This document shows, piece by piece, positions 1 to 64,000 of a DNA stretch of 64,000 nt. Origin of the DNA: Actinomycetota bacterium (GTDB lineage: Bacteria; Actinomycetota; Acidimicrobiia; Acidimicrobiales; Aldehydirespiratoraceae); assembly GCA_029979265.1 (NCBI GenBank), contig JAPOHW010000008.1, forward strand, positions 82,324 through 146,323, given 5' to 3'. Numbering within the stretch: position 1 is the first letter of the stretch; each line of letters begins with the position of its first letter. The notes beneath the pieces were generated by a model. The model did no database searches. It had not been told where the DNA came from and was given only the letters and a program-made list of their open reading frames with translations. A program made the position numbers and the translations under genes.

Positions 1-219
1 GCAGCTGACGGCATTGTCCGAGCTGCCGGCATCGCTCAACCGGTGTTGCTGCTCGATGACGTGTTTTCGGAGCTGGATCCGAATCGTGCTGCTGCGCTCC
101 TCGAAGCCCTTCCCGCCGGGCAACACATTCTTACGACGGCGGCCGAACTTCCGCCGGGGGCTCAGCCCGACCAGGTGATTCGCGTTCACCGTGGCGAAGT
201 GACATCGGTCGGTCCATGA
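1..219 (+). CDS. recF: RecF, C-terminal fragment
   Basis: This is the last 72 codons of RecF, the ABC-type ATPase that loads RecA at single-strand gaps; the 5' part lies outside the window. The fragment opens in frame from base 1 and contains the Walker B and D-loop stretch VLLLDDVFSELD typical of the RecF/SMC-like ATPase head. The stop TGA (217-219) overlaps the ATG of the next gene, so the two are translationally coupled. The order recF, dciA, gyrB, gyrA is the standard actinobacterial origin-proximal arrangement, which supports the call despite the truncation. Confidence 0.9.
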   Translation, partial: AADGIVRAAGIAQPVLLLDDVFSELDPNRAAALLEALPAGQHILTTAAELPPGAQPDQVIRVHRGEVTSVGP

Positions 220-536
220 CTCGACGAGACAGCGACCCACGTCCGATTGCAGCGAGTCTCGATCATCTCCTCGGGAATATCGACGCGCCATCGGTGGATG
301 TGCTCGACGGGATCTTCCGGGGCTGGAGTTCCATTGTTGGTCCTGACCTGGCCCGACACACGCGGCCCGCCATGATCGAGGGAGCGCGGCTGGTGGTCGC
401 GGCTGACGATTCGGTGTGGGCCAACGAGTTCCGGTGGCTCGAGAAGCAGGTCCTCGAACGCCTGGCCGAGACAACCGGATCGGAGCGAATCACCAGCGTT
501 CACGTCCGGGTTTCAGGGCCACCGAGACGGTCCTGA
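216..536 (+). CDS. dciA: DciA-like DUF721 protein
   Basis: A 106-residue basic protein of the DUF721 family, whose characterised members (DciA) help load the replicative helicase DnaB at the origin. The KH-like core is visible in the middle: a GIFRGWSSIVGPDLARHTRP stretch followed by an EGARLVVAADDSVWANEF segment, which match the family's conserved W-x-x-x-V-G and L-x-V-x-x-x-x-x-W-A patterns. It starts at an ATG that overlaps the recF stop codon (ATGA). Position between recF and gyrB is where actinobacteria keep this gene. The helicase-loading role is from the family, not shown here. Confidence 0.85.
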   Translation: MTRRDSDPRPIAASLDHLLGNIDAPSVDVLDGIFRGWSSIVGPDLARHTRPAMIEGARLVVAADDSVWANEFRWLEKQVLERLAETTGSERITSVHVRVSGPPRRS

Positions 537-596
537 AAACCGGCTCTGCAGGCCGGAATCATGGGCCTCGTCTGACACGAATCACACCCATGTAAC

Positions 597-605
597 TGGT
601 AGAAT
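597..605 (+). promoter_or_regulatory. Putative extended -10 promoter of gyrB
   Basis: TGGTAGAAT is a -10 hexamer (TAGAAT) with an extended TGn element. No good -35 lies at the usual 17-base distance; CTGACA at 572-577 is too far upstream. It would start transcription near 612, giving a leader of about 100 bases before the gyrB start at 710. Inference from sequence only. Confidence 0.45.
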
Positions 606-609
606 GGAA

Positions 610-625
610 GGACCGTGAACGGTCC
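610..625. promoter_or_regulatory. Palindrome at predicted gyrB transcription start
   Basis: GGACCGT-GA-ACGGTCC is a perfect 7-base inverted repeat with a 2-base centre, lying on the predicted start of gyrB transcription. The short centre favours a protein operator, although a five-pair RNA hairpin with a six-base loop is also possible at the very 5' end of the transcript. Confidence 0.45.
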
Positions 626-709
626 TCTCGACCAGCGCTCGACACAGGCGCCGAGAACCCCTGAAACCCTGGATTTTTCCTGCTCACAGAGGGATTTCGG
701 AGACGAACC

Positions 710-2767
710 GTGAGCGACGACGATGACCGAGATCCCGCTGATCGATCATCTGATAAGGGACATGCAGCGGTTGGGCAGGAGTCCGCGTTGACCACCACTG
801 AACCATCGTCGTACGGAGCACAGGACATCACCGTTCTCGAGGGTCTCGAAGCGGTCCGAAAACGACCGGGGATGTACATCGGATCGACTGGTCCGACGGG
901 GTTGCACCATCTCGTGTGGGAAGTCGTCGACAACTCGGTGGACGAGGCGATGGCCGGTCACTGCACCCGTATCGACGTGTCGATTCTGGCTGACGGCTCG
1001 TGTGAGGTCAGCGACGACGGCCGCGGTATCCCGGTCGACAGGCACCCGAAATACGAAGATCTGTCCGCGGCCGAGGTGGTACTCACCGTTCTCCACGCCG
1101 GTGGCAAGTTCGGTGGTGAGGGCTACAAGGTCTCCGGTGGCCTGCACGGGGTCGGCATCTCTGTCGTCAATGCGCTGTCCCGCCGGGTCCAGGTCGAGAT
1201 CGATCGCGACGGTGAGCGACACGCCATGGTGTTCGGCGATGGCGGCGAACTGCAGGAGCGCCTGGCGGTCATCGGTGCATCACCCCGCAGCGACGTCGGA
1301 GAGCCCCGCACCGGCACCACTGTTCGGTTTTGGCCAGATCCACTGATTTTCGACGAGATCGATTTTCGGTTCCAGACGCTTGTCGAACGTTTCCAGATGA
1401 TGGCGTTCCTCAACCGCGGACTCGAGATACGGGTGCGCGATCTCCGGGAGAGTGCCACCGTCGTCACCGACGATCCTGACGGATGGGTGACCTTCAAATA
1501 CGACGGGGGCATCATCGACTTCGTTCGTCATGTGAACTCGTCCAAGGAAGCACTGTTCGCGGCGGTGGGCTATTTCTCGGGCACCGAGCAGATCGACAAC
1601 AACCCACACGAGGTCGAGATTGCGTTCCAGTGGAACACCGGGTTCAACACCGACGGACTGCACAGTTTTGCCAACGGCATCGCCACGCTCGAAGGTGGTA
1701 TGCACGAGCAGGGATTTCGTACTGCGGTCACCCGCACGGTGAACGCGTACGCCCGAGACAAAGGGCTGCTCAAAGAAAAAGACGACAACCTCACCGGTGA
1801 AGACATTCGGGAGGGACTCACTGCGATCATTTCGGCCCGTATCGGCGAACCCCAGTTCGAAGGTCAGACCAAATCCAAACTCGGAAACGTGTCGATGCGA
1901 TCGCTCGTCGAGAAGGTCACCAACGAGCGAATGGCGGATTGGCTCGAGGAGCATCCGGGGGAGGGCAAGGCGATCGTCACAAAGGCAACGAACGCCGCTC
2001 GTGCCCGAGTCGCTGCCGCCGACGCTCGAAAGGCGATCCGATCGAAGTCCCTGCTCGATGGTGCTGGGATGCCCGACAAACTCAAGGATTGTTCGGCCAA
2101 GGAACCCGAGCGGCGGGAACTCTTCATCGTCGAGGGGGACTCGGCCGGTGGTTCCGCCGTGCGGGCTCGAGATCCCGAAACCCAGGCGATCCTGCCGATT
2201 CGCGGCAAGATCCTGAACGTCGAACGAGCCCGTATCGACAAGATGCTGAAGAACAACGAGGTGCAGACCCTCATCACGGCCATCGGAGCCGGATTTGCCG
2301 ATGAGTTCGACATCACACAGGCTCGCTACCACAAGGTCATCTTGCTTGCCGACGCCGACGTCGACGGCAGCCACATTCGCACCCTGCTGCTGACCTTCTT
2401 CTTCCGTCAGATGCGTCCTCTGGTCGAGGCGGGCTACGTCTACATCGCCCAGCCACCCCTGTACAGCACGAAGGTTTCCAACAAAGAGACGGTGTACCTC
2501 AAAGACGACGTGGCCAAGGAGGCCTTCCTGGCTGAACGGCCCAATTACACCAAGGACTTCGCGCGTTTGAAGGGTTTGGGTGAAATGGACTGGGACGAGT
2601 TGCGCAACACCACGATGGACGTTGCAACTCGGTCGCTCTTGCAGGTGTCGGTCGAACAGGCCGCGATCGCCGATGAAATCATGTCGATTCTCATGGGTGA
2701 CGACGTCGAGCAGCGCAAGAACTTCATCGTCACCAACGCTCGCGAAGTTCGGAACTTGGACTTCTAG
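710..2767 (+). CDS. gyrB: DNA gyrase subunit B
   Basis: A 685-residue ATPase subunit of DNA gyrase, which introduces negative supercoils together with GyrA. The GHKL ATPase domain shows RKRPGMYIGST (about residues 50-60), the ATP-binding EVVDNSVDEA (71-80), DDGRGIPVD and GGLHGVGISVVNALS. The TOPRIM domain carries EGDSAGGSA and the DADVDGSHI metal-binding motif, and the C-terminal tail ends in the usual RRNFI-like segment, so length and motifs are complete. The start is a GTG with GGAG about seven bases upstream. The roughly 35 residues before the conserved domain are hydrophilic and variable, so a start nearer the conserved domain is possible. The 51-base gap to gyrA suggests one transcript. 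Confidence 0.97.
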   Translation: MSDDDDRDPADRSSDKGHAAVGQESALTTTEPSSYGAQDITVLEGLEAVRKRPGMYIGSTGPTGLHHLVWEVVDNSVDEAMAGHCTRIDVSILADGSCEVSDDGRGIPVDRHPKYEDLSAAEVVLTVLHAGGKFGGEGYKVSGGLHGVGISVVNALSRRVQVEIDRDGERHAMVFGDGGELQERLAVIGASPRSDVGEPRTGTTVRFWPDPLIFDEIDFRFQTLVERFQMMAFLNRGLEIRVRDLRESATVVTDDPDGWVTFKYDGGIIDFVRHVNSSKEALFAAVGYFSGTEQIDNNPHEVEIAFQWNTGFNTDGLHSFANGIATLEGGMHEQGFRTAVTRTVNAYARDKGLLKEKDDNLTGEDIREGLTAIISARIGEPQFEGQTKSKLGNVSMRSLVEKVTNERMADWLEEHPGEGKAIVTKATNAARARVAAADARKAIRSKSLLDGAGMPDKLKDCSAKEPERRELFIVEGDSAGGSAVRARDPETQAILPIRGKILNVERARIDKMLKNNEVQTLITAIGAGFADEFDITQARYHKVILLADADVDGSHIRTLLLTFFFRQMRPLVEAGYVYIAQPPLYSTKVSNKETVYLKDDVAKEAFLAERPNYTKDFARLKGLGEMDWDELRNTTMDVATRSLLQVSVEQAAIADEIMSILMGDDVEQRKNFIVTNAREVRNLDF

Positions 2768-2818
2768 TCGAGGTCTCATCAACCGTCGACAGCGGCGCAG
2801 AGAGGTACACGCACAGAG

Positions 2819-5344
2819 ATGTCAGACACACCCGTCGAAGACACACAACCTGAAGACATCACGATCATCGAGATCCAAGAGGAGATGGAAAGCTCCTTTC
2901 TCGACTACGCAATGTCGGTCATCATCAGCCGCGCGCTTCCCGATGCTCGTGACGGCCTGAAACCGGTCCACCGCCGCATCCTGTGGTCGATGTACGACCA
3001 GGGCTTTCGCCCTGATCGGGCCCATGTGAAATGTGCCCGTGTCACCGGCGACGTGATGGCACGCTTCCATCCTCACGGCGACAGTGCGATCTACGACGCA
3101 CTGGCTCGGATGGCCCAACCCTTCTCCTTGCGCCATCCTCTGATCGACTTTCACGGAAACTACGGCTCTCCCGAAGACCCTCCGGCTGCTGCTCGCTACA
3201 CCGAATCCCGACTCGACCGTCTGGCGATGCAGATGCTGGCCGACATCGATGAAGACACGGTCGATTTCATCGACAACTATTCGGGAGATTTCACCGAACC
3301 TGCGGTGCTGCCTGCCCGCTTTCCGAACCTGTTGGTCAACGGCAGTCAGGGCATTGCGGTGGGTATGGCCACCAACATCCCACCCCACAATCTCAACGAG
3401 GTGTGTGCCGCCGTCACACACTTGCTCGCCAGTCCTGATGCGACAACAGATGAACTCATGGAGTTCGTCAAGGGACCCGACTTTCCGACCGGTGGTCAGA
3501 TTCTCGGCCGCGTCGGCATCGAGTCGGCCTATCGAACCGGACGCGGTTCGGTGAAAATGCGAGCGTCGGTCGATGTGGTCGAGCGAGGCCAACGCCAAGC
3601 ATTGGTGGTCACCGCCTTCCCGTACCAGGTGTCGGCAGGGGCTGTGGCCCGCAAGATCTCCGAGTTGGTCAACAGCCGCGAACTCGACGGGATCGCCGAT
3701 GTCAATGACGAGTCCTCTGGCGATGACACGCGATTCGTGATCACCCTCAAACGCGATGCCAATCCGGAAGTGGTGCTGAACAATCTCTGGAAAGCGACGC
3801 CACTCCAGACGAGTTTCGGGGTGAACATGGTCGCTCTGGTTGGTGGCGTACCGCGCACACTCACGTTGCGCGACGCGTTGGTGGCCTACGTCGATCATCA
3901 GATCGAAGTCGTCACCCGCCGGTCGGAATATCGCCTGGATCAGGCCCAGAAGCGACTCCACATCGTCGAGGGGCTGTTGAATGCACTCGAGCTGATCGAC
4001 GAGATCATCGCCACGATTCGATCGAGTGAAGATCGAGGAGCGGCCCGAGAAGCACTCATGGCCGGCATCGTTCCAGCGGCTGGGGGAACAGCCGTTGCCT
4101 TTTCCGAAGTGCAGGCCAACCACATCCTCGACATGCAACTCGGACGCTTGACCCGGCTTGGTCGCACGGACCTCGAGGAGGAGGCCGGGCAACTGCGTGA
4201 GACCATCGGTGAACTCGAGACCATCCTCGGTGACGACGCCAGGCTCCGCTCCGTCATCACCGAGGAACTCCAAGCGATCGCCGACGACTTCGGGGAGGAT
4301 CGGCGCTCGAGTCTCGAAATCGATCCAGGCGAGTTCAATATCGAGGACCTCATCGACGACGACCCGTTGGTGTTCACGATGACGGCGACTGGCTATGTGA
4401 AGACCACACCGGCAGAGGAGTTCCGGTCACAGGGCCGTGGGGGTCGCGGTATCGCGGGGACCAAACTCAAAGACGAGGACACCGTCACCCATCTGATCCA
4501 GACCACCGCCCACAGCTATCTGTTGTTCTTCTCGACCCGTGGGCGGGTCTATCGCCTGAAGGCGCACGAGATACCGGTTGCGAGTCGAACGTCGCGAGGC
4601 ACGGCGATCGTCAACCTGCTGCCGCTGCACGAAGGTGAAACGATTCAAGCGATCATCGACACTCGCGACTACGAGACGAAGCGATACCTCTTCTTCGCGA
4701 CGGCCAAGGGTCGAGTCAAGAAGACCCGCTTCAACGCCTACGACTCGTCGCTGCGCGCCGGCTTGATTGCGATCAAACTGAACGACGACGACGAACTGGT
4801 GGAAGTCATCCCGACCAACGGTGTGTACGACATCCTGCTGTCGAGTCGTTTCGGTCAAACCATCCGGTTCAGAGAAGATCAGGTCCGCGAAATGGGCCGC
4901 AATGCAGCGGGCGTCGTGGGTCTCAAATTCAAGAAGCCGAGCGATGCTGTGGTTGCGTGCGACATTGCGCGAGACGGCACCTCGTTGCTCCACATCACCG
5001 AACAGGGATTCGGCAAGCGGACCGACGTCGACGACTATCCGACAAAGGGTCGAGGTGGGATGGGTGTGGTCGGTATCAAGATCGTCGAGGGACGGGGGTC
5101 GGTTGTCGGCACACTTGTCGTGGAAGAAGACGACGAGATTCTGGCGGTCACTCGCAAGGGTGTTCTGATCCGAACCACTGCAGCTGACATCTCCCGGCAG
5201 GGTCGCGCCGCGAGTGGTGTCAAGGTCATCACTCCCGACGCAGACGATTCGGTGGCCTCGATCGCGCTGGTCAGCAGCGCTGAGGATGCAATCGTCGATG
5301 CCGGTGGCGACGGGTCCGCGGAGGACGAGCCCACCACTGACTGA
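2819..5344 (+). CDS. gyrA: DNA gyrase subunit A
   Basis: An 841-residue breakage-reunion subunit of gyrase. The catalytic tyrosine is Y127 in AARYTESRL. The quinolone-resistance region [10 protein letters not shown] keeps Ser89 and Asp93 (E. coli Ser83 and Asp87), that is, the residues of a quinolone-sensitive enzyme. The C-terminal DNA-wrapping domain carries a gyrase box, QGRGGRG in place of the E. coli QRRGGKG, which marks it as GyrA rather than ParC. The tail after the last blade is acidic. It follows gyrB on the same strand and is probably cotranscribed. Confidence 0.97.
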
Positions 5345-5383
5345 CCGGCGTCATCGCCGCATCTCACTTTCCCCTCGATGCAA

Positions 5384-5397
5384 CCGGCGTGAGCCGG
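5384..5397 (+). promoter_or_regulatory. Hairpin overlapping a ribosome binding site
   Basis: CCGGC-GTGA-GCCGG is a perfect 5-pair hairpin just after gyrA. Its 3' arm overlaps the GGAGG (5396-5400) that serves the next gene, so it could both end gyrA transcripts weakly and mask translation of the downstream gene. No T-run follows. Confidence 0.35.
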
Positions 5398-5407
5398 AGG
5401 ATGGAGA

Positions 5408-5740
5408 GTGGAGATGGGCCGCGTGTGTTGGCACGGGGAGGCTGGGCAAGCACTGCCGTGGATGATGGTGCTCTGGATGATCGGGTTGAGTCTGATCGTT
5501 GTGTTGGTCCGGATCGCACCAGTACTCGACGATGCAGCTCGGGCCCGAACGGCAGCCGATGCGGCGGCGCTGGCCGGCGCCGCCGCTGGCGAGCAAGAAG
5601 CGCGAACGATCGCCAGTGCCAATGGTGCCGAATTGCTCGAGTACCGACAGGTGGGGTCGACCGTCACGGTTCTGGTGCTCGTGGGCGACGTGAGGGCGCG
5701 TGCTCGTGCAGTTGCGGTGGTGCGTTGGGTGCCGAGCTGA
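5408..5740 (+). CDS. TadE/TadG-like membrane protein
   Basis: A 110-residue protein with one N-terminal membrane segment (about residues 16-38, WMMVLWMIGLSLIVVLV) followed by an Ala-rich stretch (DDAARARTAADAAALAGAAA). This is the pattern of actinobacterial TadE/TadG-like pseudopilins, which are anchored minor components of Flp-type pili; the short Glu-containing region before the hydrophobic segment (GEAGQALPW) fits. No other tad genes are nearby, so a pilus role here is uncertain. The start may be GTG 5408 or ATG 5414; GGAGG at 5396-5400 fits the GTG. Confidence 0.6.
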   Translation: MEMGRVCWHGEAGQALPWMMVLWMIGLSLIVVLVRIAPVLDDAARARTAADAAALAGAAAGEQEARTIASANGAELLEYRQVGSTVTVLVLVGDVRARARAVAVVRWVPS

Positions 5741-5755
5741 GGTCAAACTGGCGGT

Positions 5756-6622
5756 GTGCCGCACACCTTCACCGAGGTCATCCCGATTTCGCTGTTCGCG
5801 AAGGGCGGGTTTCGCTGGCGCCTCGCGACGCGAGGGTTGGCCCCCGAGGGGTGGCTGCAGTTCGACGATGCGTACCGTACGTACCTTGCCGAGAAGCACC
5901 GGGTGTTGCGTGCGCATCGAGCCGATGCGCTGGCGTTCGTTCCCGGATCAGAGGAGCCTGCGGCCGAAATCGCCGATCTCGTCGCAGCTGAACTCACCGA
6001 GCGGGAACTTCCGCTGCCTCCCGATCGTGCTGCACAGCACCCACTCGAGTGGTCGGCGCGCGGTGTTCAGGAGGACCTCTGTCTCCTCGAGCGCGGTGCA
6101 GCGGGGTGGCGGCTGACCGCAGCGGCGGTGTGTTTCCCCACTCGCTGGAGCCCCGCCGACAAGATTGGTCTCGGGCTGAGAGCCATTCACGATCCAGTCC
6201 CTCGCTACGAGGACATTGCGGATACCGTCGACCGATTTTTCGATCGTCTTCGGCCCGGTTCGTTGGTGTGGCGCCCCAATTGGTCACTGGTTGGCGACGA
6301 TCGCCTCCGGCTCCCGGTGGAGGATCGCCAAGCTCCCACCGCGGTGCTCGACCCGATCGATGAACTTTGGATGCGGGTCGAGCGTCAGACCATCCGACGT
6401 CTGGTCGACCATCCTGACGCTGCAGTCTTCACGATCCGAGTGCACCGCTGGCCATTGATCGATGTGCTGGACAGTGTCGATGCCGGGTTGGAGGAGGAGT
6501 TGCGCACCATGCCGATCGACGTTGCTGCCTACAAGAACATCGATGAGTGGCGTGGCCATCTCGCCACCGTGCTCGAGAACCGCTCCAGAGCAGAGCGAAG
6601 GGCGGAGCGAAGAGCAGAGTGA
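5756..6622 (+). CDS. DUF3445 family protein (heme-dependent N-demethylase-like)
   Basis: A 288-residue protein of the DUF3445 family; some members are described as heme-dependent oxidative N-demethylases. Family hallmarks visible are the N-terminal RWRLATRGL segment, QEDLCLLE, the central AAVCFPTRWSPADKIG motif, the IHDPVPRY motif, a WRPNWSL block and a C-terminal RVERQTIRRL and VFTIRVHRWPL. Substrate is unknown. It starts at a GTG 15 bases after the TadE-like gene. The last residues are a run of the repeat RAER encoded by purine-rich direct repeats, which look like a recent slippage extension. Confidence 0.75.
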   Translation: MPHTFTEVIPISLFAKGGFRWRLATRGLAPEGWLQFDDAYRTYLAEKHRVLRAHRADALAFVPGSEEPAAEIADLVAAELTERELPLPPDRAAQHPLEWSARGVQEDLCLLERGAAGWRLTAAAVCFPTRWSPADKIGLGLRAIHDPVPRYEDIADTVDRFFDRLRPGSLVWRPNWSLVGDDRLRLPVEDRQAPTAVLDPIDELWMRVERQTIRRLVDHPDAAVFTIRVHRWPLIDVLDSVDAGLEEELRTMPIDVAAYKNIDEWRGHLATVLENRSRAERRAERRAE

Positions 6623-6663
6623 AAAGGGCGCGGCGGTCCCATCCCGTACACTCCTGACAGTCC

Positions 6664-7482
6664 ATGAGCACGCTGCCCGAACCAGACGACGCGACGTTTC
6701 AACTCGCCACAGGCGAAGAGCTTGTGCTGCCGAATGATCTCGACAGTGCTGGCGATGCTGCGCCGGGCATCTCGCAGCGCGCTCCGGGCTTGACCCCGGT
6801 CGGTCCGCAACCCGTCCAGCGCCCCTCCTATCGGGATCGACGCACTGCGGGAAAGCTTCGCGCTCGGAAGGTTCGGCGCCTGGTTCGCCACGTCGAGCCG
6901 TGGTCGGTCTTGAAGGTTGCGCTGATTTTTTACTTCTGTTTGTGGGTGATCCTCCTGATCGCCGGCGTCATCCTGTGGAGCCTTGCGGTGAGTTCGGGAA
7001 CCGTCGACAACGTCGAGACCTTCATCACAGAGCTGTTCGCTCTCGAAAGCTTCACGTTCAATGCCGATCAGATCTTCCGTGCGAGTGCCATCGGAGGTCT
7101 GGTCGTTGTGGTTGCCGGTTCGGGTTTCACGGTTCTGATGGCGGTGCTGTTCAACCTGATCTCTGATCTGACGGGTGGCGTTCGGTTCACGGTCGTCGAG
7201 GAGGAGACAGCTCGTCCCAGACCAAAGCGCCTCCGCCCGCGCCGCACGGTGATGTCGCGAATCACGGGAGCGCCACCGTCGACAGCGGTTCCACCAGCAC
7301 CGATCCCTGGTCCCGTGCAGATCCCGATGCCCGAACCGCCACTCCAGACGATGGAGGAGCCAGTGATGCAACAGTCGAACGAATTCGACGACGACCTCGA
7401 TGCCGAGAACAGGATCGAATCAGACACCGACATTGGTGACGAGGCCCTCGACGAGGTCGCCAATGCCGACGGTGACCGGTAA
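6664..7482 (+). CDS. DUF3566 transmembrane protein
   Basis: A 272-residue membrane protein of the actinobacterial DUF3566 family, which in mycobacteria also sits directly downstream of gyrA and upstream of tRNA-Ile. The N-terminal 75 residues are soluble, followed by a conserved RRLVRHVEPWSVLKVAL lead-in, a first membrane helix (about residues 83-108), a 35-residue external loop, a second helix (about 140-165) and a Pro-rich then acidic cytoplasmic tail. The function is unknown; a link to cell division or envelope has been proposed for the family. A TACACT -10-like hexamer lies 11 bases before the ATG. Confidence 0.8.
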   Translation: MSTLPEPDDATFQLATGEELVLPNDLDSAGDAAPGISQRAPGLTPVGPQPVQRPSYRDRRTAGKLRARKVRRLVRHVEPWSVLKVALIFYFCLWVILLIAGVILWSLAVSSGTVDNVETFITELFALESFTFNADQIFRASAIGGLVVVVAGSGFTVLMAVLFNLISDLTGGVRFTVVEEETARPRPKRLRPRRTVMSRITGAPPSTAVPPAPIPGPVQIPMPEPPLQTMEEPVMQQSNEFDDDLDAENRIESDTDIGDEALDEVANADGDR

Positions 7483-7497
7483 CGTTGGCGGCCGCAC

Positions 7498-7571
<74 letters not shown>

Positions 7572-7582
7572 CGCTTCGTGCC

Positions 7583-7598
7583 CCGGCATCAGTGCCGG
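7583..7598 (+). terminator. Hairpin downstream of tRNA-Ile
   Basis: CCGGCA-TCAG-TGCCGG is a perfect 6-pair hairpin 12 bases after the tRNA. There is no T-run, so it may be a processing or weak termination signal. Confidence 0.4.
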
Positions 7599-7629
7599 CG
7601 GCGCCCGTGTCGAATCATCGGGAGGGTCC

Positions 7630-7782
7630 ATGGGCGCAGGTTTCATCGCCGTCATTCGCCGAACCATCGTTGCGATCACGGTTGGGATTGCAGTCGCAGC
7701 AGCGGTTCGAGTGCGGGGGAGTGGTGGTGTGCCGCCACAAACCGGTGGTTGGCGCGAGTTGCGTGGTGACGACCTTCGCTGA
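7630..7782 (+). CDS. Small membrane peptide, 50 residues
   Basis: A 50-codon open frame starting at ATG 7630, four bases after a strong GGGAGG ribosome binding site (7620-7625). The peptide has two Arg after a short start, then a hydrophobic segment (about residues 13-26, IVAITVGIAVAAAV) and a hydrophilic tail ending GWRELRGDDLR. Its TGA stop shares a base with the ATG of the next gene (TGATG), so the two are translationally coupled. I do not recognise the family. The strong ribosome binding site and coupling make it a credible gene. Confidence 0.6.
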   Translation: MGAGFIAVIRRTIVAITVGIAVAAAVRVRGSGGVPPQTGGWRELRGDDLR

Positions 7783-8774
7783 TGACTCGAATCCTCCTTT
7801 TCGGTGCCGGTGCGACAGGCGCTCGCATTGCGCGGCAGTTGCGATCGACGGGTCTCGTCGAGGCGCTCGAGGTCCGAGACTCGAGTGAGGAACGACTCGA
7901 CGACCTGATTGCGTCCTTCGCTGGGTGGGTGACGCGTGGCGTCGGCCGCCGTATCGAAGCCCACTACGACGCGGTTGTCGTCGCCACGCCGCCGGGAAGT
8001 CAGGTTGCCGTGGCTCGCCGAGGAGTCCACGCAGGTGTGCCGGTGGTGACGACGTCCAACCAGACCTCGGAGGTTCGGCGTCTGCTCGCGCTCGATGACG
8101 AGGCCACCTATCACGGCGTCCCAGTCGTCGTCGGTGCAGGGTTCATGCCTGGGCTGACGTGTCTGTTGGCTCGGCACGGCGCTCGCGACTACGACGAGAT
8201 CGACGAGATTCATGTGGCGAAGGTTGGTACGGGTGGTCCGGCCTGTGCTCGCCAACACCACCGGGCATTGAGCTCCACCGGCGTCGACTGGCGCGATGGC
8301 CGATGGACGCGACGTGCTGGTGGATCCGGCCGAGAATTGGCGTGGTTCCCCGATCCAGTCGGCGGCCGCGATTGCTACCGAGCCGCATTGCCCGACCCTC
8401 TGCTGTTGGTGGGTCACTTCGATCGGGTTCAGCGGGTAACCGCCCGTCAAGCGGCGACGCGTCGCGATCGACTCACGGCCCCTCTACCGATGCTGCGTCG
8501 ACCGCATCCAGAGGGAGGAATCGGCGCAGTGCGCGTCGAATTGCGGGGCAGAGTGGGGGTCGAACGTCGCGTCTCGGTCTTCGGGGCTGTCGAGCGCCCA
8601 GCGGTTGCGGCGGGCGCAATGGCGACCGCAGTGACGCTCGAGGTTGTTCGGGGTCGGCTTGCTCCCGGCGCTGCGGGCCTGGCGGGGGTCGATGACACGG
8701 TCTCCATGCTCGACACGCTTGCCGGTCAAGGAGTGAAACCGGTGCGGTTCGTGGGAATCACCACCTTCGTCTGA
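7782..8774 (+). CDS. Saccharopine dehydrogenase-like Rossmann protein
   Basis: A 330-residue protein with an N-terminal nucleotide-binding fold: ILLFGAGATGARIARQL carries the GxGxxG dinucleotide motif, followed by a second strand (ALEVRDSS) and a strand-turn AVVVATPPGSQ typical of saccharopine-dehydrogenase-type and homoserine-dehydrogenase-type Rossmann domains. A conserved GAGFMPGLTCLLA stretch follows. The substrate cannot be read from the sequence. It is translationally coupled to the small membrane peptide upstream and ends 220 bases before the sigma factor gene. Confidence 0.65.
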   Translation: MTRILLFGAGATGARIARQLRSTGLVEALEVRDSSEERLDDLIASFAGWVTRGVGRRIEAHYDAVVVATPPGSQVAVARRGVHAGVPVVTTSNQTSEVRRLLALDDEATYHGVPVVVGAGFMPGLTCLLARHGARDYDEIDEIHVAKVGTGGPACARQHHRALSSTGVDWRDGRWTRRAGGSGRELAWFPDPVGGRDCYRAALPDPLLLVGHFDRVQRVTARQAATRRDRLTAPLPMLRRPHPEGGIGAVRVELRGRVGVERRVSVFGAVERPAVAAGAMATAVTLEVVRGRLAPGAAGLAGVDDTVSMLDTLAGQGVKPVRFVGITTFV

Positions 8775-8994
8775 CCGAACGCAGGGTTCGCAGAACGACG
8801 ACGGCAGAAAAAGTTCGACGAATCGTCAAGGCGCTGTCGCAACCGTCCGAAGAATGCAAAAGCAGACGCCGAATTGACCGAGCTGTCTGCCATCGCGAAA
8901 GATCGCTAAAGGTTTTCGCCGACCGAGTCGATTCTTGCTCTGTTGGAAACTGTCCGGGGGTGTGTTCCCCGGAGATCATGAAAGATGCTGGGCG
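8775..8994 (+). promoter_or_regulatory. Upstream region of the sigma factor gene
   Basis: This 220-base gap has no long open frame. It contains TCAA (8826-8829) and TCCGAAGA (8846-8853) separated by 16 bases, which resembles a sigma-28/WhiG-type promoter (TAAA, 15 bases, GCCGATAA), so the sigma factor could be autoregulated. A six-codon mini frame (8978-8998, MKDAGR) preceded by GGAG ends by overlapping the sigma factor ATG as ATGA. Confidence 0.3.
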
Positions 8995-9939
8995 ATGACT
9001 CTGGGCGAAACAGAACAGCCAATGCGACGAACTCGGGCCTCACGTCGACGTGAACGCCCCACCCTGGGCGCTGACTCGATCCCAGTCGAGCTGGCCGAGT
9101 TGATCGAGGCGAATCTCTCGCTGGTGAAGCACATCGTGTTCCAGGTGGCGGTTCAGTTCCCGCGTCATGTCGACCGTGACGAACTGGCGCGGTCCGGCGC
9201 CCTTGGCCTCGTCGAAGCGGCCCGTCGGTTCGACGAATCCCGCGGGGTTCCGTTCGAACGGTTTGCTGCGCAACGGATTCGCGGTGCGATTCTGGATGCC
9301 GTCCGGGCTGCTGATTGGGCCCCTCGTTCGGTTCGTAGCTTCGGTCGCAAACTCGAGAACGTCGAGCAGCGTCTCGCAACCGAACTCGGCCGAGCGCCGA
9401 GCAGGGAAGAAATTGCCGAGGCGCTCGGGATGAGCCAAAGCGAACTCGACCAACTCAAGGATCGGATGTTTCGCAGCGTCGTACTCGCACTCGAGCACGA
9501 AGCTGCGGATGGGCTCGAGAACGATCTCACGCTGGTCGATGTGCTTGTGGACGATCACGCGCCTGAACCGTCCTACGAACTGGAGAATCGTGAGTTGCAC
9601 GGGTATCTCCGGGACGCAATCAGCTTGCTCCCCGAGCGGCACCGCATCGTTGTCGTCGGCTATTTCCTCGAGGGCCGCACCAGCCAGGACTTGGCGGAGC
9701 TTCTTGGCGTCACCGAGTCTCGTGTCAGCCAGTTGCGGTCGGAATCGATGGTGATGCTGCAGGAGGGCATCGAGGCGCAGTACGGCGCTGATGCACCCGA
9801 TCCATCACGATCCAGCGGTCGGCTTGCCCGCCGGAAGGCGGTGTATGCAAAGGGCATCGCCGATGCATCGTTGTTTGCCGATCGTCTCGAACAGATCAAC
9901 CTGATCGAGTCTGATGCACCGGTGCTCGTCGGTCGTTGA
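8995..9939 (+). CDS. WhiG/FliA-type RNA polymerase sigma factor
   Basis: A 314-residue sigma-70 family protein of the group 3 (FliA/WhiG) type. Region 2 is visible as ANLSLVKHIVFQVAVQFPRH, DELARSGALGLVEAARRFD and RGVPFERFAAQRIRGAILDA, with the region 2.4-like DWAPRSVR. Region 3 covers the ELGRAPSREEIAEALGM stretch, and region 4 is LLPERHRIVVVGYFLEG with the helix-turn-helix TSQDLAELLGVTESRVSQL. About 55 extra residues follow region 4, which is longer than typical FliA. I chose ATG 8995 rather than an upstream TTG because it overlaps a mini frame as ATGA and gives a normal N-terminus. Members direct flagellar or sporulation genes; no such genes are in the window. Confidence 0.85.
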   Translation: MTLGETEQPMRRTRASRRRERPTLGADSIPVELAELIEANLSLVKHIVFQVAVQFPRHVDRDELARSGALGLVEAARRFDESRGVPFERFAAQRIRGAILDAVRAADWAPRSVRSFGRKLENVEQRLATELGRAPSREEIAEALGMSQSELDQLKDRMFRSVVLALEHEAADGLENDLTLVDVLVDDHAPEPSYELENRELHGYLRDAISLLPERHRIVVVGYFLEGRTSQDLAELLGVTESRVSQLRSESMVMLQEGIEAQYGADAPDPSRSSGRLARRKAVYAKGIADASLFADRLEQINLIESDAPVLVGR

Positions 9940-9988
9940 TGCTGCGCTGATCCAGGAGCCGTTCGAGGAGTCGATAGCGTGGCGCTCC

Positions 9989-10645
9989 ATGGGTCGCCGT
10001 AGCTGTCGTGTCAGGGTGCTCATCGGTTGGCTTGTCGGGCTCGCTGTCATCAGCGCGTCGTGCGGGCTCACGCCGGCGGAGGATGATCTACAGGGGACCG
10101 AGAGCGGGGATCCGTGCCCAACCGTCGAGCGGCCGGCGCCTGTCGCTCTTGAACTCGGGGTCGTTGTCGAATACGAGGCGACAGCCGTTGCCCACGTCCT
10201 GTGTGACGTGGAGTACTCGACCAGTCCCCCGACGAGTGGCTCACATTTCCCGGTCTGGCAGGCGTGTGGTTTCTACACCGAGCCGGTTCGCGATGAGACC
10301 GTCGTCCATTCGATGGAACACGGCGCAATCTGGATTGCGTACGACCCCAACCTTCCCAGCGCTGCGATCGAGGCCATCGCTGTGCTCGTCGCCACGGACG
10401 GCCACTACGTGGCAGCCCCGTACCCTGGGCTCGCGAATCCGATCGTGGTGTCGGCATGGCAACGTCAAGTCGCGGTCGAGGACATCAGCGCCCCTGTCGT
10501 GGCAAGGTTTGCCGAAGCGCAACTTGGACGAGTTTCCGAGACCGCTCCGGAGGCAGGCGCCTCCTGTGAGAGTCCGCTCGGCGTTGCGCCGTCGGAGCCC
10601 GACGCCGGTTACCGGCAGATCTTCGATCAGTTGGCCGCGGGCTGA
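9989..10645 (+). CDS. DUF3105 family lipoprotein
   Basis: A 218-residue secreted protein. The N-terminus is a lipoprotein signal: basic residues, a hydrophobic core and a lipobox VISASC with Cys25. The mature part carries the DUF3105 signatures PPTSGSHFPVW and VVHSMEHGAIWIAYDP and a C-terminal cysteine. The function of DUF3105 is unknown; the conserved His residues suggest metal binding (inference). The frame stays open upstream into the sigma gene, but the ATG at 9989 gives a proper signal peptide. It converges with the minus-strand phosphatase gene. Confidence 0.75.
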   Translation: MGRRSCRVRVLIGWLVGLAVISASCGLTPAEDDLQGTESGDPCPTVERPAPVALELGVVVEYEATAVAHVLCDVEYSTSPPTSGSHFPVWQACGFYTEPVRDETVVHSMEHGAIWIAYDPNLPSAAIEAIAVLVATDGHYVAAPYPGLANPIVVSAWQRQVAVEDISAPVVARFAEAQLGRVSETAPEAGASCESPLGVAPSEPDAGYRQIFDQLAAG

Positions 10646-10669
10646 TCGCGGGGAGCAAGAGCCTGCAGC

Positions 10670-11449
10670 TCAGTCGGCTCCCCACAGCTCGAGTAGGGCC
10701 GACTGAAGTGAGCCATTCGTCGCCATGCCCGAACCACATCGCCAGGTGTCAGGTCCGGTCGAACCATCGAAGCCAGAGAATGTGCCACCTGCTTCAGGGA
10801 TGATCACCGCCATCGGTGCCACGTCCCACGGGTTGGCCATGGGATCGATCATCGCCTCCGCTCGGCCGGTTGCCACCAGCGCGTAGCCATAGGCGTCACC
10901 CCACGTTCGAAGCACAGCTGGGCTGGTCATGACGGAAGCGAGGGCCTCGTCGGGCCAGTAGGAGAAGCCACTGGTCATGATGTAAGCCCCTTCGACACCG
11001 ACATGATCCGAGACGCGACACGCCTCGCCGTTCACGGTGGCGCCCAGGCCCCGGCCGGCTGCGACGGTCTCGTCGAGTCCGGGTAGATGGATCACACCGA
11101 TGGCAGGACCGTGCTCGTCGATCAGTGCGATCAGCGTGGCGAAAAGCGGAACACCCCTCGTGAACGCTTTGGTTCCGTCGATCGGATCAACGACCCACGT
11201 CCTTCCGGTTGTGGTGTCTGTGTTGCCGTGCTCTTCGCCGACAATCCCGTCGCCGGGATGGGCGTCGATCAGTTGTTGGCGGAGGAAGGTCTCGGCCGCC
11301 AGGTCGGCTGCGGTTACCGGGGACCCATCATCTTTGTGGTCAACCCGCAACGAGGTGCTGCGGAACAGGTCGAGGGTGATCGCCCCGGCACGTCGAGCAA
11401 TGTCGATGGCGAACTGGAGGTCGGCAGGGTCGGCGGGTCGTACGGTCAT
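10670..11449 (-). CDS. Inositol monophosphatase family enzyme (histidinol-phosphatase-like)
   Basis: A 259-residue metal-dependent phosphatase of the inositol monophosphatase/FBPase fold. The metal-binding motifs are present: GEEHG (residues 71-75), WVVDPIDGT (85-93, Asp88 and Asp91) and NPWDVAPMAVIIPEAGG near the C-terminus. Similar actinobacterial proteins act as histidinol-phosphate phosphatase (HisN); inositol-phosphatase activity is equally possible. The start is the ATG with GGAG eight bases upstream; the frame is open further upstream but without family similarity. The 145 bases between it and the next minus-strand gene hold nothing I can support. Confidence 0.85.
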   Translation of the reverse strand: MTVRPADPADLQFAIDIARRAGAITLDLFRSTSLRVDHKDDGSPVTAADLAAETFLRQQLIDAHPGDGIVGEEHGNTDTTTGRTWVVDPIDGTKAFTRGVPLFATLIALIDEHGPAIGVIHLPGLDETVAAGRGLGATVNGEACRVSDHVGVEGAYIMTSGFSYWPDEALASVMTSPAVLRTWGDAYGYALVATGRAEAMIDPMANPWDVAPMAVIIPEAGGTFSGFDGSTGPDTWRCGSGMATNGSLQSALLELWGAD

Positions 11450-11594
11450 GTGTCGATCTCCACGGTTGGACGGCGGTGTGTGAACGAAGCGCTGCAGTTC
11501 AGGGAAGTGCCGTCGCCAGGTGAACATGCGTCTCGGCAGGAGATGGCGATGCCACTGGTGCTGCGCAGCGTCAGACTGATCAGCGGGCTCGACT

Positions 11595-12608
11595 TCATGA
11601 CCGGTGCGCACCTGTTGTCAACTGCTCGTGGATCCAGTCGTCCATCTCGAGCCATCGATCGACGAGCCACTCGGTGAATTCGTCTTCGTCTTCGGGGACG
11701 TCGGCACGGGCATGACGGGTGGCCATGACAGTGATCGGATGGGCCTCGTCGATCGTGGCGATGATGTCGGAGATGTCGCTCCGGCCTTCGGTGCCGACAT
11801 TGGCGAGGATGACGAGATCGGCGTCGGGCGCGCCGCGGAGCAGAGCGAGTGTGCCCGCCGGCCGCGGCGGGAGAACGTATCGGAGGCGATCGGCGCGTGC
11901 GGCCAATGCGGGTTTGGTTCGCTGCAGCCTCGCAATCGCCCGATCGTGACGTTCTTTGGTGCGAAAGGTCCCCTCGGGGAAGATGACGGCACTGCCGTCA
12001 GGGGGCATGGTTCTCGCCAGTCGTTCGATCTTGGTCATCATCGGTGAGCCGGGCCGAGGGGTGCGATCGATCCAGACGTTGTGGGTTCGTTGACCGACGA
12101 GGTCCATTGCCGGTGCCCACTGCAGATCCTGCTTGAGGGTGTAGCACGGTGTTCGGCCAACCAGTTCGAGCACGGTCAGCGGCACGATCGCATCGATGTG
12201 GCTCGAATGTCGCGAGATCACGATGGAGCGACCACCGCGAAGGGGTTGGTCGTCGAGGAGGGTGATGTGCACCCCGGCGAAGCGGCGGAGATTGTTGCGA
12301 TGGTGGCGGCACCACCAGAACTCCAGTCGGTAGTTCGCAGCGACCCAACTCTCGTGGTCGATGCGGCCCCCGAAATAGCGAAGCCAGAGCGCCGCTGCGC
12401 CGAAGACTCCCAGGTACTCAAACCAGATCGTGGTGCCGAGGAGGAGCCAGACTCGTGCTCGCTTGCCGCGAGCGCGACCGGTGGCGAGATCGGTCAGGTA
12501 CAGCAGGGGAAGCACGACGGGCGTGAGCACCAAAAACAGCGCTGCCGCAACGGTGCTGATGCCGTAACTGATCGGACGACGAACGGCCGCTCTCGGTATC
12601 GAGGCCAC
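11595..12608 (-). CDS. Lysophospholipid acyltransferase family (PlsC-like)
   Basis: A membrane acyltransferase of 337 residues if started at the GTG (12608), or 345 from an ATG at 12632. Two hydrophobic segments occupy the first about 85 residues. The catalytic HX4D motif is SRHSSHIDA and the acceptor-binding motif is FPEGTFR, both of the glycerolphosphate acyltransferase family. I prefer the GTG because TACGGT sits exactly six bases upstream, matching a leaderless promoter, while the ATG would share CATG with the divergent gene's start. It probably transfers an acyl chain to lysophosphatidate or a related lipid; the exact acceptor is not known. Confidence 0.8.
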   Translation of the reverse strand: MASIPRAAVRRPISYGISTVAAALFLVLTPVVLPLLYLTDLATGRARGKRARVWLLLGTTIWFEYLGVFGAAALWLRYFGGRIDHESWVAANYRLEFWWCRHHRNNLRRFAGVHITLLDDQPLRGGRSIVISRHSSHIDAIVPLTVLELVGRTPCYTLKQDLQWAPAMDLVGQRTHNVWIDRTPRPGSPMMTKIERLARTMPPDGSAVIFPEGTFRTKERHDRAIARLQRTKPALAARADRLRYVLPPRPAGTLALLRGAPDADLVILANVGTEGRSDISDIIATIDEAHPITVMATRHARADVPEDEDEFTEWLVDRWLEMDDWIHEQLTTGAHRS

Positions 12609-12614
12609 GCCGAG

Positions 12615-12624
12615 ACCGTAGTGT
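12615..12624. promoter_or_regulatory. Overlapping divergent leaderless promoters
   Basis: On the plus strand TAGTGT (12619-12624) is followed by six bases and then ATG 12631. On the minus strand TACGGT (complement of 12615-12620) is followed by six bases and then GTG 12608. Both hexamers match TANNNT and share the central TA (12619-12620), so the two genes would have start-codon-proximal promoters that cannot be occupied together. Confidence 0.55.
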
Positions 12625-12630
12625 GGGTGC

Positions 12631-14550
12631 ATGTCCGATGTGCCTCTCTGGTCACCCGATCTCGAGCGGATTCACTCGACCAATCTGTACCGCTTCATGA
12701 CGACGGTGTCGGCCGACGTCGGACTCGAACTGCCCTCTGATCCCGTGGCTGCCTATGACCGCTTTCACGAGTGGAGCGTGGCGTCGCCCGACACCTTCTG
12801 GGCCAAGGCGTGGGAGTTTTGTGGGGTCGTCGGTGAACGCGGAGAACGCCTCGTCGAAGACGGCGAACGATTTCGGGATGTCCGCTTCCTCCCGAACGCA
12901 ACCCTCAATGTGGCCGAGAATCTGCTCGGCGAGCCGACCGACGACCTGGCGATCATCTTCCGGGGTGAGGACGGCGAAGCGGTCGACGTCACACGGGCCG
13001 AACTGCACGACATGGTGGCTCGCATTCAGGTGCTGCTCCGTCAGGCCGGCGTGGGAATTGGCGACCGGGTTGCCGCATGGCTACCGAACCGGCCGGAGAC
13101 CTGTGCCGTGATGCTTGCGGCAGCGGGGCTCGGTGCAACGTTTGCGTCGACGTCCCCCGACTTCGGTGTCGATGGAGTGGTCGATCGGTTCGGTCAGATC
13201 GAACCAACGGTGTTGTTCGCCGTGCCGGACTATGCGTACAACGGCAAGCGGCACGACTGTCTTGCCCGACTCGACGAGATTCGGTCGTTGTTGCCCACGG
13301 TCACGTCGGTGGTTTTGATCGAATCGGGCTGGCTCGACGATGTCGAAGCGACGACGATCACGTTCGAACCGCTGCCGTTCGACCATCCGTGGTACGTGTT
13401 GTTCTCGTCCGGTACGACGGGGAAGCCCAAGTGCATCGTCCACCGAGCCGGTGGCGTGTTGCTCAAGCACCTCACCGAACAGGTGTTGCACTGCGACATT
13501 CGTCCCGGTGACCGCGTGTTCTACTTCACGACTGCTGGCTGGATGATGTGGAACTGGCTCGCGTCGGTGCTCGCAGCTGATGCAACAGTGGTCTTGTACG
13601 ACGGGTCGCCGACGTGGCCTGACCACAACCGGCTGTTCGATCTTGCCGACGAGGTTGGTGTCACCCTGTTGGGGACGTCGGCGAAGTTTCTCGATGCATG
13701 TGCTCATGCCGCAATCCGGCCGCTCGACACCCACGACCTGTCGAGTGTCCGAACGCTCACCTCCACCGGTTCGACGCTGAACCCGGAAGGCTTTGCTTTC
13801 GTGTACGACGCCATCAAAACCGACGTTCATCTGGTGTCGATGTCGGGTGGTACGGATCTCTGCGGATGTCTGGTGATCGGAAATCCGTTGGCACCGGTGT
13901 ATGCAGGAGAGATCCAGGTGCCGGCCCTGGCGATGGCCGTCGATGTGGTCGATGAGGCTGGTGCATCAGCGGCGACCGGCGTCGAAGGTGAACTCGTGTG
14001 TCGCGCACCGTTTCCGTCGACACCGATCTGCTTCTGGAACGATCCGGACAACGAGCGCTACGACGCCGCCTACTTCGACCGGTTCGAGGGGATGTGGCAC
14101 CACGGCGACTTCATCTCACGTACTGCCCGTGGCGGCTTTGTCATCAGCGGCCGCTCTGATGCCACGCTCAATCCCGGCGGTGTGCGCATCGGCACTGCGG
14201 AGATCTACCGACGGGTCGACACCATGCCCGAGATCGAGGAGAGCGTGGTGATCGGTCAGCCGTGGGAAAACGACACGCGCATTGTGCTGTTCGTCAAGAT
14301 GGCGAACGGCCACGAACTCGACGACGAACTCCGAAGCCGTATCCAGGCACGGATCCGTGCCGAGGTCACCCCGCGACACGTACCGGCGGTGATTGCTGCG
14401 GTCGACGACATTCCCCGCACGCGCAGCGGGAAGATTACCGAACTCGCGGTCCGTGACATCGTGACCGGGCGTGAACTCAAGAACGTCGAGGCGCTGGCGA
14501 ACCCGGAAGCCCTGGAGTTCTTCAGGGATCGGCCGGAGCTGTCGGCCTGA
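12631..14550 (+). CDS. Acetoacetyl-CoA synthetase
   Basis: A 639-residue ANL-superfamily ligase converting acetoacetate, ATP and CoA into acetoacetyl-CoA. The N-terminus PLWSPDLERIHSTNLYRFM and the acetyl-CoA-synthetase-like EFCGVVG are typical of acetoacetyl-CoA synthetases. Core motifs are VLFSSGTTGKPKCIVH (phosphate-binding A3), STGSTLNPEG and GTDLCGC, GMWHHGDF, and the C-terminal RTRSGKITELAVR with the adenylation lysine. Length agrees with the family. The ATG is placed six bases after a TAGTGT hexamer, consistent with a leaderless transcript. It may feed acetoacetate from fat or amino-acid breakdown back to acetyl-CoA. Confidence 0.9.
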   Translation: MSDVPLWSPDLERIHSTNLYRFMTTVSADVGLELPSDPVAAYDRFHEWSVASPDTFWAKAWEFCGVVGERGERLVEDGERFRDVRFLPNATLNVAENLLGEPTDDLAIIFRGEDGEAVDVTRAELHDMVARIQVLLRQAGVGIGDRVAAWLPNRPETCAVMLAAAGLGATFASTSPDFGVDGVVDRFGQIEPTVLFAVPDYAYNGKRHDCLARLDEIRSLLPTVTSVVLIESGWLDDVEATTITFEPLPFDHPWYVLFSSGTTGKPKCIVHRAGGVLLKHLTEQVLHCDIRPGDRVFYFTTAGWMMWNWLASVLAADATVVLYDGSPTWPDHNRLFDLADEVGVTLLGTSAKFLDACAHAAIRPLDTHDLSSVRTLTSTGSTLNPEGFAFVYDAIKTDVHLVSMSGGTDLCGCLVIGNPLAPVYAGEIQVPALAMAVDVVDEAGASAATGVEGELVCRAPFPSTPICFWNDPDNERYDAAYFDRFEGMWHHGDFISRTARGGFVISGRSDATLNPGGVRIGTAEIYRRVDTMPEIEESVVIGQPWENDTRIVLFVKMANGHELDDELRSRIQARIRAEVTPRHVPAVIAAVDDIPRTRSGKITELAVRDIVTGRELKNVEALANPEALEFFRDRPELSA

Positions 14551-14567
14551 TCTGTCGAATCAGGCCG
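14543..14567. terminator. Bidirectional hairpin between convergent genes
   Basis: CGGCCTGA (14543-14550) and TCAGGCCG (14560-14567) form a perfect 8-pair stem with a 9-base loop, at the end of the synthetase gene and before the convergent hydrolase gene. A role as terminator for both is likely. Confidence 0.6.
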
Positions 14568-14573
14568 CTGCGC

Positions 14574-15347
14574 TCAGGCCGCCGGGACTCGGTAGGTCGG
14601 TGCGGTGGGAAACAGGCCCCGTAGCGCTCGTCGGACCCGGAATGGCCTCCAGCTGTCCGCTGGCTGGGCGAGGCGGTCGGCCACCACGATCAGGGCGGCG
14701 AGGTTGAATCCCAGTCCACAATGGCTGCCGTACACCTCGACGTTCTCGGTGTGCTCCTCGTCGTGGTTGAGGCAGTGGTGCCACTGGACCACCCCGTCGC
14801 TGCGGGTGTAGATCGATGTCGCAGGAACCGCAAGGGGTTCGCGGACGTACGCCGGTACCCGCATCTCGAGTCCAGGTGCGTGAAGATGGCTGAGCGACCG
14901 GTACGCCGCCGCCGCGTTGCTGTCCGTGGGCGTCGCGATCTGGAACGGGCTGCCCAGCGTGATGACCTGCCGAATCGTGTGTGGGGCCACCCGAGCGAGC
15001 TCGCGGGCAAAGATGCCGCCAAGGCTCCACCCGATGATGTCGATCTCACCGTGTGCGTGATGGAGGTCGTCGAGGCGTTCCACGATCCCGTCGAGGATGT
15101 CGGGAGTGGGGCCGAGATTGCGACCGAGGTCCCAGCCGTAGGTGACGTGGCCGAGGGAGTCGAGCGTCCTGCGAAGTGGGGCGGTGCTGGCGTCGTCGGC
15201 GAGAAAGCCCGGCATGACGAAGACGGGGCGATTGCCCGTCGGGAGGAATCGGCGGAGCATCGGCGCCCCGAGCGCAAACGAGCCGAACTCACCGATTGCA
15301 CGGATTTCGGCGGCGGCGTGAAACGGGGAAGGGCGTGACACGGACAC
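14574..15347 (-). CDS. Alpha/beta hydrolase, lipase-like
   Basis: A 257-residue alpha/beta hydrolase. PVFVMPGFLADD carries the oxyanion region, the nucleophile elbow is GWSLGG with Ser108, and SHCGLGFN near residue 216 is the probable catalytic His. The overall pattern, including YGWDLGRNLGPTPD, resembles esterase/lipase family proteins annotated as PGAP1-like or lipase-2-like. The N-terminus has no evident export signal, so it may be cytoplasmic. Start is the GTG at 15347 with another GTG two codons later. The substrate is unknown. Confidence 0.75.
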   Translation of the reverse strand: MSVSRPSPFHAAAEIRAIGEFGSFALGAPMLRRFLPTGNRPVFVMPGFLADDASTAPLRRTLDSLGHVTYGWDLGRNLGPTPDILDGIVERLDDLHHAHGEIDIIGWSLGGIFARELARVAPHTIRQVITLGSPFQIATPTDSNAAAAYRSLSHLHAPGLEMRVPAYVREPLAVPATSIYTRSDGVVQWHHCLNHDEEHTENVEVYGSHCGLGFNLAALIVVADRLAQPADSWRPFRVRRALRGLFPTAPTYRVPAA

Positions 15348-15397
15348 AGGTTGCCATGAACGTGACGCCGGGACCTAGCAAGCGGCATCATGGAGAT

Positions 15398-17134
15398 ATG
15401 GCATCGCACGATCTGGTCATACGAGGGGGCACGCTCATCGACGGCACCGGTGCGCCACGGCGGGTCGCCGACGTGGCGATCGACGCGGGTTTCGTCACGG
15501 CGGTTGGTGTGATCGAAGGGACCGGTAGGCGCGAGATCGACGCCACAGGCATGCTTGTTGCACCTGGGTTCGTCGACATCCACACGCACTACGACGGCCA
15601 AGCCACGTGGGAAGCAACGATGCAGCCATCCTCGTGGCACGGTGTCACCACCGTGGTTTTCGGCAACTGTGGGGTGGGGTTCGCGCCGGTCCATGACGCC
15701 GACCACGAGCGTCTCGTGCAGTTGATGGAGGGGGTCGAGGACATTCCTGGAACGGCGCTGCACGAGGGACTGACCTGGGAATGGAACACGCTCGGGGAAT
15801 ATCTCGATGCGCTCGATGGACCGAAGGACATGGACATTGCGGCACAGGTCCCCCATGCGGCGTTGCGGTTGCATGTGATGGGGGAGCGCGGCGCAAAGGG
15901 AGAGGACGCAACACCAGACGACATCGCCGAGATGGGACGGCTCGCAGCCGAGGGGGTCGACGCCGGATTCCTCGGGTTCACCACCAGTCGCACCCAGAAT
16001 CATAAGACGTCCCTCGGTGAGCCGACTCCCACGCTGACCGCAGCCCGCGACGAACTCGTCGGGATCGCCGAGGCGATCGGGTCCACCGGTCGGGGTGTGT
16101 TGCAACTCGTGAGCGACTTCGCCGACATCGATGCCGAATTTGCCCTTGTACGGGCGATGACCGAATCGTCGGGACGTCCCGTGAGCTTCACGCTGGTCGA
16201 GTCACCGCGTGGGTACGACTACCACCGGCGCATTCTCGAACACATCGAGCACGCCCGCGAGGATGACCTCTGTGTCACCGGCCAGACCGCCGTGCGCCCG
16301 ATCGGTGTGTTGTTGGGCTTCGAGTGCACGCTCAATCCGTTCCTCGTCAATCCGGTGTACCGGGAGATTGCCGATCTTCCGCGATCCGAACGTAACGAGA
16401 TGCTGCGCGACCGCGACGTTCGAGCCCGGTTGCTCGCCGCCGCTGGGGGCAAGGAGACGCAGGCCATCGGCGGTCGCCTGATCGAGAAGTACGAGATCAT
16501 GTTCGCCTTGGGTGAGGATCCGAACTACGAGCCCGATCCGAACGACTCGATTCTGGCAATTGCGCAACGGACCGACCGAGCGGCGGCGGAGGTGGCGCTC
16601 GACGCAATGCTGGAAAACGACGGGACCGCCATGCTGTGGGTGCCGTTCTCGAACTTCGGCAAGGGCAATCTCGACGGCACCCGCGAACTGCTGACACATC
16701 CGTACACCGTCCCAGCGTTGTCCGACGGGGGCGCCCATGTCGGCACGATCTGCGATGGCTCCTTCCCCACGACCCTGTTGCAACACTGGGGGCGCGATCG
16801 CAACGGAGAGAAGATCGAACTCGAGTTCCTCATCAAGCGGCAGTGTGCCGACACGGCTTCGGTGGTGGGCCTCGAGGATCGTGGAGTGATCGCGCCGGGA
16901 TACCGGGCCGACCTCAACGTGATCGACTTCGATCGCCTTCGCGTCCGCCAGCCCGAACTGCTCTACGACCTGCCGGCTGGCGGTCGTCGCATCGTGCAGC
17001 GAGCCGATGGGTACCGCCACACCTTCGTCGCCGGTGTCGAGACCTATCGCGACGGTGAGGCGACCGGCGAATTGCCGGGCCGCCTCGTACGCGGCCCGCA
17101 ACCCGCCCCGACGAACACTGGAGTGCCCGCATGA
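15398..17134 (+). CDS. N-acyl-D-amino-acid deacylase family amidohydrolase
   Basis: A 578-residue zinc-dependent amidohydrolase of the D-aminoacylase (Amidohydro_3) family. The N-terminal DLVIRGGTLIDGTGAP strand pair, the metal-binding FVDIHTHYDGQATWE and the family-specific GNCGVGFAP are all present, followed by a C-terminal LSDGGAHVGTICDGS and GYRADLNVIDFD. Length agrees with the family. It removes an acyl group from N-acyl-D-amino acids or a related amide; substrate is not determined here. The start ATG at 15398 was chosen over upstream frames because it begins the conserved domain. Its stop overlaps the following TauD gene (ATGA), so they form an operon. Confidence 0.85.
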   Translation: MASHDLVIRGGTLIDGTGAPRRVADVAIDAGFVTAVGVIEGTGRREIDATGMLVAPGFVDIHTHYDGQATWEATMQPSSWHGVTTVVFGNCGVGFAPVHDADHERLVQLMEGVEDIPGTALHEGLTWEWNTLGEYLDALDGPKDMDIAAQVPHAALRLHVMGERGAKGEDATPDDIAEMGRLAAEGVDAGFLGFTTSRTQNHKTSLGEPTPTLTAARDELVGIAEAIGSTGRGVLQLVSDFADIDAEFALVRAMTESSGRPVSFTLVESPRGYDYHRRILEHIEHAREDDLCVTGQTAVRPIGVLLGFECTLNPFLVNPVYREIADLPRSERNEMLRDRDVRARLLAAAGGKETQAIGGRLIEKYEIMFALGEDPNYEPDPNDSILAIAQRTDRAAAEVALDAMLENDGTAMLWVPFSNFGKGNLDGTRELLTHPYTVPALSDGGAHVGTICDGSFPTTLLQHWGRDRNGEKIELEFLIKRQCADTASVVGLEDRGVIAPGYRADLNVIDFDRLRVRQPELLYDLPAGGRRIVQRADGYRHTFVAGVETYRDGEATGELPGRLVRGPQPAPTNTGVPA

Positions 17135-18165
17135 TCGCCACCATGACCCCCGACCGTGTGGAACCGCTCGAGCGTCATGCCGAATGGCGTGCCGCCGATG
17201 TCGCCGATGCTTCGATGTGGACGCATCACCTGACCGACAGCGAGATTGCCGAACTCGAGTCGGCCTTGGCGTTCGCACGCACCGCAACCGACGACGTGCT
17301 CGACGTGGGAAAGGAGCACTTTCCGCTTCCGACGTTTGCGTCGGTGCTCGTCGAGATGGCTGACGAGTTGATCAACGGACGGGGCTTCCATCGCATCTGT
17401 GGGCTCCCGGTCGATCGTCTCGGCTTCGACGATGCGTCGTGGATCTACTGGGGAATCGGCATGCACCTCGGTATCCCGTGGGCCCAGAACGCCCGTGGTC
17501 ACCTGCTCGGTGACGTCAAAGATGCCGGCAAGTCCCCCGACGACCCGAACATCCGCGGGTACGAGATGGGTGGTTCGGCGCTCGGATTCCACTCCGACGG
17601 TTCTGATCTGGTCGGTCTGCTGTGTCTCGATCCCGGCATCGCCGGCGGGGAGAGCCTCATCTCCAATGCACTGCTCTGCCACAACCTGTTGGCCGAGTCG
17701 GATCCCGAACTGGCGGCTGTGCTCTACGAGGGACTGCCCTACGACTACCGGGGTGAGCAGCCCGACGGAGGGAAGCCGTACTACCACATTCCCGCGTTCA
17801 CCCGGCATGGTGATCGTCTGTTCATCCGCTACATCCCGCAGTTCGTCCTGGCCTCCCAACGTCACGACACGACACCGCGCCTCACCGAGATGCAGTTGGC
17901 TGCGATGAAGGCGTACTCGGCGCTCGTGGACGATCCCGAGCACTGGGTCGAGATGCGGTTCCAGCCGGGTGACATGCAGTTCGTGAACAACTACCACGTC
18001 TTGCACGGCCGTCGGGAGTACGAGGATGATCCTGAGCACGGTCAGGTGCGTTGGCTCAAACGTCTGTGGCTCGCCACCGACACCCTCGCCGCAGAGGAAC
18101 GTCCTGAGCGGTTCCAACCAACTGGTGCGCTGTCGCACTGGTCGGCGAAGCGAACCAAGGCATAG
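17131..18165 (+). CDS. TauD/TfdA-family Fe(II)/2-oxoglutarate dioxygenase
   Basis: A 344-residue non-heme iron dioxygenase. The iron ligands are the HxD pair His154 and Asp156 in LGFHSDGSD, and His292 in NNYHVLHGR, with the 2-oxoglutarate-binding Arg downstream. It resembles the gamma-butyrobetaine hydroxylase/TauD-like group. It overlaps the upstream D-aminoacylase gene by four bases, so the pair probably handles one compound: hydroxylation or oxidative cleavage followed or preceded by amide hydrolysis. Substrate is unknown. The 150-base gap to the next gene contains TAGCCT near 18280, which could be the -10 for the HupE gene. Confidence 0.85.
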   Translation: MIATMTPDRVEPLERHAEWRAADVADASMWTHHLTDSEIAELESALAFARTATDDVLDVGKEHFPLPTFASVLVEMADELINGRGFHRICGLPVDRLGFDDASWIYWGIGMHLGIPWAQNARGHLLGDVKDAGKSPDDPNIRGYEMGGSALGFHSDGSDLVGLLCLDPGIAGGESLISNALLCHNLLAESDPELAAVLYEGLPYDYRGEQPDGGKPYYHIPAFTRHGDRLFIRYIPQFVLASQRHDTTPRLTEMQLAAMKAYSALVDDPEHWVEMRFQPGDMQFVNNYHVLHGRREYEDDPEHGQVRWLKRLWLATDTLAAEERPERFQPTGALSHWSAKRTKA

Positions 18166-18315
18166 CAGCGGCTGCTGCAGACACGCATCGTTCGGAAGAC
18201 ACCGGTGGCGCAGGGTGGGAGCACGGCTCGGGTTGCTGTGCAACCAGGGGCACGAGTCCTGCATCGAGCCCGCAATTCGCTAGCCTCCTCCGAGGTCCGA
18301 GCCAGGGAGGCATGA

Positions 18316-19695
18316 GTGTTGCGGTTTGTGCGGGTCCTCATCGGGGCGGCTGCTGCTGTCGCCATTGTGGTGTCGTCCGCCTCTCCAGCAGGTGCGCACC
18401 GCAACGACGAGTCGTATCTCTACATGGATGTTGGTGACTCCTCCCTGAGTGGCCGCGTCGAGATGCCCTACCCCGACATTCGCACGGTGTTCGGCCTGCG
18501 TCTGTCGGGTTCGGTCACCGACATCAGCGCCGAGGTCGAGGCCAACCTCGACCGTCTCCAGCGGTACGCAAAGGACAAGAGCGCGATCGGTGCCGACGGC
18601 GAGGTGTGGGAGCTGACCTTCGACGGGTTCGAACTCCTCGACGAGGAGGGGGTCGGGGTGAACGGCAACGGCTACGTGATCCTGCCGTTCACCGTCGCCA
18701 TGCCGCTCGACGCAGTTCCACAGGTGGTCGAGACCGTTTTCGCGCCGTTCCTCGACGAGATTCCCGGCCGCAACAACATCGTGTTGGTGTCCAACGACTG
18801 GAAGCGAGGAATCGTCGAAGAGGAGGCCAACGAACTCCTGATCGTCACCGCAGAACGACCGGGTGGCGAAATCGACTTCGGTGAGACCAACCAGTGGCGC
18901 AACTTCCGGTACAGCATCGACCTCGGTATCGATCACATCAAGACCGGCCCAGACCACATCTTCTTCATCCTCGTGCTGCTGCTCACCTCGGTGCTGCTTC
19001 TCACGGGCTCGATCTGGAGCCCGTCACCGAGCTTCACCTACTCACTCGGGCGGCTTGTGCTGGTGGCAACGATGTTCACGATTGCCCACTCGATCACGTT
19101 CACGCTCGCCGGGCTCGACCTCATCCCGCTGCCGCCTTCCCAGTTGGTCGAGACGTTGATCGCCCTGTCGATCGGTGCAGCAGCGCTCCACAACCTTCGC
19201 CCAGTGCTCGGGCATCGTGAATGGGCGCTCGCCTTCGGGTTCGGGCTCTTTCACGGCATGGGCTTCGCTGGGCTCGTTCAGGAACTCGACATCGGCCGAG
19301 GCACGCAACTGGTCTCCCTGCTCGGGCGAAACGTGGGTATCGAGATCGGACAGCTTGTCATCATCGCCATCGCGTTCCCCGGTCTCTTCATGCTCCGCCA
19401 GACCCGGCTGTACCGACCGATTCTGGTGATCAGTTCGCTGGGACTCGCTGCGTTGAGTGGCGTCTGGGTGGTGGAACGAGTGTTCGAGGTCGATGCAGGC
19501 ATCAACGACCTCATCCTCAAGGTCGTCTACTGGCCCCGCTCGTTCTGGGTGGCAATGGTCTTCACGGGCATCGCTGCCGCGGTTCGGCAGATCGCTGTCG
19601 AACGCGACGGACTGCTGCCGGTGGGGGTACCGGCAGGATCAGACGACGCCGAGGTGCCGAGCGACGATGTTGCGCAGCACGTCGGTGGTGCCTGA
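18316..19695 (+). CDS. HupE/UreJ-family membrane protein
   Basis: A 459-residue protein with a signal peptide (about residues 1-28, cut after SPAGA), an extracytoplasmic domain of about 180 residues and a C-terminal membrane domain with six or seven helices. The membrane domain carries the HupE/UreJ hallmark HIKTGPDHIFFILVLLL, the histidine-bearing IAHSITFTLAGL and FGLFHGMGFAGLV. Related proteins transport nickel or cobalt, but this two-domain version is uncharacterised. Start is the GTG with GGGAGG at 18305-18310. Its 3' end overlaps the convergent acyl-CoA dehydrogenase gene by 57 bases. Confidence 0.8.
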   Translation: MLRFVRVLIGAAAAVAIVVSSASPAGAHRNDESYLYMDVGDSSLSGRVEMPYPDIRTVFGLRLSGSVTDISAEVEANLDRLQRYAKDKSAIGADGEVWELTFDGFELLDEEGVGVNGNGYVILPFTVAMPLDAVPQVVETVFAPFLDEIPGRNNIVLVSNDWKRGIVEEEANELLIVTAERPGGEIDFGETNQWRNFRYSIDLGIDHIKTGPDHIFFILVLLLTSVLLLTGSIWSPSPSFTYSLGRLVLVATMFTIAHSITFTLAGLDLIPLPPSQLVETLIALSIGAAALHNLRPVLGHREWALAFGFGLFHGMGFAGLVQELDIGRGTQLVSLLGRNVGIEIGQLVIIAIAFPGLFMLRQTRLYRPILVISSLGLAALSGVWVVERVFEVDAGINDLILKVVYWPRSFWVAMVFTGIAAAVRQIAVERDGLLPVGVPAGSDDAEVPSDDVAQHVGGA

Positions 19696-20823
19696 GTACA
19701 CCAACCCGCCGACGGCATCACGGAGCTGGCGCTCGATCTCGAACTCCGAGACGTACCCCTTGGCGCCGTGGAGCAGGGCGGCATCGACCGACGAGGCGAT
19801 CCCGGCGTCAGCGGTTGCGATCTTGGCCAGAGAGGCAGCGAGCGACATTCCTCGGCCGGTGACGTCGGCCATCGCCGCCCGGTAGAGCAGCAACCGACAG
19901 TGCTCATGCCTCTCTTTCATCGCGACGAGGCGGTGAGAGACCGCCTGGTAGCGGGCGATGGGTTGACCACCCTGCTCGCGCTCGAGGGCGTACGCCGTGG
20001 CGTCGTGCAGTTGCCGTTCCATCGCGCCGATCTGCGGAGCGAACACGTAGGCCCGTTCGATGTCGAGGACCGCGCTGAAGATGCTTGCGCCGGCTCCCTC
20101 GCGACTCAGCAGGGCGTCAGCTGGAAGAACGACATCACGAAATTCGATGTCACCGAAGGGAGTGGTGCGCATGCCCATCTTCTCGCGCAACGGACCCTGG
20201 ACGACACCGGGGAGATCCATGGGAACGAGGAACGCCGAAACACCCCAACTGCCGGCCTCCGGGCGGGTCGACGCAAAGGCAATGCACAGATCCGCAACTG
20301 GTCCGAAGGTCAGATAGGCCTTGTGCCCGTTCAGCAGGTACGTCCCGTCAGCCTGCTTCATTGCTGTGGCTTGCAGCGAGAACGCGTCCGAACCCGAGCC
20401 AGGTTCGGTCATCGCCAGTGCGGCGAACATCGATCCGTCCAGAAGCCCTGGCAGCCAACGTTCGCGCTGTTCGTCGGTGGCGAAGCGCACGAGGGTCACC
20501 TGTGAGCTCACGATCTGGCTCGCAAGCGCAAAGGTGAGCCCATTGTCGGTGCAGCCGTAACCGAGGCCCTCGAGGGTGAGCAGCGTCGTGGCCCGATCGG
20601 CTCCGAGGCCACCATGTTCCTCGGGCACCATGAGACGGTGGATGCCGCGATCGGCACAGCGCCGCCAGTCGTCGATCGCGAACACGGACCGATGATCGGC
20701 ATCGACGAGGTCGGTCTGACTCAGCTCGGCAGCTGCCCAGTCCGCTGCCTCCCGCTTCACCGGATGGTCGAGGTCGGTCATCGCACGGGCGAGGGCGAGA
20801 AGTTCGGCGTCAGTGTCGGTCAC
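19639..20823 (-). CDS. Acyl-CoA dehydrogenase family flavoprotein
   Basis: A 394-residue flavoprotein of the acyl-CoA dehydrogenase fold. Recognisable parts are PEEHGGLGADRATTLL, the flavin-contacting FAALAMTEPGSGSDAFSL, NGHKAYLTFG, and the C-terminal YSGTTDVLRNIVARHLG. The canonical catalytic Glu of the YEGT motif is replaced by Ser377, so substrate and chemistry may differ from ordinary fatty acyl-CoA oxidation. The GTG start (20823) overlaps the end of the upstream PhyH gene by 14 bases, so they are cotranscribed. The adjacent stand-alone adenylation enzyme and carrier protein raise the possibility that it oxidises a carrier-bound aminoacyl group, as prolyl-carrier dehydrogenases do (inference). 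The catalytic base could lie elsewhere. Confidence 0.8.
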   Translation of the reverse strand: MTDTDAELLALARAMTDLDHPVKREAADWAAAELSQTDLVDADHRSVFAIDDWRRCADRGIHRLMVPEEHGGLGADRATTLLTLEGLGYGCTDNGLTFALASQIVSSQVTLVRFATDEQRERWLPGLLDGSMFAALAMTEPGSGSDAFSLQATAMKQADGTYLLNGHKAYLTFGPVADLCIAFASTRPEAGSWGVSAFLVPMDLPGVVQGPLREKMGMRTTPFGDIEFRDVVLPADALLSREGAGASIFSAVLDIERAYVFAPQIGAMERQLHDATAYALEREQGGQPIARYQAVSHRLVAMKERHEHCRLLLYRAAMADVTGRGMSLAASLAKIATADAGIASSVDAALLHGAKGYVSEFEIERQLRDAVGGLVYSGTTDVLRNIVARHLGVV

Positions 20824-21799
20824 GATCCGTCTCCTCTCGCAGGACGATGCGTCCTCGGTCGTCGACATCCTTCCATTCGTCTTGGAAGTCGGCGTTGTTC
20901 CATCGGCCCAGGCCTGGATAGAACACGCGGCTTCCACCGTGTCCTTCGAAGTCAGCGCCGTTCCAGCGCGGATCGGCCGGCTCGTCGGCTCGTTGGTAGC
21001 GAGTGTCCGAGGAAAGCCTGCACCGGCCCACCGGTGAGCGGTTGTCGAACGCTCCATGCAGGGTGTGCATGCCGAAGAACAAGACGTCGCCTGCCTCGAA
21101 ATCGGCGGTCAGCCATCGGTCCCCGTACTGCTCCTGCACCGATACGGGATCGTCGTCGAGCCACTGCAGCCCATCGCGGTCAGCGTCGGCCCGAAGGTAC
21201 CCCGAGAGCAGTCGCTCGGAGCGATGACTGTTCTCGAGCACCATCAATGCGCCCTCCGTCGGTGTGACATCACCGAGTGGGATCCAGGCGGAGAAGATGC
21301 GGTCGGTCCCTCGATTCATGTACGGACCGTCACAGTGAAAGCCACAGCCCTCTCCGGGCCGGACGAATCGGGGCCATCGCATGGCGAAGATCTGGACGAC
21401 ACCGTCGAGCAGATCTCCAGCAACTCCGAGGACCTCCGGTCCGTCGGTGACCCGCCGATACCAGTACCCCGAGCGGATGCTTTCCGAAAACGCGCGGAGG
21501 TTGACCGCCGACACAGCCTCCCCATCCCCCGCAATGCCGTCGTCGATCGGATGGCGATCGTCGATCTCGCCGAGCACGGCGTACTTGCCGAGTACCTCGA
21601 GGCGGGCCTCGCTCACGATCGTCGGGTCGATCAGCTTGCGAAAGAACAGGTAGCCGCGTTCCTGCATTGTTGCCCGAAGCGCTCGAGGATCACCGAGCAG
21701 GTCGTTGGCCGACTCGAGGTCACCCAACCGACCGGCTGATCGATCGACGTCGAAGCCGTTCGCGGTCAGCGACACATCGGGGTCGGATCGGATAGACAT
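20810..21799 (-). CDS. Phytanoyl-CoA dioxygenase (PhyH)-like oxygenase
   Basis: A 329-residue Fe(II)/2-oxoglutarate oxygenase of the PhyH family. The iron triad is His155 and Asp157 in GFHCDG and His248 in GMHTLHGAFDN, with the 2-oxoglutarate Arg nearby (RCRLSSDTRY). PhyH-type enzymes hydroxylate or halogenate carrier- or CoA-bound and free small molecules in many natural-product pathways. TACGCT lies seven bases before the ATG, so a leaderless start is likely. It overlaps the acyl-CoA dehydrogenase gene and faces the adenylation gene across 42 bases, and so probably belongs to the same pathway. The substrate is unknown. Confidence 0.8.
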   Translation of the reverse strand: MSIRSDPDVSLTANGFDVDRSAGRLGDLESANDLLGDPRALRATMQERGYLFFRKLIDPTIVSEARLEVLGKYAVLGEIDDRHPIDDGIAGDGEAVSAVNLRAFSESIRSGYWYRRVTDGPEVLGVAGDLLDGVVQIFAMRWPRFVRPGEGCGFHCDGPYMNRGTDRIFSAWIPLGDVTPTEGALMVLENSHRSERLLSGYLRADADRDGLQWLDDDPVSVQEQYGDRWLTADFEAGDVLFFGMHTLHGAFDNRSPVGRCRLSSDTRYQRADEPADPRWNGADFEGHGGSRVFYPGLGRWNNADFQDEWKDVDDRGRIVLREETDRDRH

Positions 21800-21841
21800 C
21801 GAGGAAAGCGTAGCGACCGACCAGAAAGGCCTCGGCACCCG

Positions 21842-23434
21842 GTGACCGAAATCGAGACGCTCGACGACCTGCTCGACACAGCAGTCACGATTGCCGGTGC
21901 GGACACCGAAGCGATCACCGACGGTCGGAGCCGTCTGAGCTGGGGCGAGTACCGCGATCTCGCTGGTCGAATCGCGACTGCGCTGCTGCGATCGGGAGTG
22001 ACGCCCGGTGACCGGGTGGGAGTCCATCTGCACAAGTCGGTGCACTCGTTCGCATCGGTTCATGGTGTACTGCGTGCCGGCGCCGTCATGGTGCCCCTCG
22101 ATGCGCTGGCCCCTGTGGCGGCGATCAACGCGGTGCTGCGTGATGCCGGCGCGTCGGCGATCGTCACGGCTGCGTCGGGTGAGGCGCTTGCGGCGATCAC
22201 GGCAGGAACATCGGTCACCGGCGTGGTCACGCCGCTGGCCGACAGTGTTGCGGTTCCCGGGTCGTCGACGATCGGAGCGGACCGTCTGGTCGGGCTCGAA
22301 CCGGCACCACCGCCGGTTGTCGATCCCGACGATCTCGCCTACCTCATGTACACGTCCGGTTCCACCGGCACGCCGAAGGGCATGGCCCACACCCACCGCA
22401 GCGGCCTCACCTATGCACGGCTCGCAGCGGAGACCTACACCGTCGACTCGAGTGACCGGCTCGCCAACATCGCTCCGCTGCATTTCGATCAGTCCACCTT
22501 CGAGCTGTACGCAGCGCCGCTCGTCGGTGCGTCAGTCCTGGTGGTGCCCGACGGTGTCCTGCGATTCCCGGCGAGTTTGGCGAAGCTCATCGCCGACGAG
22601 CGCATCACCGTGTGGTACTCGGTGCCGTATGTCATCGACCAGATGGTTTCCCGTGGCGCAATCGAGGATCACGATCTCGGGAGCTTGCGTTGGATTCTGT
22701 ACGGGGGTGAACCGTTCCCTCCGACGGCGCTCGCTCGGGCCATGCGAGCCATTCCGTCCGCCCGGGTTTCGAACATCTACGGCCCGGCTGAGGTCAATCA
22801 ATGCACCGTGTACAACCTCGATACCCCACCGACAGACGATGCCCCGATTCCGATCGGGCGAGCGTGGAGTGGCGCTGCGCTTCGGTTGGTTGACGAGACG
22901 GGCAAGCCGGTGGCCCCGGGTGCACCCGGAGAATTGCTGGTCAGTTCTGACACCATGATGCGCGGGTACTGGAACCGCCCAGACCTCGATGCGCGGGCCA
23001 TTGCGCAAGAGGATGGCCGACGTTGGTACCGCACCGGAGATCTGATTGCGGAGCGTTCCGATGGGAACCTCGTCTTTGTGGGTCGTGTCGACAATCAGGT
23101 CAAGGTGCGTGGACACCGCGTCGAGGTCGAGGCGGTCGAGGCAGCCCTCCTCGACATCGACGGGATCGATGCTGCCGCAGTGCTGGTCGATCGCCCTGCG
23201 AGCGGCGACGACCATCTCGTCGCTGTCGTGTCGCCGGAGGCTGCGACGGTGGACGGCCGTGATGCCGATCTGATCCGACAGCTCGCCGCAACGCTCCCGC
23301 GCTATGCCGTGCCGTCCCGCGTCGTCGGTCTCGACGACCTGCCGCGAACAGGAACCGGCAAGGTCGACAGGCGGGCGGTCGGTCGTGCGGTCGGCGTGGG
23401 AGATGACCGAGGAGACCACAGGGCCGACCGGTAG
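21842..23434 (+). CDS. Stand-alone amino-acid adenylation enzyme
   Basis: A 530-residue ANL ligase of the NRPS adenylation type without attached carrier domain. Core motifs: A3 YTSGSTGTPKG (170-180), A4 around PLHFDQSTFEL, A5 NIYGPAEVNQC, A7 RWYRTGDL, A8 GRVDNQVKVRGHRVEVEAVE and A10 GTGKVDRR. The specificity-code residues read D-Q-F-Y-L-G-I-Q-C-K by alignment. Some positions (Tyr, Leu, Cys) recall the proline code of stand-alone prolyl adenylating enzymes of pyrrole pathways, but I cannot assign a substrate with confidence. The carrier protein follows after 10 bases, so it most likely loads that protein. It starts at GTG. Confidence 0.85.
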   Translation: MTEIETLDDLLDTAVTIAGADTEAITDGRSRLSWGEYRDLAGRIATALLRSGVTPGDRVGVHLHKSVHSFASVHGVLRAGAVMVPLDALAPVAAINAVLRDAGASAIVTAASGEALAAITAGTSVTGVVTPLADSVAVPGSSTIGADRLVGLEPAPPPVVDPDDLAYLMYTSGSTGTPKGMAHTHRSGLTYARLAAETYTVDSSDRLANIAPLHFDQSTFELYAAPLVGASVLVVPDGVLRFPASLAKLIADERITVWYSVPYVIDQMVSRGAIEDHDLGSLRWILYGGEPFPPTALARAMRAIPSARVSNIYGPAEVNQCTVYNLDTPPTDDAPIPIGRAWSGAALRLVDETGKPVAPGAPGELLVSSDTMMRGYWNRPDLDARAIAQEDGRRWYRTGDLIAERSDGNLVFVGRVDNQVKVRGHRVEVEAVEAALLDIDGIDAAAVLVDRPASGDDHLVAVVSPEAATVDGRDADLIRQLAATLPRYAVPSRVVGLDDLPRTGTGKVDRRAVGRAVGVGDDRGDHRADR

Positions 23435-23444
23435 TCTGCGCCCG

Positions 23445-23714
23445 ATGTCGAGCGTTGATCACCGAGCGTTCTCCGAGGAGTTGGTTGCCTTCATCCGCGC
23501 GGAGGTGGCCATTGGTGACCATCCGCTCGAGGCCGACACCGATCTCGTTCTGACCGGGCTCGTCGACTCACTCGGCATCGTGCTCGTCGTCGAATGGATC
23601 GAATCGCGGCTCGACATCACGATCGACCCCGGCGACATTGTCATCGAGCACTTCGACATGGTCGCGTCGATGGTCACTTATTTGCGGGGTCGTAGCGACA
23701 CGTCGCTCGACTGA
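23445..23714 (+). CDS. Acyl/peptidyl carrier protein
   Basis: An 89-residue carrier protein. Helix 2 holds the 4'-phosphopantetheine attachment serine Ser42 in TGLVDSLGIV, and the following VVEWIESRLDITIDPGDI fits a helical carrier fold. It lies directly after the stand-alone adenylation gene, and its stop is one base from the end of the convergent NRPS gene. TAGTCT lies seven bases before the ATG, so it could also be transcribed from its own leaderless promoter. It most likely carries the starter residue delivered to the first condensation domain of the NRPS. A start at an earlier ATG (23403) would overlap the upstream gene. Confidence 0.85.
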   Translation: MSSVDHRAFSEELVAFIRAEVAIGDHPLEADTDLVLTGLVDSLGIVLVVEWIESRLDITIDPGDIVIEHFDMVASMVTYLRGRSDTSLD

Positions 23715-23715
23715 T

Positions 23716-26700
23716 TCAGCGCAGCCGTCGTTCGATGTCGGCGGTGATCTGACCAACTCGATCGGCATCCATGATCGAGTTGGAGGTCCTGTGCCTGCCT
23801 TTGATGACAACCTCGTCGAGGTGAGGTGCGACTGTGCGCCACAGCTTGCTGGTGTGCCCGGGGTTCGATCCGGAGGCACGGTAGAAGCTGACAGGCAACT
23901 CGAGTGCCCGGGGTTCGAAGTAGTTCGCCTGTTCGGGGACCTCTCCCACCGGCGCCTCCACGGCAGCGGGTCCGGCGGCGACAGCTGTGACAGCATCCTC
24001 CGCCTGCCTGCGCGCACCCCGCGTCATCCACCGGATGACGCGATCGATCGGTGAGGGCAACCGACGACGCACGAATCTCCATACTTCTTCACGCAGTTCG
24101 GCCAAGCCCTCTGGGCGCAGCAGTGATTTGGTGTTCCACCATCGATACGACCACCGCACCGACCATCGGCCTCGGTCGACGGTCGGGAAGATGGTGTCGA
24201 CGAGTACCAGGCGATCGACCGGCCGTCCCGCTTCGACCAGCCGGGTGGCGAGCTCGGCTGCAACGACACCACCGATCGACCAACCCAGCACCACCACCGG
24301 TCGGTTGCCACGGGGAAGGTCGTCGAGGGCTGGTTCCATAGCGGTCACGATCTGAGGGACTGTCACGATCGGGGCCATGCTCGCCTCGGGGTTGTAGTCG
24401 AGAGCGATGACCTCGAGGTCGGGGGAGAACGCCTCGACCATGTCCCGGTAGCCGAAGATGCTGAACCAGGCGGGTGTGATGAGCACGAGCGGACTGTCGG
24501 GTGCGCCGGACTGCATTCGCACGGTGGTGAAGGGTCTCGACGATCGATCGCCCGCCTCGAGGAGTTGCACCATCGCAGCTGGCGATGGGCCGGCGAGCAG
24601 GGTCGAGATCGGAATGGAGCGTCCGAGCGCATCACCGATTCGGGTGACGAGCGCCACTGCGGTGAGCGAGTCTCCCCCGGCAGCGAAGAAGTCGGTGTCG
24701 GGGTCGATCTGGGTGGGGGCGAGCACCGTGCTCCAGGCTTCGAGCACCGCTCGCTCGGTTGCGGTTCCCCCGGTGATCTCCGGGGTGGCCGACGGGGTCG
24801 GCACCGCGAGCTCGGCTGCTGCATGGCGGTCGAGTTTGCCGTTCTGGGTCCGAGGCAAGGACGGGTGGGTGACGAATCGGCGGGGAACTGCAGTCGCCGG
24901 GAGCCGCTCACCAAGATGGGCACGGAGGTGTGCTTCGTCGATCGGACCATTCGTCTCGAGGTGGGCGACGAGGAGTGGTGGCTCGCCGACGGCGACGACC
25001 GCCGATGCGGTGATGCCGTCCATGGCGTCGAGCAATCGTTCGACCTCGGCCGGTTCGAGTCGAACGCCCCCCACATTGAGCTGATCGTCGACTCGTCCGA
25101 GGAAGCGAAGCACACCATCGACCACGCGCACGAGGTCGCCGGTGCGGTACCACCGGCGACCGTCGGCCTCCACGAATCGCTCTGCGGTGGCGTCTTGGTC
25201 GTTCAGGTACCCGGCAGTGACACCGGGACCTGCAATCCACAACTCACCCGCCACCTCCGCCGGCGACGCGGAGCCGTCGGCACCGACGACGCGCGCTGTG
25301 GCACCTGGAATCGGGCGCCCGATCGGGACGGGGTCGTCCCCTCGGGTGAGTCGATGCGCCGTCGACCAGACCGTGGCCTCGGTCGGACCGTACTCGTTGA
25401 CGAGGGCAACGGTTGGAGCGAGTTCGTGATGGCGCTCGACCAGTGCTGGTGGACATGCTTCGCCGGCCACGATGGCCACTGTGAGTCCGGCAACGGCGGT
25501 CGGCGCTCGTTCGAGCAGAGCGCTGGCAAGGCTCGGCACCATCAGGGTGTGGGTGATGTCGAGCGACTCGATGAGCGATCCGAGGCGATCGACGTCGCGC
25601 ACGTCGTCGTCGCCGGGCACGACGACGGTGCCGCCGGTGGCGAGCGGCCAGTAGAGGCCGACGACTGAGCTGTCGAATCCCGGACTCGAGGTGACCAGGA
25701 AACGGTCCGGACGTCGGTCGAACCAGACATCGCGTGCCGCCGTGCTCGCAGCCAGGTTGGCGTGGGTCACCGCCACACCGCGAGGCTCGCCCGTCGAACC
25801 CGAAGTGAAGATCACGTAACTGTCGTCGGATCCCTCGATCATGCGTACTCGCTCGGCCAGAGAGGCCGTGTCACCTTCGGCCGGACCGGCAACGGCCACG
25901 GTGTGAGGTGCCCACCGATGATGACGGCCCGGATCGTCGGTGATGACGACGTCGAGTTCGGCTGCGTTGGCGATGGCGTCGAGACGGGTGTCGGGCAAGG
26001 TCGGGTCGAGTGGGACGGCGGCACCTCCCGCGGCCTGAGCTCCGTAGAGGCCGACGACCGTCTCGATCGATCGTGCCACCGCCACACCGACCCTTTTCGG
26101 CTGTACGCCGCCGAGCGCGGTGATCACTGCGGCCGCTGTGGCATCGACAGCTCGCCCGAGACTCGTGTAGTCGAGAACACCACCCTTCGCATCTGCCACT
26201 GCAGTTGCAGTCGGAGTCGTGTCGATGTGGCTGATCAGGCGTTCCAGCACCAGTGCGGTGTCGTCGAGCGCCGGCCCATCGAGATCATCTCCCCGATGGG
26301 GTTCGGTGAGGTGGGCGATGTCCCAGGTCGGATTCCGGACACCGTCTTCCAGCGTGTTCCGGAAGGCGTCGAGCAGTCGCTCGGCAGCCTGCTCGCTCAC
26401 TACCGAACCGCGGTACTCGAGGGCCAAGCGGATGTCGTCGCCGAGCTCCTGGACGAAGAAGGTGACATCGGCGACCGACGAGCCGGTGGCGAGGATCCGC
26501 TGTTCGGCGGTTGCCCCCGGATAGGTCGGCTGGTCGATGCGTTCGTAGGCAAGCATCACCGACACGTCGGGTACTGGGCGGCCAGCCTCGCGGGCGTCCC
26601 GGACGACCCAGGCGAAGGGGTACGTCCGGTGCGGCAGTGCTGCCTCCATCGTGTCGGCAGCCTGACCGACCAAGCCGGTGAAGGTGTCGTTGGCCTCGAT

Positions 26701-29700
26701 CGAAAGCGAGAGTGCGATCGGGTTCAGGTAATAACCGATCACGTCGGCGGTGTCGGGGCGATCGTTCGACGACGCCGTGATCCCGATCTGGACCTGTCCC
26801 GACCCGGAGAACGTCGACACCACGATGCCGGCCGATGCCAGGGCGGTCGAGAACGCCGTGCGCCCCACGGCGTTCATCTCCGCAACAGTGATCGATGACG
26901 AGGCGACGAGGTACCCGTCGGGTTGGGTGTCGTCGACGGCAAGGCGGAGCGATGCCGCCCCGACCTCGCCGAAGCTGTCGGCCCAGAACCGTGCACTGGT
27001 GTCGTCTTCGGTGTGTCGACGCCGCTGCTGCAAGCTGTGGTGGGCGTAGCTGACCGTGAGGTCGGGGAGGGCTTCTCCTGCCACGCGGCGGGTGATCTGG
27101 CTCCAGAACGTGTCGAAGGTTCCTGATCCGAGAACGATGTGGTGCATGCCGAGAAAGAGCGCAACCCGCCCGTCCCCGAGATCACCGACGTGGGCCCGTA
27201 CCAGCGGCCCGGCGTCGAGGTCGAATGGTTCGCGCTGGATTCGGGCCGACCAGTCGTCGAGTTCGTCGTCGCGCACAGCGCCGAGGTCGACGAAGCGCAG
27301 TGCACTCGTGCGGTCGAGGGTCGTGCGGTCGCGGTCGAAACATGTGTGCAGGGTTTCGTGATGCATGACCACATCGCGAAGTGCGGTTTCGAGCTGCTCG
27401 ATGTCGATCGGAGCGTCGTGCCCTTCGAGGGTGTACAGCCGGGTGACGTTGTACCGAGGATTGATCGGGTCGGTCCGGTACTCGAAGAGCATGTACTCCT
27501 CTCCGGGGGAGAGAGGGAGCGGGCCGTCGGGTAGGTCGACAGCTGTCGGGGCGGTGATCGCTTCGGCACCGTCCACGATGGCGGCAAGTTCTGCGATCGT
27601 CCGGGCTCGGAACACCGCAGCGTCGGGGAGATCCGTGCCGAACGCTGCGTCGATTCGGGCGACGACAGCGAGGGCGTCGAGTGAGGCGCCCCCGAGGTCG
27701 AAGAAGTCGTCAGTGATCCCGACCGAGTCGAGTCCGAGGAGCTCACCCCAGATGGCGACGAGCCGTTCCTCGGTCGGGGTCTCGGGCCGCACACCTGCTC
27801 CACCTCGACGGTGGAAGCGGGTCGGGGCGGGAAGAAGATCGGGGTCGGCTTTGGCGCTGGCTGCGAGTGGCACTTCGTCGAGCCGCACGAACGCAGAGGG
27901 AATGGCGTGGGCCGGCAGCCGCTCGCGCAGCGATCGGCGGAGTTCGTCAGGGTCGAGATCGACACCGTTGACGCTTTGGTACCACGCAGTCAGGACGCCT
28001 TGCGTCTTCGGTTCGTATCCGATCTCCCCGAGAATGGCGGCGACCTCGGTTTCATCGATGAGATCGTCGAGTTCCTCGAGTGCTTCGTCGCGGGTCTTGT
28101 GGCCGAGTCTGACGTCCCAGCTGTAGGGCTCGGCGTAGTTGTGGTAGCCGCGCTCTTGCTGGTGGACCCGGATACCGGCCACGTTGATGAGACAGTTCGT
28201 CGATCGGCCTGTGTCGGCTGGACGTACCCATGGGGCACGGTGCTCGAGGAAGTCGTAGAGCTCGTGCAACGGCACATCGACGTAGCGGTAGAAGTCCAGG
28301 AACTCGAGGCGGTCGAGCACGGTCGGGTCGTCGAAGACTCGTTGCTCGGGCAACAGTTCGGTCACGGCATCGTGGGTTGCGTGGTAGACCCGCCGAGCCT
28401 CGAGCACGGTCGCGTCGATGGCGGCGGGATCGAAACGACCTGCTTCGAATTGGTGGGGCACGAGTCGGGTTTCGAAGAACTGCCCGCGCGACAGGCCGGT
28501 GACGATCACTGGGATGCCGAGCGCTTCGGCTCGAGCAACGGCGAGGGTGTAGATGGTCTTGTAGCAGCCTTGGCAGACGTTGGAGTAGCGATCGAGGCTG
28601 TCGGCAAAGATGGCGTTCATCGCATCGGTCGTTGCGAACTCGTGGGTGATCCCTAGGTCGGCGATGCTGCGTCGAACGTTTTCTTTCGCACCCTCGGAGA
28701 TGAACCCGTTGTCGAGGGTCAGGGCGTGGACCTTCCAGCCCCGCTCGACGAGTTGATACAGGGCATAGGTCGAGTCCTTTCCCCCCGACAGCAGGTGCAG
28801 GCAGTCGTAGTCGCCGGTGCGTCGCTCGCGGGCTGCTCGCAGGCGTGCATCGAGGTCGGCGGGGGTTCGGAACCAATCTCTCGTCTGTGGTTCGACCTCT
28901 TCGAACTGCCGACACACGGAGCACACGCCGAGAGCGTCGATGTTCACTCCGGGGACGTCGACACCGAGACCGCACTGTGCGCACCGTCGAACATCGATGC
29001 GGTTGGCCGCGTCGGTGGGCTGCCACACCCGTACCAGTGCGTTGTCGATCGCCGGATGGGAGACCAGAGCGGCTTCGACTTCGGCCGGCTCGAGTCGGAT
29101 GCCGTTGACCTTGAGTTGGTCGTCCTCTCGACCGCCGTACACGAGTACACCGAGACGTTCCACCCGGACGCGGTCGCCGGTGCGATACCAGACCGTGGAA
29201 TGAAGAAGCGCCTCGTCGTCGCCGAGCACCAGTCGATCGTCGTCGGTGACGGGCGGCGGCCCGAACCGCTCGAGGGTCAGTTCCGGACGGTTCAGATAGC
29301 CGGTCGCCATTCCGGGTCGGTGTACGAAGAGTTCGCCCCAGACGCCCGGTGGTGCAACCTCACCCAGGGCGTCGAGGACGACGAGACGGCTACCCGGTGC
29401 CGCATACCCGATCGGAACGTCGACACCGAGGTCGTTTTCGGGGTCGTACTCATGGATCATGCAGCCGACCACCGCCTCGGTGGGGCCGTATTCGTTGAAG
29501 ATCCGGACCGGTCCAGCACATCGGGCCCGCACCCGGTCCGCCACAGGGCGTCGGAACGCTTCTCCGCCCACGACGAAAGTGTCGATCGGCAGTGGACCAT
29601 CCGCCACGCGGGTGAGGATTTCGAGCTGTGACGGCGTGCCTTTGAGGAAGGTGATTCGGGGATCTCGACTGATCTGGCCGAGGGCCTCGACCGGATCGGT

Positions 29701-31722
29701 GTCGAAGACCACTGTTCGACCACCGGTCAACATCGAAAGGAAGACACTGGTGATGGACAGGTCGAACACGAGTGCCGAGTGCAGCGCCACCCACGGAGGA
29801 TTCGCCGGATCGCAGTACGACTCGACCGCGAAGTCGAGGTAGTCGGCGAGTCCCCGATGAGAGATCGGCACCCCTTTCGGCAGGCCGGTCGAGCCCGACG
29901 TGTACAAGATGTATGCCCCGTCGTCGAGGTCGACCGTCGGGAGGTCGGGAGCGTCGGTGGTGTCTGGATCGGTGGTCGCCTCGGACGGGAGGCGATCGAG
30001 AATCGTGAACAGACCCGCATCGGCGGCAATCGTCTCGTGTCGACCGACCGGGTCTGCGGGGTCGAGAAACACGAACCGCCCACCGGCTCGCAGCACTCCG
30101 TGGACAGCGATCAGGACCTCGATGCTTCGCCCCATGCGCAGTCCGACCGGATCTCCAAGGCGAAGCCCGTCGGCGACGAGTCGGTGGGCAAGCGCGTCGG
30201 CTCGTCGGTCGAACTCGGACCCGGTGATGGTGACGGCACCGTGTTCGACCACGATGTCGTCGGGGGCGTCGGTCAGGCGCTCGCGGATCACGTCATGGAC
30301 CGGGCGATCGATGCCACGAACCAGTGGCCGTGGATTGAGCGCCGCAAGGTCCTGCCGCTCGTGGCTGTCGATCACAGCGGTCCGACCGGCCTGATCGTCG
30401 GGCCGGTCGAGGATCCCCTGCAGGATCGCAGCGAAGTGCCGCGGCAGGGCACGGTGTGAACCGTCGATCGAAAGACCGCAGTTGAGGTCGAGCTCCCAAC
30501 GCAAGACGTGGTCACCCTCGACCGATGGATCGAATTCGTCGAAGACCTGTACGCGGATGGCGTGGTTCGGTTCGACGTGACCCGACCGCACCCAGTCACG
30601 CCGGGCCGGATAGCCGGCGAAGGTGTCCCAGCGGGCCGTGGTGACGTTCAACACGACCTCGAACGGCGTGTCGGGACTCTCCCCCGGGCGAGCCCTGCGC
30701 AAGACCTGCATCACCGACCGGACCGTGCGAGCAAACATCTCCCGATGGGTCTCGCTGTCGTCGAAGGTGACGACCATCGGGTAGAGCTCCATCATCGGCC
30801 CGATTGCCGTGCTCCCGGAGCGGCCCGATCGATGATGAACCGGGACACCGACCACCACACTCGACCGGCCGTCGAACCGTCGCATCGCAATCGTTGTTGC
30901 CATTGCCGACAGGGCCAGAAGACTGAGTTCTGGAGAAAGGGCTCGGTACGGACCTTGCAGCGCCTCAGCCAGAGACTCGTGCCAGCCGTCTCTGGGGAGT
31001 GGGCAACGATCGACCCGCGTCGTTCGCTCACCGCGAGGTCCGTACGGGGTGAGCGGGGCCTGCGGTCCGGCCGTCTGTGCGTCCTGTGCCCACTCTGCCG
31101 CTCGAGTTGCAGTCGCCTCGTCGTCGGGACTGACCGAGTCGAAGAACGACCCTGCTACGACGTCGTCCAGATCAGCGTCGTGGGGCGATCCGTCGTGGCG
31201 GTAGGCGGTCGAGACGGCGTCGGCGAGTCGTGCTGCACCCCACGCATCGATGGCGATGTGGTGGATGTCGAGCCACCACGTCCAGTCCTCGTCGCCATGG
31301 TGGAGAAGAACAGAGTCGTACACGCAGGTGGTCGCATCGATGGGTTGCGCGATTCGTTCGACCGACCATTCCTCGAGTTCGTCGACCGGCACGTCGAGCA
31401 CGAGCGTTTGGGCCGGGGGTGCGGCCAGAACACCGATACGCGCCCCGTCGGGTTCCACCACCGAACGCAGCACGTCGACCTTTCGGACGACTGCATCGAA
31501 CGCTGCCACGAAACGACGAGGGTCGAGTGGTCCGCGAATACGCACCCGCTCTCCCATGTTGGCCAACGGGATACCGTCATGGCGACGCTGACTCGCCCAG
31601 ATCAGACGCTGCGTGCGGGTCGGTTCGTGCACCGCCTCGCGGCGAGGGCCGACGGCGACCGGAACCGAACCTGCATCCGACTGGGGCCCACCACTGTGAC
31701 CAGTGCTCGAAACGGCATCCAA
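23716..31722 (-). CDS. Two-module NRPS with PP-loop-interrupted adenylation domain
   Basis: A 2668-residue NRPS: C1 (about 35-450, HHIAID with His154/155), A1 (475-1300), T1 (Ser1347 in LGGASL), C2 (1400-1805), A2 (1820-2305), T2 (Ser2352 in GGDSL) and a terminal thioesterase (2405-2668, GWSIGG with Ser2482). A1 is split between A8 (864-886) and A9 (1269-1275) by a zinc-finger/PP-loop region (see separate entry). The A1 code D-L-T-K-V-G-E-V-G-K matches the published asparagine code (DLTKLGEVGK) in nine positions. The A2 code is D-S-V-L-I-A-E-V-W-K, which I do not assign. C2 has HHIVLG where HHxxxDG is expected. The A1 A10 motif is degenerate (SAKADPDLL). The start may be this TTG or the GTG at 31632, which begins the C domain. 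With C1 first, a starter must come from another carrier, plausibly the one at 23445. Confidence 0.9.
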   Translation of the reverse strand: MDAVSSTGHSGGPQSDAGSVPVAVGPRREAVHEPTRTQRLIWASQRRHDGIPLANMGERVRIRGPLDPRRFVAAFDAVVRKVDVLRSVVEPDGARIGVLAAPPAQTLVLDVPVDELEEWSVERIAQPIDATTCVYDSVLLHHGDEDWTWWLDIHHIAIDAWGAARLADAVSTAYRHDGSPHDADLDDVVAGSFFDSVSPDDEATATRAAEWAQDAQTAGPQAPLTPYGPRGERTTRVDRCPLPRDGWHESLAEALQGPYRALSPELSLLALSAMATTIAMRRFDGRSSVVVGVPVHHRSGRSGSTAIGPMMELYPMVVTFDDSETHREMFARTVRSVMQVLRRARPGESPDTPFEVVLNVTTARWDTFAGYPARRDWVRSGHVEPNHAIRVQVFDEFDPSVEGDHVLRWELDLNCGLSIDGSHRALPRHFAAILQGILDRPDDQAGRTAVIDSHERQDLAALNPRPLVRGIDRPVHDVIRERLTDAPDDIVVEHGAVTITGSEFDRRADALAHRLVADGLRLGDPVGLRMGRSIEVLIAVHGVLRAGGRFVFLDPADPVGRHETIAADAGLFTILDRLPSEATTDPDTTDAPDLPTVDLDDGAYILYTSGSTGLPKGVPISHRGLADYLDFAVESYCDPANPPWVALHSALVFDLSITSVFLSMLTGGRTVVFDTDPVEALGQISRDPRITFLKGTPSQLEILTRVADGPLPIDTFVVGGEAFRRPVADRVRARCAGPVRIFNEYGPTEAVVGCMIHEYDPENDLGVDVPIGYAAPGSRLVVLDALGEVAPPGVWGELFVHRPGMATGYLNRPELTLERFGPPPVTDDDRLVLGDDEALLHSTVWYRTGDRVRVERLGVLVYGGREDDQLKVNGIRLEPAEVEAALVSHPAIDNALVRVWQPTDAANRIDVRRCAQCGLGVDVPGVNIDALGVCSVCRQFEEVEPQTRDWFRTPADLDARLRAARERRTGDYDCLHLLSGGKDSTYALYQLVERGWKVHALTLDNGFISEGAKENVRRSIADLGITHEFATTDAMNAIFADSLDRYSNVCQGCYKTIYTLAVARAEALGIPVIVTGLSRGQFFETRLVPHQFEAGRFDPAAIDATVLEARRVYHATHDAVTELLPEQRVFDDPTVLDRLEFLDFYRYVDVPLHELYDFLEHRAPWVRPADTGRSTNCLINVAGIRVHQQERGYHNYAEPYSWDVRLGHKTRDEALEELDDLIDETEVAAILGEIGYEPKTQGVLTAWYQSVNGVDLDPDELRRSLRERLPAHAIPSAFVRLDEVPLAASAKADPDLLPAPTRFHRRGGAGVRPETPTEERLVAIWGELLGLDSVGITDDFFDLGGASLDALAVVARIDAAFGTDLPDAAVFRARTIAELAAIVDGAEAITAPTAVDLPDGPLPLSPGEEYMLFEYRTDPINPRYNVTRLYTLEGHDAPIDIEQLETALRDVVMHHETLHTCFDRDRTTLDRTSALRFVDLGAVRDDELDDWSARIQREPFDLDAGPLVRAHVGDLGDGRVALFLGMHHIVLGSGTFDTFWSQITRRVAGEALPDLTVSYAHHSLQQRRRHTEDDTSARFWADSFGEVGAASLRLAVDDTQPDGYLVASSSITVAEMNAVGRTAFSTALASAGIVVSTFSGSGQVQIGITASSNDRPDTADVIGYYLNPIALSLSIEANDTFTGLVGQAADTMEAALPHRTYPFAWVVRDAREAGRPVPDVSVMLAYERIDQPTYPGATAEQRILATGSSVADVTFFVQELGDDIRLALEYRGSVVSEQAAERLLDAFRNTLEDGVRNPTWDIAHLTEPHRGDDLDGPALDDTALVLERLISHIDTTPTATAVADAKGGVLDYTSLGRAVDATAAAVITALGGVQPKRVGVAVARSIETVVGLYGAQAAGGAAVPLDPTLPDTRLDAIANAAELDVVITDDPGRHHRWAPHTVAVAGPAEGDTASLAERVRMIEGSDDSYVIFTSGSTGEPRGVAVTHANLAASTAARDVWFDRRPDRFLVTSSPGFDSSVVGLYWPLATGGTVVVPGDDDVRDVDRLGSLIESLDITHTLMVPSLASALLERAPTAVAGLTVAIVAGEACPPALVERHHELAPTVALVNEYGPTEATVWSTAHRLTRGDDPVPIGRPIPGATARVVGADGSASPAEVAGELWIAGPGVTAGYLNDQDATAERFVEADGRRWYRTGDLVRVVDGVLRFLGRVDDQLNVGGVRLEPAEVERLLDAMDGITASAVVAVGEPPLLVAHLETNGPIDEAHLRAHLGERLPATAVPRRFVTHPSLPRTQNGKLDRHAAAELAVPTPSATPEITGGTATERAVLEAWSTVLAPTQIDPDTDFFAAGGDSLTAVALVTRIGDALGRSIPISTLLAGPSPAAMVQLLEAGDRSSRPFTTVRMQSGAPDSPLVLITPAWFSIFGYRDMVEAFSPDLEVIALDYNPEASMAPIVTVPQIVTAMEPALDDLPRGNRPVVVLGWSIGGVVAAELATRLVEAGRPVDRLVLVDTIFPTVDRGRWSVRWSYRWWNTKSLLRPEGLAELREEVWRFVRRRLPSPIDRVIRWMTRGARRQAEDAVTAVAAGPAAVEAPVGEVPEQANYFEPRALELPVSFYRASGSNPGHTSKLWRTVAPHLDEVVIKGRHRTSNSIMDADRVGQITADIERRLR
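28003..29001 (-). other. PP-loop ATPase domain inserted in the A1 domain
   Basis: Residues about 908-1240 of the NRPS. It begins with a zinc-finger-like Cys pattern (Cys914, 917, 934, 937), then the PP-loop SGGKDST (979-985) of ATP pyrophosphatases, LDNGFIS, an internal CQGC (Cys1050, 1053) and a late Cys1177. The layout resembles N-acetyl-sugar amidotransferases (WbpG-like) and tRNA thiolation enzymes such as TtuA/NcsA, where CxxC plus a third Cys hold an iron-sulfur cluster. Both groups activate a carbonyl with ATP and replace its oxygen with N or S. Which chemistry applies is not determined. Confidence 0.8.
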
Positions 31723-31848
31723 TGCAACGACCTCTGCGACCGCTCAGCGCGGATCGGGAACCCAGCAACCGCAAGGGTACCGGCGGGGGAGCGGGCGGAG
31801 GAACGGAGCGCCTCGGAAGAACGCACCGACCGGCTACGGTTCGCCACG

Positions 31849-32226
31849 ATGAACGATGCGTTCGTGACGTTTCTGTCGGTGACCGACCTCGACGAGTCGG
31901 CTGCTTTCTACGAGGGCTGTCTCGGGTTGGTACTCGTGGTCGACCAGGGGTCGTGTCGGATCTACCGGGTGAGCGAATCAGGCTTTCTCGGTATCTGTGT
32001 GAGTGACCGGCCGGTGGGGGCACCCGGGCTCATCGTGACGCTCGTCCGAGACGACGTCGAGTCGTACTGTGCTGCGCTGGTCGCTGACGGGCTGGTGTTC
32101 GAACGTCCGGTTGCCCACAACGAACGGTTCGGGATCACCCATGCCTTTCTGCGAGATCCCGATGGGCATCTCGTGGAGATCCAGCGGTTCGACGATCCCG
32201 ACTGGGCAGCACCATCCACCGAGTGA
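31849..32226 (+). CDS. VOC/glyoxalase family protein
   Basis: A 125-residue vicinal-oxygen-chelate protein with the two repeated beta-alpha-beta-beta-beta units: FLSVTDLDESAAFYEGCLGL at the N-terminus and HAFLRDPDGHLVEIQRFD at the C-terminus. Such folds include glyoxalases, dioxygenases and drug-binding resistance proteins. It is divergently transcribed from the NRPS gene 126 bases away, so a binding or self-protection role for the peptide product is conceivable but unproven. TACGGT lies eight bases before the ATG, suggesting a leaderless transcript. Confidence 0.7.
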   Translation: MNDAFVTFLSVTDLDESAAFYEGCLGLVLVVDQGSCRIYRVSESGFLGICVSDRPVGAPGLIVTLVRDDVESYCAALVADGLVFERPVAHNERFGITHAFLRDPDGHLVEIQRFDDPDWAAPSTE

Positions 32227-32301
32227 TCGGGGGCGTGATCGTCGGTGGTCAGCGGAAGGGTTGGCGCCGACAGACGTTGCCGGCAGGTACGCTGCCGCCG
32301 C

Positions 32302-32778
32302 ATGAGCCGATTTCATGCATTCGAAATGGCATCGCTGGAAGGTGAACAGGTTTCGTTCTCGGATTTCGCCGATGCCGCCTGCCTTGTCGTCAACGTTGCG
32401 TCCCGTTGAGGCCTGACGCCTCAGTACGCAGGTCTGCGTGCGCTTCATCACGACGACAACGGCGTCCGAGTCCTGGCGTTCCCGTGCAATCAGTTCGGTG
32501 ACCAGGAGCCGGGATCGGCCGAGGAGATCCGGGCTTTCGTCAGCGAGAACTTCGATGTCGATTTTCCGATGTTCGCGAAAATCGATGTCAACGGCGACAA
32601 TGCCGCGGAGCTCTACACATGGCTCAAGGCCGAGCAGCCCGGCGATGGCGAGACGTCCGACATTGCATGGAACTTCGAGAAGTTTCTGGTGAACGCTGCT
32701 GGCGAGGTCGTCCAACGGTTCGGTCCGATCGTCTCTCCCGAAGAGATCGCCGAGCAACTGGGGGACCTCCTGGCCTGA
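32302..32778 (+). CDS. Glutathione peroxidase with in-frame UGA (selenoprotein)
   Basis: The frame reads 158 residues if the TGA at 32407-32409 is decoded as selenocysteine (residue 36). The UGA falls exactly at the catalytic position: NVASR-U-GLTPQY corresponds to NVASxCGLTPQY of cysteine homologues. The rest is full: LAFPCNQFGDQEPGS (Gln64), and IAWNFEKFLV (Trp123, Asn124) complete the catalytic tetrad. A bacterial SECIS-like hairpin follows the UGA. The usual resolving cysteine region reads FVSENFDVDFP without Cys. The start ATG follows TACGCT by eight bases. A Cys-to-stop mutation is the alternative, but the hairpin and otherwise perfect frame argue for Sec. The product would reduce peroxides. 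Confidence 0.85.
32407..32441 (+). promoter_or_regulatory. Bacterial SECIS element
   Basis: Immediately after the UGA, ACGCA (32426-32430) pairs with TGCGT (32435-32439) around the apical loop GGTC; two more pairs (G-C and U-G) extend the stem outward. The apical GCAGGUCUGC matches that of the E. coli fdhF element as I recall it, at a comparable distance (loop begins 22 bases after the UGA). It should recruit SelB. Confidence 0.75.
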
Positions 32779-32842
32779 CACCGTCCGAGCCGGCGCAGGG
32801 GCGGATGGTCTGTCGTCGCCGCAGAGGTGGGATGCTTTTCCC

Positions 32843-34030
32843 ATGGCGAAGACGGGGTTCTTTCTGCGGAGTGGTGAGACGTGGCGCTCACCGTGGGACG
32901 ACTACCGAGCGCTTCGCAACGACTCGCCGATTCTTTTCGTGCCCGCCGAGGGCGACAACGTCGAGTTTTGGGTGCTGTCGCGTTTCGCCGACGTGTTCGC
33001 TGCGGTGCGCGACACCGCCATGTTCTCGTCTGCGCAGGGACTTACGCCGAACGCCGACGCGATGTCGATGTTCGAGGCTGGCCAGCAGCCGATCGTGATG
33101 ATGGATCCACCCGACCACACGGTGATGCGTCGGCTGGTCAGCCGACAGATGACGCCCCGTCGAGTCGCGCAGATCGAGCACGCCGTACGGGAGTTTGTCG
33201 ACACGCGGCTCGACCGGGTCGCCGATGCCGGCCAGCAGCCGGTTGACATTGTGGACGCCCTGTTCAAACCGTTGCCGTCCTTTGTGGTTGCGCACTACCT
33301 CGGTGTTCCTCCGAACGATCGCGATCGGTTCGACGGTTGGACCGATGCCATCGTGTCGGCGAACGCTGTCGGTGCGATCGAGACGGCGATGGATGCTGCG
33401 CTTGCACTGTTCGCCTATGCGACTGAGCTCATGGAGAGGAAAAAGGTCGAACCGGGAGAGGATCTCGTGACCGATCTGGTCGAGAGCGGAGATGATGTCG
33501 TGTCGCCGGGCTGGATCACCGGCTTCATCTTCACGATGGTGACCGGCGGGAACGACACGATGACCGGCATGCTGAGCGGATCAGCCGAATTGTTGACCGA
33601 TCACCGTGACGAGCGGCAACGGTTGCTCGATGATCGATCACTGATGAAAAACGCGGTCGAGGAGCTCCTTCGGCTCACGTCGCCGGTGCAGAATTTGGCC
33701 CGCACCACGACCACTGACGTCGAGTTGCATGGATGCAATGTTCCCGCCGGCGACAAGGTCCTGCTGCTGTACGGTTCGGCCAATCGCGACGAGCGCGAGT
33801 TCGGGGCCAGTGCTGGGGACCTCGATGTCGGCCGTGCCATCGACAGAACGGTGAGCCTCGGGTACGGCGCCCATCACTGTCTCGGTGCGTCGGCTGCCCG
33901 TCTCCAGGGTCGGGTCGCACTCGATCGGTTGCTCGAGCGGTTTCCGTTCTTCGAGGTCGACTCGGCGGGTGGGCGTTTCGCACCGGGTGGGTTCGTGCGC
34001 CGCTACGAATCGCTTCCCTTCACTGCGTAG
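32843..34030 (+). CDS. Cytochrome P450
   Basis: A 395-residue soluble P450. The heme-thiolate ligand is Cys346 in LGYGAHHCLGASAAR (Phe of the classical FxxGxxxCxG is Leu here). The I-helix oxygen motif is VTGGNDTMTG and the K-helix ExxR is EELLR. The substrate-binding HxxxR of the C helix is also visible (DPPDHTVMRRLV). No redox partner gene is nearby. It is followed within 15 bases by a SnoaL-like gene, and the two may form an operon. Substrate is unknown; link to the NRPS locus upstream is possible only by proximity. Confidence 0.9.
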   Translation: MAKTGFFLRSGETWRSPWDDYRALRNDSPILFVPAEGDNVEFWVLSRFADVFAAVRDTAMFSSAQGLTPNADAMSMFEAGQQPIVMMDPPDHTVMRRLVSRQMTPRRVAQIEHAVREFVDTRLDRVADAGQQPVDIVDALFKPLPSFVVAHYLGVPPNDRDRFDGWTDAIVSANAVGAIETAMDAALALFAYATELMERKKVEPGEDLVTDLVESGDDVVSPGWITGFIFTMVTGGNDTMTGMLSGSAELLTDHRDERQRLLDDRSLMKNAVEELLRLTSPVQNLARTTTTDVELHGCNVPAGDKVLLLYGSANRDEREFGASAGDLDVGRAIDRTVSLGYGAHHCLGASAARLQGRVALDRLLERFPFFEVDSAGGRFAPGGFVRRYESLPFTA

Positions 34031-34044
34031 GCCAGCATGGTCCC

Positions 34045-34530
34045 ATGCACGAGACCTTGCCAGTCACCCCGGAACTCCTCGTCGAGATCGAACTGATCAA
34101 GCGCTGCAAGTACGCATACCTTCGCCTGGTCGATCAACATCGGTTCGACGAGCTCTCCTCGGTCATGACCGATGACTGCACGGCGGCCTATTCCGACGGT
34201 ACGTACAGCTTCGACGACCTTGCGGCAATCATCACCTTTCTCCGCGAGAACATGGGACGCCCGGAGTTCCTGTCGAGCCACGCCTGTCACCATCCCGAGA
34301 TCGACGTGTTCGCCGACGGCACGGCAACGGGGGTGTGGAAGCTCGAAGATCAGGTGATCATCACCGACTTCGGTGTCAACCTTCGCGGTGCGGCGTTCTA
34401 CGAGGATCGCTATGTCAAGACGGCGGATGGTTGGAAGCTCAGCCACACCGGTTACAGCCGCACCTACGAGGAGATGCACCCGAGGACGGGGATCGAAGGC
34501 CTCGATCTCACGACCAACGGATTCAGTTGA
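34045..34530 (+). CDS. SnoaL-like / nuclear transport factor 2 family protein
   Basis: A 161-residue protein of the SnoaL-like polyketide-cyclase/NTF2 fold: the helix IKRCKYAYLRLVDQHRFDELSS, then SDGTYSFDDLAAIITFLREN and the strands ending in KLSHTGYSRTY. Proteins of this fold in Mycobacteria and relatives bind small hydrophobic ligands or act as isomerase/dehydratase-type enzymes. It lies 14 bases after the P450 gene, suggesting joint use. It overlaps by eight bases the end of the convergent AzlD gene. Confidence 0.7.
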   Translation: MHETLPVTPELLVEIELIKRCKYAYLRLVDQHRFDELSSVMTDDCTAAYSDGTYSFDDLAAIITFLRENMGRPEFLSSHACHHPEIDVFADGTATGVWKLEDQVIITDFGVNLRGAAFYEDRYVKTADGWKLSHTGYSRTYEEMHPRTGIEGLDLTTNGFS

Positions 34531-34837
34531 CAGCGAGGATCACCCAGAGGGTGACCATCCCGGCCAGCAGGCTGGCGGGGACGTTGCGCCAGCGGACGAT
34601 GACGGCTGATGCGACGCACACGGCGGCGATGCGCGGCCAGTCGTCACCGACGTTTGCGAAGCGATCCCCGCCGAGTGTCGCAGGCAGGGCGATGGCAGCG
34701 AATGACGCCGGTGCGACATAGCGGAGCGAGCGTTCGACTACTGGTGGCAACCCGATCCGATCGCCGACGGCGATGAAGGATGCACGGGTCAGGTAGGTGA
34801 TGGCTCCGGCGGCGAAGATGGTTGCCCAGGGGCTCAC
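34523..34837 (-). CDS. azlD: AzlD-like branched-chain amino acid transport subunit
   Basis: A 104-residue, very hydrophobic protein with about four membrane helices: WATIFAAGAITYLTRASFI begins the conserved AzlD motif, followed by YVAPASFAAIALPATL. AzlC and AzlD together form a branched-chain amino acid exporter. The start overlaps the AzlC stop by four bases, so both are made from one messenger. Its 3' end overlaps the SnoaL-like gene on the other strand. Confidence 0.85.
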   Translation of the reverse strand: MSPWATIFAAGAITYLTRASFIAVGDRIGLPPVVERSLRYVAPASFAAIALPATLGGDRFANVGDDWPRIAAVCVASAVIVRWRNVPASLLAGMVTLWVILAVN

Positions 34838-35535
34838 GCCGTAACCTCCGACCGGGTTTCAGCGATTGTCCCGGCGCCCACCCCGGCGAGGATGGCGATG
34901 ATGACGCCGGAACCGTGCGGAACGTCGGTCGTCAGCAACGCCACCCCACCACCGACCACCGCAGCGGTGATCCCTGGTCGGTTGGTGATGCTCAGCAGCA
35001 TCAGACCACTGAACAACAGGGGAACGGCGAAGGTCAGCTGCCAATCGGGGTCGATCACGTCGCCCAGGAGGAGGCCTGCGGTGACGGATGCGACCCAGAG
35101 TGTCCAGAGTGTGACCGCCGAGCCGAAGTAGTGCCAGAGCCGTTCTCGGGCGGCCATTTCGTCGGGCCGTGAGGCTGCGAGTGCGAAGACCTGATCGATC
35201 AGGAAGTAGGGGCCGATGTAGCGGAACCAGCGAGGGAAGCCCGTGAATCTCGGCCGCAGGGCTGCGGAGTACATCGCGTGTCGGGCGTTGATGAACGCCA
35301 CCGTGAGCAGCACCACCGCCGTGCTGGCCTGTTCGGCCATCAACTCGAGCAGGGCGAGATTCGCCGCGCCGGCGAGAATGACCCATGAACCGACCCAGCC
35401 CACGAACGAGCCGATACCCGACTCGGCGATGACGACGCCGATCACCATGCCGAACGGAATGCCGGGAAAACCTATGGCGATGATGTCCTTGGACCCCGTG
35501 ACGAATACTCGCCGGTCGAAGGAGAACCCGCTCAT
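34834..35535 (-). CDS. azlC: AzlC-like branched-chain amino acid transport subunit
   Basis: A 233-residue membrane protein with six or so helices. Family marks are FPGIPFGMVIGVVIAESGIG near the N-terminus, FINARHAMYSAALRPRF in the first third and the SIGPYFLIDQVFAL-like helix. It is expected to work with AzlD in export of branched-chain amino acids. TAGCCT lies seven bases before the ATG on the minus strand, so transcription is probably leaderless. Divergent from the hot-dog-fold gene. Confidence 0.85.
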   Translation of the reverse strand: MSGFSFDRRVFVTGSKDIIAIGFPGIPFGMVIGVVIAESGIGSFVGWVGSWVILAGAANLALLELMAEQASTAVVLLTVAFINARHAMYSAALRPRFTGFPRWFRYIGPYFLIDQVFALAASRPDEMAARERLWHYFGSAVTLWTLWVASVTAGLLLGDVIDPDWQLTFAVPLLFSGLMLLSITNRPGITAAVVGGGVALLTTDVPHGSGVIIAILAGVGAGTIAETRSEVTA

Positions 35536-35665
35536 CCGTTGGAGGCTACGGCGTCCCTCGACCGGCCCACCCGCTTCGGCGACCGCCGCACGAGACGATG
35601 TGTCCGATGTTGTTCAGCCTGGAGCGAGTGCTGCGTCGACAACTCGTCTGGGTCAAAGTGGTGGC

Positions 35666-36361
35666 GTGGCGTTTCCCGAGTGGTCGATCAATGCAGTCAA
35701 TCTCGAAGAGCACGCCGACAACCCGGTGCATACGGTCGAGGGTGGGTTGGCGGCGGGCTTCGCTGGCGCCGTCGTTGCCGGAACGACGATCTTCGCCTAT
35801 GCAACCCGTCCGGTCGCCGAGGCGTGGGGGGCAGCGTGGGTGACCGGTGGCGGCCATGAGGTCTGGTTTCGTCTTCCGGTTCTTGCCGACGAGCCGGTGA
35901 TCGTGGGTGGTGATGAGCGAGAAGTGACGGCGTCCGTCGGTGGTCGTGCCTGTGTCGTGCTCGTGCCCGAGCAGGTCGCATCCGTACCCGGCGATCCTAA
36001 CGGGGTCCGCTTGGCGCCTCTCGTCGAGGTGATGAACGAGCAATGGGTCGGATACGCAGCGCGCTGTGGCGAACATCTCGGCCTCTACGACGACGAGAAC
36101 GTGGTGCATCCGGTGGTGTGGCCCTCGTTGGCCAACCTGGTGTTCAAGCGGCAACTCGTCGAGGGTCCATGGGTGCACACGCGAAGTCGCATCCGTCATC
36201 TGGGTGCGGTCAGGCCGGGTGACACCGTGGTGGTCGAGTCCTGGGAGGTCGACCGCTTTGCAACACGAGCCGGTGAGCGGGCTGTCGTGGACATGCGCAT
36301 GACCGTGGGTGACGAGCTCGTTGTCACGGTGGAGCACGAGGCGCTCGTGCGGCTGGGGTGA
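35666..36361 (+). CDS. Hot-dog-fold (MaoC-like) protein
   Basis: A 231-residue protein starting at GTG 35666; the frame is open far upstream but without similarity. Two halves show hot-dog-fold patterns: EGGLAAGFAGAVVAGTTIFAY (long central helix entry) and VHTRSRIRHLGAVRPGDTVV with a following strand EHEALVRLG. This resembles acyl dehydratase or acyl-carrier thioesterase-type proteins. Substrate and partner are unknown. It faces the divergent azlC gene. Confidence 0.55.
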   Translation: MAFPEWSINAVNLEEHADNPVHTVEGGLAAGFAGAVVAGTTIFAYATRPVAEAWGAAWVTGGGHEVWFRLPVLADEPVIVGGDEREVTASVGGRACVVLVPEQVASVPGDPNGVRLAPLVEVMNEQWVGYAARCGEHLGLYDDENVVHPVVWPSLANLVFKRQLVEGPWVHTRSRIRHLGAVRPGDTVVVESWEVDRFATRAGERAVVDMRMTVGDELVVTVEHEALVRLG

Positions 36362-36398
36362 CGGATCGCCGAGCTGGTCGACGTCTCGTCGTCTTGCG

Positions 36399-36968
36399 CT
36401 ACGCCGGCCGACAGAATTCGTCGTAGCGTTCGCTCGTCATCGGGTGTTCGTCGAGCGTGTCGGGGTCGAGGACCGATCGTTCGGCGTTGGTGATGTCACC
36501 GAGGTAGACGTGGATCGCCCTCGCCGGGGCATGATCCGGCGCACTGATGGCATGGATCACCCGCTCGCCGAGCACCATCATCTCGCCGGCCTCGAGCAGG
36601 CGGCCGGTGGTGGGCGTGATGCCGTCCTCGGCTCGCGTCCAGAACCGCTGCTGCTCGCACCCCTCGAAGACACCGATCATCGCAATCATGTTGTGATCGT
36701 GCGGGGGCTGGATCACCCCCGGCAGCGTGTCGAGCACCATGACGGTCAGATCGGCGGACTGGTGACAGATGTGCTCACCCCCGAGCCGAAATCCCCGGGG
36801 ACTCGTGGCGACCTCGTCGTCGCGGAATCGGGGGATCGTCGCGGCGAGGGTCTCTGGATCTTCGAACAGCGCCTGCATCACGGTGCTGATGTCTTCACGG
36901 GCCCGGTCACCGGCGATCGCCTGTTTGCACCGCCCGACCAACTGTTCCAGGACCGGTGTGTTCTCCAT
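36399..36968 (-). CDS. Cupin-fold metalloprotein
   Basis: A 189-residue single-domain cupin related to cysteine-dioxygenase-like enzymes. The first cupin motif has PPHDHNMIAMIGVFEG, giving the two His and a later Glu ligand, and the second half has VIHAISAPDHAPARAIHVY. It lies downstream of the DUF2855 gene on the same strand, 25 bases after it. TAGGCT lies eight bases before the ATG, so it may have its own leaderless promoter. Substrate is unknown. Confidence 0.7.
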   Translation of the reverse strand: MENTPVLEQLVGRCKQAIAGDRAREDISTVMQALFEDPETLAATIPRFRDDEVATSPRGFRLGGEHICHQSADLTVMVLDTLPGVIQPPHDHNMIAMIGVFEGCEQQRFWTRAEDGITPTTGRLLEAGEMMVLGERVIHAISAPDHAPARAIHVYLGDITNAERSVLDPDTLDEHPMTSERYDEFCRPA

Positions 36969-36993
36969 TGGCGTGGAGCCTAGGCCGACCGGG

Positions 36994-38067
36994 TCACGGT
37001 CTTGTGAGGGAACGCATGAGGCCGGTGGCTGGGGTGACCGTGCCGTCGACGAGGCCGTTCCAGGCCTCGACCAGTGCATTCGGCCCGGTGTCGGTCTGCA
37101 CGTCGAGCCACTCGTCGGTGAATTCCACAAAGGAGTCGAATGCCTGAGCCACTCGGCGCATTGGTTCGCCCGATCCCCAGTCGGCATTGCGCTTTTCGAT
37201 CTGGCCGGGCGCGAAGAAGAACACGGGGGCAGGGCCCGCCATCTTGGGACGGTCACCGAACGATTCCCAATGGCTGCCGCCGATCGCCATCGAGTAGGCC
37301 AACGCGCCCCCGAAGTGGTTGTGCACCGCAGCCAGCAGTCGCCCGTTGCCGGCCATGTCGACGACGACCGTTCGACGGGCGGGGTCGAGGGCCGTGATCT
37401 CGTCGTAGGCGAGGACCTCGGAGTAACAGCCCAGCGCTTCGACGAAGGCGCGGTTGCCCTCTGATGTCAGTCCGACACTCGAGCCTCCGCGCTGATGCAC
37501 CGTCCATGCCATGGCGATGCTGGTCTTGGACGAAGCGCTCGTGATCAGGGTGGCCTCGGCGCCGAAGTTGTCGTTGTCGAAGAGGAGGTCTTCGGCCAAC
37601 CAACCGGTCATGAACAATCCTCGAAGGAGTGCGACCTGCGCCTCTCGATCACGGGCGTAGGCCGGGTCGTGGGCCACGTCGGCGAACTGTCGATACACCG
37701 GGGCGTGCTCAGCGCGGTGCGTCCCGATGTCGCGCAGGCCGGTCTCGGTTGCCTCAGCAGTGAGGATGTGTTCGTCGGCCATCGGGAAGAACCCGAAGCA
37801 GCGCATACCCGACGCGATGTCGGGATTCGACGACTCGACGACGTCGCCGTAGCCCATCGCTGGTACATGACCCCACGGCAGGTCGGTGGGAAAGAAGCCC
37901 CAGTAGTCGAGCATGTCGCCAGCAACGGCGTAGGTGACGTTGTTCGAGGTGAGGGCGAAGTGATCGATGGAGAAGCGCACCTCACCTGCGACGAGGTCGC
38001 GCCGTTCGTGTTCGGCGAGTCGCGTGTTGCGAATGGACGATCGGTTGACCTGGAAGGAAGACACCAT
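36994..38067 (-). CDS. DUF2855 family protein
   Basis: A 357-residue protein of the uncharacterised DUF2855 family, which looks like a divergent alcohol-dehydrogenase-type reductase: the segment LITSASSKTSIAMAWTVHQRG and VVVDMAGNGRLLAAVHNHF resemble a Rossmann fold. The N-terminal FSIDHFALTSNNVTYAVAGD is a family hallmark. TACGGT sits exactly six bases before the ATG, giving a leaderless promoter, with an inverted repeat directly upstream. Function is unknown. Confidence 0.8.
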   Translation of the reverse strand: MVSSFQVNRSSIRNTRLAEHERRDLVAGEVRFSIDHFALTSNNVTYAVAGDMLDYWGFFPTDLPWGHVPAMGYGDVVESSNPDIASGMRCFGFFPMADEHILTAEATETGLRDIGTHRAEHAPVYRQFADVAHDPAYARDREAQVALLRGLFMTGWLAEDLLFDNDNFGAEATLITSASSKTSIAMAWTVHQRGGSSVGLTSEGNRAFVEALGCYSEVLAYDEITALDPARRTVVVDMAGNGRLLAAVHNHFGGALAYSMAIGGSHWESFGDRPKMAGPAPVFFFAPGQIEKRNADWGSGEPMRRVAQAFDSFVEFTDEWLDVQTDTGPNALVEAWNGLVDGTVTPATGLMRSLTRP

Positions 38068-38073
38068 CGACGA

Positions 38074-38101
38074 ACCGTATCAAGTGCCAGAATAGCTGGC
38101 A
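38074..38101 (-). promoter_or_regulatory. DUF2855 promoter with operator palindrome
   Basis: TACGGT (complement of 38074-38079) is the -10 element six bases before the start codon. Upstream, TGCCAG (38085-38090) and CTGGCA (38096-38101) form a perfect 6-base inverted repeat with a 5-base centre (AATAG), covering the spacer and -35 region. A repressor site is the likely meaning. Confidence 0.5.
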
Positions 38102-38109
38102 GAAGGAGC

Positions 38110-39708
38110 TCAGGTTGGCCAGAGCCAGACGGCGGTGTCGGATGGGAGCGCGTCGGTCAGATCGGGCTGTGACGTGAGCAGCACGTCACCCGCCGGCATC
38201 GGTACCGGCGTCGACCCCATGTTGGCAACGCAGCGAACACCGCTCCCTCGCTCATAGGCGAGCACACCGGGATCGCTGTCGATCCAGGTCATCGCGGCAT
38301 CGGCGGTGAAGTGCTCCCGCCTGATCCGAAGTGCGTCCCGGTACAGCGAGTGAAACGACCCGGCGACACCGATCTGTTGATCGGCTGCGTAGGCGGCGAA
38401 ACGTTCTGGTTGGGGCAGCCACGCGTCGCCGTCACCGAACCCGTACGAGGCGCCTTGGGAAGTCCAGGGGATCGGTACGCGACATCCGTCCCGTCCTTTC
38501 TGGGTTCCTTCGCTTCGTCGTGCGACCGGGTCGTCGAGCACGTCCCATGGCAGTTCCCACACCTCCGGAAGCCCGAGCTCTTCGCCCTGATAGATGTACG
38601 ACGACCCAGGCAGTCCGAGGGTGATCAGCGCAGCAGCTCTCGCCCGACGTTCACCGAGCGCGGAATCGAGCGCATCGACCGGGCCGGTGACGGGCCAGGT
38701 CCGCCAGCTGACATCGGCGGGAAGCCCGAAGCGCGTCGTGTGGCGCATGACGTCATGGTTCGACAGCACCCATGTGCTCGCGGCGCCGAGCGCGTTGGCG
38801 GGGTCGTACACGCCGGCAATCGTCGAGCGGTACGCCTCGGCGTTCCACTCGGCCATGAGCAGATCGAAGCTGAACGATTGGTGGTACTCGTCGGATCGCA
38901 GATACTTCGGCAGCGATTCCTCCGACACCCATGCTTCGGCGACCATCATCCGGTCGTCGTACTCGTTGAGCACGGCGCGCCACTGACGATTGATGTCGTG
39001 CACCTCGTCACGGTCCCAGTGCGGGTGGTTGGGCATCTTGGCGCTGCTGAGGATCTGCACATGGTCGGCGAGGTCCGGGTATGACGGGTCCTTCGCCATG
39101 CCGTGGGCAACGTCGACCCGGAAACCGTCGGCACCACGGTCGAGCCAGAAGCGCAGGATGGAGGCGAACTCTTCGCGTACTTCGGAGTGGGTCCAGTCGA
39201 GGTCAGGTTGGCTCGGGTCGAAGAGGTGCAGGTACCACTGGCCGTCATCGACCTGGGTCCAGGCCGGGCCACCGAAGACCGACTGCCAGTTGTTCGGTGG
39301 GCCGTCCAGGCTGTCGCGGAAATGGAATCGGGCTCGTTCCGGCGAGCCGGGGCCTGCGTCGAGCGCCGCCGTGAACCAGGCGTGATCCCAGCTGCAGTGG
39401 TTCGGGACGAGATCGACGAGTATCCGAATCCCGAGTTCGTGGGCCTCGGTGATCATGTGCTCGGCCTGCACGAGCGTGCCGAACGCAGGGTTGATGTCGC
39501 GGTAGTCGGCGACGTCGTAACCACCATCGAGCAGGGGTGACGGATACCAGGGGTTGATCCAGATGGCGTCGACACCGAGATCGGCCAGGTACGGCAGCTT
39601 CGAACGCAAACCTTCGACATCGCCGGTTCCATCGCCGTTTCCATCGGCGAACGAGCGGATGTACACCTGGTAGACGGCGCTGGTGCGCCACCAGTCGAGT
39701 GAGGTCAT
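38110..39708 (-). CDS. GH13 alpha-glucosidase
   Basis: A 532-residue glycoside hydrolase of family 13, of the oligo-1,6-glucosidase/alpha-glucosidase type. The nucleophile is Asp199 in GFRVDVAHGM, the acid/base Glu258 in MVAEAW, and the third acid Asp319 in LSNHDV; earlier DLVPNHCS is the conserved region I. The Trp-rich N-terminus WWRTSAVYQVYIRSFADGNG is typical. No signal peptide is seen, so it acts in the cytoplasm on short alpha-glucosides. The start ATG has GGAG about eight bases upstream. It follows an acetoacetate-decarboxylase-like gene by 15 bases, an unusual pairing. Confidence 0.9.
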   Translation of the reverse strand: MTSLDWWRTSAVYQVYIRSFADGNGDGTGDVEGLRSKLPYLADLGVDAIWINPWYPSPLLDGGYDVADYRDINPAFGTLVQAEHMITEAHELGIRILVDLVPNHCSWDHAWFTAALDAGPGSPERARFHFRDSLDGPPNNWQSVFGGPAWTQVDDGQWYLHLFDPSQPDLDWTHSEVREEFASILRFWLDRGADGFRVDVAHGMAKDPSYPDLADHVQILSSAKMPNHPHWDRDEVHDINRQWRAVLNEYDDRMMVAEAWVSEESLPKYLRSDEYHQSFSFDLLMAEWNAEAYRSTIAGVYDPANALGAASTWVLSNHDVMRHTTRFGLPADVSWRTWPVTGPVDALDSALGERRARAAALITLGLPGSSYIYQGEELGLPEVWELPWDVLDDPVARRSEGTQKGRDGCRVPIPWTSQGASYGFGDGDAWLPQPERFAAYAADQQIGVAGSFHSLYRDALRIRREHFTADAAMTWIDSDPGVLAYERGSGVRCVANMGSTPVPMPAGDVLLTSQPDLTDALPSDTAVWLWPT

Positions 39709-39723
39709 GTCGTACTCCAGCGG

Positions 39724-40485
39724 TCAGGTGTGCCTGGGTCCACCGTTGGTACCGGGCCAGCGGCTGCCGCCGATGACATCGGCATGGTGTGCGAACGTAT
39801 CGGGGTTCAGTGGGCCTGCGTTGGAGATGGTTCGCGCCTTCATCTGATGGGTGACGAGCGATGCGACGACCCCTCCGTCGGCGGGCAGATACCGGGCAAC
39901 CGGGTCCCACGGTGAGTCGAGCAGCCTGAGTTCACCGTCGAGGTGTTCGATGTGAACGGGTTGCATCGTGGTCGCAACATCGACGACCACTGGGGGGAAG
40001 TCGTAGCCGTCACCGCCACCGATCCGGCGGCTGTACTTCGTCCACCATTCGTGTTCGGTGTACTCGGGCCCGGGCGTCCCGTCACCGGTGACCGTGCCGT
40101 GGTACTCGACGAAGGTGTAGCCCTGATGGGTCGCCCGGGCGCCGACCGTGTCCCCGAGGCGGTAGTAGTCGATCTCACACAGGAACTTCGGCTGGCCGTT
40201 GCGTTCGCCCGAGACGAAGACCGCTGCTTCCTGATCGATGCCCATGCCAAGGTTGTACTGACCGTCGACGCCCTGCCAGCGGGCAGGAACCTTGATCGAT
40301 ACGCCGTACTCGGGCTCACCCTGGATCGGGACGCAGTAGATCCCGATCTGGACGGTGGTGTCGCCGGTTGGTTCGATGCCGTCCGGAAGCAACGGGTCGA
40401 TGTTGCCCTCTGCGGTTTGGTACGTGATCACGAGCTTCGGCCACCCGGCGATTTCGCCGCGGCGGGCCTGGGGTGCTTCAGCCAT
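39724..40485 (-). CDS. Acetoacetate decarboxylase-like protein
   Basis: A 253-residue protein of the acetoacetate decarboxylase (ADC) superfamily. GQPKFLCEIDYY carries the lysine position expected for Schiff-base formation, and the QYNLGMGIDQEAAVFVSGER stretch matches the family. Many bacterial family members do not decarboxylate acetoacetate and act on other beta-keto acids or as aldolase-like enzymes, so the exact reaction is open. It sits between a TetR regulator and the glucosidase on the same strand. An alternative start is the GTG at 40509. Confidence 0.75.
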   Translation of the reverse strand: MAEAPQARRGEIAGWPKLVITYQTAEGNIDPLLPDGIEPTGDTTVQIGIYCVPIQGEPEYGVSIKVPARWQGVDGQYNLGMGIDQEAAVFVSGERNGQPKFLCEIDYYRLGDTVGARATHQGYTFVEYHGTVTGDGTPGPEYTEHEWWTKYSRRIGGGDGYDFPPVVVDVATTMQPVHIEHLDGELRLLDSPWDPVARYLPADGGVVASLVTHQMKARTISNAGPLNPDTFAHHADVIGGSRWPGTNGGPRHT

Positions 40486-40524
40486 GGGCCCAGGCTTGCA
40501 TGTGCTCACGGTCGAAGGCGAACC

Positions 40525-41175
40525 TCACGCCGGGATGTGGGCGGTAACCACTGCCTCGAGCGTCGTCACAAAGATCAGGGCGTGGTCGGTTGGCCCTGAC
40601 AGTGCCGAGACGGTCGCAGGATCCAGGCCCGCATCCGTCCTCGACCACAGGGTCGCAGTCCGGAGGTCTGTGGGAATGGCCGACTCGTCGCGAAGTGCGC
40701 CGACCAGGAAACCGCCGACAGTCGACAGGATCGAGCGAAGCGCGAACGCTGCCTCCTCGCCGGTGAGGCCTGCTGCTTCGATCTCGTGCGCAAGCGCAAC
40801 TTCGAGGGGGTGTTCCAGGAGTGCCGTCGTGCCGGTCTGGTGGGCGAGGGAGGTGACGGCCCGGTTCGCGAACGCGCTGTCCCACACGTTTCGGGCCGCG
40901 GAGATGATGCGTTGCTGTGGGGTCTCGCCGGAGATCTCGCGTTCGGCCATCCGGGCCGAGCAGCTGCGGATGAGTTCGGCGATCAGTTCGTCGCGGGACC
41001 CCACGTGCCAGTACACGGTGTTGGTGGTGACGTCGAGTTCGGCCGCGAGCCGACGCATCGTGAGTGCGGCAGGCCCTTCGCACTCGACCAGATGGAGCGC
41101 AGCCGCAACCATGTCGTCGCGGTCGAGGCCGGTGCGCCGACCGGTGTTGACGGCGGATGTGGCGTTCTGGGACAC
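40525..41175 (-). CDS. TetR family transcriptional regulator
   Basis: A 216-residue TetR regulator. The N-terminal helix-turn-helix is DDMVAAALHLVECEGPAALTMRRLAAELDV followed by TTNTVYWHVGSRDELIAEL; the C-terminal domain is a ligand-binding all-helix region ending in ALIFVTTLEAVV. It starts at a GTG and is divergent from the amidohydrolase gene, which it may control together with the decarboxylase and glucosidase genes downstream of it. No clear palindromic operator was seen in the intergenic region. Confidence 0.85.
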   Translation of the reverse strand: MSQNATSAVNTGRRTGLDRDDMVAAALHLVECEGPAALTMRRLAAELDVTTNTVYWHVGSRDELIAELIRSCSARMAEREISGETPQQRIISAARNVWDSAFANRAVTSLAHQTGTTALLEHPLEVALAHEIEAAGLTGEEAAFALRSILSTVGGFLVGALRDESAIPTDLRTATLWSRTDAGLDPATVSALSGPTDHALIFVTTLEAVVTAHIPA

Positions 41176-41233
41176 TGATCAAGTCTTACTAGAACGCCGT
41201 ACAAGTGGCAACCAACAGTCGAGAGAGAATGTC

Positions 41234-42523
41234 ATGTCGAACCCACTCGAAGGCATCGATCAGTCCAACGAGCCGTACATCATCGTCAGTTCCGACACGC
41301 ATGCCGGCCTGTACGTCGACGACTACCGGCCGTACCTCGAGTCGTCCGTCCACCCGCAGTTCGACGAGTGGCTCGCGACCCGCCACGAGCATCGAGTGAT
41401 GGTCGAGGAGATGAACGGTGCGTACGTCGAACAGTGGGAGCGCGACAACGAGCACGGTCTGAAAGGCGCGTACGACCCCGACATTCGTGACGAAGCGCTC
41501 GATGCCGATGGCATCGCCGGTGAAGTGATTTTCGCCGATGGCGACGCAGTCACCGGGATGGAGGCTCCTCCGTTCGGGGCCGGGCTCCATGCCGGCGCGA
41601 TCACCGATCCGACGCTGGCATGGGCCGGTGCCCGGGCCCACAACCGCTGGCTCGAGGAGTTCTGCGCAACGAACCCGCCCCGCCGGGCTGGCGTGGCACT
41701 CGTTCCCGTCACCCACGGGGTCGAGGAATCGGTGAAGGAGATCCACGCGCTTGCGGACAAACCGGGCATCAAAGGGATCATGATCCCCACGATGTGGCAC
41801 GACGCGCCGTCGTACGGTCACGAGATGTACGACCCTGTCTGGCAGGCCTGTCACGAGACGGGCTTGGTCGTGCACACCCACTCGGGCGAAGCCGACGCCG
41901 TGGCCTACAACGAGAACATGGCGCAATACATGCTCGAGGTCGCATTCTGGACCCATCGCCCGCTGTGGCAGTTTCTGCTCTCGGGGAAGTTCGACAGATT
42001 CCCCAACTTCAAGTACGCACCGGTCGAGTGTGGGTCATGGTGGCTCGGCGATCTGCTGTGGAAGACCGATGTGATGTTCGGCGGCACCAATTGGAAGGTC
42101 AAGAAGATGAGCAGCCGCACCCACGGCCTCATCGAGCGCTTGCCGTCGGAGTACATCGGCGAGAACGTGTTCATCGGGGCGTCGACGATGAGCAAGGTCG
42201 AGTTGCGTCGGCGCTATGTCAATGGTGTCGATGCCCTCATGTGGGGGACCGACTATCCGCACCCAGAGGGCTCGTGGCCGAACACCAGGACTCGTCTCGA
42301 GACCGACTTCCAGCAGATCCCGATCGAGGAAACCCGGTTGCTGCTCGGACTCAACGCAGTCAAGTGTTACGACCTCGACGCCGACGCGTTGCGGGTCATC
42401 GCCGACAAGATCGGCCCCACCCCTGAACAGCTCAATCAGGACCCGGCCCTGCGCACTGACCCCAACGCGATCCGTGAGGCTCGCTGGTGGTTCGAGGACT
42501 ACGGCGTTCCCTGGCCGTCGTAG
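41234..42523 (+). CDS. Amidohydrolase family protein (amidohydrolase 2 type)
   Basis: A 429-residue TIM-barrel metal-dependent hydrolase. The N-terminal DTHAGLYVDDYRPYL carries the first metal-binding region, and the C-terminal MWGTDYPHPEGSW is the hallmark of amidohydrolase-2 proteins (aminocarboxymuconate-semialdehyde-decarboxylase group). The His-rich GLVVHTHSGEADAV supplies further ligands. Several members are decarboxylases rather than hydrolases. The ATG at 41234 has a GAGAG ribosome binding site. It is divergent from the tetR gene and ends at a strong terminator. Confidence 0.8.
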   Translation: MSNPLEGIDQSNEPYIIVSSDTHAGLYVDDYRPYLESSVHPQFDEWLATRHEHRVMVEEMNGAYVEQWERDNEHGLKGAYDPDIRDEALDADGIAGEVIFADGDAVTGMEAPPFGAGLHAGAITDPTLAWAGARAHNRWLEEFCATNPPRRAGVALVPVTHGVEESVKEIHALADKPGIKGIMIPTMWHDAPSYGHEMYDPVWQACHETGLVVHTHSGEADAVAYNENMAQYMLEVAFWTHRPLWQFLLSGKFDRFPNFKYAPVECGSWWLGDLLWKTDVMFGGTNWKVKKMSSRTHGLIERLPSEYIGENVFIGASTMSKVELRRRYVNGVDALMWGTDYPHPEGSWPNTRTRLETDFQQIPIEETRLLLGLNAVKCYDLDADALRVIADKIGPTPEQLNQDPALRTDPNAIREARWWFEDYGVPWPS

Positions 42524-42572
42524 CGACGTCGGGAGCCGCCGCAGTCTCGGTCCGCAGCACCCTGGAACGGCA

Positions 42573-42609
42573 ACGCGCCGTCCCCACCATGACGGCAGGG
42601 ACGGCGCGT
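42573..42609. terminator. Strong bidirectional terminator
   Basis: ACGCGCCGTCCC (42573-42584) and GGGACGGCGCGT (42598-42609) form a perfect 12-pair GC-rich stem with a 13-base loop, between the convergent amidohydrolase and katG genes. It should stop transcription from both sides. Confidence 0.75.
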
Positions 42610-42637
42610 CACGCCGTCTCGAACAGGCGACTCGATC

Positions 42638-44857
<2,220 letters not shown>

Positions 44858-44921
44858 CGGGAACCCATCCAATTGGCTGGTTTTTCGATGCGCTCCGACC
44901 GTCGCCTACGCTGCGGCGCGT

Positions 44922-45782
44922 ATGGGAACGATGCGTCGACCATCGGCTCTGATCGACACCGGTCGGTATCCCATCGCGACGATGGGCCAGCGCCGCAATG
45001 ATCTCGTGGCATCGGTTCGGACTGGTTTGGCCGACGATGGGTGTGCCGTACTCCCGGGCTTTCTCAGTACGACAGGACGTCGTGAACTGCTCGCCGAGGC
45101 GCTCGAGCGTGAACCGCGAGCGTTCTACAACCCGGCCAACGAAGCCAACGTCCACCTGGGTGACGGCGACCCGACGCTTCCGGACGATCACCCCCGCAAT
45201 CGGTTCCTTGCCCGAACCAACGGGTTCGTCCGAGCCGACGAGTGGGACGACTCGACCCATGCCAAGCGCCTGTACGACTGGTCGCCACTCAAGGACTTTC
45301 TGCGGGATTGTCTCGGTAAGGACGAGCTGTACGTCTACGACGATCCGGTCTCGAACATGATCGTCAACGTCCAGCGGACGGGCCAAGAATTCAACTGGCA
45401 CTTCGACACGAACGAGTTCACGATCACGATGCTCCTGCAGCCGGCCGATCAGGGTGGGCTGTTCGAATACGTACCGGATCTCCGCAACCCCGCTGATGAG
45501 AACGAAGCCGGCGTGAGTGCGGTGCTCGACGGCGATCGACGCGACGTGCGCACCATCGACCTTTGCCCCGGCGATCTCCAGTTCTTCCTCGGCCGGTTTT
45601 CGTTGCATCGGGTCACCCCCAACGAGGGGGCCACCACGCGCCTGCTGCTGATCATGTCGTTCGGCGAGTCGCCCGGGTCGGTTGGATCGGTGCAGCGGAC
45701 CCGGAGTCTGTACGGCAAGGTCACCGACACGCATCTGGCAGCAGCCTCGGCCCCGGTTCGCGCCGACGCTCTGGTGGACTGA
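44922..45782 (+). CDS. 2OG-Fe(II) oxygenase
   Basis: A 286-residue non-heme iron dioxygenase: His160 and Asp162 in FNWHFDTNEF, His229 in SLHRVTP and the 2-oxoglutarate-binding Arg240. The overall layout fits prolyl-hydroxylase-like oxygenases rather than TauD. The ATG at 44922 is used; TACGCT lies nine bases before it. It is divergent from katG and shares the operator region, so it may belong to an oxidative-stress response. Substrate is unknown. A renalase-like gene follows after four bases. Confidence 0.8.
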   Translation: MGTMRRPSALIDTGRYPIATMGQRRNDLVASVRTGLADDGCAVLPGFLSTTGRRELLAEALEREPRAFYNPANEANVHLGDGDPTLPDDHPRNRFLARTNGFVRADEWDDSTHAKRLYDWSPLKDFLRDCLGKDELYVYDDPVSNMIVNVQRTGQEFNWHFDTNEFTITMLLQPADQGGLFEYVPDLRNPADENEAGVSAVLDGDRRDVRTIDLCPGDLQFFLGRFSLHRVTPNEGATTRLLLIMSFGESPGSVGSVQRTRSLYGKVTDTHLAAASAPVRADALVD

Positions 45783-45786
45783 TCCG

Positions 45787-46758
45787 ATGCGCACACTGAT
45801 CGTCGGTGCCGGGATCGCCGGCTTGGCCGCTGCTCGTCGTCTCCTCGAGCTCGGCCTCGAGCCGGACGACCTGCGGATCGTCGACAAGGCTCGTGGGGTC
45901 GGTGGACGGATGGCGTCTCGTCGAATCGGGACCCCGGCTGGGGTGGCGCGATTCGATCACGGGGCACAGTTCTTCACGAGCCGAAGTGAGACGTTCAGCA
46001 GCGTCGTCGCCGCAGCTGTCGATGCTGGAGCCGTCGTGGAATGGACCCGCGGCTTCGGTCCCGATCCTGATGGACACCCACGGTGGCGTGGCAGTGCCGG
46101 CATGACCTCGCTGTGCAAGTGGCTTGCGGCCGACGCGGGACTCGAACCGCTGCTCGGTCACCGAATCATGGACCTGCGTGCCGAGTTGGCCGATCATCCT
46201 GCCGACGCAGTCATTCACACCGCACCTGTGCCGCAGGCCCTCGCCACGCTGGCCTTGGGTGCGATGCTCCCCGAGCCGACGGTCGCGCAACAGCTGGCAG
46301 AGATCCACTACAAACCGACGATCGCCGTCCTGCTCGCTCCGCAGATCGACCCGACCGGGCTGGCTGCGCACGGAGGGGCGCAGTACGTCGACCACCCCGA
46401 TCTCGCCTTCGTTGCCGACAACCGAGCGAAGGGAATCTCACCGGTTCCGGCGGTCACGATCCATCTGTCGAACGAACGCAGCAACGAGCTGTGGAATGCC
46501 ACCGACGACGACGTCTTGACCCGCGCCCTTGCGTGGGCCGCCGATGCGCTCGGTGAAGCTGGTGACCGCAAGGCGCTGGTCGGTCACCAGATTCAGCGTT
46601 GGCGCTACGCAGGCCCCGTCGACATTCATCCCGATGCAACGGTCGTGTGGGGGAACGATCCGGTGGTCGCTCTGGCCGGTGAAGCGTTCGCCGGTCCGAA
46701 GGTGGAAGGCGCGTTCCTGTCGGGGCGAGCCGCCGCCGACGCAGTGTTCGTTCGATGA
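45787..46758 (+). CDS. Renalase-like FAD-dependent oxidoreductase
   Basis: A 323-residue flavoprotein. RTLIVGAGIAGLAAARRLLE is the FAD-binding Rossmann motif, followed by DKARGVGGRMASRR and FDHGAQFFT, which together are typical of the renalase / NAD(P)-binding amine-oxidase-like family. The C-terminal GEAFAGPKVEGAFLSGRAAA is the flavin-contacting motif. Renalase oxidises aberrant forms of reduced nicotinamide. It lies between two genes with short gaps, in an operon started at the katG-divergent promoter. Confidence 0.8.
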   Translation: MRTLIVGAGIAGLAAARRLLELGLEPDDLRIVDKARGVGGRMASRRIGTPAGVARFDHGAQFFTSRSETFSSVVAAAVDAGAVVEWTRGFGPDPDGHPRWRGSAGMTSLCKWLAADAGLEPLLGHRIMDLRAELADHPADAVIHTAPVPQALATLALGAMLPEPTVAQQLAEIHYKPTIAVLLAPQIDPTGLAAHGGAQYVDHPDLAFVADNRAKGISPVPAVTIHLSNERSNELWNATDDDVLTRALAWAADALGEAGDRKALVGHQIQRWRYAGPVDIHPDATVVWGNDPVVALAGEAFAGPKVEGAFLSGRAAADAVFVR

Positions 46759-47753
46759 AGCAGCCCCTTATCGGCGTGATCGCAGCGCTGATGCTGCTCG
46801 CTGTGGGCTGCGGACCCGACGATTCAGCCGGTGCCTATGCGATCACCGTGGTGGTCGGTGGACTCGACGGGCCGACACAACTCGCGGTCACCGACGATGC
46901 GTGGTTCGTCGCCCAACTGAACGGTGCTGAGAACGACGACTCCGGCCAGGTCCTCCGCTTCGATCCGGACAATCTCGATGCTGCCCCCGTGGTGGTTCTC
47001 GACGGGCTCGAGAAGCCCACCGGCGTCGCCGTGTTTGCTGGTGCGCTCTGGGTGATGGAAGAACGACGCCTCACTCGAAGTTTCCTCGACGGTTCCAATC
47101 GCACGGTGGTCGTTGCGGACATGGCATTCAACGGACGTTCCCAGGGAACGCTCACGGTGGACGGCGATCGGCTCCTGTTCGACACGTCGGGCACGAAGCG
47201 GCTGCCCCCTGGTCCCGGCGGTTCACCCGTTGAGATCTCGGGTGCCCTGTGGGCCGTCGACGCCGAGGGCGTCGTCACCAACGTGGCGTGGGGTTTCAAG
47301 CATGCATACGCCCACGTGATCGGGGCCGACGGCCGACTGTGGACGACCGAGATCTCCGACGGCACCTTCGACGGTGCGCCGGCGAGCGACGAGTTGGTCG
47401 CGGTGCGGGAGGGTACCGATCATGGGTGGCCCGTCTGTGTGGGTGACAATCGAGCGGTCGAGGCCGCCGGTGTCACCGATCCGTGTGCCGGTGTGCCCCG
47501 GTCGCAAGCGCTGTTCGGGCCGGGCGCCACACCGACGGGCCTGGCGGTCTCGCCGTGGGATCCATCTCGATTGTTCGTCGCGCTCTGGGTCGACGCAACA
47601 ATCGTCGAGGTCGACATCGATGCGGTCGCGCCGGTCACGCCGGTCGTGGTCACCACCAAGCTCGATCGGCCCCAGCATCTTGTGGTCGACGGTGTGCGAC
47701 TGTTGGCGACCGACCATGGAGCCGGCACCATCGTTGCGATCGAGCGGCGCTAG
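46755..47753 (+). CDS. Lipoprotein with beta-propeller (sugar dehydrogenase-like)
   Basis: A 332-residue lipoprotein (lipobox LAVGC, Cys19). The mature part has repeated four-stranded blades with the features of the PQQ-dependent glucose/sorbosone dehydrogenase fold: GLDGPTQLAVTDDAWFVAQL, GLEKPTGVAVFAG, GVVTNVAWGFKHAYAHV and SPWDPSRLFVALW. Catalytic activity is not certain. It overlaps the renalase-like gene by four bases. Its end overlaps the convergent VOC gene by four bases. Confidence 0.7.
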   Translation: MKQPLIGVIAALMLLAVGCGPDDSAGAYAITVVVGGLDGPTQLAVTDDAWFVAQLNGAENDDSGQVLRFDPDNLDAAPVVVLDGLEKPTGVAVFAGALWVMEERRLTRSFLDGSNRTVVVADMAFNGRSQGTLTVDGDRLLFDTSGTKRLPPGPGGSPVEISGALWAVDAEGVVTNVAWGFKHAYAHVIGADGRLWTTEISDGTFDGAPASDELVAVREGTDHGWPVCVGDNRAVEAAGVTDPCAGVPRSQALFGPGATPTGLAVSPWDPSRLFVALWVDATIVEVDIDAVAPVTPVVVTTKLDRPQHLVVDGVRLLATDHGAGTIVAIERR

Positions 47754-48142
47754 TCGCCAGGCTGCAGCAGATCCCAGACGTTGCCGTACCGGTCCTCGAA
47801 CACGGCGACGATGCCGTACGGCTCGTGACGTGGCTCCTCGTGAAAGTGCACGCCGGCTGCCCGCATTCGGGCGTGATCGCGCGCAAAGTCGTCGGTGTGG
47901 AGAACGAACCCGACGCGACCACCGAGTTGATTGCCGAGTGCGGCGTGCTGTGCGGGTGTGGCCGGCTCGGCCAGCACAATGCCGGTCTCCGATGCCGGTG
48001 AGGGTCGGACTACGACCCAGCGCTTGTCGTCCTGCAGGGTGTCGTCGACGAGTTCGAATCCGAGGTCGTCCACGAAGTGCTCGATGCCGTCGTTGTAGGA
48101 CGGCACGATGATTGTGACGAGGCCGAGCCGCCGATGGTTCAT
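47750..48142 (-). CDS. VOC/glyoxalase family protein
   Basis: A 130-residue protein with the VOC fold: LGLVTIIVPSYNDGIEHFVDDLGF at the start and the EDRYGNVWDLLQP metal-ligand motif at the end. It may be a glyoxalase-like or resistance-like protein. Its start overlaps the stop of the CoA-transferase gene by four bases, so it is translated from the same messenger. It ends four bases inside the convergent lipoprotein gene. Confidence 0.75.
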   Translation of the reverse strand: MNHRRLGLVTIIVPSYNDGIEHFVDDLGFELVDDTLQDDKRWVVVRPSPASETGIVLAEPATPAQHAALGNQLGGRVGFVLHTDDFARDHARMRAAGVHFHEEPRHEPYGIVAVFEDRYGNVWDLLQPGD

Positions 48143-49308
48143 GGGTCAACGTCGGTTCGGACCTCGGTGGAATGTTCGCCGGGACGGGGAGGTCGGAGCC
48201 GGGCCGTGTTGATCACCTCGCCGTCGAGGCGGATCGGATTGCGAACCGCCCGGTAATCGTCGGGGCCATCGATACGAGGATCCATCCCCATCTCCTCGGC
48301 CCAGGCGAGCGCTTCGGGAAGCGAGTTGACCGGTCCGCAGGCGACCTGCGCGGCCTGGAGGCGGTCGACCCAGCTCGATCGAGTGTCGGTGAGGAAGATC
48401 GGTTCGAGGATCGCGTTGAGTTCCTCCACGTTGCGTCGCCGGAGGGTGTTGGTGACGAACCGCGGATCGTCGATCAGGTCGGGTCGACCGATTTCTCGAC
48501 AGAGGTTGGCGTAGAGCTTGTCGTTGGCGGCCGCCACGATCATGTCTCCGTCGGCACAGCGGTAGCTCTCGTACGGCGCGATGGAGTGGTGCTGGTTGCC
48601 ACCCCGTCCAGGATCCTGACCTCCCATCAGAACCCCGGTCTGATGGTTGAGCAGGCCGGCCAGACCTGCGTCCATCAGTGACACTTCGACGTGTCGGCCC
48701 GTGCCGGTTTGGTTGACGCCGTGGAGCGCGGCCAGCACGCCGACGGTCGCGTTGTAACCGGTCAGCATGTCGACGACGGGCACACCGGCCCGCAGGGGCC
48801 GTTCACCGACCTCGCCGGTCAGATGCATGATGCCGGACATGGCTTGCACGGCGAGATCGAGACCGGGGAGGTGGGCTGCCTTGCTCGTCGACCCGAACGC
48901 CGTCACCGACGCCGTGATGATCGAGGGCTTGTCGGCAGCAAGGGATGGCCGGTCGAGCCCGATCTTTGCCATGAAACCTGGCCGGAAGTTGTCGAGCACG
49001 ACATCACCGGTGAGGGCGAGTCGGCGAGCGAAGGCGATGTCGTCGTCGTTCTTGAGATCGAGCGTGATCGATCGCTTGTTGCGGTTGAGCGACATGAAGT
49101 AGGTCGCCTCGAGATCCTCGGGTTCCCCGTCGGTGGCGTAGTTCTTCCAGGGCGGACCCCACGCCCGGGTGTCGTCCCCGCCGTCGGGCCGCTCCACCTT
49201 GATCACGTCGGCGCCGAGATCGGCCAGGAGTTGCCCGATGAGCGGCCCGGCGAGCACGCGCGAGAAGTCGATGACGCGAATGCCGTCGAGCGGAAGCTGC
49301 GATGTCAT
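48139..49308 (-). CDS. CaiB/BaiF family CoA transferase (class III)
   Basis: A 389-residue class III CoA transferase. RVIDFSRVLAGPLIGQLLADLGADVIKVERP is the N-terminal signature, and VSLMDAGLAGLL carries the catalytic Asp. It transfers CoA between carboxylic acids or performs racemase-like exchange; the substrate cannot be read from sequence. It is coupled to the VOC gene. The opposite start lies 62 bases from glnS. Confidence 0.85.
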   Translation of the reverse strand: MTSQLPLDGIRVIDFSRVLAGPLIGQLLADLGADVIKVERPDGGDDTRAWGPPWKNYATDGEPEDLEATYFMSLNRNKRSITLDLKNDDDIAFARRLALTGDVVLDNFRPGFMAKIGLDRPSLAADKPSIITASVTAFGSTSKAAHLPGLDLAVQAMSGIMHLTGEVGERPLRAGVPVVDMLTGYNATVGVLAALHGVNQTGTGRHVEVSLMDAGLAGLLNHQTGVLMGGQDPGRGGNQHHSIAPYESYRCADGDMIVAAANDKLYANLCREIGRPDLIDDPRFVTNTLRRRNVEELNAILEPIFLTDTRSSWVDRLQAAQVACGPVNSLPEALAWAEEMGMDPRIDGPDDYRAVRNPIRLDGEVINTARLRPPRPGEHSTEVRTDVDP

Positions 49309-49358
49309 GGCTCGCAGTCTGGCAGCCAACCTCCCGCTGCACCCAGCGGCGTCGACCG

Positions 49359-49364
49359 TAGCAT
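49359..49364 (+). promoter_or_regulatory. Leaderless -10 of glnS
   Basis: TAGCAT ends exactly six bases before the GTG start (49371), the spacing expected if transcription begins at the start codon. No ribosome binding site is seen. Confidence 0.5.
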
Positions 49365-49370
49365 GGCGGG

Positions 49371-51047
49371 GTGAACGCGCCGACCAGCAACTCCGGGACC
49401 GACTTCGTCCGAGAGCTGCTCAAGCAGGACAGCATCGACGGTCCGTACGGCGGTCGGGTGCAGACGCGCTTCCCGCCGGAGCCCAATGGTTACCTCCACA
49501 TCGGTCACGCGAAGTCGATCTGTCTCAACTTCGGTGCGGCCGACGAGTTCGGGGGCACCACGATGCTCCGCTTCGACGACACCAACCCCGAAACCGAGGA
49601 CGAGCATTTCGTCGAAGCCATCCAGGCCGACGTCCGCTGGCTCGGCTTCGAGCCCGAAGAGGTGCGCTACGCCTCCGACTACTTCGAGCAGCTCCATGCC
49701 TGGGCGGTGCAGTTGATCGAGGCCGGGCTCGCCTATGTGGATGATCAGGACGCCGAAACGATCTCCCAGAACCGAGGTGGCTTCACCACCCCGGGCGTCG
49801 AGTCGCCGTGGCGTCAGCGCAGTGTCGAGGAGAATCTCGATCTGTTCGCCCGCATGACCGCAGGCGAGTTCGCCGAGGGATCGAGGGTGCTGCGAGCCAA
49901 GATCGACATGCGTCACGAGAACATGCAGATGCGTGACCCCGTGATGTACCGCATTCGTGATCAGCACCACTTCCGCACCGGTGGTCGCTGGAAGGTGTAT
50001 CCCACCTACGATTGGGCCCACGGCCAGTCCGATGCAATCGAGGGTGTCACCCACTCGATCTGCACCCTCGAGTTCGACAGCCATCGCCCGCTGTACGACT
50101 GGTACCTCGAGCAACTCGGTCAGGGCGCCGACCGGCCTCGCCAGACCGAGTTCGCCCGGCTCAACCTCACCCACACCGTGCTGAGCAAGCGCAAACTGCT
50201 GCAACTCGTGCACGAGGGCCATGTCGACGGGTGGGACGACCCTCGGATGCCCACGCTGCAGGGGTTGCGTCGTCGCGGCTACCCGGCCGAGGCGATCCGA
50301 GCGTTCGCAGGCCACATCGGTGTGGCCAAGGTCAACGGCGTACACGAGATCGAATTGCTTGAGTCGTTCGTTCGCACGCATCACAACACCCATGCGCTTC
50401 GCCGGATGGTGGTACTCGATCCGATCGAGGTCGTCATCACCAATTGGCCCGAGGGTCTCGACGACACCCGAGAGGCGATCAACAATCCCGAAGATGAAGC
50501 CGCCGGGACCCGAGCGGTGCCGTTCTCGGGACGACTCTTCATCGAGCGCGACGATTTCATGCTCGATCCGCCGAACAAGTTCTTCCGTCTTGCGCCAGGT
50601 CGAGAAGTGCGACTTCGGGCCGGCTATTTCATCACCTGCAACGACGTCGAAACCGGTCCCGACGGCGAGGTGATCCGAGTGCTGTGCACCTACGACCCCG
50701 AGACAGCAGGGGGTCAAGCCCCTGACGGCCGAAAGGTGAAAGCCACCATCCACTGGGTCTCGGCCGATCACGCCGTTGATCTCGACGTTGCGCTGTACGG
50801 ACGACTGTTCACCGACCCGCATCCCGGCTCCGACGGCACCGACCCGCTCGAATCGCTCAATCCCGACTCGCGCGAGATGAGAGGAGCGAAGGCCGAACCG
50901 GCCATCGTCGACATCGCGCCGGGAGAAGTCGTCCAGTTCGAACGGCTCGGCTACTTCGCCCGAGACCTCGACGGTGGCGATCTGTTCCACCGAACGGTTG
51001 GCCTGCGTGACGAGTGGGCCAACATCCAGAAGCGACAGCAGAGCTGA
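49371..51047 (+). CDS. glnS: Glutaminyl-tRNA synthetase
   Basis: A 558-residue class I aminoacyl-tRNA synthetase. HIGH is in YLHIGHAKSI and KMSKS corresponds to VLSKRKL. The GlnRS-type pattern RFPPEPNGYLHIGHAK, VTHSICTLEFDSHRPLYDW and the C-terminal beta-barrel anticodon-binding region (about residues 340-550) mark it as GlnRS rather than GluRS. Most actinobacteria form Gln-tRNA through GatCAB, so a dedicated GlnRS is unusual and suggests transfer at some stage. Start GTG follows a -10 element by six bases. Confidence 0.9.
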   Translation: MNAPTSNSGTDFVRELLKQDSIDGPYGGRVQTRFPPEPNGYLHIGHAKSICLNFGAADEFGGTTMLRFDDTNPETEDEHFVEAIQADVRWLGFEPEEVRYASDYFEQLHAWAVQLIEAGLAYVDDQDAETISQNRGGFTTPGVESPWRQRSVEENLDLFARMTAGEFAEGSRVLRAKIDMRHENMQMRDPVMYRIRDQHHFRTGGRWKVYPTYDWAHGQSDAIEGVTHSICTLEFDSHRPLYDWYLEQLGQGADRPRQTEFARLNLTHTVLSKRKLLQLVHEGHVDGWDDPRMPTLQGLRRRGYPAEAIRAFAGHIGVAKVNGVHEIELLESFVRTHHNTHALRRMVVLDPIEVVITNWPEGLDDTREAINNPEDEAAGTRAVPFSGRLFIERDDFMLDPPNKFFRLAPGREVRLRAGYFITCNDVETGPDGEVIRVLCTYDPETAGGQAPDGRKVKATIHWVSADHAVDLDVALYGRLFTDPHPGSDGTDPLESLNPDSREMRGAKAEPAIVDIAPGEVVQFERLGYFARDLDGGDLFHRTVGLRDEWANIQKRQQS

Positions 51048-51050
51048 GCG

Positions 51051-51923
51051 ATGACCGGTCGACGGGTGATTTCGGTGCCAGACCTGGGTGCGGCGATCGA
51101 CGAGCACGAAGCGGTCGGCTTTCGTCTCACCACGATCTCACCGGCCGATGATCCCCGCCGGGCCGACATGGACGGTCCCGAGGCGATCCGGCTGGAGCGG
51201 GCTGCCGATGCGCCGCCCACCACTGGTCGAGCCGGGATGGTGTACCGCGATCTGATCCCGAGCCGTCTCGGTGGGGCGGTCATCGCGTCGCACATCTCGA
51301 TTCCCGAGGGTGGGCCCGTTCCCGACTATGTCCATCACCACGACATCCGGTTCCAGATGATCTTCTGCCACGCCGGTTGGGTGAAGGTCGTCTATGAAGA
51401 TCAGGGCGACCCGTTCGTGATGGGGCCGGGGGATTGTGTGATCCAGCCACCCGGCATCCGGCACCGAGTGCTCGAGTCCGGTGATGGGCTGGAGGTGGTC
51501 GAGATCGGGGCGCCTGCCGAACACGACACGCATCGCGACCACGAGCTCGAACTTCCCAATGGGGTCGGCGACCCTGATCGTGCATGGGAGGGCCAACGCT
51601 TCGTTCGACACGAATATGCCGACGACCGATGGACCGACTCGCCCGACCCTGGCTGGGAGCTGCAGGATTTCGGTGTGGGGGATGCCACCGGCGGCGTGGC
51701 CGCCGTTCGACTCGCTCGAACGGACGGGGCAGTGCCGCCAGTGCGAATCCACGACTTCGAGTTGTTCTTCGGCTTCGTGCGCTCCGGCGAACTCGACTAC
51801 ATCCAACCGTCGGGCGTCACCACCGTGGGGCCGGGTGAAGCAGTGGTGGTGCCGGCTGGCGAGGAGTTCGCTCTCGGTGCCAAGACCCCGACCGAGGTGC
51901 TGCTCGCGACCCTTCCAGCCTAG
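51051..51923 (+). CDS. Bicupin protein
   Basis: A 290-residue protein with two cupin domains. The first holds DYVHHHDIRFQMIFCHAGWV and GPGDCVIQPPGIRHRV; the second has EFFFGFVRSGELDYIQPSG-like residues (FELFFGFVRSGELDYIQ) and GEAVVVPAGEEFAL. Such proteins are often metal-dependent dioxygenases or epimerase-like enzymes; the reaction is not known. It lies three bases after glnS, and may be cotranscribed. Confidence 0.7.
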   Translation: MTGRRVISVPDLGAAIDEHEAVGFRLTTISPADDPRRADMDGPEAIRLERAADAPPTTGRAGMVYRDLIPSRLGGAVIASHISIPEGGPVPDYVHHHDIRFQMIFCHAGWVKVVYEDQGDPFVMGPGDCVIQPPGIRHRVLESGDGLEVVEIGAPAEHDTHRDHELELPNGVGDPDRAWEGQRFVRHEYADDRWTDSPDPGWELQDFGVGDATGGVAAVRLARTDGAVPPVRIHDFELFFGFVRSGELDYIQPSGVTTVGPGEAVVVPAGEEFALGAKTPTEVLLATLPA

Positions 51924-51986
51924 TTCGATCCCCGTCGATCGGGCAGGGCAGCTCGGGCCTGCCAGCGAGGGATGCCGAGCAAGGTG

Positions 51987-53507
51987 TCAGCTGCGCCAGA
52001 CCCGGTGTGTGCCTGCGCCGGGATCGTCGACGATCCGGGTGTGCTCGTCGAACCGCATCGTCGGACGCGTCGCTGTGTCGTAGCGCGGCCATGCACCGAT
52101 GCCCTCGTGGCTGGGATCGCCGGTACGGACGTAGTTGATCCATGCTCGGTGGAGGTGGTCGCTCAATGCTTCAGGGGGCTCGGTGCCGAAGGCGACGTCC
52201 CAGCCGAGCATCGTCTGCCACACGAACGGGATTTCGAGGGCGTGCATTGCGCCGAACATGCCTCCGAGACCCTGCGCCTTCCAGCCGAATCGGTAGACGT
52301 GAACCGGTGTACCTGCAGCGGAGGCAGCGTCGGCGACGTCGAGAGAGCACGTCCAGAAACGCAGGTCACCCATCCACTGCACGGCGATCTGGTGCGGGGT
52401 GAAATCGGGGTACTCGACCTGGTACGCAGCAATCACCTCGTCGGCTCGGTCACCGACTCGCTGCGCCGCCATCGCCCGCAGCCCGTCGAGGGTCATGGCC
52501 CGGTCGAGATGAAGGGCGAACATGGTGCCCTCGTCATCGTTGGTGCCGATCATGATCGGCACATCGCGCTCGCCTGCTGCCTGGGCGGCATCCCGGGTGA
52601 CGGTGATGCCGTCGATCGCCGGCCGAAATCCTCGACCGGCGTTGTCGGGGAGCGCCGGTGGATCGGCTTGCTCCAGTGCGCGCGTTCCGGCTGCGAGGAG
52701 CGCCTCTTGGGCGGAGAGGATCTCGTCGGCTGTCAGCGCCAGCAGATCGTCGATAGAGGTGGCACCGACGTGCTCGGCGAGGTTGCGTGCGACGGTTTCG
52801 TGAGGCGGTCCGAACGCTGCCGGTGCACTTTGACTGATGACCCGGTGGAACAATCCGTCGGCCGACGGGGATGCAAGGATCGCGAGCACCGAACCGGCTC
52901 CCGCCGACTCGCCGCAGATCGTGACCTGATCGGGATCGCCACCGAAGGACTCGATGTTGTCGCGGACCCACCGCAGGGCCGCGATCTGGTCCTGGATGCC
53001 GAGGTTGTGCGATCCGGCTCGATCCCGGTCCAGCCAGGCGAGGTCGATGAACCCGAGCAGACCCATTCGGTAGTTGACGGTGACAACGACAATGTCGCCG
53101 TTGCGGCACAGCTGGGTGCCGTCGTTCGAGGCACCTCGCCCGTTCTGGTAGCTCCCACCATGGACCCAGAAGAACACCGGTCGCTTGGCGTCGTCACAGG
53201 CCGGTGTGTAGACGTTGAGATTCAGACAGTCCTCACCGATCGCGTAGGTCTGCGCCGGGAGGGGACCGCCCGGTTTGCGACGGACCTGCACCGCCGCCGT
53301 ACCGGGCCGAACACATTCGACAACGCCGTCCCACGGTTCGCGTGGTTGCGGTGGCCGCCAGCGACGGTCACCGATCGGTGCAGCTGCGAAGGGGACGCCC
53401 AGAAATGCCTCGATGGGGGCTCGGTCCTCGACGCCGTCGGGACCCCGGGTGATGTATCTCCCACCGATCCGGCCGGCGGTCGTGGATGCGACGGGGCCCT
53501 CAGGCAC
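51987..53507 (-). CDS. Type B carboxylesterase
   Basis: A 506-residue carboxylesterase. The nucleophile is Ser201 in GESAGAGS, the conserved EDCLNLNVYTP and the oxyanion-hole HGGSYQNGRG are present, and the C-terminal half includes the acidic and His residues of the triad. The start is the GTG at 53507, which overlaps the stop of the upstream oxygenase gene by eight bases; an earlier frame without similarity is open. No clear signal peptide is seen. It likely hydrolyses esters made or modified by neighbouring enzymes (inference). Confidence 0.85.
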   Translation of the reverse strand: MPEGPVASTTAGRIGGRYITRGPDGVEDRAPIEAFLGVPFAAAPIGDRRWRPPQPREPWDGVVECVRPGTAAVQVRRKPGGPLPAQTYAIGEDCLNLNVYTPACDDAKRPVFFWVHGGSYQNGRGASNDGTQLCRNGDIVVVTVNYRMGLLGFIDLAWLDRDRAGSHNLGIQDQIAALRWVRDNIESFGGDPDQVTICGESAGAGSVLAILASPSADGLFHRVISQSAPAAFGPPHETVARNLAEHVGATSIDDLLALTADEILSAQEALLAAGTRALEQADPPALPDNAGRGFRPAIDGITVTRDAAQAAGERDVPIMIGTNDDEGTMFALHLDRAMTLDGLRAMAAQRVGDRADEVIAAYQVEYPDFTPHQIAVQWMGDLRFWTCSLDVADAASAAGTPVHVYRFGWKAQGLGGMFGAMHALEIPFVWQTMLGWDVAFGTEPPEALSDHLHRAWINYVRTGDPSHEGIGAWPRYDTATRPTMRFDEHTRIVDDPGAGTHRVWRS

Positions 53508-54504
53508 CGGCGGCGACCTTGAAGTGCGAGATCTGAATGTCTTCCACACCATGATCGGCGAAGTTGTCCTGGGCCCGGCCGGCGATGTACTCGGTCCACC
53601 CGAAGTCGCGGTAGACGGGAGTGGTGCCGGCGGCTTCGAGCACCGATGCGAGCGGGGCGAGTCGGGCGTCACGAGGTGGGTTGGAGAAGTAGGGAATCGA
53701 ATAGCGGCTCTGCTGGGTCATGGGGATAACTCGGTGAACCGCCGCCTTGTACTGGTCGTTGGTCCAGACCTGCATCGCGTCACCGAGGTTGACGACGATG
53801 GCACCGTCGAGGGGCGGTACGTCGATCCAACCATGAGTTGTCGATTCGGCTTGCAGGCCGCCGACCCCGTCTTGCAGCAGGAGGGTGAGGACCCCGGGGT
53901 CGGTGTGGTAGCCGAGCGCTGTCGGCCCGAGTTCGGCCAGCCCGCTGCGCTCTGGCGCAGGCACGACATCATCCACCGGGTAGTGGTTGAGCCGAACGGT
54001 CGACGACGTGCGGGCGTTGACGAAACCGAGTTGTTCGGCGCTCTCGCCGTCGTCGAGTCCGAGCGCGCTGCGCACGATGCCGAGCGTGGCGGTGGCAAGT
54101 TCGGAGAAGGTGTCGAAGAACGTGGCGAGTGTGGATGCGAACTCGTCGCTGCGCCCCCATGCGGTGCCGGGCCACCGGTTCTTGGCGATGCGGGCGTCGA
54201 GGTCGGGGTCGATGTAGTCGAAGACCTCTTTGTTGTCGCGCTTGCGCTTGGTCAACTCTCGATCCCAGTACCCGAGCGCATTGTCGGCATTGCGTCGAAT
54301 CGGACCCTTGACGTCCTCACCTTCGGCGAAGAATGCGGCGGTGATGTCCCACATGTCGGCGATCAAGGCGTCTGCCCCATGTCCCACGAGCAGGAAGAAT
54401 CCGTGGTCACGACAGGCTGCGTCGACCGCCGCGAGTTCGGTGGTCGACGGGTTCGACAGGTCGACGGTGGGGACGAGTGAGCGGGCGTCGAGGATCTGGC
54501 TCAT
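53500..54504 (-). CDS. Isopenicillin-N-synthase-like 2OG oxygenase
   Basis: A 334-residue oxygenase of the IPNS/2OG-Fe(II) family. The iron ligands are His200 and Asp202 in GYHTDPG and His257 in AVHRVI; the RYSIPYF motif (267-273) binds 2-oxoglutarate. N-terminal VDLSNPST and FFLLVGHG are the usual family signatures. TACGCT lies exactly six bases before the ATG, so transcription is probably leaderless. It is followed by a coupled carboxylesterase gene, suggesting a two-step modification of one substrate. Confidence 0.85.
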   Translation of the reverse strand: MSQILDARSLVPTVDLSNPSTTELAAVDAACRDHGFFLLVGHGADALIADMWDITAAFFAEGEDVKGPIRRNADNALGYWDRELTKRKRDNKEVFDYIDPDLDARIAKNRWPGTAWGRSDEFASTLATFFDTFSELATATLGIVRSALGLDDGESAEQLGFVNARTSSTVRLNHYPVDDVVPAPERSGLAELGPTALGYHTDPGVLTLLLQDGVGGLQAESTTHGWIDVPPLDGAIVVNLGDAMQVWTNDQYKAAVHRVIPMTQQSRYSIPYFSNPPRDARLAPLASVLEAAGTTPVYRDFGWTEYIAGRAQDNFADHGVEDIQISHFKVAAGA

Positions 54505-54510
54505 CGTGTG

Positions 54511-54516
54511 AGCGTA
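54511..54516 (-). promoter_or_regulatory. Leaderless -10 of the IPNS-like gene
   Basis: On the minus strand TACGCT (complement of 54511-54516) ends six bases before the ATG at 54504. The rest of the 226-base gap to the GMC gene has no frame I can support; a TATAAC hexamer near 54610 may be the plus-strand -10. Confidence 0.5.
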
Positions 54517-54730
54517 GGGCAGGGTCGGGGTCTGCTTCGAATGTCTGATCGCTTCGTTCCGTCGCAGACGGGTGCCGCTCGGGCCCGCACCGTGGTGCCC
54601 GACACTGCCTATAACGCTCCGGCCGGGGATGGTCGCAGCCCGGGCGTTCGGGCATCGGTTCGGAAAGGGATACGGTGAGGGACCTGAAGGACGGTGTCGA
54701 GCCTGGCGGCGATCGCTGGAGGGACGGGCG

Positions 54731-56431
54731 ATGAGCGGCGAGGAGAAGGTCTACGACTATGTGATCGTCGGGGGTGGCTCGGCGGGTTGTGCACTCGCCA
54801 ATCGCCTGAGCGCCGATCCGAACATCCAGGTGTTGGTGCTGGAGGCCGGGCGACCCGACTACCGCTGGGATGTCTACATCCACATGCCGGCGGCGCTGAT
54901 GTTCGCCATCGGCAACCGGCTCTACGACTGGAAGTACGAATCAGAACCCGAGCCCGGGATGAGCGGCCGGCGGGTGTACCACGCTCGGGGCAAGGTGCTC
55001 GGTGGCTCCTCGAGCATCAACGGCATGATCTTTCAACGGGGCAACCCGATGGACTACGACAAGTGGGCCGCCGTTCCCGGCATGGAGTCGTGGAGCTACG
55101 AGCACTGCCTGCCGTATTTCAAGCGCATGGAGACCTGTATCGGTGCCGGTCCAGCGCTCGACGCGTACCCGGGTGCCGACCTGCGAGGCAACGACGGGCC
55201 GCTCGCAATGGAGCGGGGGCCGGCCGAGACCCCATTGTTCGAGGCATGGTTGCAGGCGGGAGTGGAAGCGGGCTACGGCCGCACCGACGATGTGAACGGG
55301 TACCGCCAGGAGGGCTTTGCCGCGTTCGACAAGAATGTCCACCGGGCCCGCCGACTGTCTGCTGCTCGGGCCTACCTGCATCCGGTCCTGAAGCAGCGCC
55401 CGAACCTCACGCTCAGGACCCGTGCTCAGGCCGACAAGATTCTCTTCGAGGGCAATCGAGCGGTCGGGATTCAGTACCGTCAGGGTCGGTTCGGTATCGG
55501 CATGCGTCGGGCCAGGACGCACACGGTGAAGGCGAGAGAAATCATCTCGTGTGGCGGTGCATTCAACTCGCCGCAGTTGCTGCAGTTGTCTGGTGTGGGT
55601 GATCGTCAGCACTTGGAGGGGCTCGGGATCGATGTCGTCTCTGCGCTGCCTGGTGTCGGCGAGAACATGCAGGACCACCTCGAGGTGTACATCCAGTACG
55701 CCTGCAAGGAACCGGTCTCGGTCCAGCCCCACCTGAAGCTCTGGAAGCGGCCCTTCATCGGCCTCGCCTGGCTGTTTCGGAGAGGCCCGGCATCGTCGAA
55801 CCATTTTGAGGCGGGTGCGTTCGTGCGCTCGAACGACGATGAGGCGTACCCGAATCTCATGTTCCATTTCCTGCCGATTGCGATTCGTTACGACGGCTCG
55901 GCTCCCGAGGGTGGACATGGGTACCAGGTGCATGTGGGGCCGATGTACTCCGACGCGCTCGGCACGGTGAAGATCACGTCCACCGATCCGACCGTGAAGC
56001 CGGCAGTGCAGTTCAACTACCTCACCACCGAGCAGGATCTGCGCGAGTGGCCGGAGGCGGTGCGCACCGCTCGCAAGATTCTCAACCAACCGGCCTTCGA
56101 ACGCTTCAACGGTGGAGAGATCTCGCCCGGTCCTACCGTCGAGACCGATCAGGAGATCATGGAGTGGGTGGCGAAGGATGCCGAGACGGCGCTGCACCCG
56201 TCGTGCACCTGCAAGATGGGCCCGGCCTCTGATCCGATGGCGGTCGTGGATCCGACCACGATGCGTGTCCACGGGACGGAAGGTCTTCGGGTGGTCGATG
56301 CCTCGGTCATGCCGGTCGTGTCGAATGGCAACATCTACGCCCCCACGATGATGATTGCCGAAAAGGCTGCCGACCTGATCCTGGGAAACGAGCCATTGCC
56401 ACCCGACACAACGCCGGTTTTTCGGCGCTGA
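54731..56431 (+). CDS. GMC oxidoreductase (choline dehydrogenase-like)
   Basis: A 566-residue FAD enzyme of the glucose-methanol-choline family. The FAD motif is [19 protein letters not shown], followed by VLEAG, the GMC signature [18 protein letters not shown] and the C-terminal [20 protein letters not shown] with the catalytic His-containing [18 protein letters not shown]. It oxidises a primary alcohol to an aldehyde; choline is the closest family member substrate but is not proven. The start ATG follows GGAGGG. It is convergent with the zur gene. Confidence 0.85.
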
Positions 56432-56449
56432 CGGCGCAAACGCTTCCGA

Positions 56450-56902
56450 TCAGTCGCAGTCGGCGCATGTGCCGACGAGGTCGAGGCGGTGGGCCTCGAC
56501 GGTGAAGCCCGCCTGTTCGGCGACATCGTGGAGCGCCTCGTCGAGGCCGGCTTCTGCCTGATCATCGAGCGAAAAGTCGACGACGTCACCGCACGAGGAG
56601 CAGATCAGATGGTGGTGATGGTGGGTGAACTGCTCGGCGAGCTCGAATCGGGCGAAGTCGTCGTTGGTGACGATGCGGGTGACCACCCCGGCCTCTTCGA
56701 GCACGACAAGGTTGCGGTACACGCTCGATTGGGCAAGGCCGTCGCTGGCATCGAGGATCTGGGGGATGGTGACGGGTTGGCCTTCCGCTCGCAGCGTTGC
56801 CACGAGGGCGCGACGGCCTTTCGTGTAGCGCTGGTCTTCACGGCGCAGCAGGGCGTGGATCTCGTCGTCGAGGTCGTCGGTGGCCATCGGTCTAGTGCTC
56901 AT
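56450..56902 (-). CDS. zur: Fur-family zinc uptake regulator (Zur-like)
   Basis: A 150-residue Fur-family repressor. The DNA-binding winged helix spans about residues 20-85 with the recognition helix in SSVYRNLVVLEEAGVV, and the dimer/metal region holds HHHHHLICSSCGDVVDF and the terminal CADCD (two CxxC for structural zinc). The gene directly follows znuC on the same strand, and 7-1-7 boxes precede both znuC and znuA, so zinc is the likely signal. An alternative start is the ATG at 56887. It overlaps the znuC stop. Confidence 0.8.
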   Translation of the reverse strand: MSTRPMATDDLDDEIHALLRREDQRYTKGRRALVATLRAEGQPVTIPQILDASDGLAQSSVYRNLVVLEEAGVVTRIVTNDDFARFELAEQFTHHHHHLICSSCGDVVDFSLDDQAEAGLDEALHDVAEQAGFTVEAHRLDLVGTCADCD

Positions 56903-57635
56903 GATGGTGGTGCGGGTCGTCGAGGATCAAGCGGTCGCCGACGCGGATGAAACGCCCTCCGAAGGCATGGACGAGATGGTCTTCGGTCAAGACGTCGTCG
57001 GGTGCTCCGGCGGCAATGGCGTGCTTGTCGACGAGCAGGACTTGATCACAGATCCGGGCGTCGTCGAGATCGTGGGTCGTGACGATGACGGTGTGCCCGG
57101 CGGCGGCCTCGTCGCCGATGACGTCGAGAATGAGACCGCGGGAGGTGACGTCGAGGCCGGTGACCGGCTCGTCGAGCATCAAGAGGTCGGACTGCTGCGC
57201 GAGGCCCTGCGCAACCAGTGCGCGCTGGCGTTGGCCGCCGGAAAGCTCGTGGAGTTGGCGGGGAGCGAGATGCTCGATGTCGAGACGCCGAAGCGATTCG
57301 GTGACGATGGCGCGGTCTGTTTCGCCGAATCGACCGAGGAGCCCGCGAGAGGCGTAGCGGCCGAGGCCGACGGCGTCCTGCACCGTGATGGGAAGACTCG
57401 GATCGACCTCGGTCGATTGGAGCACGAAGGCGGGTGTCGATCCGCGGTAGTGAATCGAACCGGCTGCAACCGGTGCGAGACCGGCGATCGCGTTGAGCAG
57501 CGTGGATTTTCCCGAGCCGTTCGGCCCGATGACGGCCAGCGAACTTCCGGCCGGGACGTCGAGGTCGACGTCGGTCAGCGCCCGGGTGTCGCCGTAGCGG
57601 ACCTCGAGTCCGCGGATCTGCAGTGTGGCGTCCAC
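56892..57635 (-). CDS. znuC: Zinc ABC transporter ATPase
   Basis: A 247-residue ABC ATPase. Walker A is GPNGSGKST, the signature is LSGGQRQ, Walker B LLMLDEPVTGLD and the switch His in TTHDLDDA. The C-terminus ends in a His-rich tail (HHHHEH), fitting a metal importer. GTG 57635 is preceded by TACCCT at seven bases; an in-frame ATG further upstream (57662) would overlap the first zinc box. It is divergent from znuA and read together with zur. Confidence 0.85.
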   Translation of the reverse strand: MDATLQIRGLEVRYGDTRALTDVDLDVPAGSSLAVIGPNGSGKSTLLNAIAGLAPVAAGSIHYRGSTPAFVLQSTEVDPSLPITVQDAVGLGRYASRGLLGRFGETDRAIVTESLRRLDIEHLAPRQLHELSGGQRQRALVAQGLAQQSDLLMLDEPVTGLDVTSRGLILDVIGDEAAAGHTVIVTTHDLDDARICDQVLLVDKHAIAAGAPDDVLTEDHLVHAFGGRFIRVGDRLILDDPHHHHEH

Positions 57636-57653
57636 GTGCTGGAGGGTAGCTGT

Positions 57654-57668
57654 TGAAAACAATTCTCA
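57654..57668. promoter_or_regulatory. Putative Zur box 1
   Basis: TGAAAAC-A-ATTCTCA is a 7-1-7 imperfect inverted repeat (five of seven positions pair) in the divergent znuC-znuA region, close to the znuC -10 element. Confidence 0.55.
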
Positions 57669-57716
57669 TTCTGATTGGGAGAGGTGATCGACGGCCGGTA
57701 GCGTCTCTTCTGACAG

Positions 57717-57731
57717 TGATAGTCATTCTCA
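57717..57731. promoter_or_regulatory. Putative Zur box 2
   Basis: TGATAGT-C-ATTCTCA repeats the 7-1-7 pattern and shares the ATTCTCA half-site with box 1. It lies downstream of a possible znuA -10 (TAGCGT, 57699-57704), where a bound repressor would block transcription. Confidence 0.55.
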
Positions 57732-57742
57732 TTTGGAGCCGT

Positions 57743-58747
57743 ATGCGTCGTGTCCTCTCTGCCCTCGTGACCATTGGTGTCATCGTCTCGACCACGTCTG
57801 CGTGCAGCGAGCAAGTCCCAGGGGCAGGTGACAGCGGTAAGCCGACCGTTGTCGTGACGACAAACATCCTCGGCGACGTGGTCACCTCTCTGACGGGGGG
57901 TGTTGTCGACGTTGTGACGATCATGCCGGTCGGCGCCGATCCGCACGAGTTCCAGGCATCAGCCCGCCAGGCCGACGCCATGCGGTCGGCCGATGCGTTG
58001 ATCGTAAATGGAGCCGGCTTTGAAGAGGGCCTGCTCGACGTGATCGAGGGTGCTGAGGCCGACGGCGTTTCCGTGTTCGAGGCGATCAGGGCTGTGAGGC
58101 CGATCGAGTTCGCCGACGACCATGACTCGGCGACGGAGCACGCGGACGAGGATCACGGCGATCATGAGGACGAGGATCACGGCGATCATGACGACGCCCA
58201 CGGACACGATGGAACCGATCCTCACTTCTTCACCGATCCCGCTCGCATGGCTGTCGTCGTTCACGGCATCGCCGACTTCCTGATCGACGAAGTCGACGGA
58301 ATCGACACCGTCGCCGTCGAGGCCGCAGCCGACGCGTACGAGATGGAACTCGAGGCGCTCGACGCCGAGATCGCCGATCTGCTGGCAGCGATCCCGTCAC
58401 CACGACGTGTGCTCGTCACCAACCATGAAGTCTTCGGCTACTTCGCAGAGCGATATGGATTCGATGTCGTCGGGGCAATCATCCCGGGGGGCTCGACGAC
58501 CGACGGGGCGAGTGCAGCTGCTCTGGCTGCGTTGGCCGAGACGATTCGCAACACGGGTGTGACGGTGATCTTCGCCGACGTCTCGTCGTCGACCGATCTT
58601 GCGCAGACCCTGGCGGACGAAGTCGGTGACATCGAGATCGTCGAGCTCTATTCCGAGTCGCTCGGCGGGGCGGGTTCCGACGGCGCAACCTACGTCGACA
58701 TGATTCGGGCAAACGCAGAGCGGATCACTGCTGCTCTGGCATCCTGA
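57743..58747 (+). CDS. znuA: Zinc-binding lipoprotein of the ABC transporter
   Basis: A 334-residue periplasmic-type zinc-binding protein (cluster A-I). The lipoprotein signal ends at Cys21 (TTSAC). Ligand His residues are in PVGADPHEFQ, DPHFFTDPARM and VTNHEVFGYFAERYG, with a C-terminal Asp. A His/Asp-rich acidic loop of about 30 residues after residue 120 is typical of ZnuA and probably collects zinc. The ATG at 57743 has GGAG upstream; an upstream ATG frame (57653) would add a second hydrophobic segment and overlap the Zur box. Confidence 0.85.
   Translation: MRRVLSALVTIGVIVSTTSACSEQVPGAGDSGKPTVVVTTNILGDVVTSLTGGVVDVVTIMPVGADPHEFQASARQADAMRSADALIVNGAGFEEGLLDVIEGAEADGVSVFEAIRAVRPIEFADDHDSATEHADEDHGDHEDEDHGDHDDAHGHDGTDPHFFTDPARMAVVVHGIADFLIDEVDGIDTVAVEAAADAYEMELEALDAEIADLLAAIPSPRRVLVTNHEVFGYFAERYGFDVVGAIIPGGSTTDGASAAALAALAETIRNTGVTVIFADVSSSTDLAQTLADEVGDIEIVELYSESLGGAGSDGATYVDMIRANAERITAALAS
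58144..58191 (+). repeat. Tandem duplication in the znuA metal loop
   Basis: A 24-base unit is repeated once without change (58144-58167 and 58168-58191). It encodes two near-copies of DEDHGDH in the His-rich loop, so the number of zinc-collecting units can vary in frame by slippage. Confidence 0.75.
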
Positions 58748-58751
58748 GGTC

Positions 58752-59600
58752 GTGATCGACTTCTTCACCGAGGCGTTCGAGCCGACCTTCATGCAACGTG
58801 CGCTCCTCGGCGCACTGATCGCTGTCGTCGCCACATCGGTGGTCGGTACGTGGGTGGTGTTGCGAGGTCTGTCCTTCCTGGGCGACGCCCTGGCCCATGG
58901 CGTCATACCCGGCATCGCGTTGGCGGTGCTCTGGGGCTTCAGCCCAATCATCGGTGCCTTCGTGGCGGCGATCATCATGAGTGGGCTCGTGACCGCCGTT
59001 TCGGCGCGGACGATCGTGCGCGAGGACACAGCAATCGGTTTGCTGTTCGTCGGGATGTTGGCGCTCGGCATCGTGATCGTTTCACGGGCCCGGGCCTTCA
59101 CGACCGAGGTCACCTCACTGCTGTTCGGTGACGTTCTCGGCGTCACGCCGGCCGACATTCGTACCCAGGTGGTGGCGACGGTCGTCGTTGTGGCTGTTTC
59201 GGTGGTGATGTACCGCCCGTTCCTCGCCCTGACCTTCAACCGTGCCAAGGCCGAGACCCTCGGCATGCGCCCGGGTGTCGCGCAATCCGTGCTGCTCGCC
59301 CTGGTCGCACTCAGCATCGTGGCCAGCTTTCAGGCGGTCGGCACGTTGCTCGTGTTCGGCCTGCTGGTCGGTCCGCCCGCCACTGCCATGCTGCTGGTGA
59401 AGCGGGTGCCCACGATCATGTTCACGGCGATCGGCTTCGGATCCCTTGCCGTGGTGCTCGGGCTCGCCATCAGCTTCCACCACGACACGGCCGGCGGTGC
59501 AACCATGGCGGCGCTGTCGGTACTGCAGTTCTTCGTCGTGTTGGTCGCGCAGGAGATCCGAACGTCAATGCGCCGCTCATCACCCGTCGCTGTCGGCTAG
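58752..59600 (+). CDS. znuB: Zinc ABC transporter permease
   Basis: A 282-residue integral membrane permease of the ABC-3 family with eight or so helices. Recognisable are LRGLSFLGDALAHGVIPGIAL, the SRARAFTTEVTSLLFGDVLGV loop and LGMRPGVAQSVLLALVALSIV. The GTG start is four bases after znuA, so they are one operon. It supplies the channel for zinc delivered by ZnuA and powered by ZnuC. Confidence 0.9.
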   Translation: MIDFFTEAFEPTFMQRALLGALIAVVATSVVGTWVVLRGLSFLGDALAHGVIPGIALAVLWGFSPIIGAFVAAIIMSGLVTAVSARTIVREDTAIGLLFVGMLALGIVIVSRARAFTTEVTSLLFGDVLGVTPADIRTQVVATVVVVAVSVVMYRPFLALTFNRAKAETLGMRPGVAQSVLLALVALSIVASFQAVGTLLVFGLLVGPPATAMLLVKRVPTIMFTAIGFGSLAVVLGLAISFHHDTAGGATMAALSVLQFFVVLVAQEIRTSMRRSSPVAVG

Positions 59601-59661
59601 TCGCGCAGCCCCTGCGAGCTCGGTCATGGCGGCCCTGGTGCCTCGGTACCTGCGGGATCGA

Positions 59662-60045
59662 TCAGCGCGTGACCTGCCGATCGGGCGCGATCTTGAGAAT
59701 GACCCGTTCCGACTGGATGGCGGGCTGGTAGTCACCGCCGGTGTATTTGCGGGACAACGCGTTGATGCTGTCGAGCGCGGCGGGCCCGGTGACTGTCTCG
59801 ACCACGCGTCCGCGGATCTCGACGAACGAGTACGCATTCTCGGCGTCCCAGATGGCGACCGTCACCCGGGGATCGGCTTCGACATTCTTGAATTTGCGGC
59901 GATGGACCTCGGTGTTGATGAGGATGTGGTTTTCGTCGCAGCCCACCCACATGATGTGGGTCTGGGGCTGCCCGTCGGGCATCAGGGTGGTCAAGGCGGC
60001 GAAATTGGCACCTTCGGCAAGCGTCCGGACCTGTTCGTGGAGCAT
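59662..60045 (-). CDS. PPOX-class F420/FMN-binding protein
   Basis: A 127-residue protein of the pyridoxamine-phosphate-oxidase-like fold: FAALTTLMPDGQPQTHIMWVGCDE, KFKNVEADPRVTVAIWDAEN and YSFVEIRGRVVETVTGPAA are the usual signatures. Actinobacterial members often bind F420 or FMN and reduce small substrates. The ATG at 60045 has GAGG just upstream. It is convergent with znuB. Cofactor and substrate are not determined. Confidence 0.75.
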   Translation of the reverse strand: MLHEQVRTLAEGANFAALTTLMPDGQPQTHIMWVGCDENHILINTEVHRRKFKNVEADPRVTVAIWDAENAYSFVEIRGRVVETVTGPAALDSINALSRKYTGGDYQPAIQSERVILKIAPDRQVTR

Positions 60046-60094
60046 TGCCTCATCGTGCCACGTCCGAGTCGCTCGGGTCGGCGACCGCCGTCGC

Positions 60095-60991
60095 TCAACA
60101 CGAACCGGTCGGTGGCCCCCAGTCGGTCGGAATTCCGACGATGTCGAGGAGCCGGTGGTCGCTGCCGTCCGCTCGCATGATCGCAAGTGCGGTCCCGGCC
60201 TGCTGGTAGGCGATCCACTCGCCGTCCGGTGACCACACCGGGTGCTCGCCGCCATTCATCCCAAAGGTGAGCTGCATCTTCGCACCGCCGTCGGCACCCA
60301 TCACGAAGATCTGTTTGCGTTCGTTGACCCGGCTGGCCCAGGCGATGTGGTCACCAGCGGGGGACCAGCGCGGACCGGTGTCGCCGACGGTGTTGTCGGT
60401 GAGTTGTCGTTCACTCCCGTCGGCGAGGTCGAGCACGACGATGTCGGTGTCGCCTCCTCGGTCACCGGCGAACACGACGACGTCGCCGGTCGGAGACCAG
60501 TCGGGACTTGCCCCGGCGACATCGGTGTCGAGCGAGGGTGCGTCGGATGCGTCCAGCGTCAGCAGTCGGATCGCTTGCGCGCCGGTGGTGTCATCTCGTA
60601 GCGACACCGCGATGCGACGGCAGTCGGGGGCCCAGGTCGCCGTGTCGCCGGCGCCAACCTTCGCAACGACCGACGACGCAGTGCCGTCGGGGTCACCCAC
60701 CACGAGTGCGACGGTGCCATCGGCTGACTGCTGGGTCCAGAGCAGGCGCCGTCCGTCGGGCGCCCAGCGTCCTGCCGCGGCTCCGTCCGGCCCGGGAACG
60801 AGCGCCGACGTCTCGGTGCCGTCGAGTTCGTACGACACCAGTGATGGTGGACCACGCAGCGGGCCCTGCTGCATGATCAGGGCACCGGTCGGCGCTGCGG
60901 GTGGAGTGTCACCAGGACTGCACCCCGCCAGCACGACGGCGAGGAGGGAATGAACAAATCTCGACCGCAGGCGGGATTGTGTGTTCTTCAT
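60095..60991 (-). CDS. TolB-like beta-propeller lipoprotein
   Basis: A 298-residue lipoprotein (lipobox VVLAGC, Cys24) with WD40/TolB-like PD40 repeats: ATWAPDCRRIAVSLRDD, SPDWSPTGDVVVFAGDRGG, GPRWSPAGDHIAWASRVN and HPVWSPDGEWIAYQQAG. Each repeat has the typical W-S-P-D/A-G core. It is exported and probably binds a protein or ligand; no specific partner is known. It is divergent from sbcD. Confidence 0.8.
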   Translation of the reverse strand: MKNTQSRLRSRFVHSLLAVVLAGCSPGDTPPAAPTGALIMQQGPLRGPPSLVSYELDGTETSALVPGPDGAAAGRWAPDGRRLLWTQQSADGTVALVVGDPDGTASSVVAKVGAGDTATWAPDCRRIAVSLRDDTTGAQAIRLLTLDASDAPSLDTDVAGASPDWSPTGDVVVFAGDRGGDTDIVVLDLADGSERQLTDNTVGDTGPRWSPAGDHIAWASRVNERKQIFVMGADGGAKMQLTFGMNGGEHPVWSPDGEWIAYQQAGTALAIMRADGSDHRLLDIVGIPTDWGPPTGSC

Positions 60992-61066
60992 CGATGTGTC
61001 CCTTGTGCACCGCAGTTGCTTGCGAACGGTGCCATGGTGGCATGGCGGTGTGAACGGAGGGACAAC

Positions 61067-62254
61067 ATGAGAATCGCCCACACCAGCGACTGGCACCTCG
61101 GCCGCAGCTTCGGCCCGGTGTCGCTGCACCACGATCAGGTGGCGTTCTGTGACCTGTTCGTCGGTCTCGTGGATGAGCACGAAGCCGATCTGGTCGTCAT
61201 CGCCGGTGACATCTTCGATCGCGCAATTGCGCCGACCGAATCGATCGAGTTGTTCCGGACAACGTTGCGGCGGCTCCGCGACCTTGATGTGAAGGTGGCG
61301 GTGATCTCGGGAAACCATGACGGTGCCGATCGACTGTCGCCATACGACGACCTGCTCGACGGTTCCGGCGTGTACGTCCGAGGCGGGTACGAGGGCGTCG
61401 GCCGGGTCATCGCCCTCGAGTTCGACGACGGCCCCCTGGACCTCGTGCTGCTGCCCTTCCTCGACCCGGTGGCAGCACCAGACGACGACCCCGATCGCAG
61501 CGCCGACGAAAAGCTCGCCCGTAGTGTGCGTCGGACCCACCACGATGTCCTGGCCGCAGCGATCGAGCAGGCCCGTTCCGAACGGCGAGCACCGCGCTCG
61601 GTTGCTGTTGCCCACGCCTTCGTGATCGGCGGTGACCGGCCCGGGGACCGGCCCGAGGAGTCGGACTCCGAGCGCGTCCTCGAGGTCGGGGGGCATGGAG
61701 CGGTCAGCCTGTCTCTGTTCGACGAGTTTTCGTACACCGCGTTGGGGCACTTGCACCGACCCCAACACGTCGGACGAGAAGCGATCCGGTACTCCGGAAC
61801 ACCGATCCCGTACTCGTTCTCCGAAGATCATCAGAAGTCCGTGACCATCGTCGACATGGATGCAACTGGTGCCGTCGAGATCGACACGATCGCTCTCGAG
61901 GTTGGTCGCAAGGTCTATTCGATGACAGGCACCATGGACGAGCTTCTCGACGTCACCAGTCACCCTCAGGCCGTGGACCGGTTCGTTCGGGCAACGGTCA
62001 CCGATCCTGGCCTCGTCCTCGATGCCAAGTCGAGACTGGAGGAGCGGTACCCACTCATCATCGAAGTCCATCTGCAACCTTCGGGGTCGACCACGATGCC
62101 CGCCTTCGAGCCGACTGCCTCACCCGACCGGATCGATCCACTCGAGACCGTGATCGCATTCTGGACCGAACGGCAGCACGTCGAGCCCGACGATCTGGAA
62201 CGAACGCTGCTGAAGGCCGCCGTCGACGCAGCAACGAGGGAGACCGCATCGTGA
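61067..62254 (+). CDS. sbcD: SbcD, exonuclease subunit of SbcCD
   Basis: A 395-residue Mre11-type nuclease. Phosphoesterase motifs are HTSDWHLGRSF (metal-binding Asp and His), AGDIFDR, SGNHDG and the LGHLHRP block. SbcD with SbcC degrades DNA ends, hairpins and stalled structures. The ATG at 61067 follows GGAGGG. The stop overlaps the sbcC GTG, so the two are coupled. Confidence 0.95.
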   Translation: MRIAHTSDWHLGRSFGPVSLHHDQVAFCDLFVGLVDEHEADLVVIAGDIFDRAIAPTESIELFRTTLRRLRDLDVKVAVISGNHDGADRLSPYDDLLDGSGVYVRGGYEGVGRVIALEFDDGPLDLVLLPFLDPVAAPDDDPDRSADEKLARSVRRTHHDVLAAAIEQARSERRAPRSVAVAHAFVIGGDRPGDRPEESDSERVLEVGGHGAVSLSLFDEFSYTALGHLHRPQHVGREAIRYSGTPIPYSFSEDHQKSVTIVDMDATGAVEIDTIALEVGRKVYSMTGTMDELLDVTSHPQAVDRFVRATVTDPGLVLDAKSRLEERYPLIIEVHLQPSGSTTMPAFEPTASPDRIDPLETVIAFWTERQHVEPDDLERTLLKAAVDAATRETAS

Positions 62255-64000
62255 AGCCACTCAAGATCGAATTCGCAGCCTTTGGTTCGTACCCCGGTGA
62301 GGTCGAAGTCGACTTCGCCGCCCTTTCTGCCCGTGGCCTTTTCGTCATCTCCGGCGACACCGGCACGGGCAAGACGACCGTTTTCGATGCGATCAGTTTC
62401 GCCCTCTTCGGCGATATGCCGCTGAAGCCAGCGGACGACATCCGTTCGCATCATGCCGACGCCGGTACTCGCACGTATGCGCGGTTCACGTTCGAGGCGG
62501 GCGGTGTGGTTTACGTCGCCGAGCAGACACCGAAGTACGAGCGCCCGAGGAAGCGCGGCGAGGGCACGACCATCGAGCGGGCGGCGGCTCGCCTCGACAA
62601 GATCGACGGCAATCAGGTCACCAACCTGAGTTCAGGTGTGCGAGAGGTGGCCAGCTACATCACCGACTTGATTGGGCTCGACGCCGAGCAGTTCAAGCGG
62701 GTGATGGTGCTCCCGCAGGGCGAAGTGCAGCGATTCCTGCTCGACAAGTCGACCGATCGCGAAACGCTGCTGCGTCAGCTCTTTGGCGGTGCCGTTTTCG
62801 AAGCGATCACCCGAGCACTGAAGAACCAGCGTGACGAAGCAGAGGCCAAGGTTCGTGAGGTCGAGAACCAGATCACAGAACTCTTCGGTTTGTCGGGGGA
62901 GATGGTCAGGAATGCATGCGACGAACTCGGCGTCGAACTGTCGGATGAAGGAGACGAACTCGACTGGACGGCGGTACGCGCCCATCTCACAACGCTGCAA
63001 GAACCCGCCACCGAGCTCGAGAATCAAGCGACCGCGGCCAGAGAAGCAGCAGACGATGCAACCCGCCAGGCCACAGAAGCCGAAGCAGCTGCCAACCGCT
63101 ATGACAGCGCCATCCAGCACCGCGAGAAGCTCAAGACGTTGGCAGAGAACGAAGCCTCCGTGCGGACCGCGGCTGAGGCAGCGAGACACTCGGTTGCGGC
63201 ACGACCTGTGACCGAAGCCGACGAAAGATGCACAGAAGCCAGAGATGAGGAGGACTCGGCGGTTGCTGCTGCAGAAGCTGCACTCGCCGAACTCAGGAGC
63301 GAAGGCGAGAAGGTCGATCTCGACTTTGCGGACCCGTCGTTGATCGAAGTGACGACTGCCATCGAGGGTGCAAAGTCCGCCCTTGCTGCTCAACGCAACG
63401 CACTCGGCGACCACGAAGCGGCGAAAGCGGCCGCAGCACAGGCTGCGGCAGCGTTTGCCGACCACACGAAGTCGGTCGAGTCGACCGAGGCCGAACGAGA
63501 AAAGGTCCGGCTCGACATCGAAGGTGTTGAACTGCAGCTGGAAGCACTTTCCGACATCCCTCTCGACACTGCGGTGTTCGAGACCGAATGTGAGAACCTT
63601 GAGGCCGCGCTCGTCCATATCGAGCGTCGTGACGGTTTGCTTGCGGCTCAGCGAGGTGCGCTCGACGCCGAGAACGCCAAGGAACTGCTCCTCAGGGAAA
63701 CGATGCTCGGGTACCTGCAGAGTGAGGCTCCCCGGATGGCGGCTCAGCTGGTTGCTGGTGAGCCCTGCAGAGTCTGTGGCTCGACCGAACACCCCAACCC
63801 CGCTGTTGCCGATGACGGAAGGGATGTCGTCGGTCACAGTGATGTGCAAGCGGTGCAGGAGGAACTCAACGAAGCGAAAGCGAGGCGAAGCGAGATTGAG
63901 GCCGATCTTGCTGCTGTGAAGGCTGCGCTCGGTCCTGACGTCGAGAGCGATGCTGCGGACGTCACCACACGCCTCGAGGCTGCAGCCAAGGTGCGTGATG
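62251..64000 (+). CDS. sbcC: SbcC, partial (runs off the window)
   Basis: The first 583 codons of SbcC, the SMC-like partner of SbcD. It begins with GTG overlapping the sbcD stop (GTGA). Walker A is GDTGTGKTT near the N-terminus, followed by ISFALFGD. A long coiled-coil region follows, and the zinc hook GEPCRVCGSTEHP (CxxC) is seen near 63765. The C-terminal Walker B half lies outside the window. Confidence 0.95.
   Translation, partial: MKPLKIEFAAFGSYPGEVEVDFAALSARGLFVISGDTGTGKTTVFDAISFALFGDMPLKPADDIRSHHADAGTRTYARFTFEAGGVVYVAEQTPKYERPRKRGEGTTIERAAARLDKIDGNQVTNLSSGVREVASYITDLIGLDAEQFKRVMVLPQGEVQRFLLDKSTDRETLLRQLFGGAVFEAITRALKNQRDEAEAKVREVENQITELFGLSGEMVRNACDELGVELSDEGDELDWTAVRAHLTTLQEPATELENQATAAREAADDATRQATEAEAAANRYDSAIQHREKLKTLAENEASVRTAAEAARHSVAARPVTEADERCTEARDEEDSAVAAAEAALAELRSEGEKVDLDFADPSLIEVTTAIEGAKSALAAQRNALGDHEAAKAAAAQAAAAFADHTKSVESTEAEREKVRLDIEGVELQLEALSDIPLDTAVFETECENLEAALVHIERRDGLLAAQRGALDAENAKELLLRETMLGYLQSEAPRMAAQLVAGEPCRVCGSTEHPNPAVADDGRDVVGHSDVQAVQEELNEAKARRSEIEADLAAVKAALGPDVESDAADVTTRLEAAAKVRD

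Follow-up and report, generated by a model that had tools for sequence, protein, structure and literature searches.

An asparagine-type adenylation domain interrupted by a predicted PP-loop ATP pyrophosphatase: a candidate side-chain thioamide synthetase within a nonribosomal peptide synthetase

The enzymes named as inserts of adenylation (A) domains in the accessible parts of PMC11355689 and PMC8097286 are methyltransferases, ketoreductases, oxidases and monooxygenases. Thioamide formation has been described for CtaC of the closthioamide pathway, presented in the accessible text of PMC6772006 as an Fe-S PP-loop enzyme that stands alone and converts peptides bound to a carrier protein; it thioamidated no substrate that was not on its carrier. 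According to the same text the PP-loop residues and three cysteines of CtaC are important, sulfide is accepted in vitro and the closthioamide cluster holds no sulfur-mobilisation enzyme; in 2019 this source called thioamides of nonribosomal peptides exceedingly rare and CtaC the first nonribosomal-peptide thioamide synthetase to be reconstituted. In the available sections of PMC9283937 the CXXC-C motif of Thermotoga LarE coordinates a [4Fe-4S] cluster required for sulfur insertion, and in those of PMC10607449 a CXXC..CXXC arrangement is the zinc motif of NASAT. Our literature search, with most subscription papers outside it and absence from print thus not established, found no paper that combines a PP-loop, thioamide or sugar-amidotransferase domain with a nonribosomal peptide synthetase (NRPS) or an adenylation domain; a recent item of the thioamide literature, PMC13185837, contains none of six NRPS terms.

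The window, which is the whole stretch of 64,000 nucleotides analysed here, encodes on its reverse strand a two-module NRPS of 2668 aa (23716..31722, from open reading frame and Pfam) with the layout C-A1[PP-loop]-PCP-C-A2-PCP-TE. Pfam recognised in it two condensation (C) domains, two A domains, two carrier (PCP) domains and one thioesterase (TE). The core of A1 (residues 455-899, 29026..30360, reverse strand like all parts of this gene) contains motifs A3 to A8 and has the ten-residue code DLTKVGEVGK. It is followed by the inserted domain (residues 909-1240, 28003..28998), after which the C-terminal subdomain of A1 resumes with A9 and with the lysine of A10 (SAKAD; 27787..28002). PCP1 with the carrier motif LGGAS (27568..27780, approximate limits from Pfam and sequence) lies directly downstream of the insert-bearing A1, and the rest of the protein consists of the second C domain (26311..27516, Pfam), an uninterrupted A2 with the code DSVLIAEVW (24835..26223), PCP2 (24559..24750, Pfam) and the TE (24010..24489, Pfam). 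An earlier note on this DNA had described a PP-loop domain at residues 908-1240 of the protein, and these map correctly to positions 28003-29001; each residue it named is present (Cys914/917/934/937, SGGKDST at 979-985, CQGC at 1050-1053 and Cys1177), and A1 retains its core through A8, an insert of about 330 residues and then A9 and the A10 lysine. The arrangement is that of an interrupted A domain, with an auxiliary domain between A8 and A9 and the remaining A domain complete. When the family profile was aligned to the PDB, residues 579-623 of LgrA (6mfz) matched the part ahead of the insert and residues 621-779 the part behind it; since the A domain resumes where it had stopped, this is an insertion in one loop and not a replacement. 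The second C domain (26311-27516) reads HHIVLGSG, lacking the Asp of HHxxxD. A crude first-match count among 121 relatives gave two occurrences of this string, the window's own protein included, the commonest C-domain strings being HHISIDAG (19) and HHISVDAG (13).

Structure prediction, fold matches and profile searches agreed in giving the insert between A8 and A9 a PP-loop fold. The insert was modelled with a pLDDT of 92.3 and a pTM of 0.90, and the SGGXDS motif of PP-loop (AANH) ATP pyrophosphatases stands in the right predicted fold. Inside the insert Pfam gave weak matches to ThiI and QueC of the PP-loop family (E 4e-6 and 2e-5), and the best predicted-fold match, like the best NCBIfam match, was an amidotransferase. 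Against the model in question, TIGR03573, the insert scored 94.6 bits, below the curated cut-off of 203.2, as did a relative from a Bacteroidetes MAG with 141.2 bits; we therefore rejected membership of the insert in the N-acetyl sugar amidotransferase family and kept that family as a mechanistic rival.

Further A domains with this interruption, which the earlier note had proposed to look for, proved numerous. A search with the insert region gave 701 matches of NRPS size, the best 120 of which, those listed, had 63-100% identity, and a search with the insert alone gave 443 matches, again with the best 120 listed. Both protein searches scored only candidates sharing most words, and the listed proteins include the window's own (P0003). 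Among the rows used in the analysis, L008/L009, L011/L037 and L026/L038 are identical or nearly identical pairs. Many of the listed relatives P0085-P0122 are about 3000-3200 aa long with an extra methyltransferase domain (PF13649). The insert was carried by 17 of 395 genomes in a class-level sample, own genome included, and was not found in the two sampled genomes of the same genus. Among 18 named loci, 17 belonged to Acidimicrobiia, Acidimicrobiales or Ilumatobacter MAGs and one to a Bacteroidetes MAG. A phylum sample contained a near full-length insert in 3 of 296 genomes (again counting the own genome) and partial ones in seven others, and two of 395 Bacteroidota genomes had the insert, one being the seed. 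Matches were also obtained in 13 plasmid records, three of them covered over more than 80% of the insert, and the insert-alone matches listed include fragments named Pseudomonadota, Myxococcota, Gemmatimonadales and Chloroflexota. No relative was confirmed in the scan of viral contigs, and the phage search gave no match. Comparison of the window protein with four relatives (four pairs) gave dN/dS values of 0.06-0.21 at dS 0.8-1.1. Together the 701 matches, the 17 of 395 genomes, the plasmids of cultured strains and these dN/dS values exclude chance or an assembly error; the artefact, lost in close relatives, that the earlier note had feared was rejected, the insert being present in independent genomes as well as on those plasmids.

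The insert contains two predicted metal sites in addition to its PP-loop, SGGKDS (residues 979-984, 28771..28788). Conservation was read from a 241-row alignment of the nearest matches among those listed, and thus describes the family and not PP-loop proteins at large. In it SGGKDS was conserved, save one G, in the 236 ungapped rows. At the CXXC..CXXC site of the NASAT zinc type (28912..28983) the columns of Cys914, Cys917, Cys934 and Cys937 held cysteine in 180/181, 183/183, 202/203 and 206/207 ungapped rows, 34 to 60 of the 241 rows being gapped, with at most one exception per column. The predicted cluster ligands were invariant in ungapped rows: Cys1050 and Cys1053 of the second CXXC (28564..28575) in 240/240 rows each, and Cys1177 (28192..28194), the predicted third ligand, in 234/234. 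The PP-loop and both cysteine sets are retained from Acidimicrobiia to the Bacteroidetes MAG and Roseovarius. When a profile of 33 inserts was compared with the mmLarE [4Fe-4S] structure, CQGC fell on CYNC. Profile-profile comparison with LarE, represented by 5 sequences of 6 over the cut-off, placed SGGKDS, CQGC and TNC on SGGVDS, CYFC and the third LarE cysteine (probability 95.9, E 6.1e-9). Judged from the alignment ranges, namely the ends of the VIA alignments (279 to 177 and 282 to 180), Cys1177 would meet Cys176, from which L. plantarum LarE gives up its sulfur. The aligned triad corresponds to the CXXC-C motif of PP-loop sulfur transferases with a [4Fe-4S] cluster.

The code of A1 was shared by its relatives. 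DLTK[VIM]GEV[GA]K was found in all 33 insert-bearing A domains of one set, and DLTK[VI]GEV[GA] in all 120 resolved codes of another set, of 121 proteins, that overlaps the first and includes one unreadable code. The Roseovarius homologue reads DLTKVGEVG, and the Bacteroidetes MAG relative retains the Asn-type code. In the same proteins 97 of 115 second A domains had DSVLIAEVW or DSALIAEVW. Codes of the type DLTK[LIV]GEVGK we take to be those of asparagine, in line with published code tables and their mapping of the code residues. The asparagine substrate proposed in the earlier note is in this sense well founded, as the Asn-type code occurs in every readable insert-bearing A domain of the two overlapping sets. 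Common descent of these A domains is probable, and the shared code, although strong evidence, does not represent many independent events. A related locus on a Streptomyces plasmid (L041:16196-22888) carries the family's PP-loop domain outside an A domain, where it forms the N-terminal part of a protein with a C domain; adjoining genes encode an A-PCP protein and an amino acid racemase, and asnB is also next to it. We had considered this locus as independent support for asparagine and abandoned this, the neighbouring A domain having the code DARHASLMT, which is not of the Asn type.

Several neighbours of the NRPS gene recur with it. On the forward strand lie a stand-alone adenylation protein resembling proline ligases (21842..23434, code DQFYLGINQ) and an acyl/peptidyl carrier protein (23445..23714, start codon tentative). 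An acyl-CoA-dehydrogenase-like protein, nearest to prolyl-ACP/PCP dehydrogenases, is encoded on the reverse strand (19639..20796) and a HupE/UreJ-family membrane protein, a conserved neighbour, on the forward strand (18316..19695); metal transport, export and self-protection are candidate roles for the latter. The dehydrogenase was closest to the prolyl-ACP dehydrogenase 4IRN (284 bits) and scored 325.4 and 319.3 bits with the RedW and PigA NCBIfam models, below their cut-offs of 650 or 500. After the multidomain LgrA, the best PDB match of the stand-alone ligase was an L-prolyl-carrier ligase (284 bits). Because both matches are of the prolyl type, the starter of the NRPS is likely a dehydro-prolyl or pyrrolyl unit. 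The code of the ligase differs at several positions from the one that we assume for proline. Using tblastn on 30 stretches (29 loci and positions 10001-45000 of the window), several of which are short or cut and some near-duplicate (L094/L095 are halves of one contig, and L039/L040 share most protein accessions), we detected the HupE/UreJ protein, the dehydrogenase and the carrier protein in 23 stretches each, with one weak match for the first and two weak or partial matches for the second; generic A-domain matches blurred the count for the ligase. The same annotated neighbours, with an annotated NRPS, were observed on a plasmid of Roseovarius pelagicus (strain HL-MP18), whose homologue shares 62.5% identity with the insert. 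A plasmid of Pseudohalocynthiibacter aestuariivivens (strain RR4-35) has the neighbours annotated, the NRPS being absent from the record's table and the insert placed by tblastn. In a second Bacteroidota genome (L102) ligase, carrier protein and dehydrogenase stand beside the insert. No HisH/HisF was found in the cluster, and two of the 30 stretches contained HisH/HisF, there adjoining a NASAT gene distinct from the insert. None of the cluster neighbours could be recognised as a dedicated sulfur donor. Elsewhere in the window we observed a Pfam HalD (halogenase D) match adjoining an amine oxidase gene (44790-46758) and, just after gyrB-gyrA (710-5344), a gene resembling the alpha subunit of haem-dependent oxidative N-demethylase (5756-6622).

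As a control for the cysteine motifs we used NASAT proteins from 198 Bacteroidota genomes, where 39 matches exceeded the TIGR03573 cut-off, 30 loci were fetched and 26 were readable (four had no frame). All four zinc-site cysteines were present in 19 of the 26, so that the CXXC..CXXC tetracysteine of TIGR03573, which the insert has, is itself not retained in every NASAT. A HisH-like motif adjoined 20 of the 26 loci. The second CXXC was absent in 25 and present in one, L057. A plasmid NASAT (L043:1501-2706), the sole one with CXXC among five from plasmids, also has a cysteine at the third position, and HisH adjoins both L043 and L057. The triad thus sets the inserts apart from most NASATs, but given these two proteins we no longer took it to prove sulfur chemistry; CXXC-C may be ancient in the family. 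A 73-row tree had one group of the inserts, L041 and L042 (support 100/98) and another of the NASATs and L103 (99/95). The inserts required two label changes and several stand-alone rows formed long branches; the inserts may still have a single origin. The stand-alone relatives L091-L093 have CXXC and a later cysteine.

Other relatives deserve mention. L042:7704-8852 is a stand-alone PP-loop protein with CXXC-C whose gene lies close to those of a ketosynthase and an acyl carrier protein. Its 83 matches form mainly a separate stand-alone family, with names that include Streptomyces, Frankia, Saccharothrix and Burkholderia; the triad was present in 60 of 60 examined, and none of the 83 could be named as CtaC. 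The L042 group is possibly an unrecognised thiotemplated family. L103:2591-3805 is a protein of the NASAT branch with a CXXC like that of [4Fe-4S] PP-loop enzymes. In the PKS/NRPS hybrid of the Bacteroidetes MAG (L019:2-7297) an A domain that seems to hold a luciferase-like monooxygenase as its insert lies upstream of the Asn-type A domain interrupted by the PP-loop domain.

Architecture, conserved residues, co-occurrence with the Asn-type code and recurring neighbours are observed here, the fold is predicted, and from these we propose that the insert is a PP-loop domain that would swap the side-chain amide oxygen of carrier-bound asparagine for sulfur held on a predicted three-cysteine [4Fe-4S] cluster, giving a thioamide. 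We put the probability of this reading at slightly under one half (about 0.48). A side-chain thioamide synthetase is preferred because the insert shares the parts of CtaC, adjoins a carrier domain and sits in an Asn-type A domain. To judge from its code and intact motifs, A1 would activate asparagine and load PCP1. The insert, like other members of the PP-loop family, would then bind ATP at SGGKDS and turn the amide oxygen into an AMP ester. Sulfide bound to the cluster's free iron would attack and AMP would leave, as proposed for TtuA, LarE and CtaC. The first C domain would join a starter, probably dehydro-prolyl or pyrrole-2-carboxyl, that the ligase, carrier protein and dehydrogenase encoded nearby would have made, and module 2 with the TE would complete a short peptide. 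ATP activation of the amide oxygen, the first step shared with the alternatives, is better grounded than the choice of nucleophile. The earlier note had named the thioamide and the amidine of asparagine together; both are still the leading chemistries, and the alignment of the CXXC-C triad with the [4Fe-4S] ligands of LarE tilts the choice toward sulfur.

Several observations count against a thioamide. The best matches in fold and NCBIfam are amidotransferases, the neighbours include no recognisable dedicated sulfur donor (the closthioamide cluster is without one too), the Streptomyces plasmid has a related domain outside an A domain and adjoining a code that is not Asn-type, and L043 and L057 demonstrate that the triad is not exclusive to sulfur enzymes. 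The amidotransferase matches would suit an amidine synthase, in which ammonia attacks the activated side-chain amide, a reaction carried out on N-acetyl sugars by enzymes of the WbpG type. We regard this as unlikely, considering how far the TIGR03573 score lies below the cut-off, the lack of the second CXXC in all but one of the 26 control NASATs, the separation of inserts from NASATs in the tree, and a cluster devoid of HisH/HisF in contrast to the HisH-like motif beside most NASAT loci.

A dehydrating use of the AMP ester would start from the shared activation step and could yield a nitrile (beta-cyanoalanine), or a six-membered ring closed between side-chain and backbone amides. Such a product would have no need of the CXXC-C triad as a sulfide carrier, and the similarity of the insert to QueC and ArtA is general to the fold; we consider this outcome rather improbable. 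Our literature search found no paper on a nitrile synthetase. Thioamidation of the peptide bond to asparagine after condensation, with the insert working as a backbone thioamide synthetase, has its precedent in CtaC, which acts on backbone amides as far as PMC6772006 is accessible. The strict Asn code would be unneeded for it and action on the side chain explains that code more simply (common descent could explain it too), which leaves the backbone version slightly less probable again. That the insert is structural or regulatory and without catalysis is very improbable, since the PP-loop and both cysteine sets persist from Acidimicrobiia to the Bacteroidetes MAG and Roseovarius and strong purifying selection was found in the four pairs compared.

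If the side-chain thioamide reading is true, the domain that selects asparagine would also make thio-asparagine on the assembly line. Sulfur installed within an A domain would widen the chemistry of interrupted A domains by a new type, and the sequence of the insert would allow genome mining of a family that counts hundreds of protein-search matches and offer a module for engineering. The claim is directly testable in the two cultured strains that have the cluster on plasmids. We suggest tentatively, with somewhat less assurance than for the chemistry, that A1 is a founding member of interrupted A domains that double as thioamide synthetases, and that the cluster in Acidimicrobiia, roseobacters and Bacteroidota leads to unrecognised short thioamide peptides.

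Among known systems, the locus resembles the prolyl-ACP/PCP dehydrogenase cassettes (4IRN; RedW and PigA) in having ligase, carrier protein and dehydrogenase beside an NRPS, and differs in scores below the RedW and PigA cut-offs and in a ligase code that departs from the presumed proline code. NASAT, WbpG and WbuX (TIGR03573, PDB 8WEX) share the overall predicted fold with its N-terminal tetracysteine site, but their sugar context is absent at the insert, which remains under the family cut-off. With [4Fe-4S] LarE, TtuA and NcsA the insert has in common the PP-loop and the CXXC-C triad, and for LarE the single residues were aligned; these three are free proteins acting on nucleotides or tRNA and have low sequence similarity to the insert outside the core. 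The interrupted A domains of the TioS and KtzH type (PDB 5WMM) likewise hold an auxiliary enzyme between A8 and A9 of an otherwise intact A domain, whereas the inserts named for them in the accessible sources are not PP-loop enzymes; the insert therefore represents a known architecture with a new enzyme class. CtaC, compared at the positions printed in the accessible part of PMC6772006, is similar in its PP-loop, its three-cysteine motif (CXXC-to-C spacing of 127, against 124 in the insert) and the expected carrier-bound substrate. It is however a free protein of an NRPS-independent pathway that acts on backbone amides of a PCP-bound peptide, and the insert is embedded in an Asn-type A domain. 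The earlier note knew of no described case and thought of a new type of NRPS tailoring; as the accessible text of PMC6772006 provides a precedent for the class of chemistry, what is new is that the enzyme is embedded in an A domain and that its target is probably a side chain.
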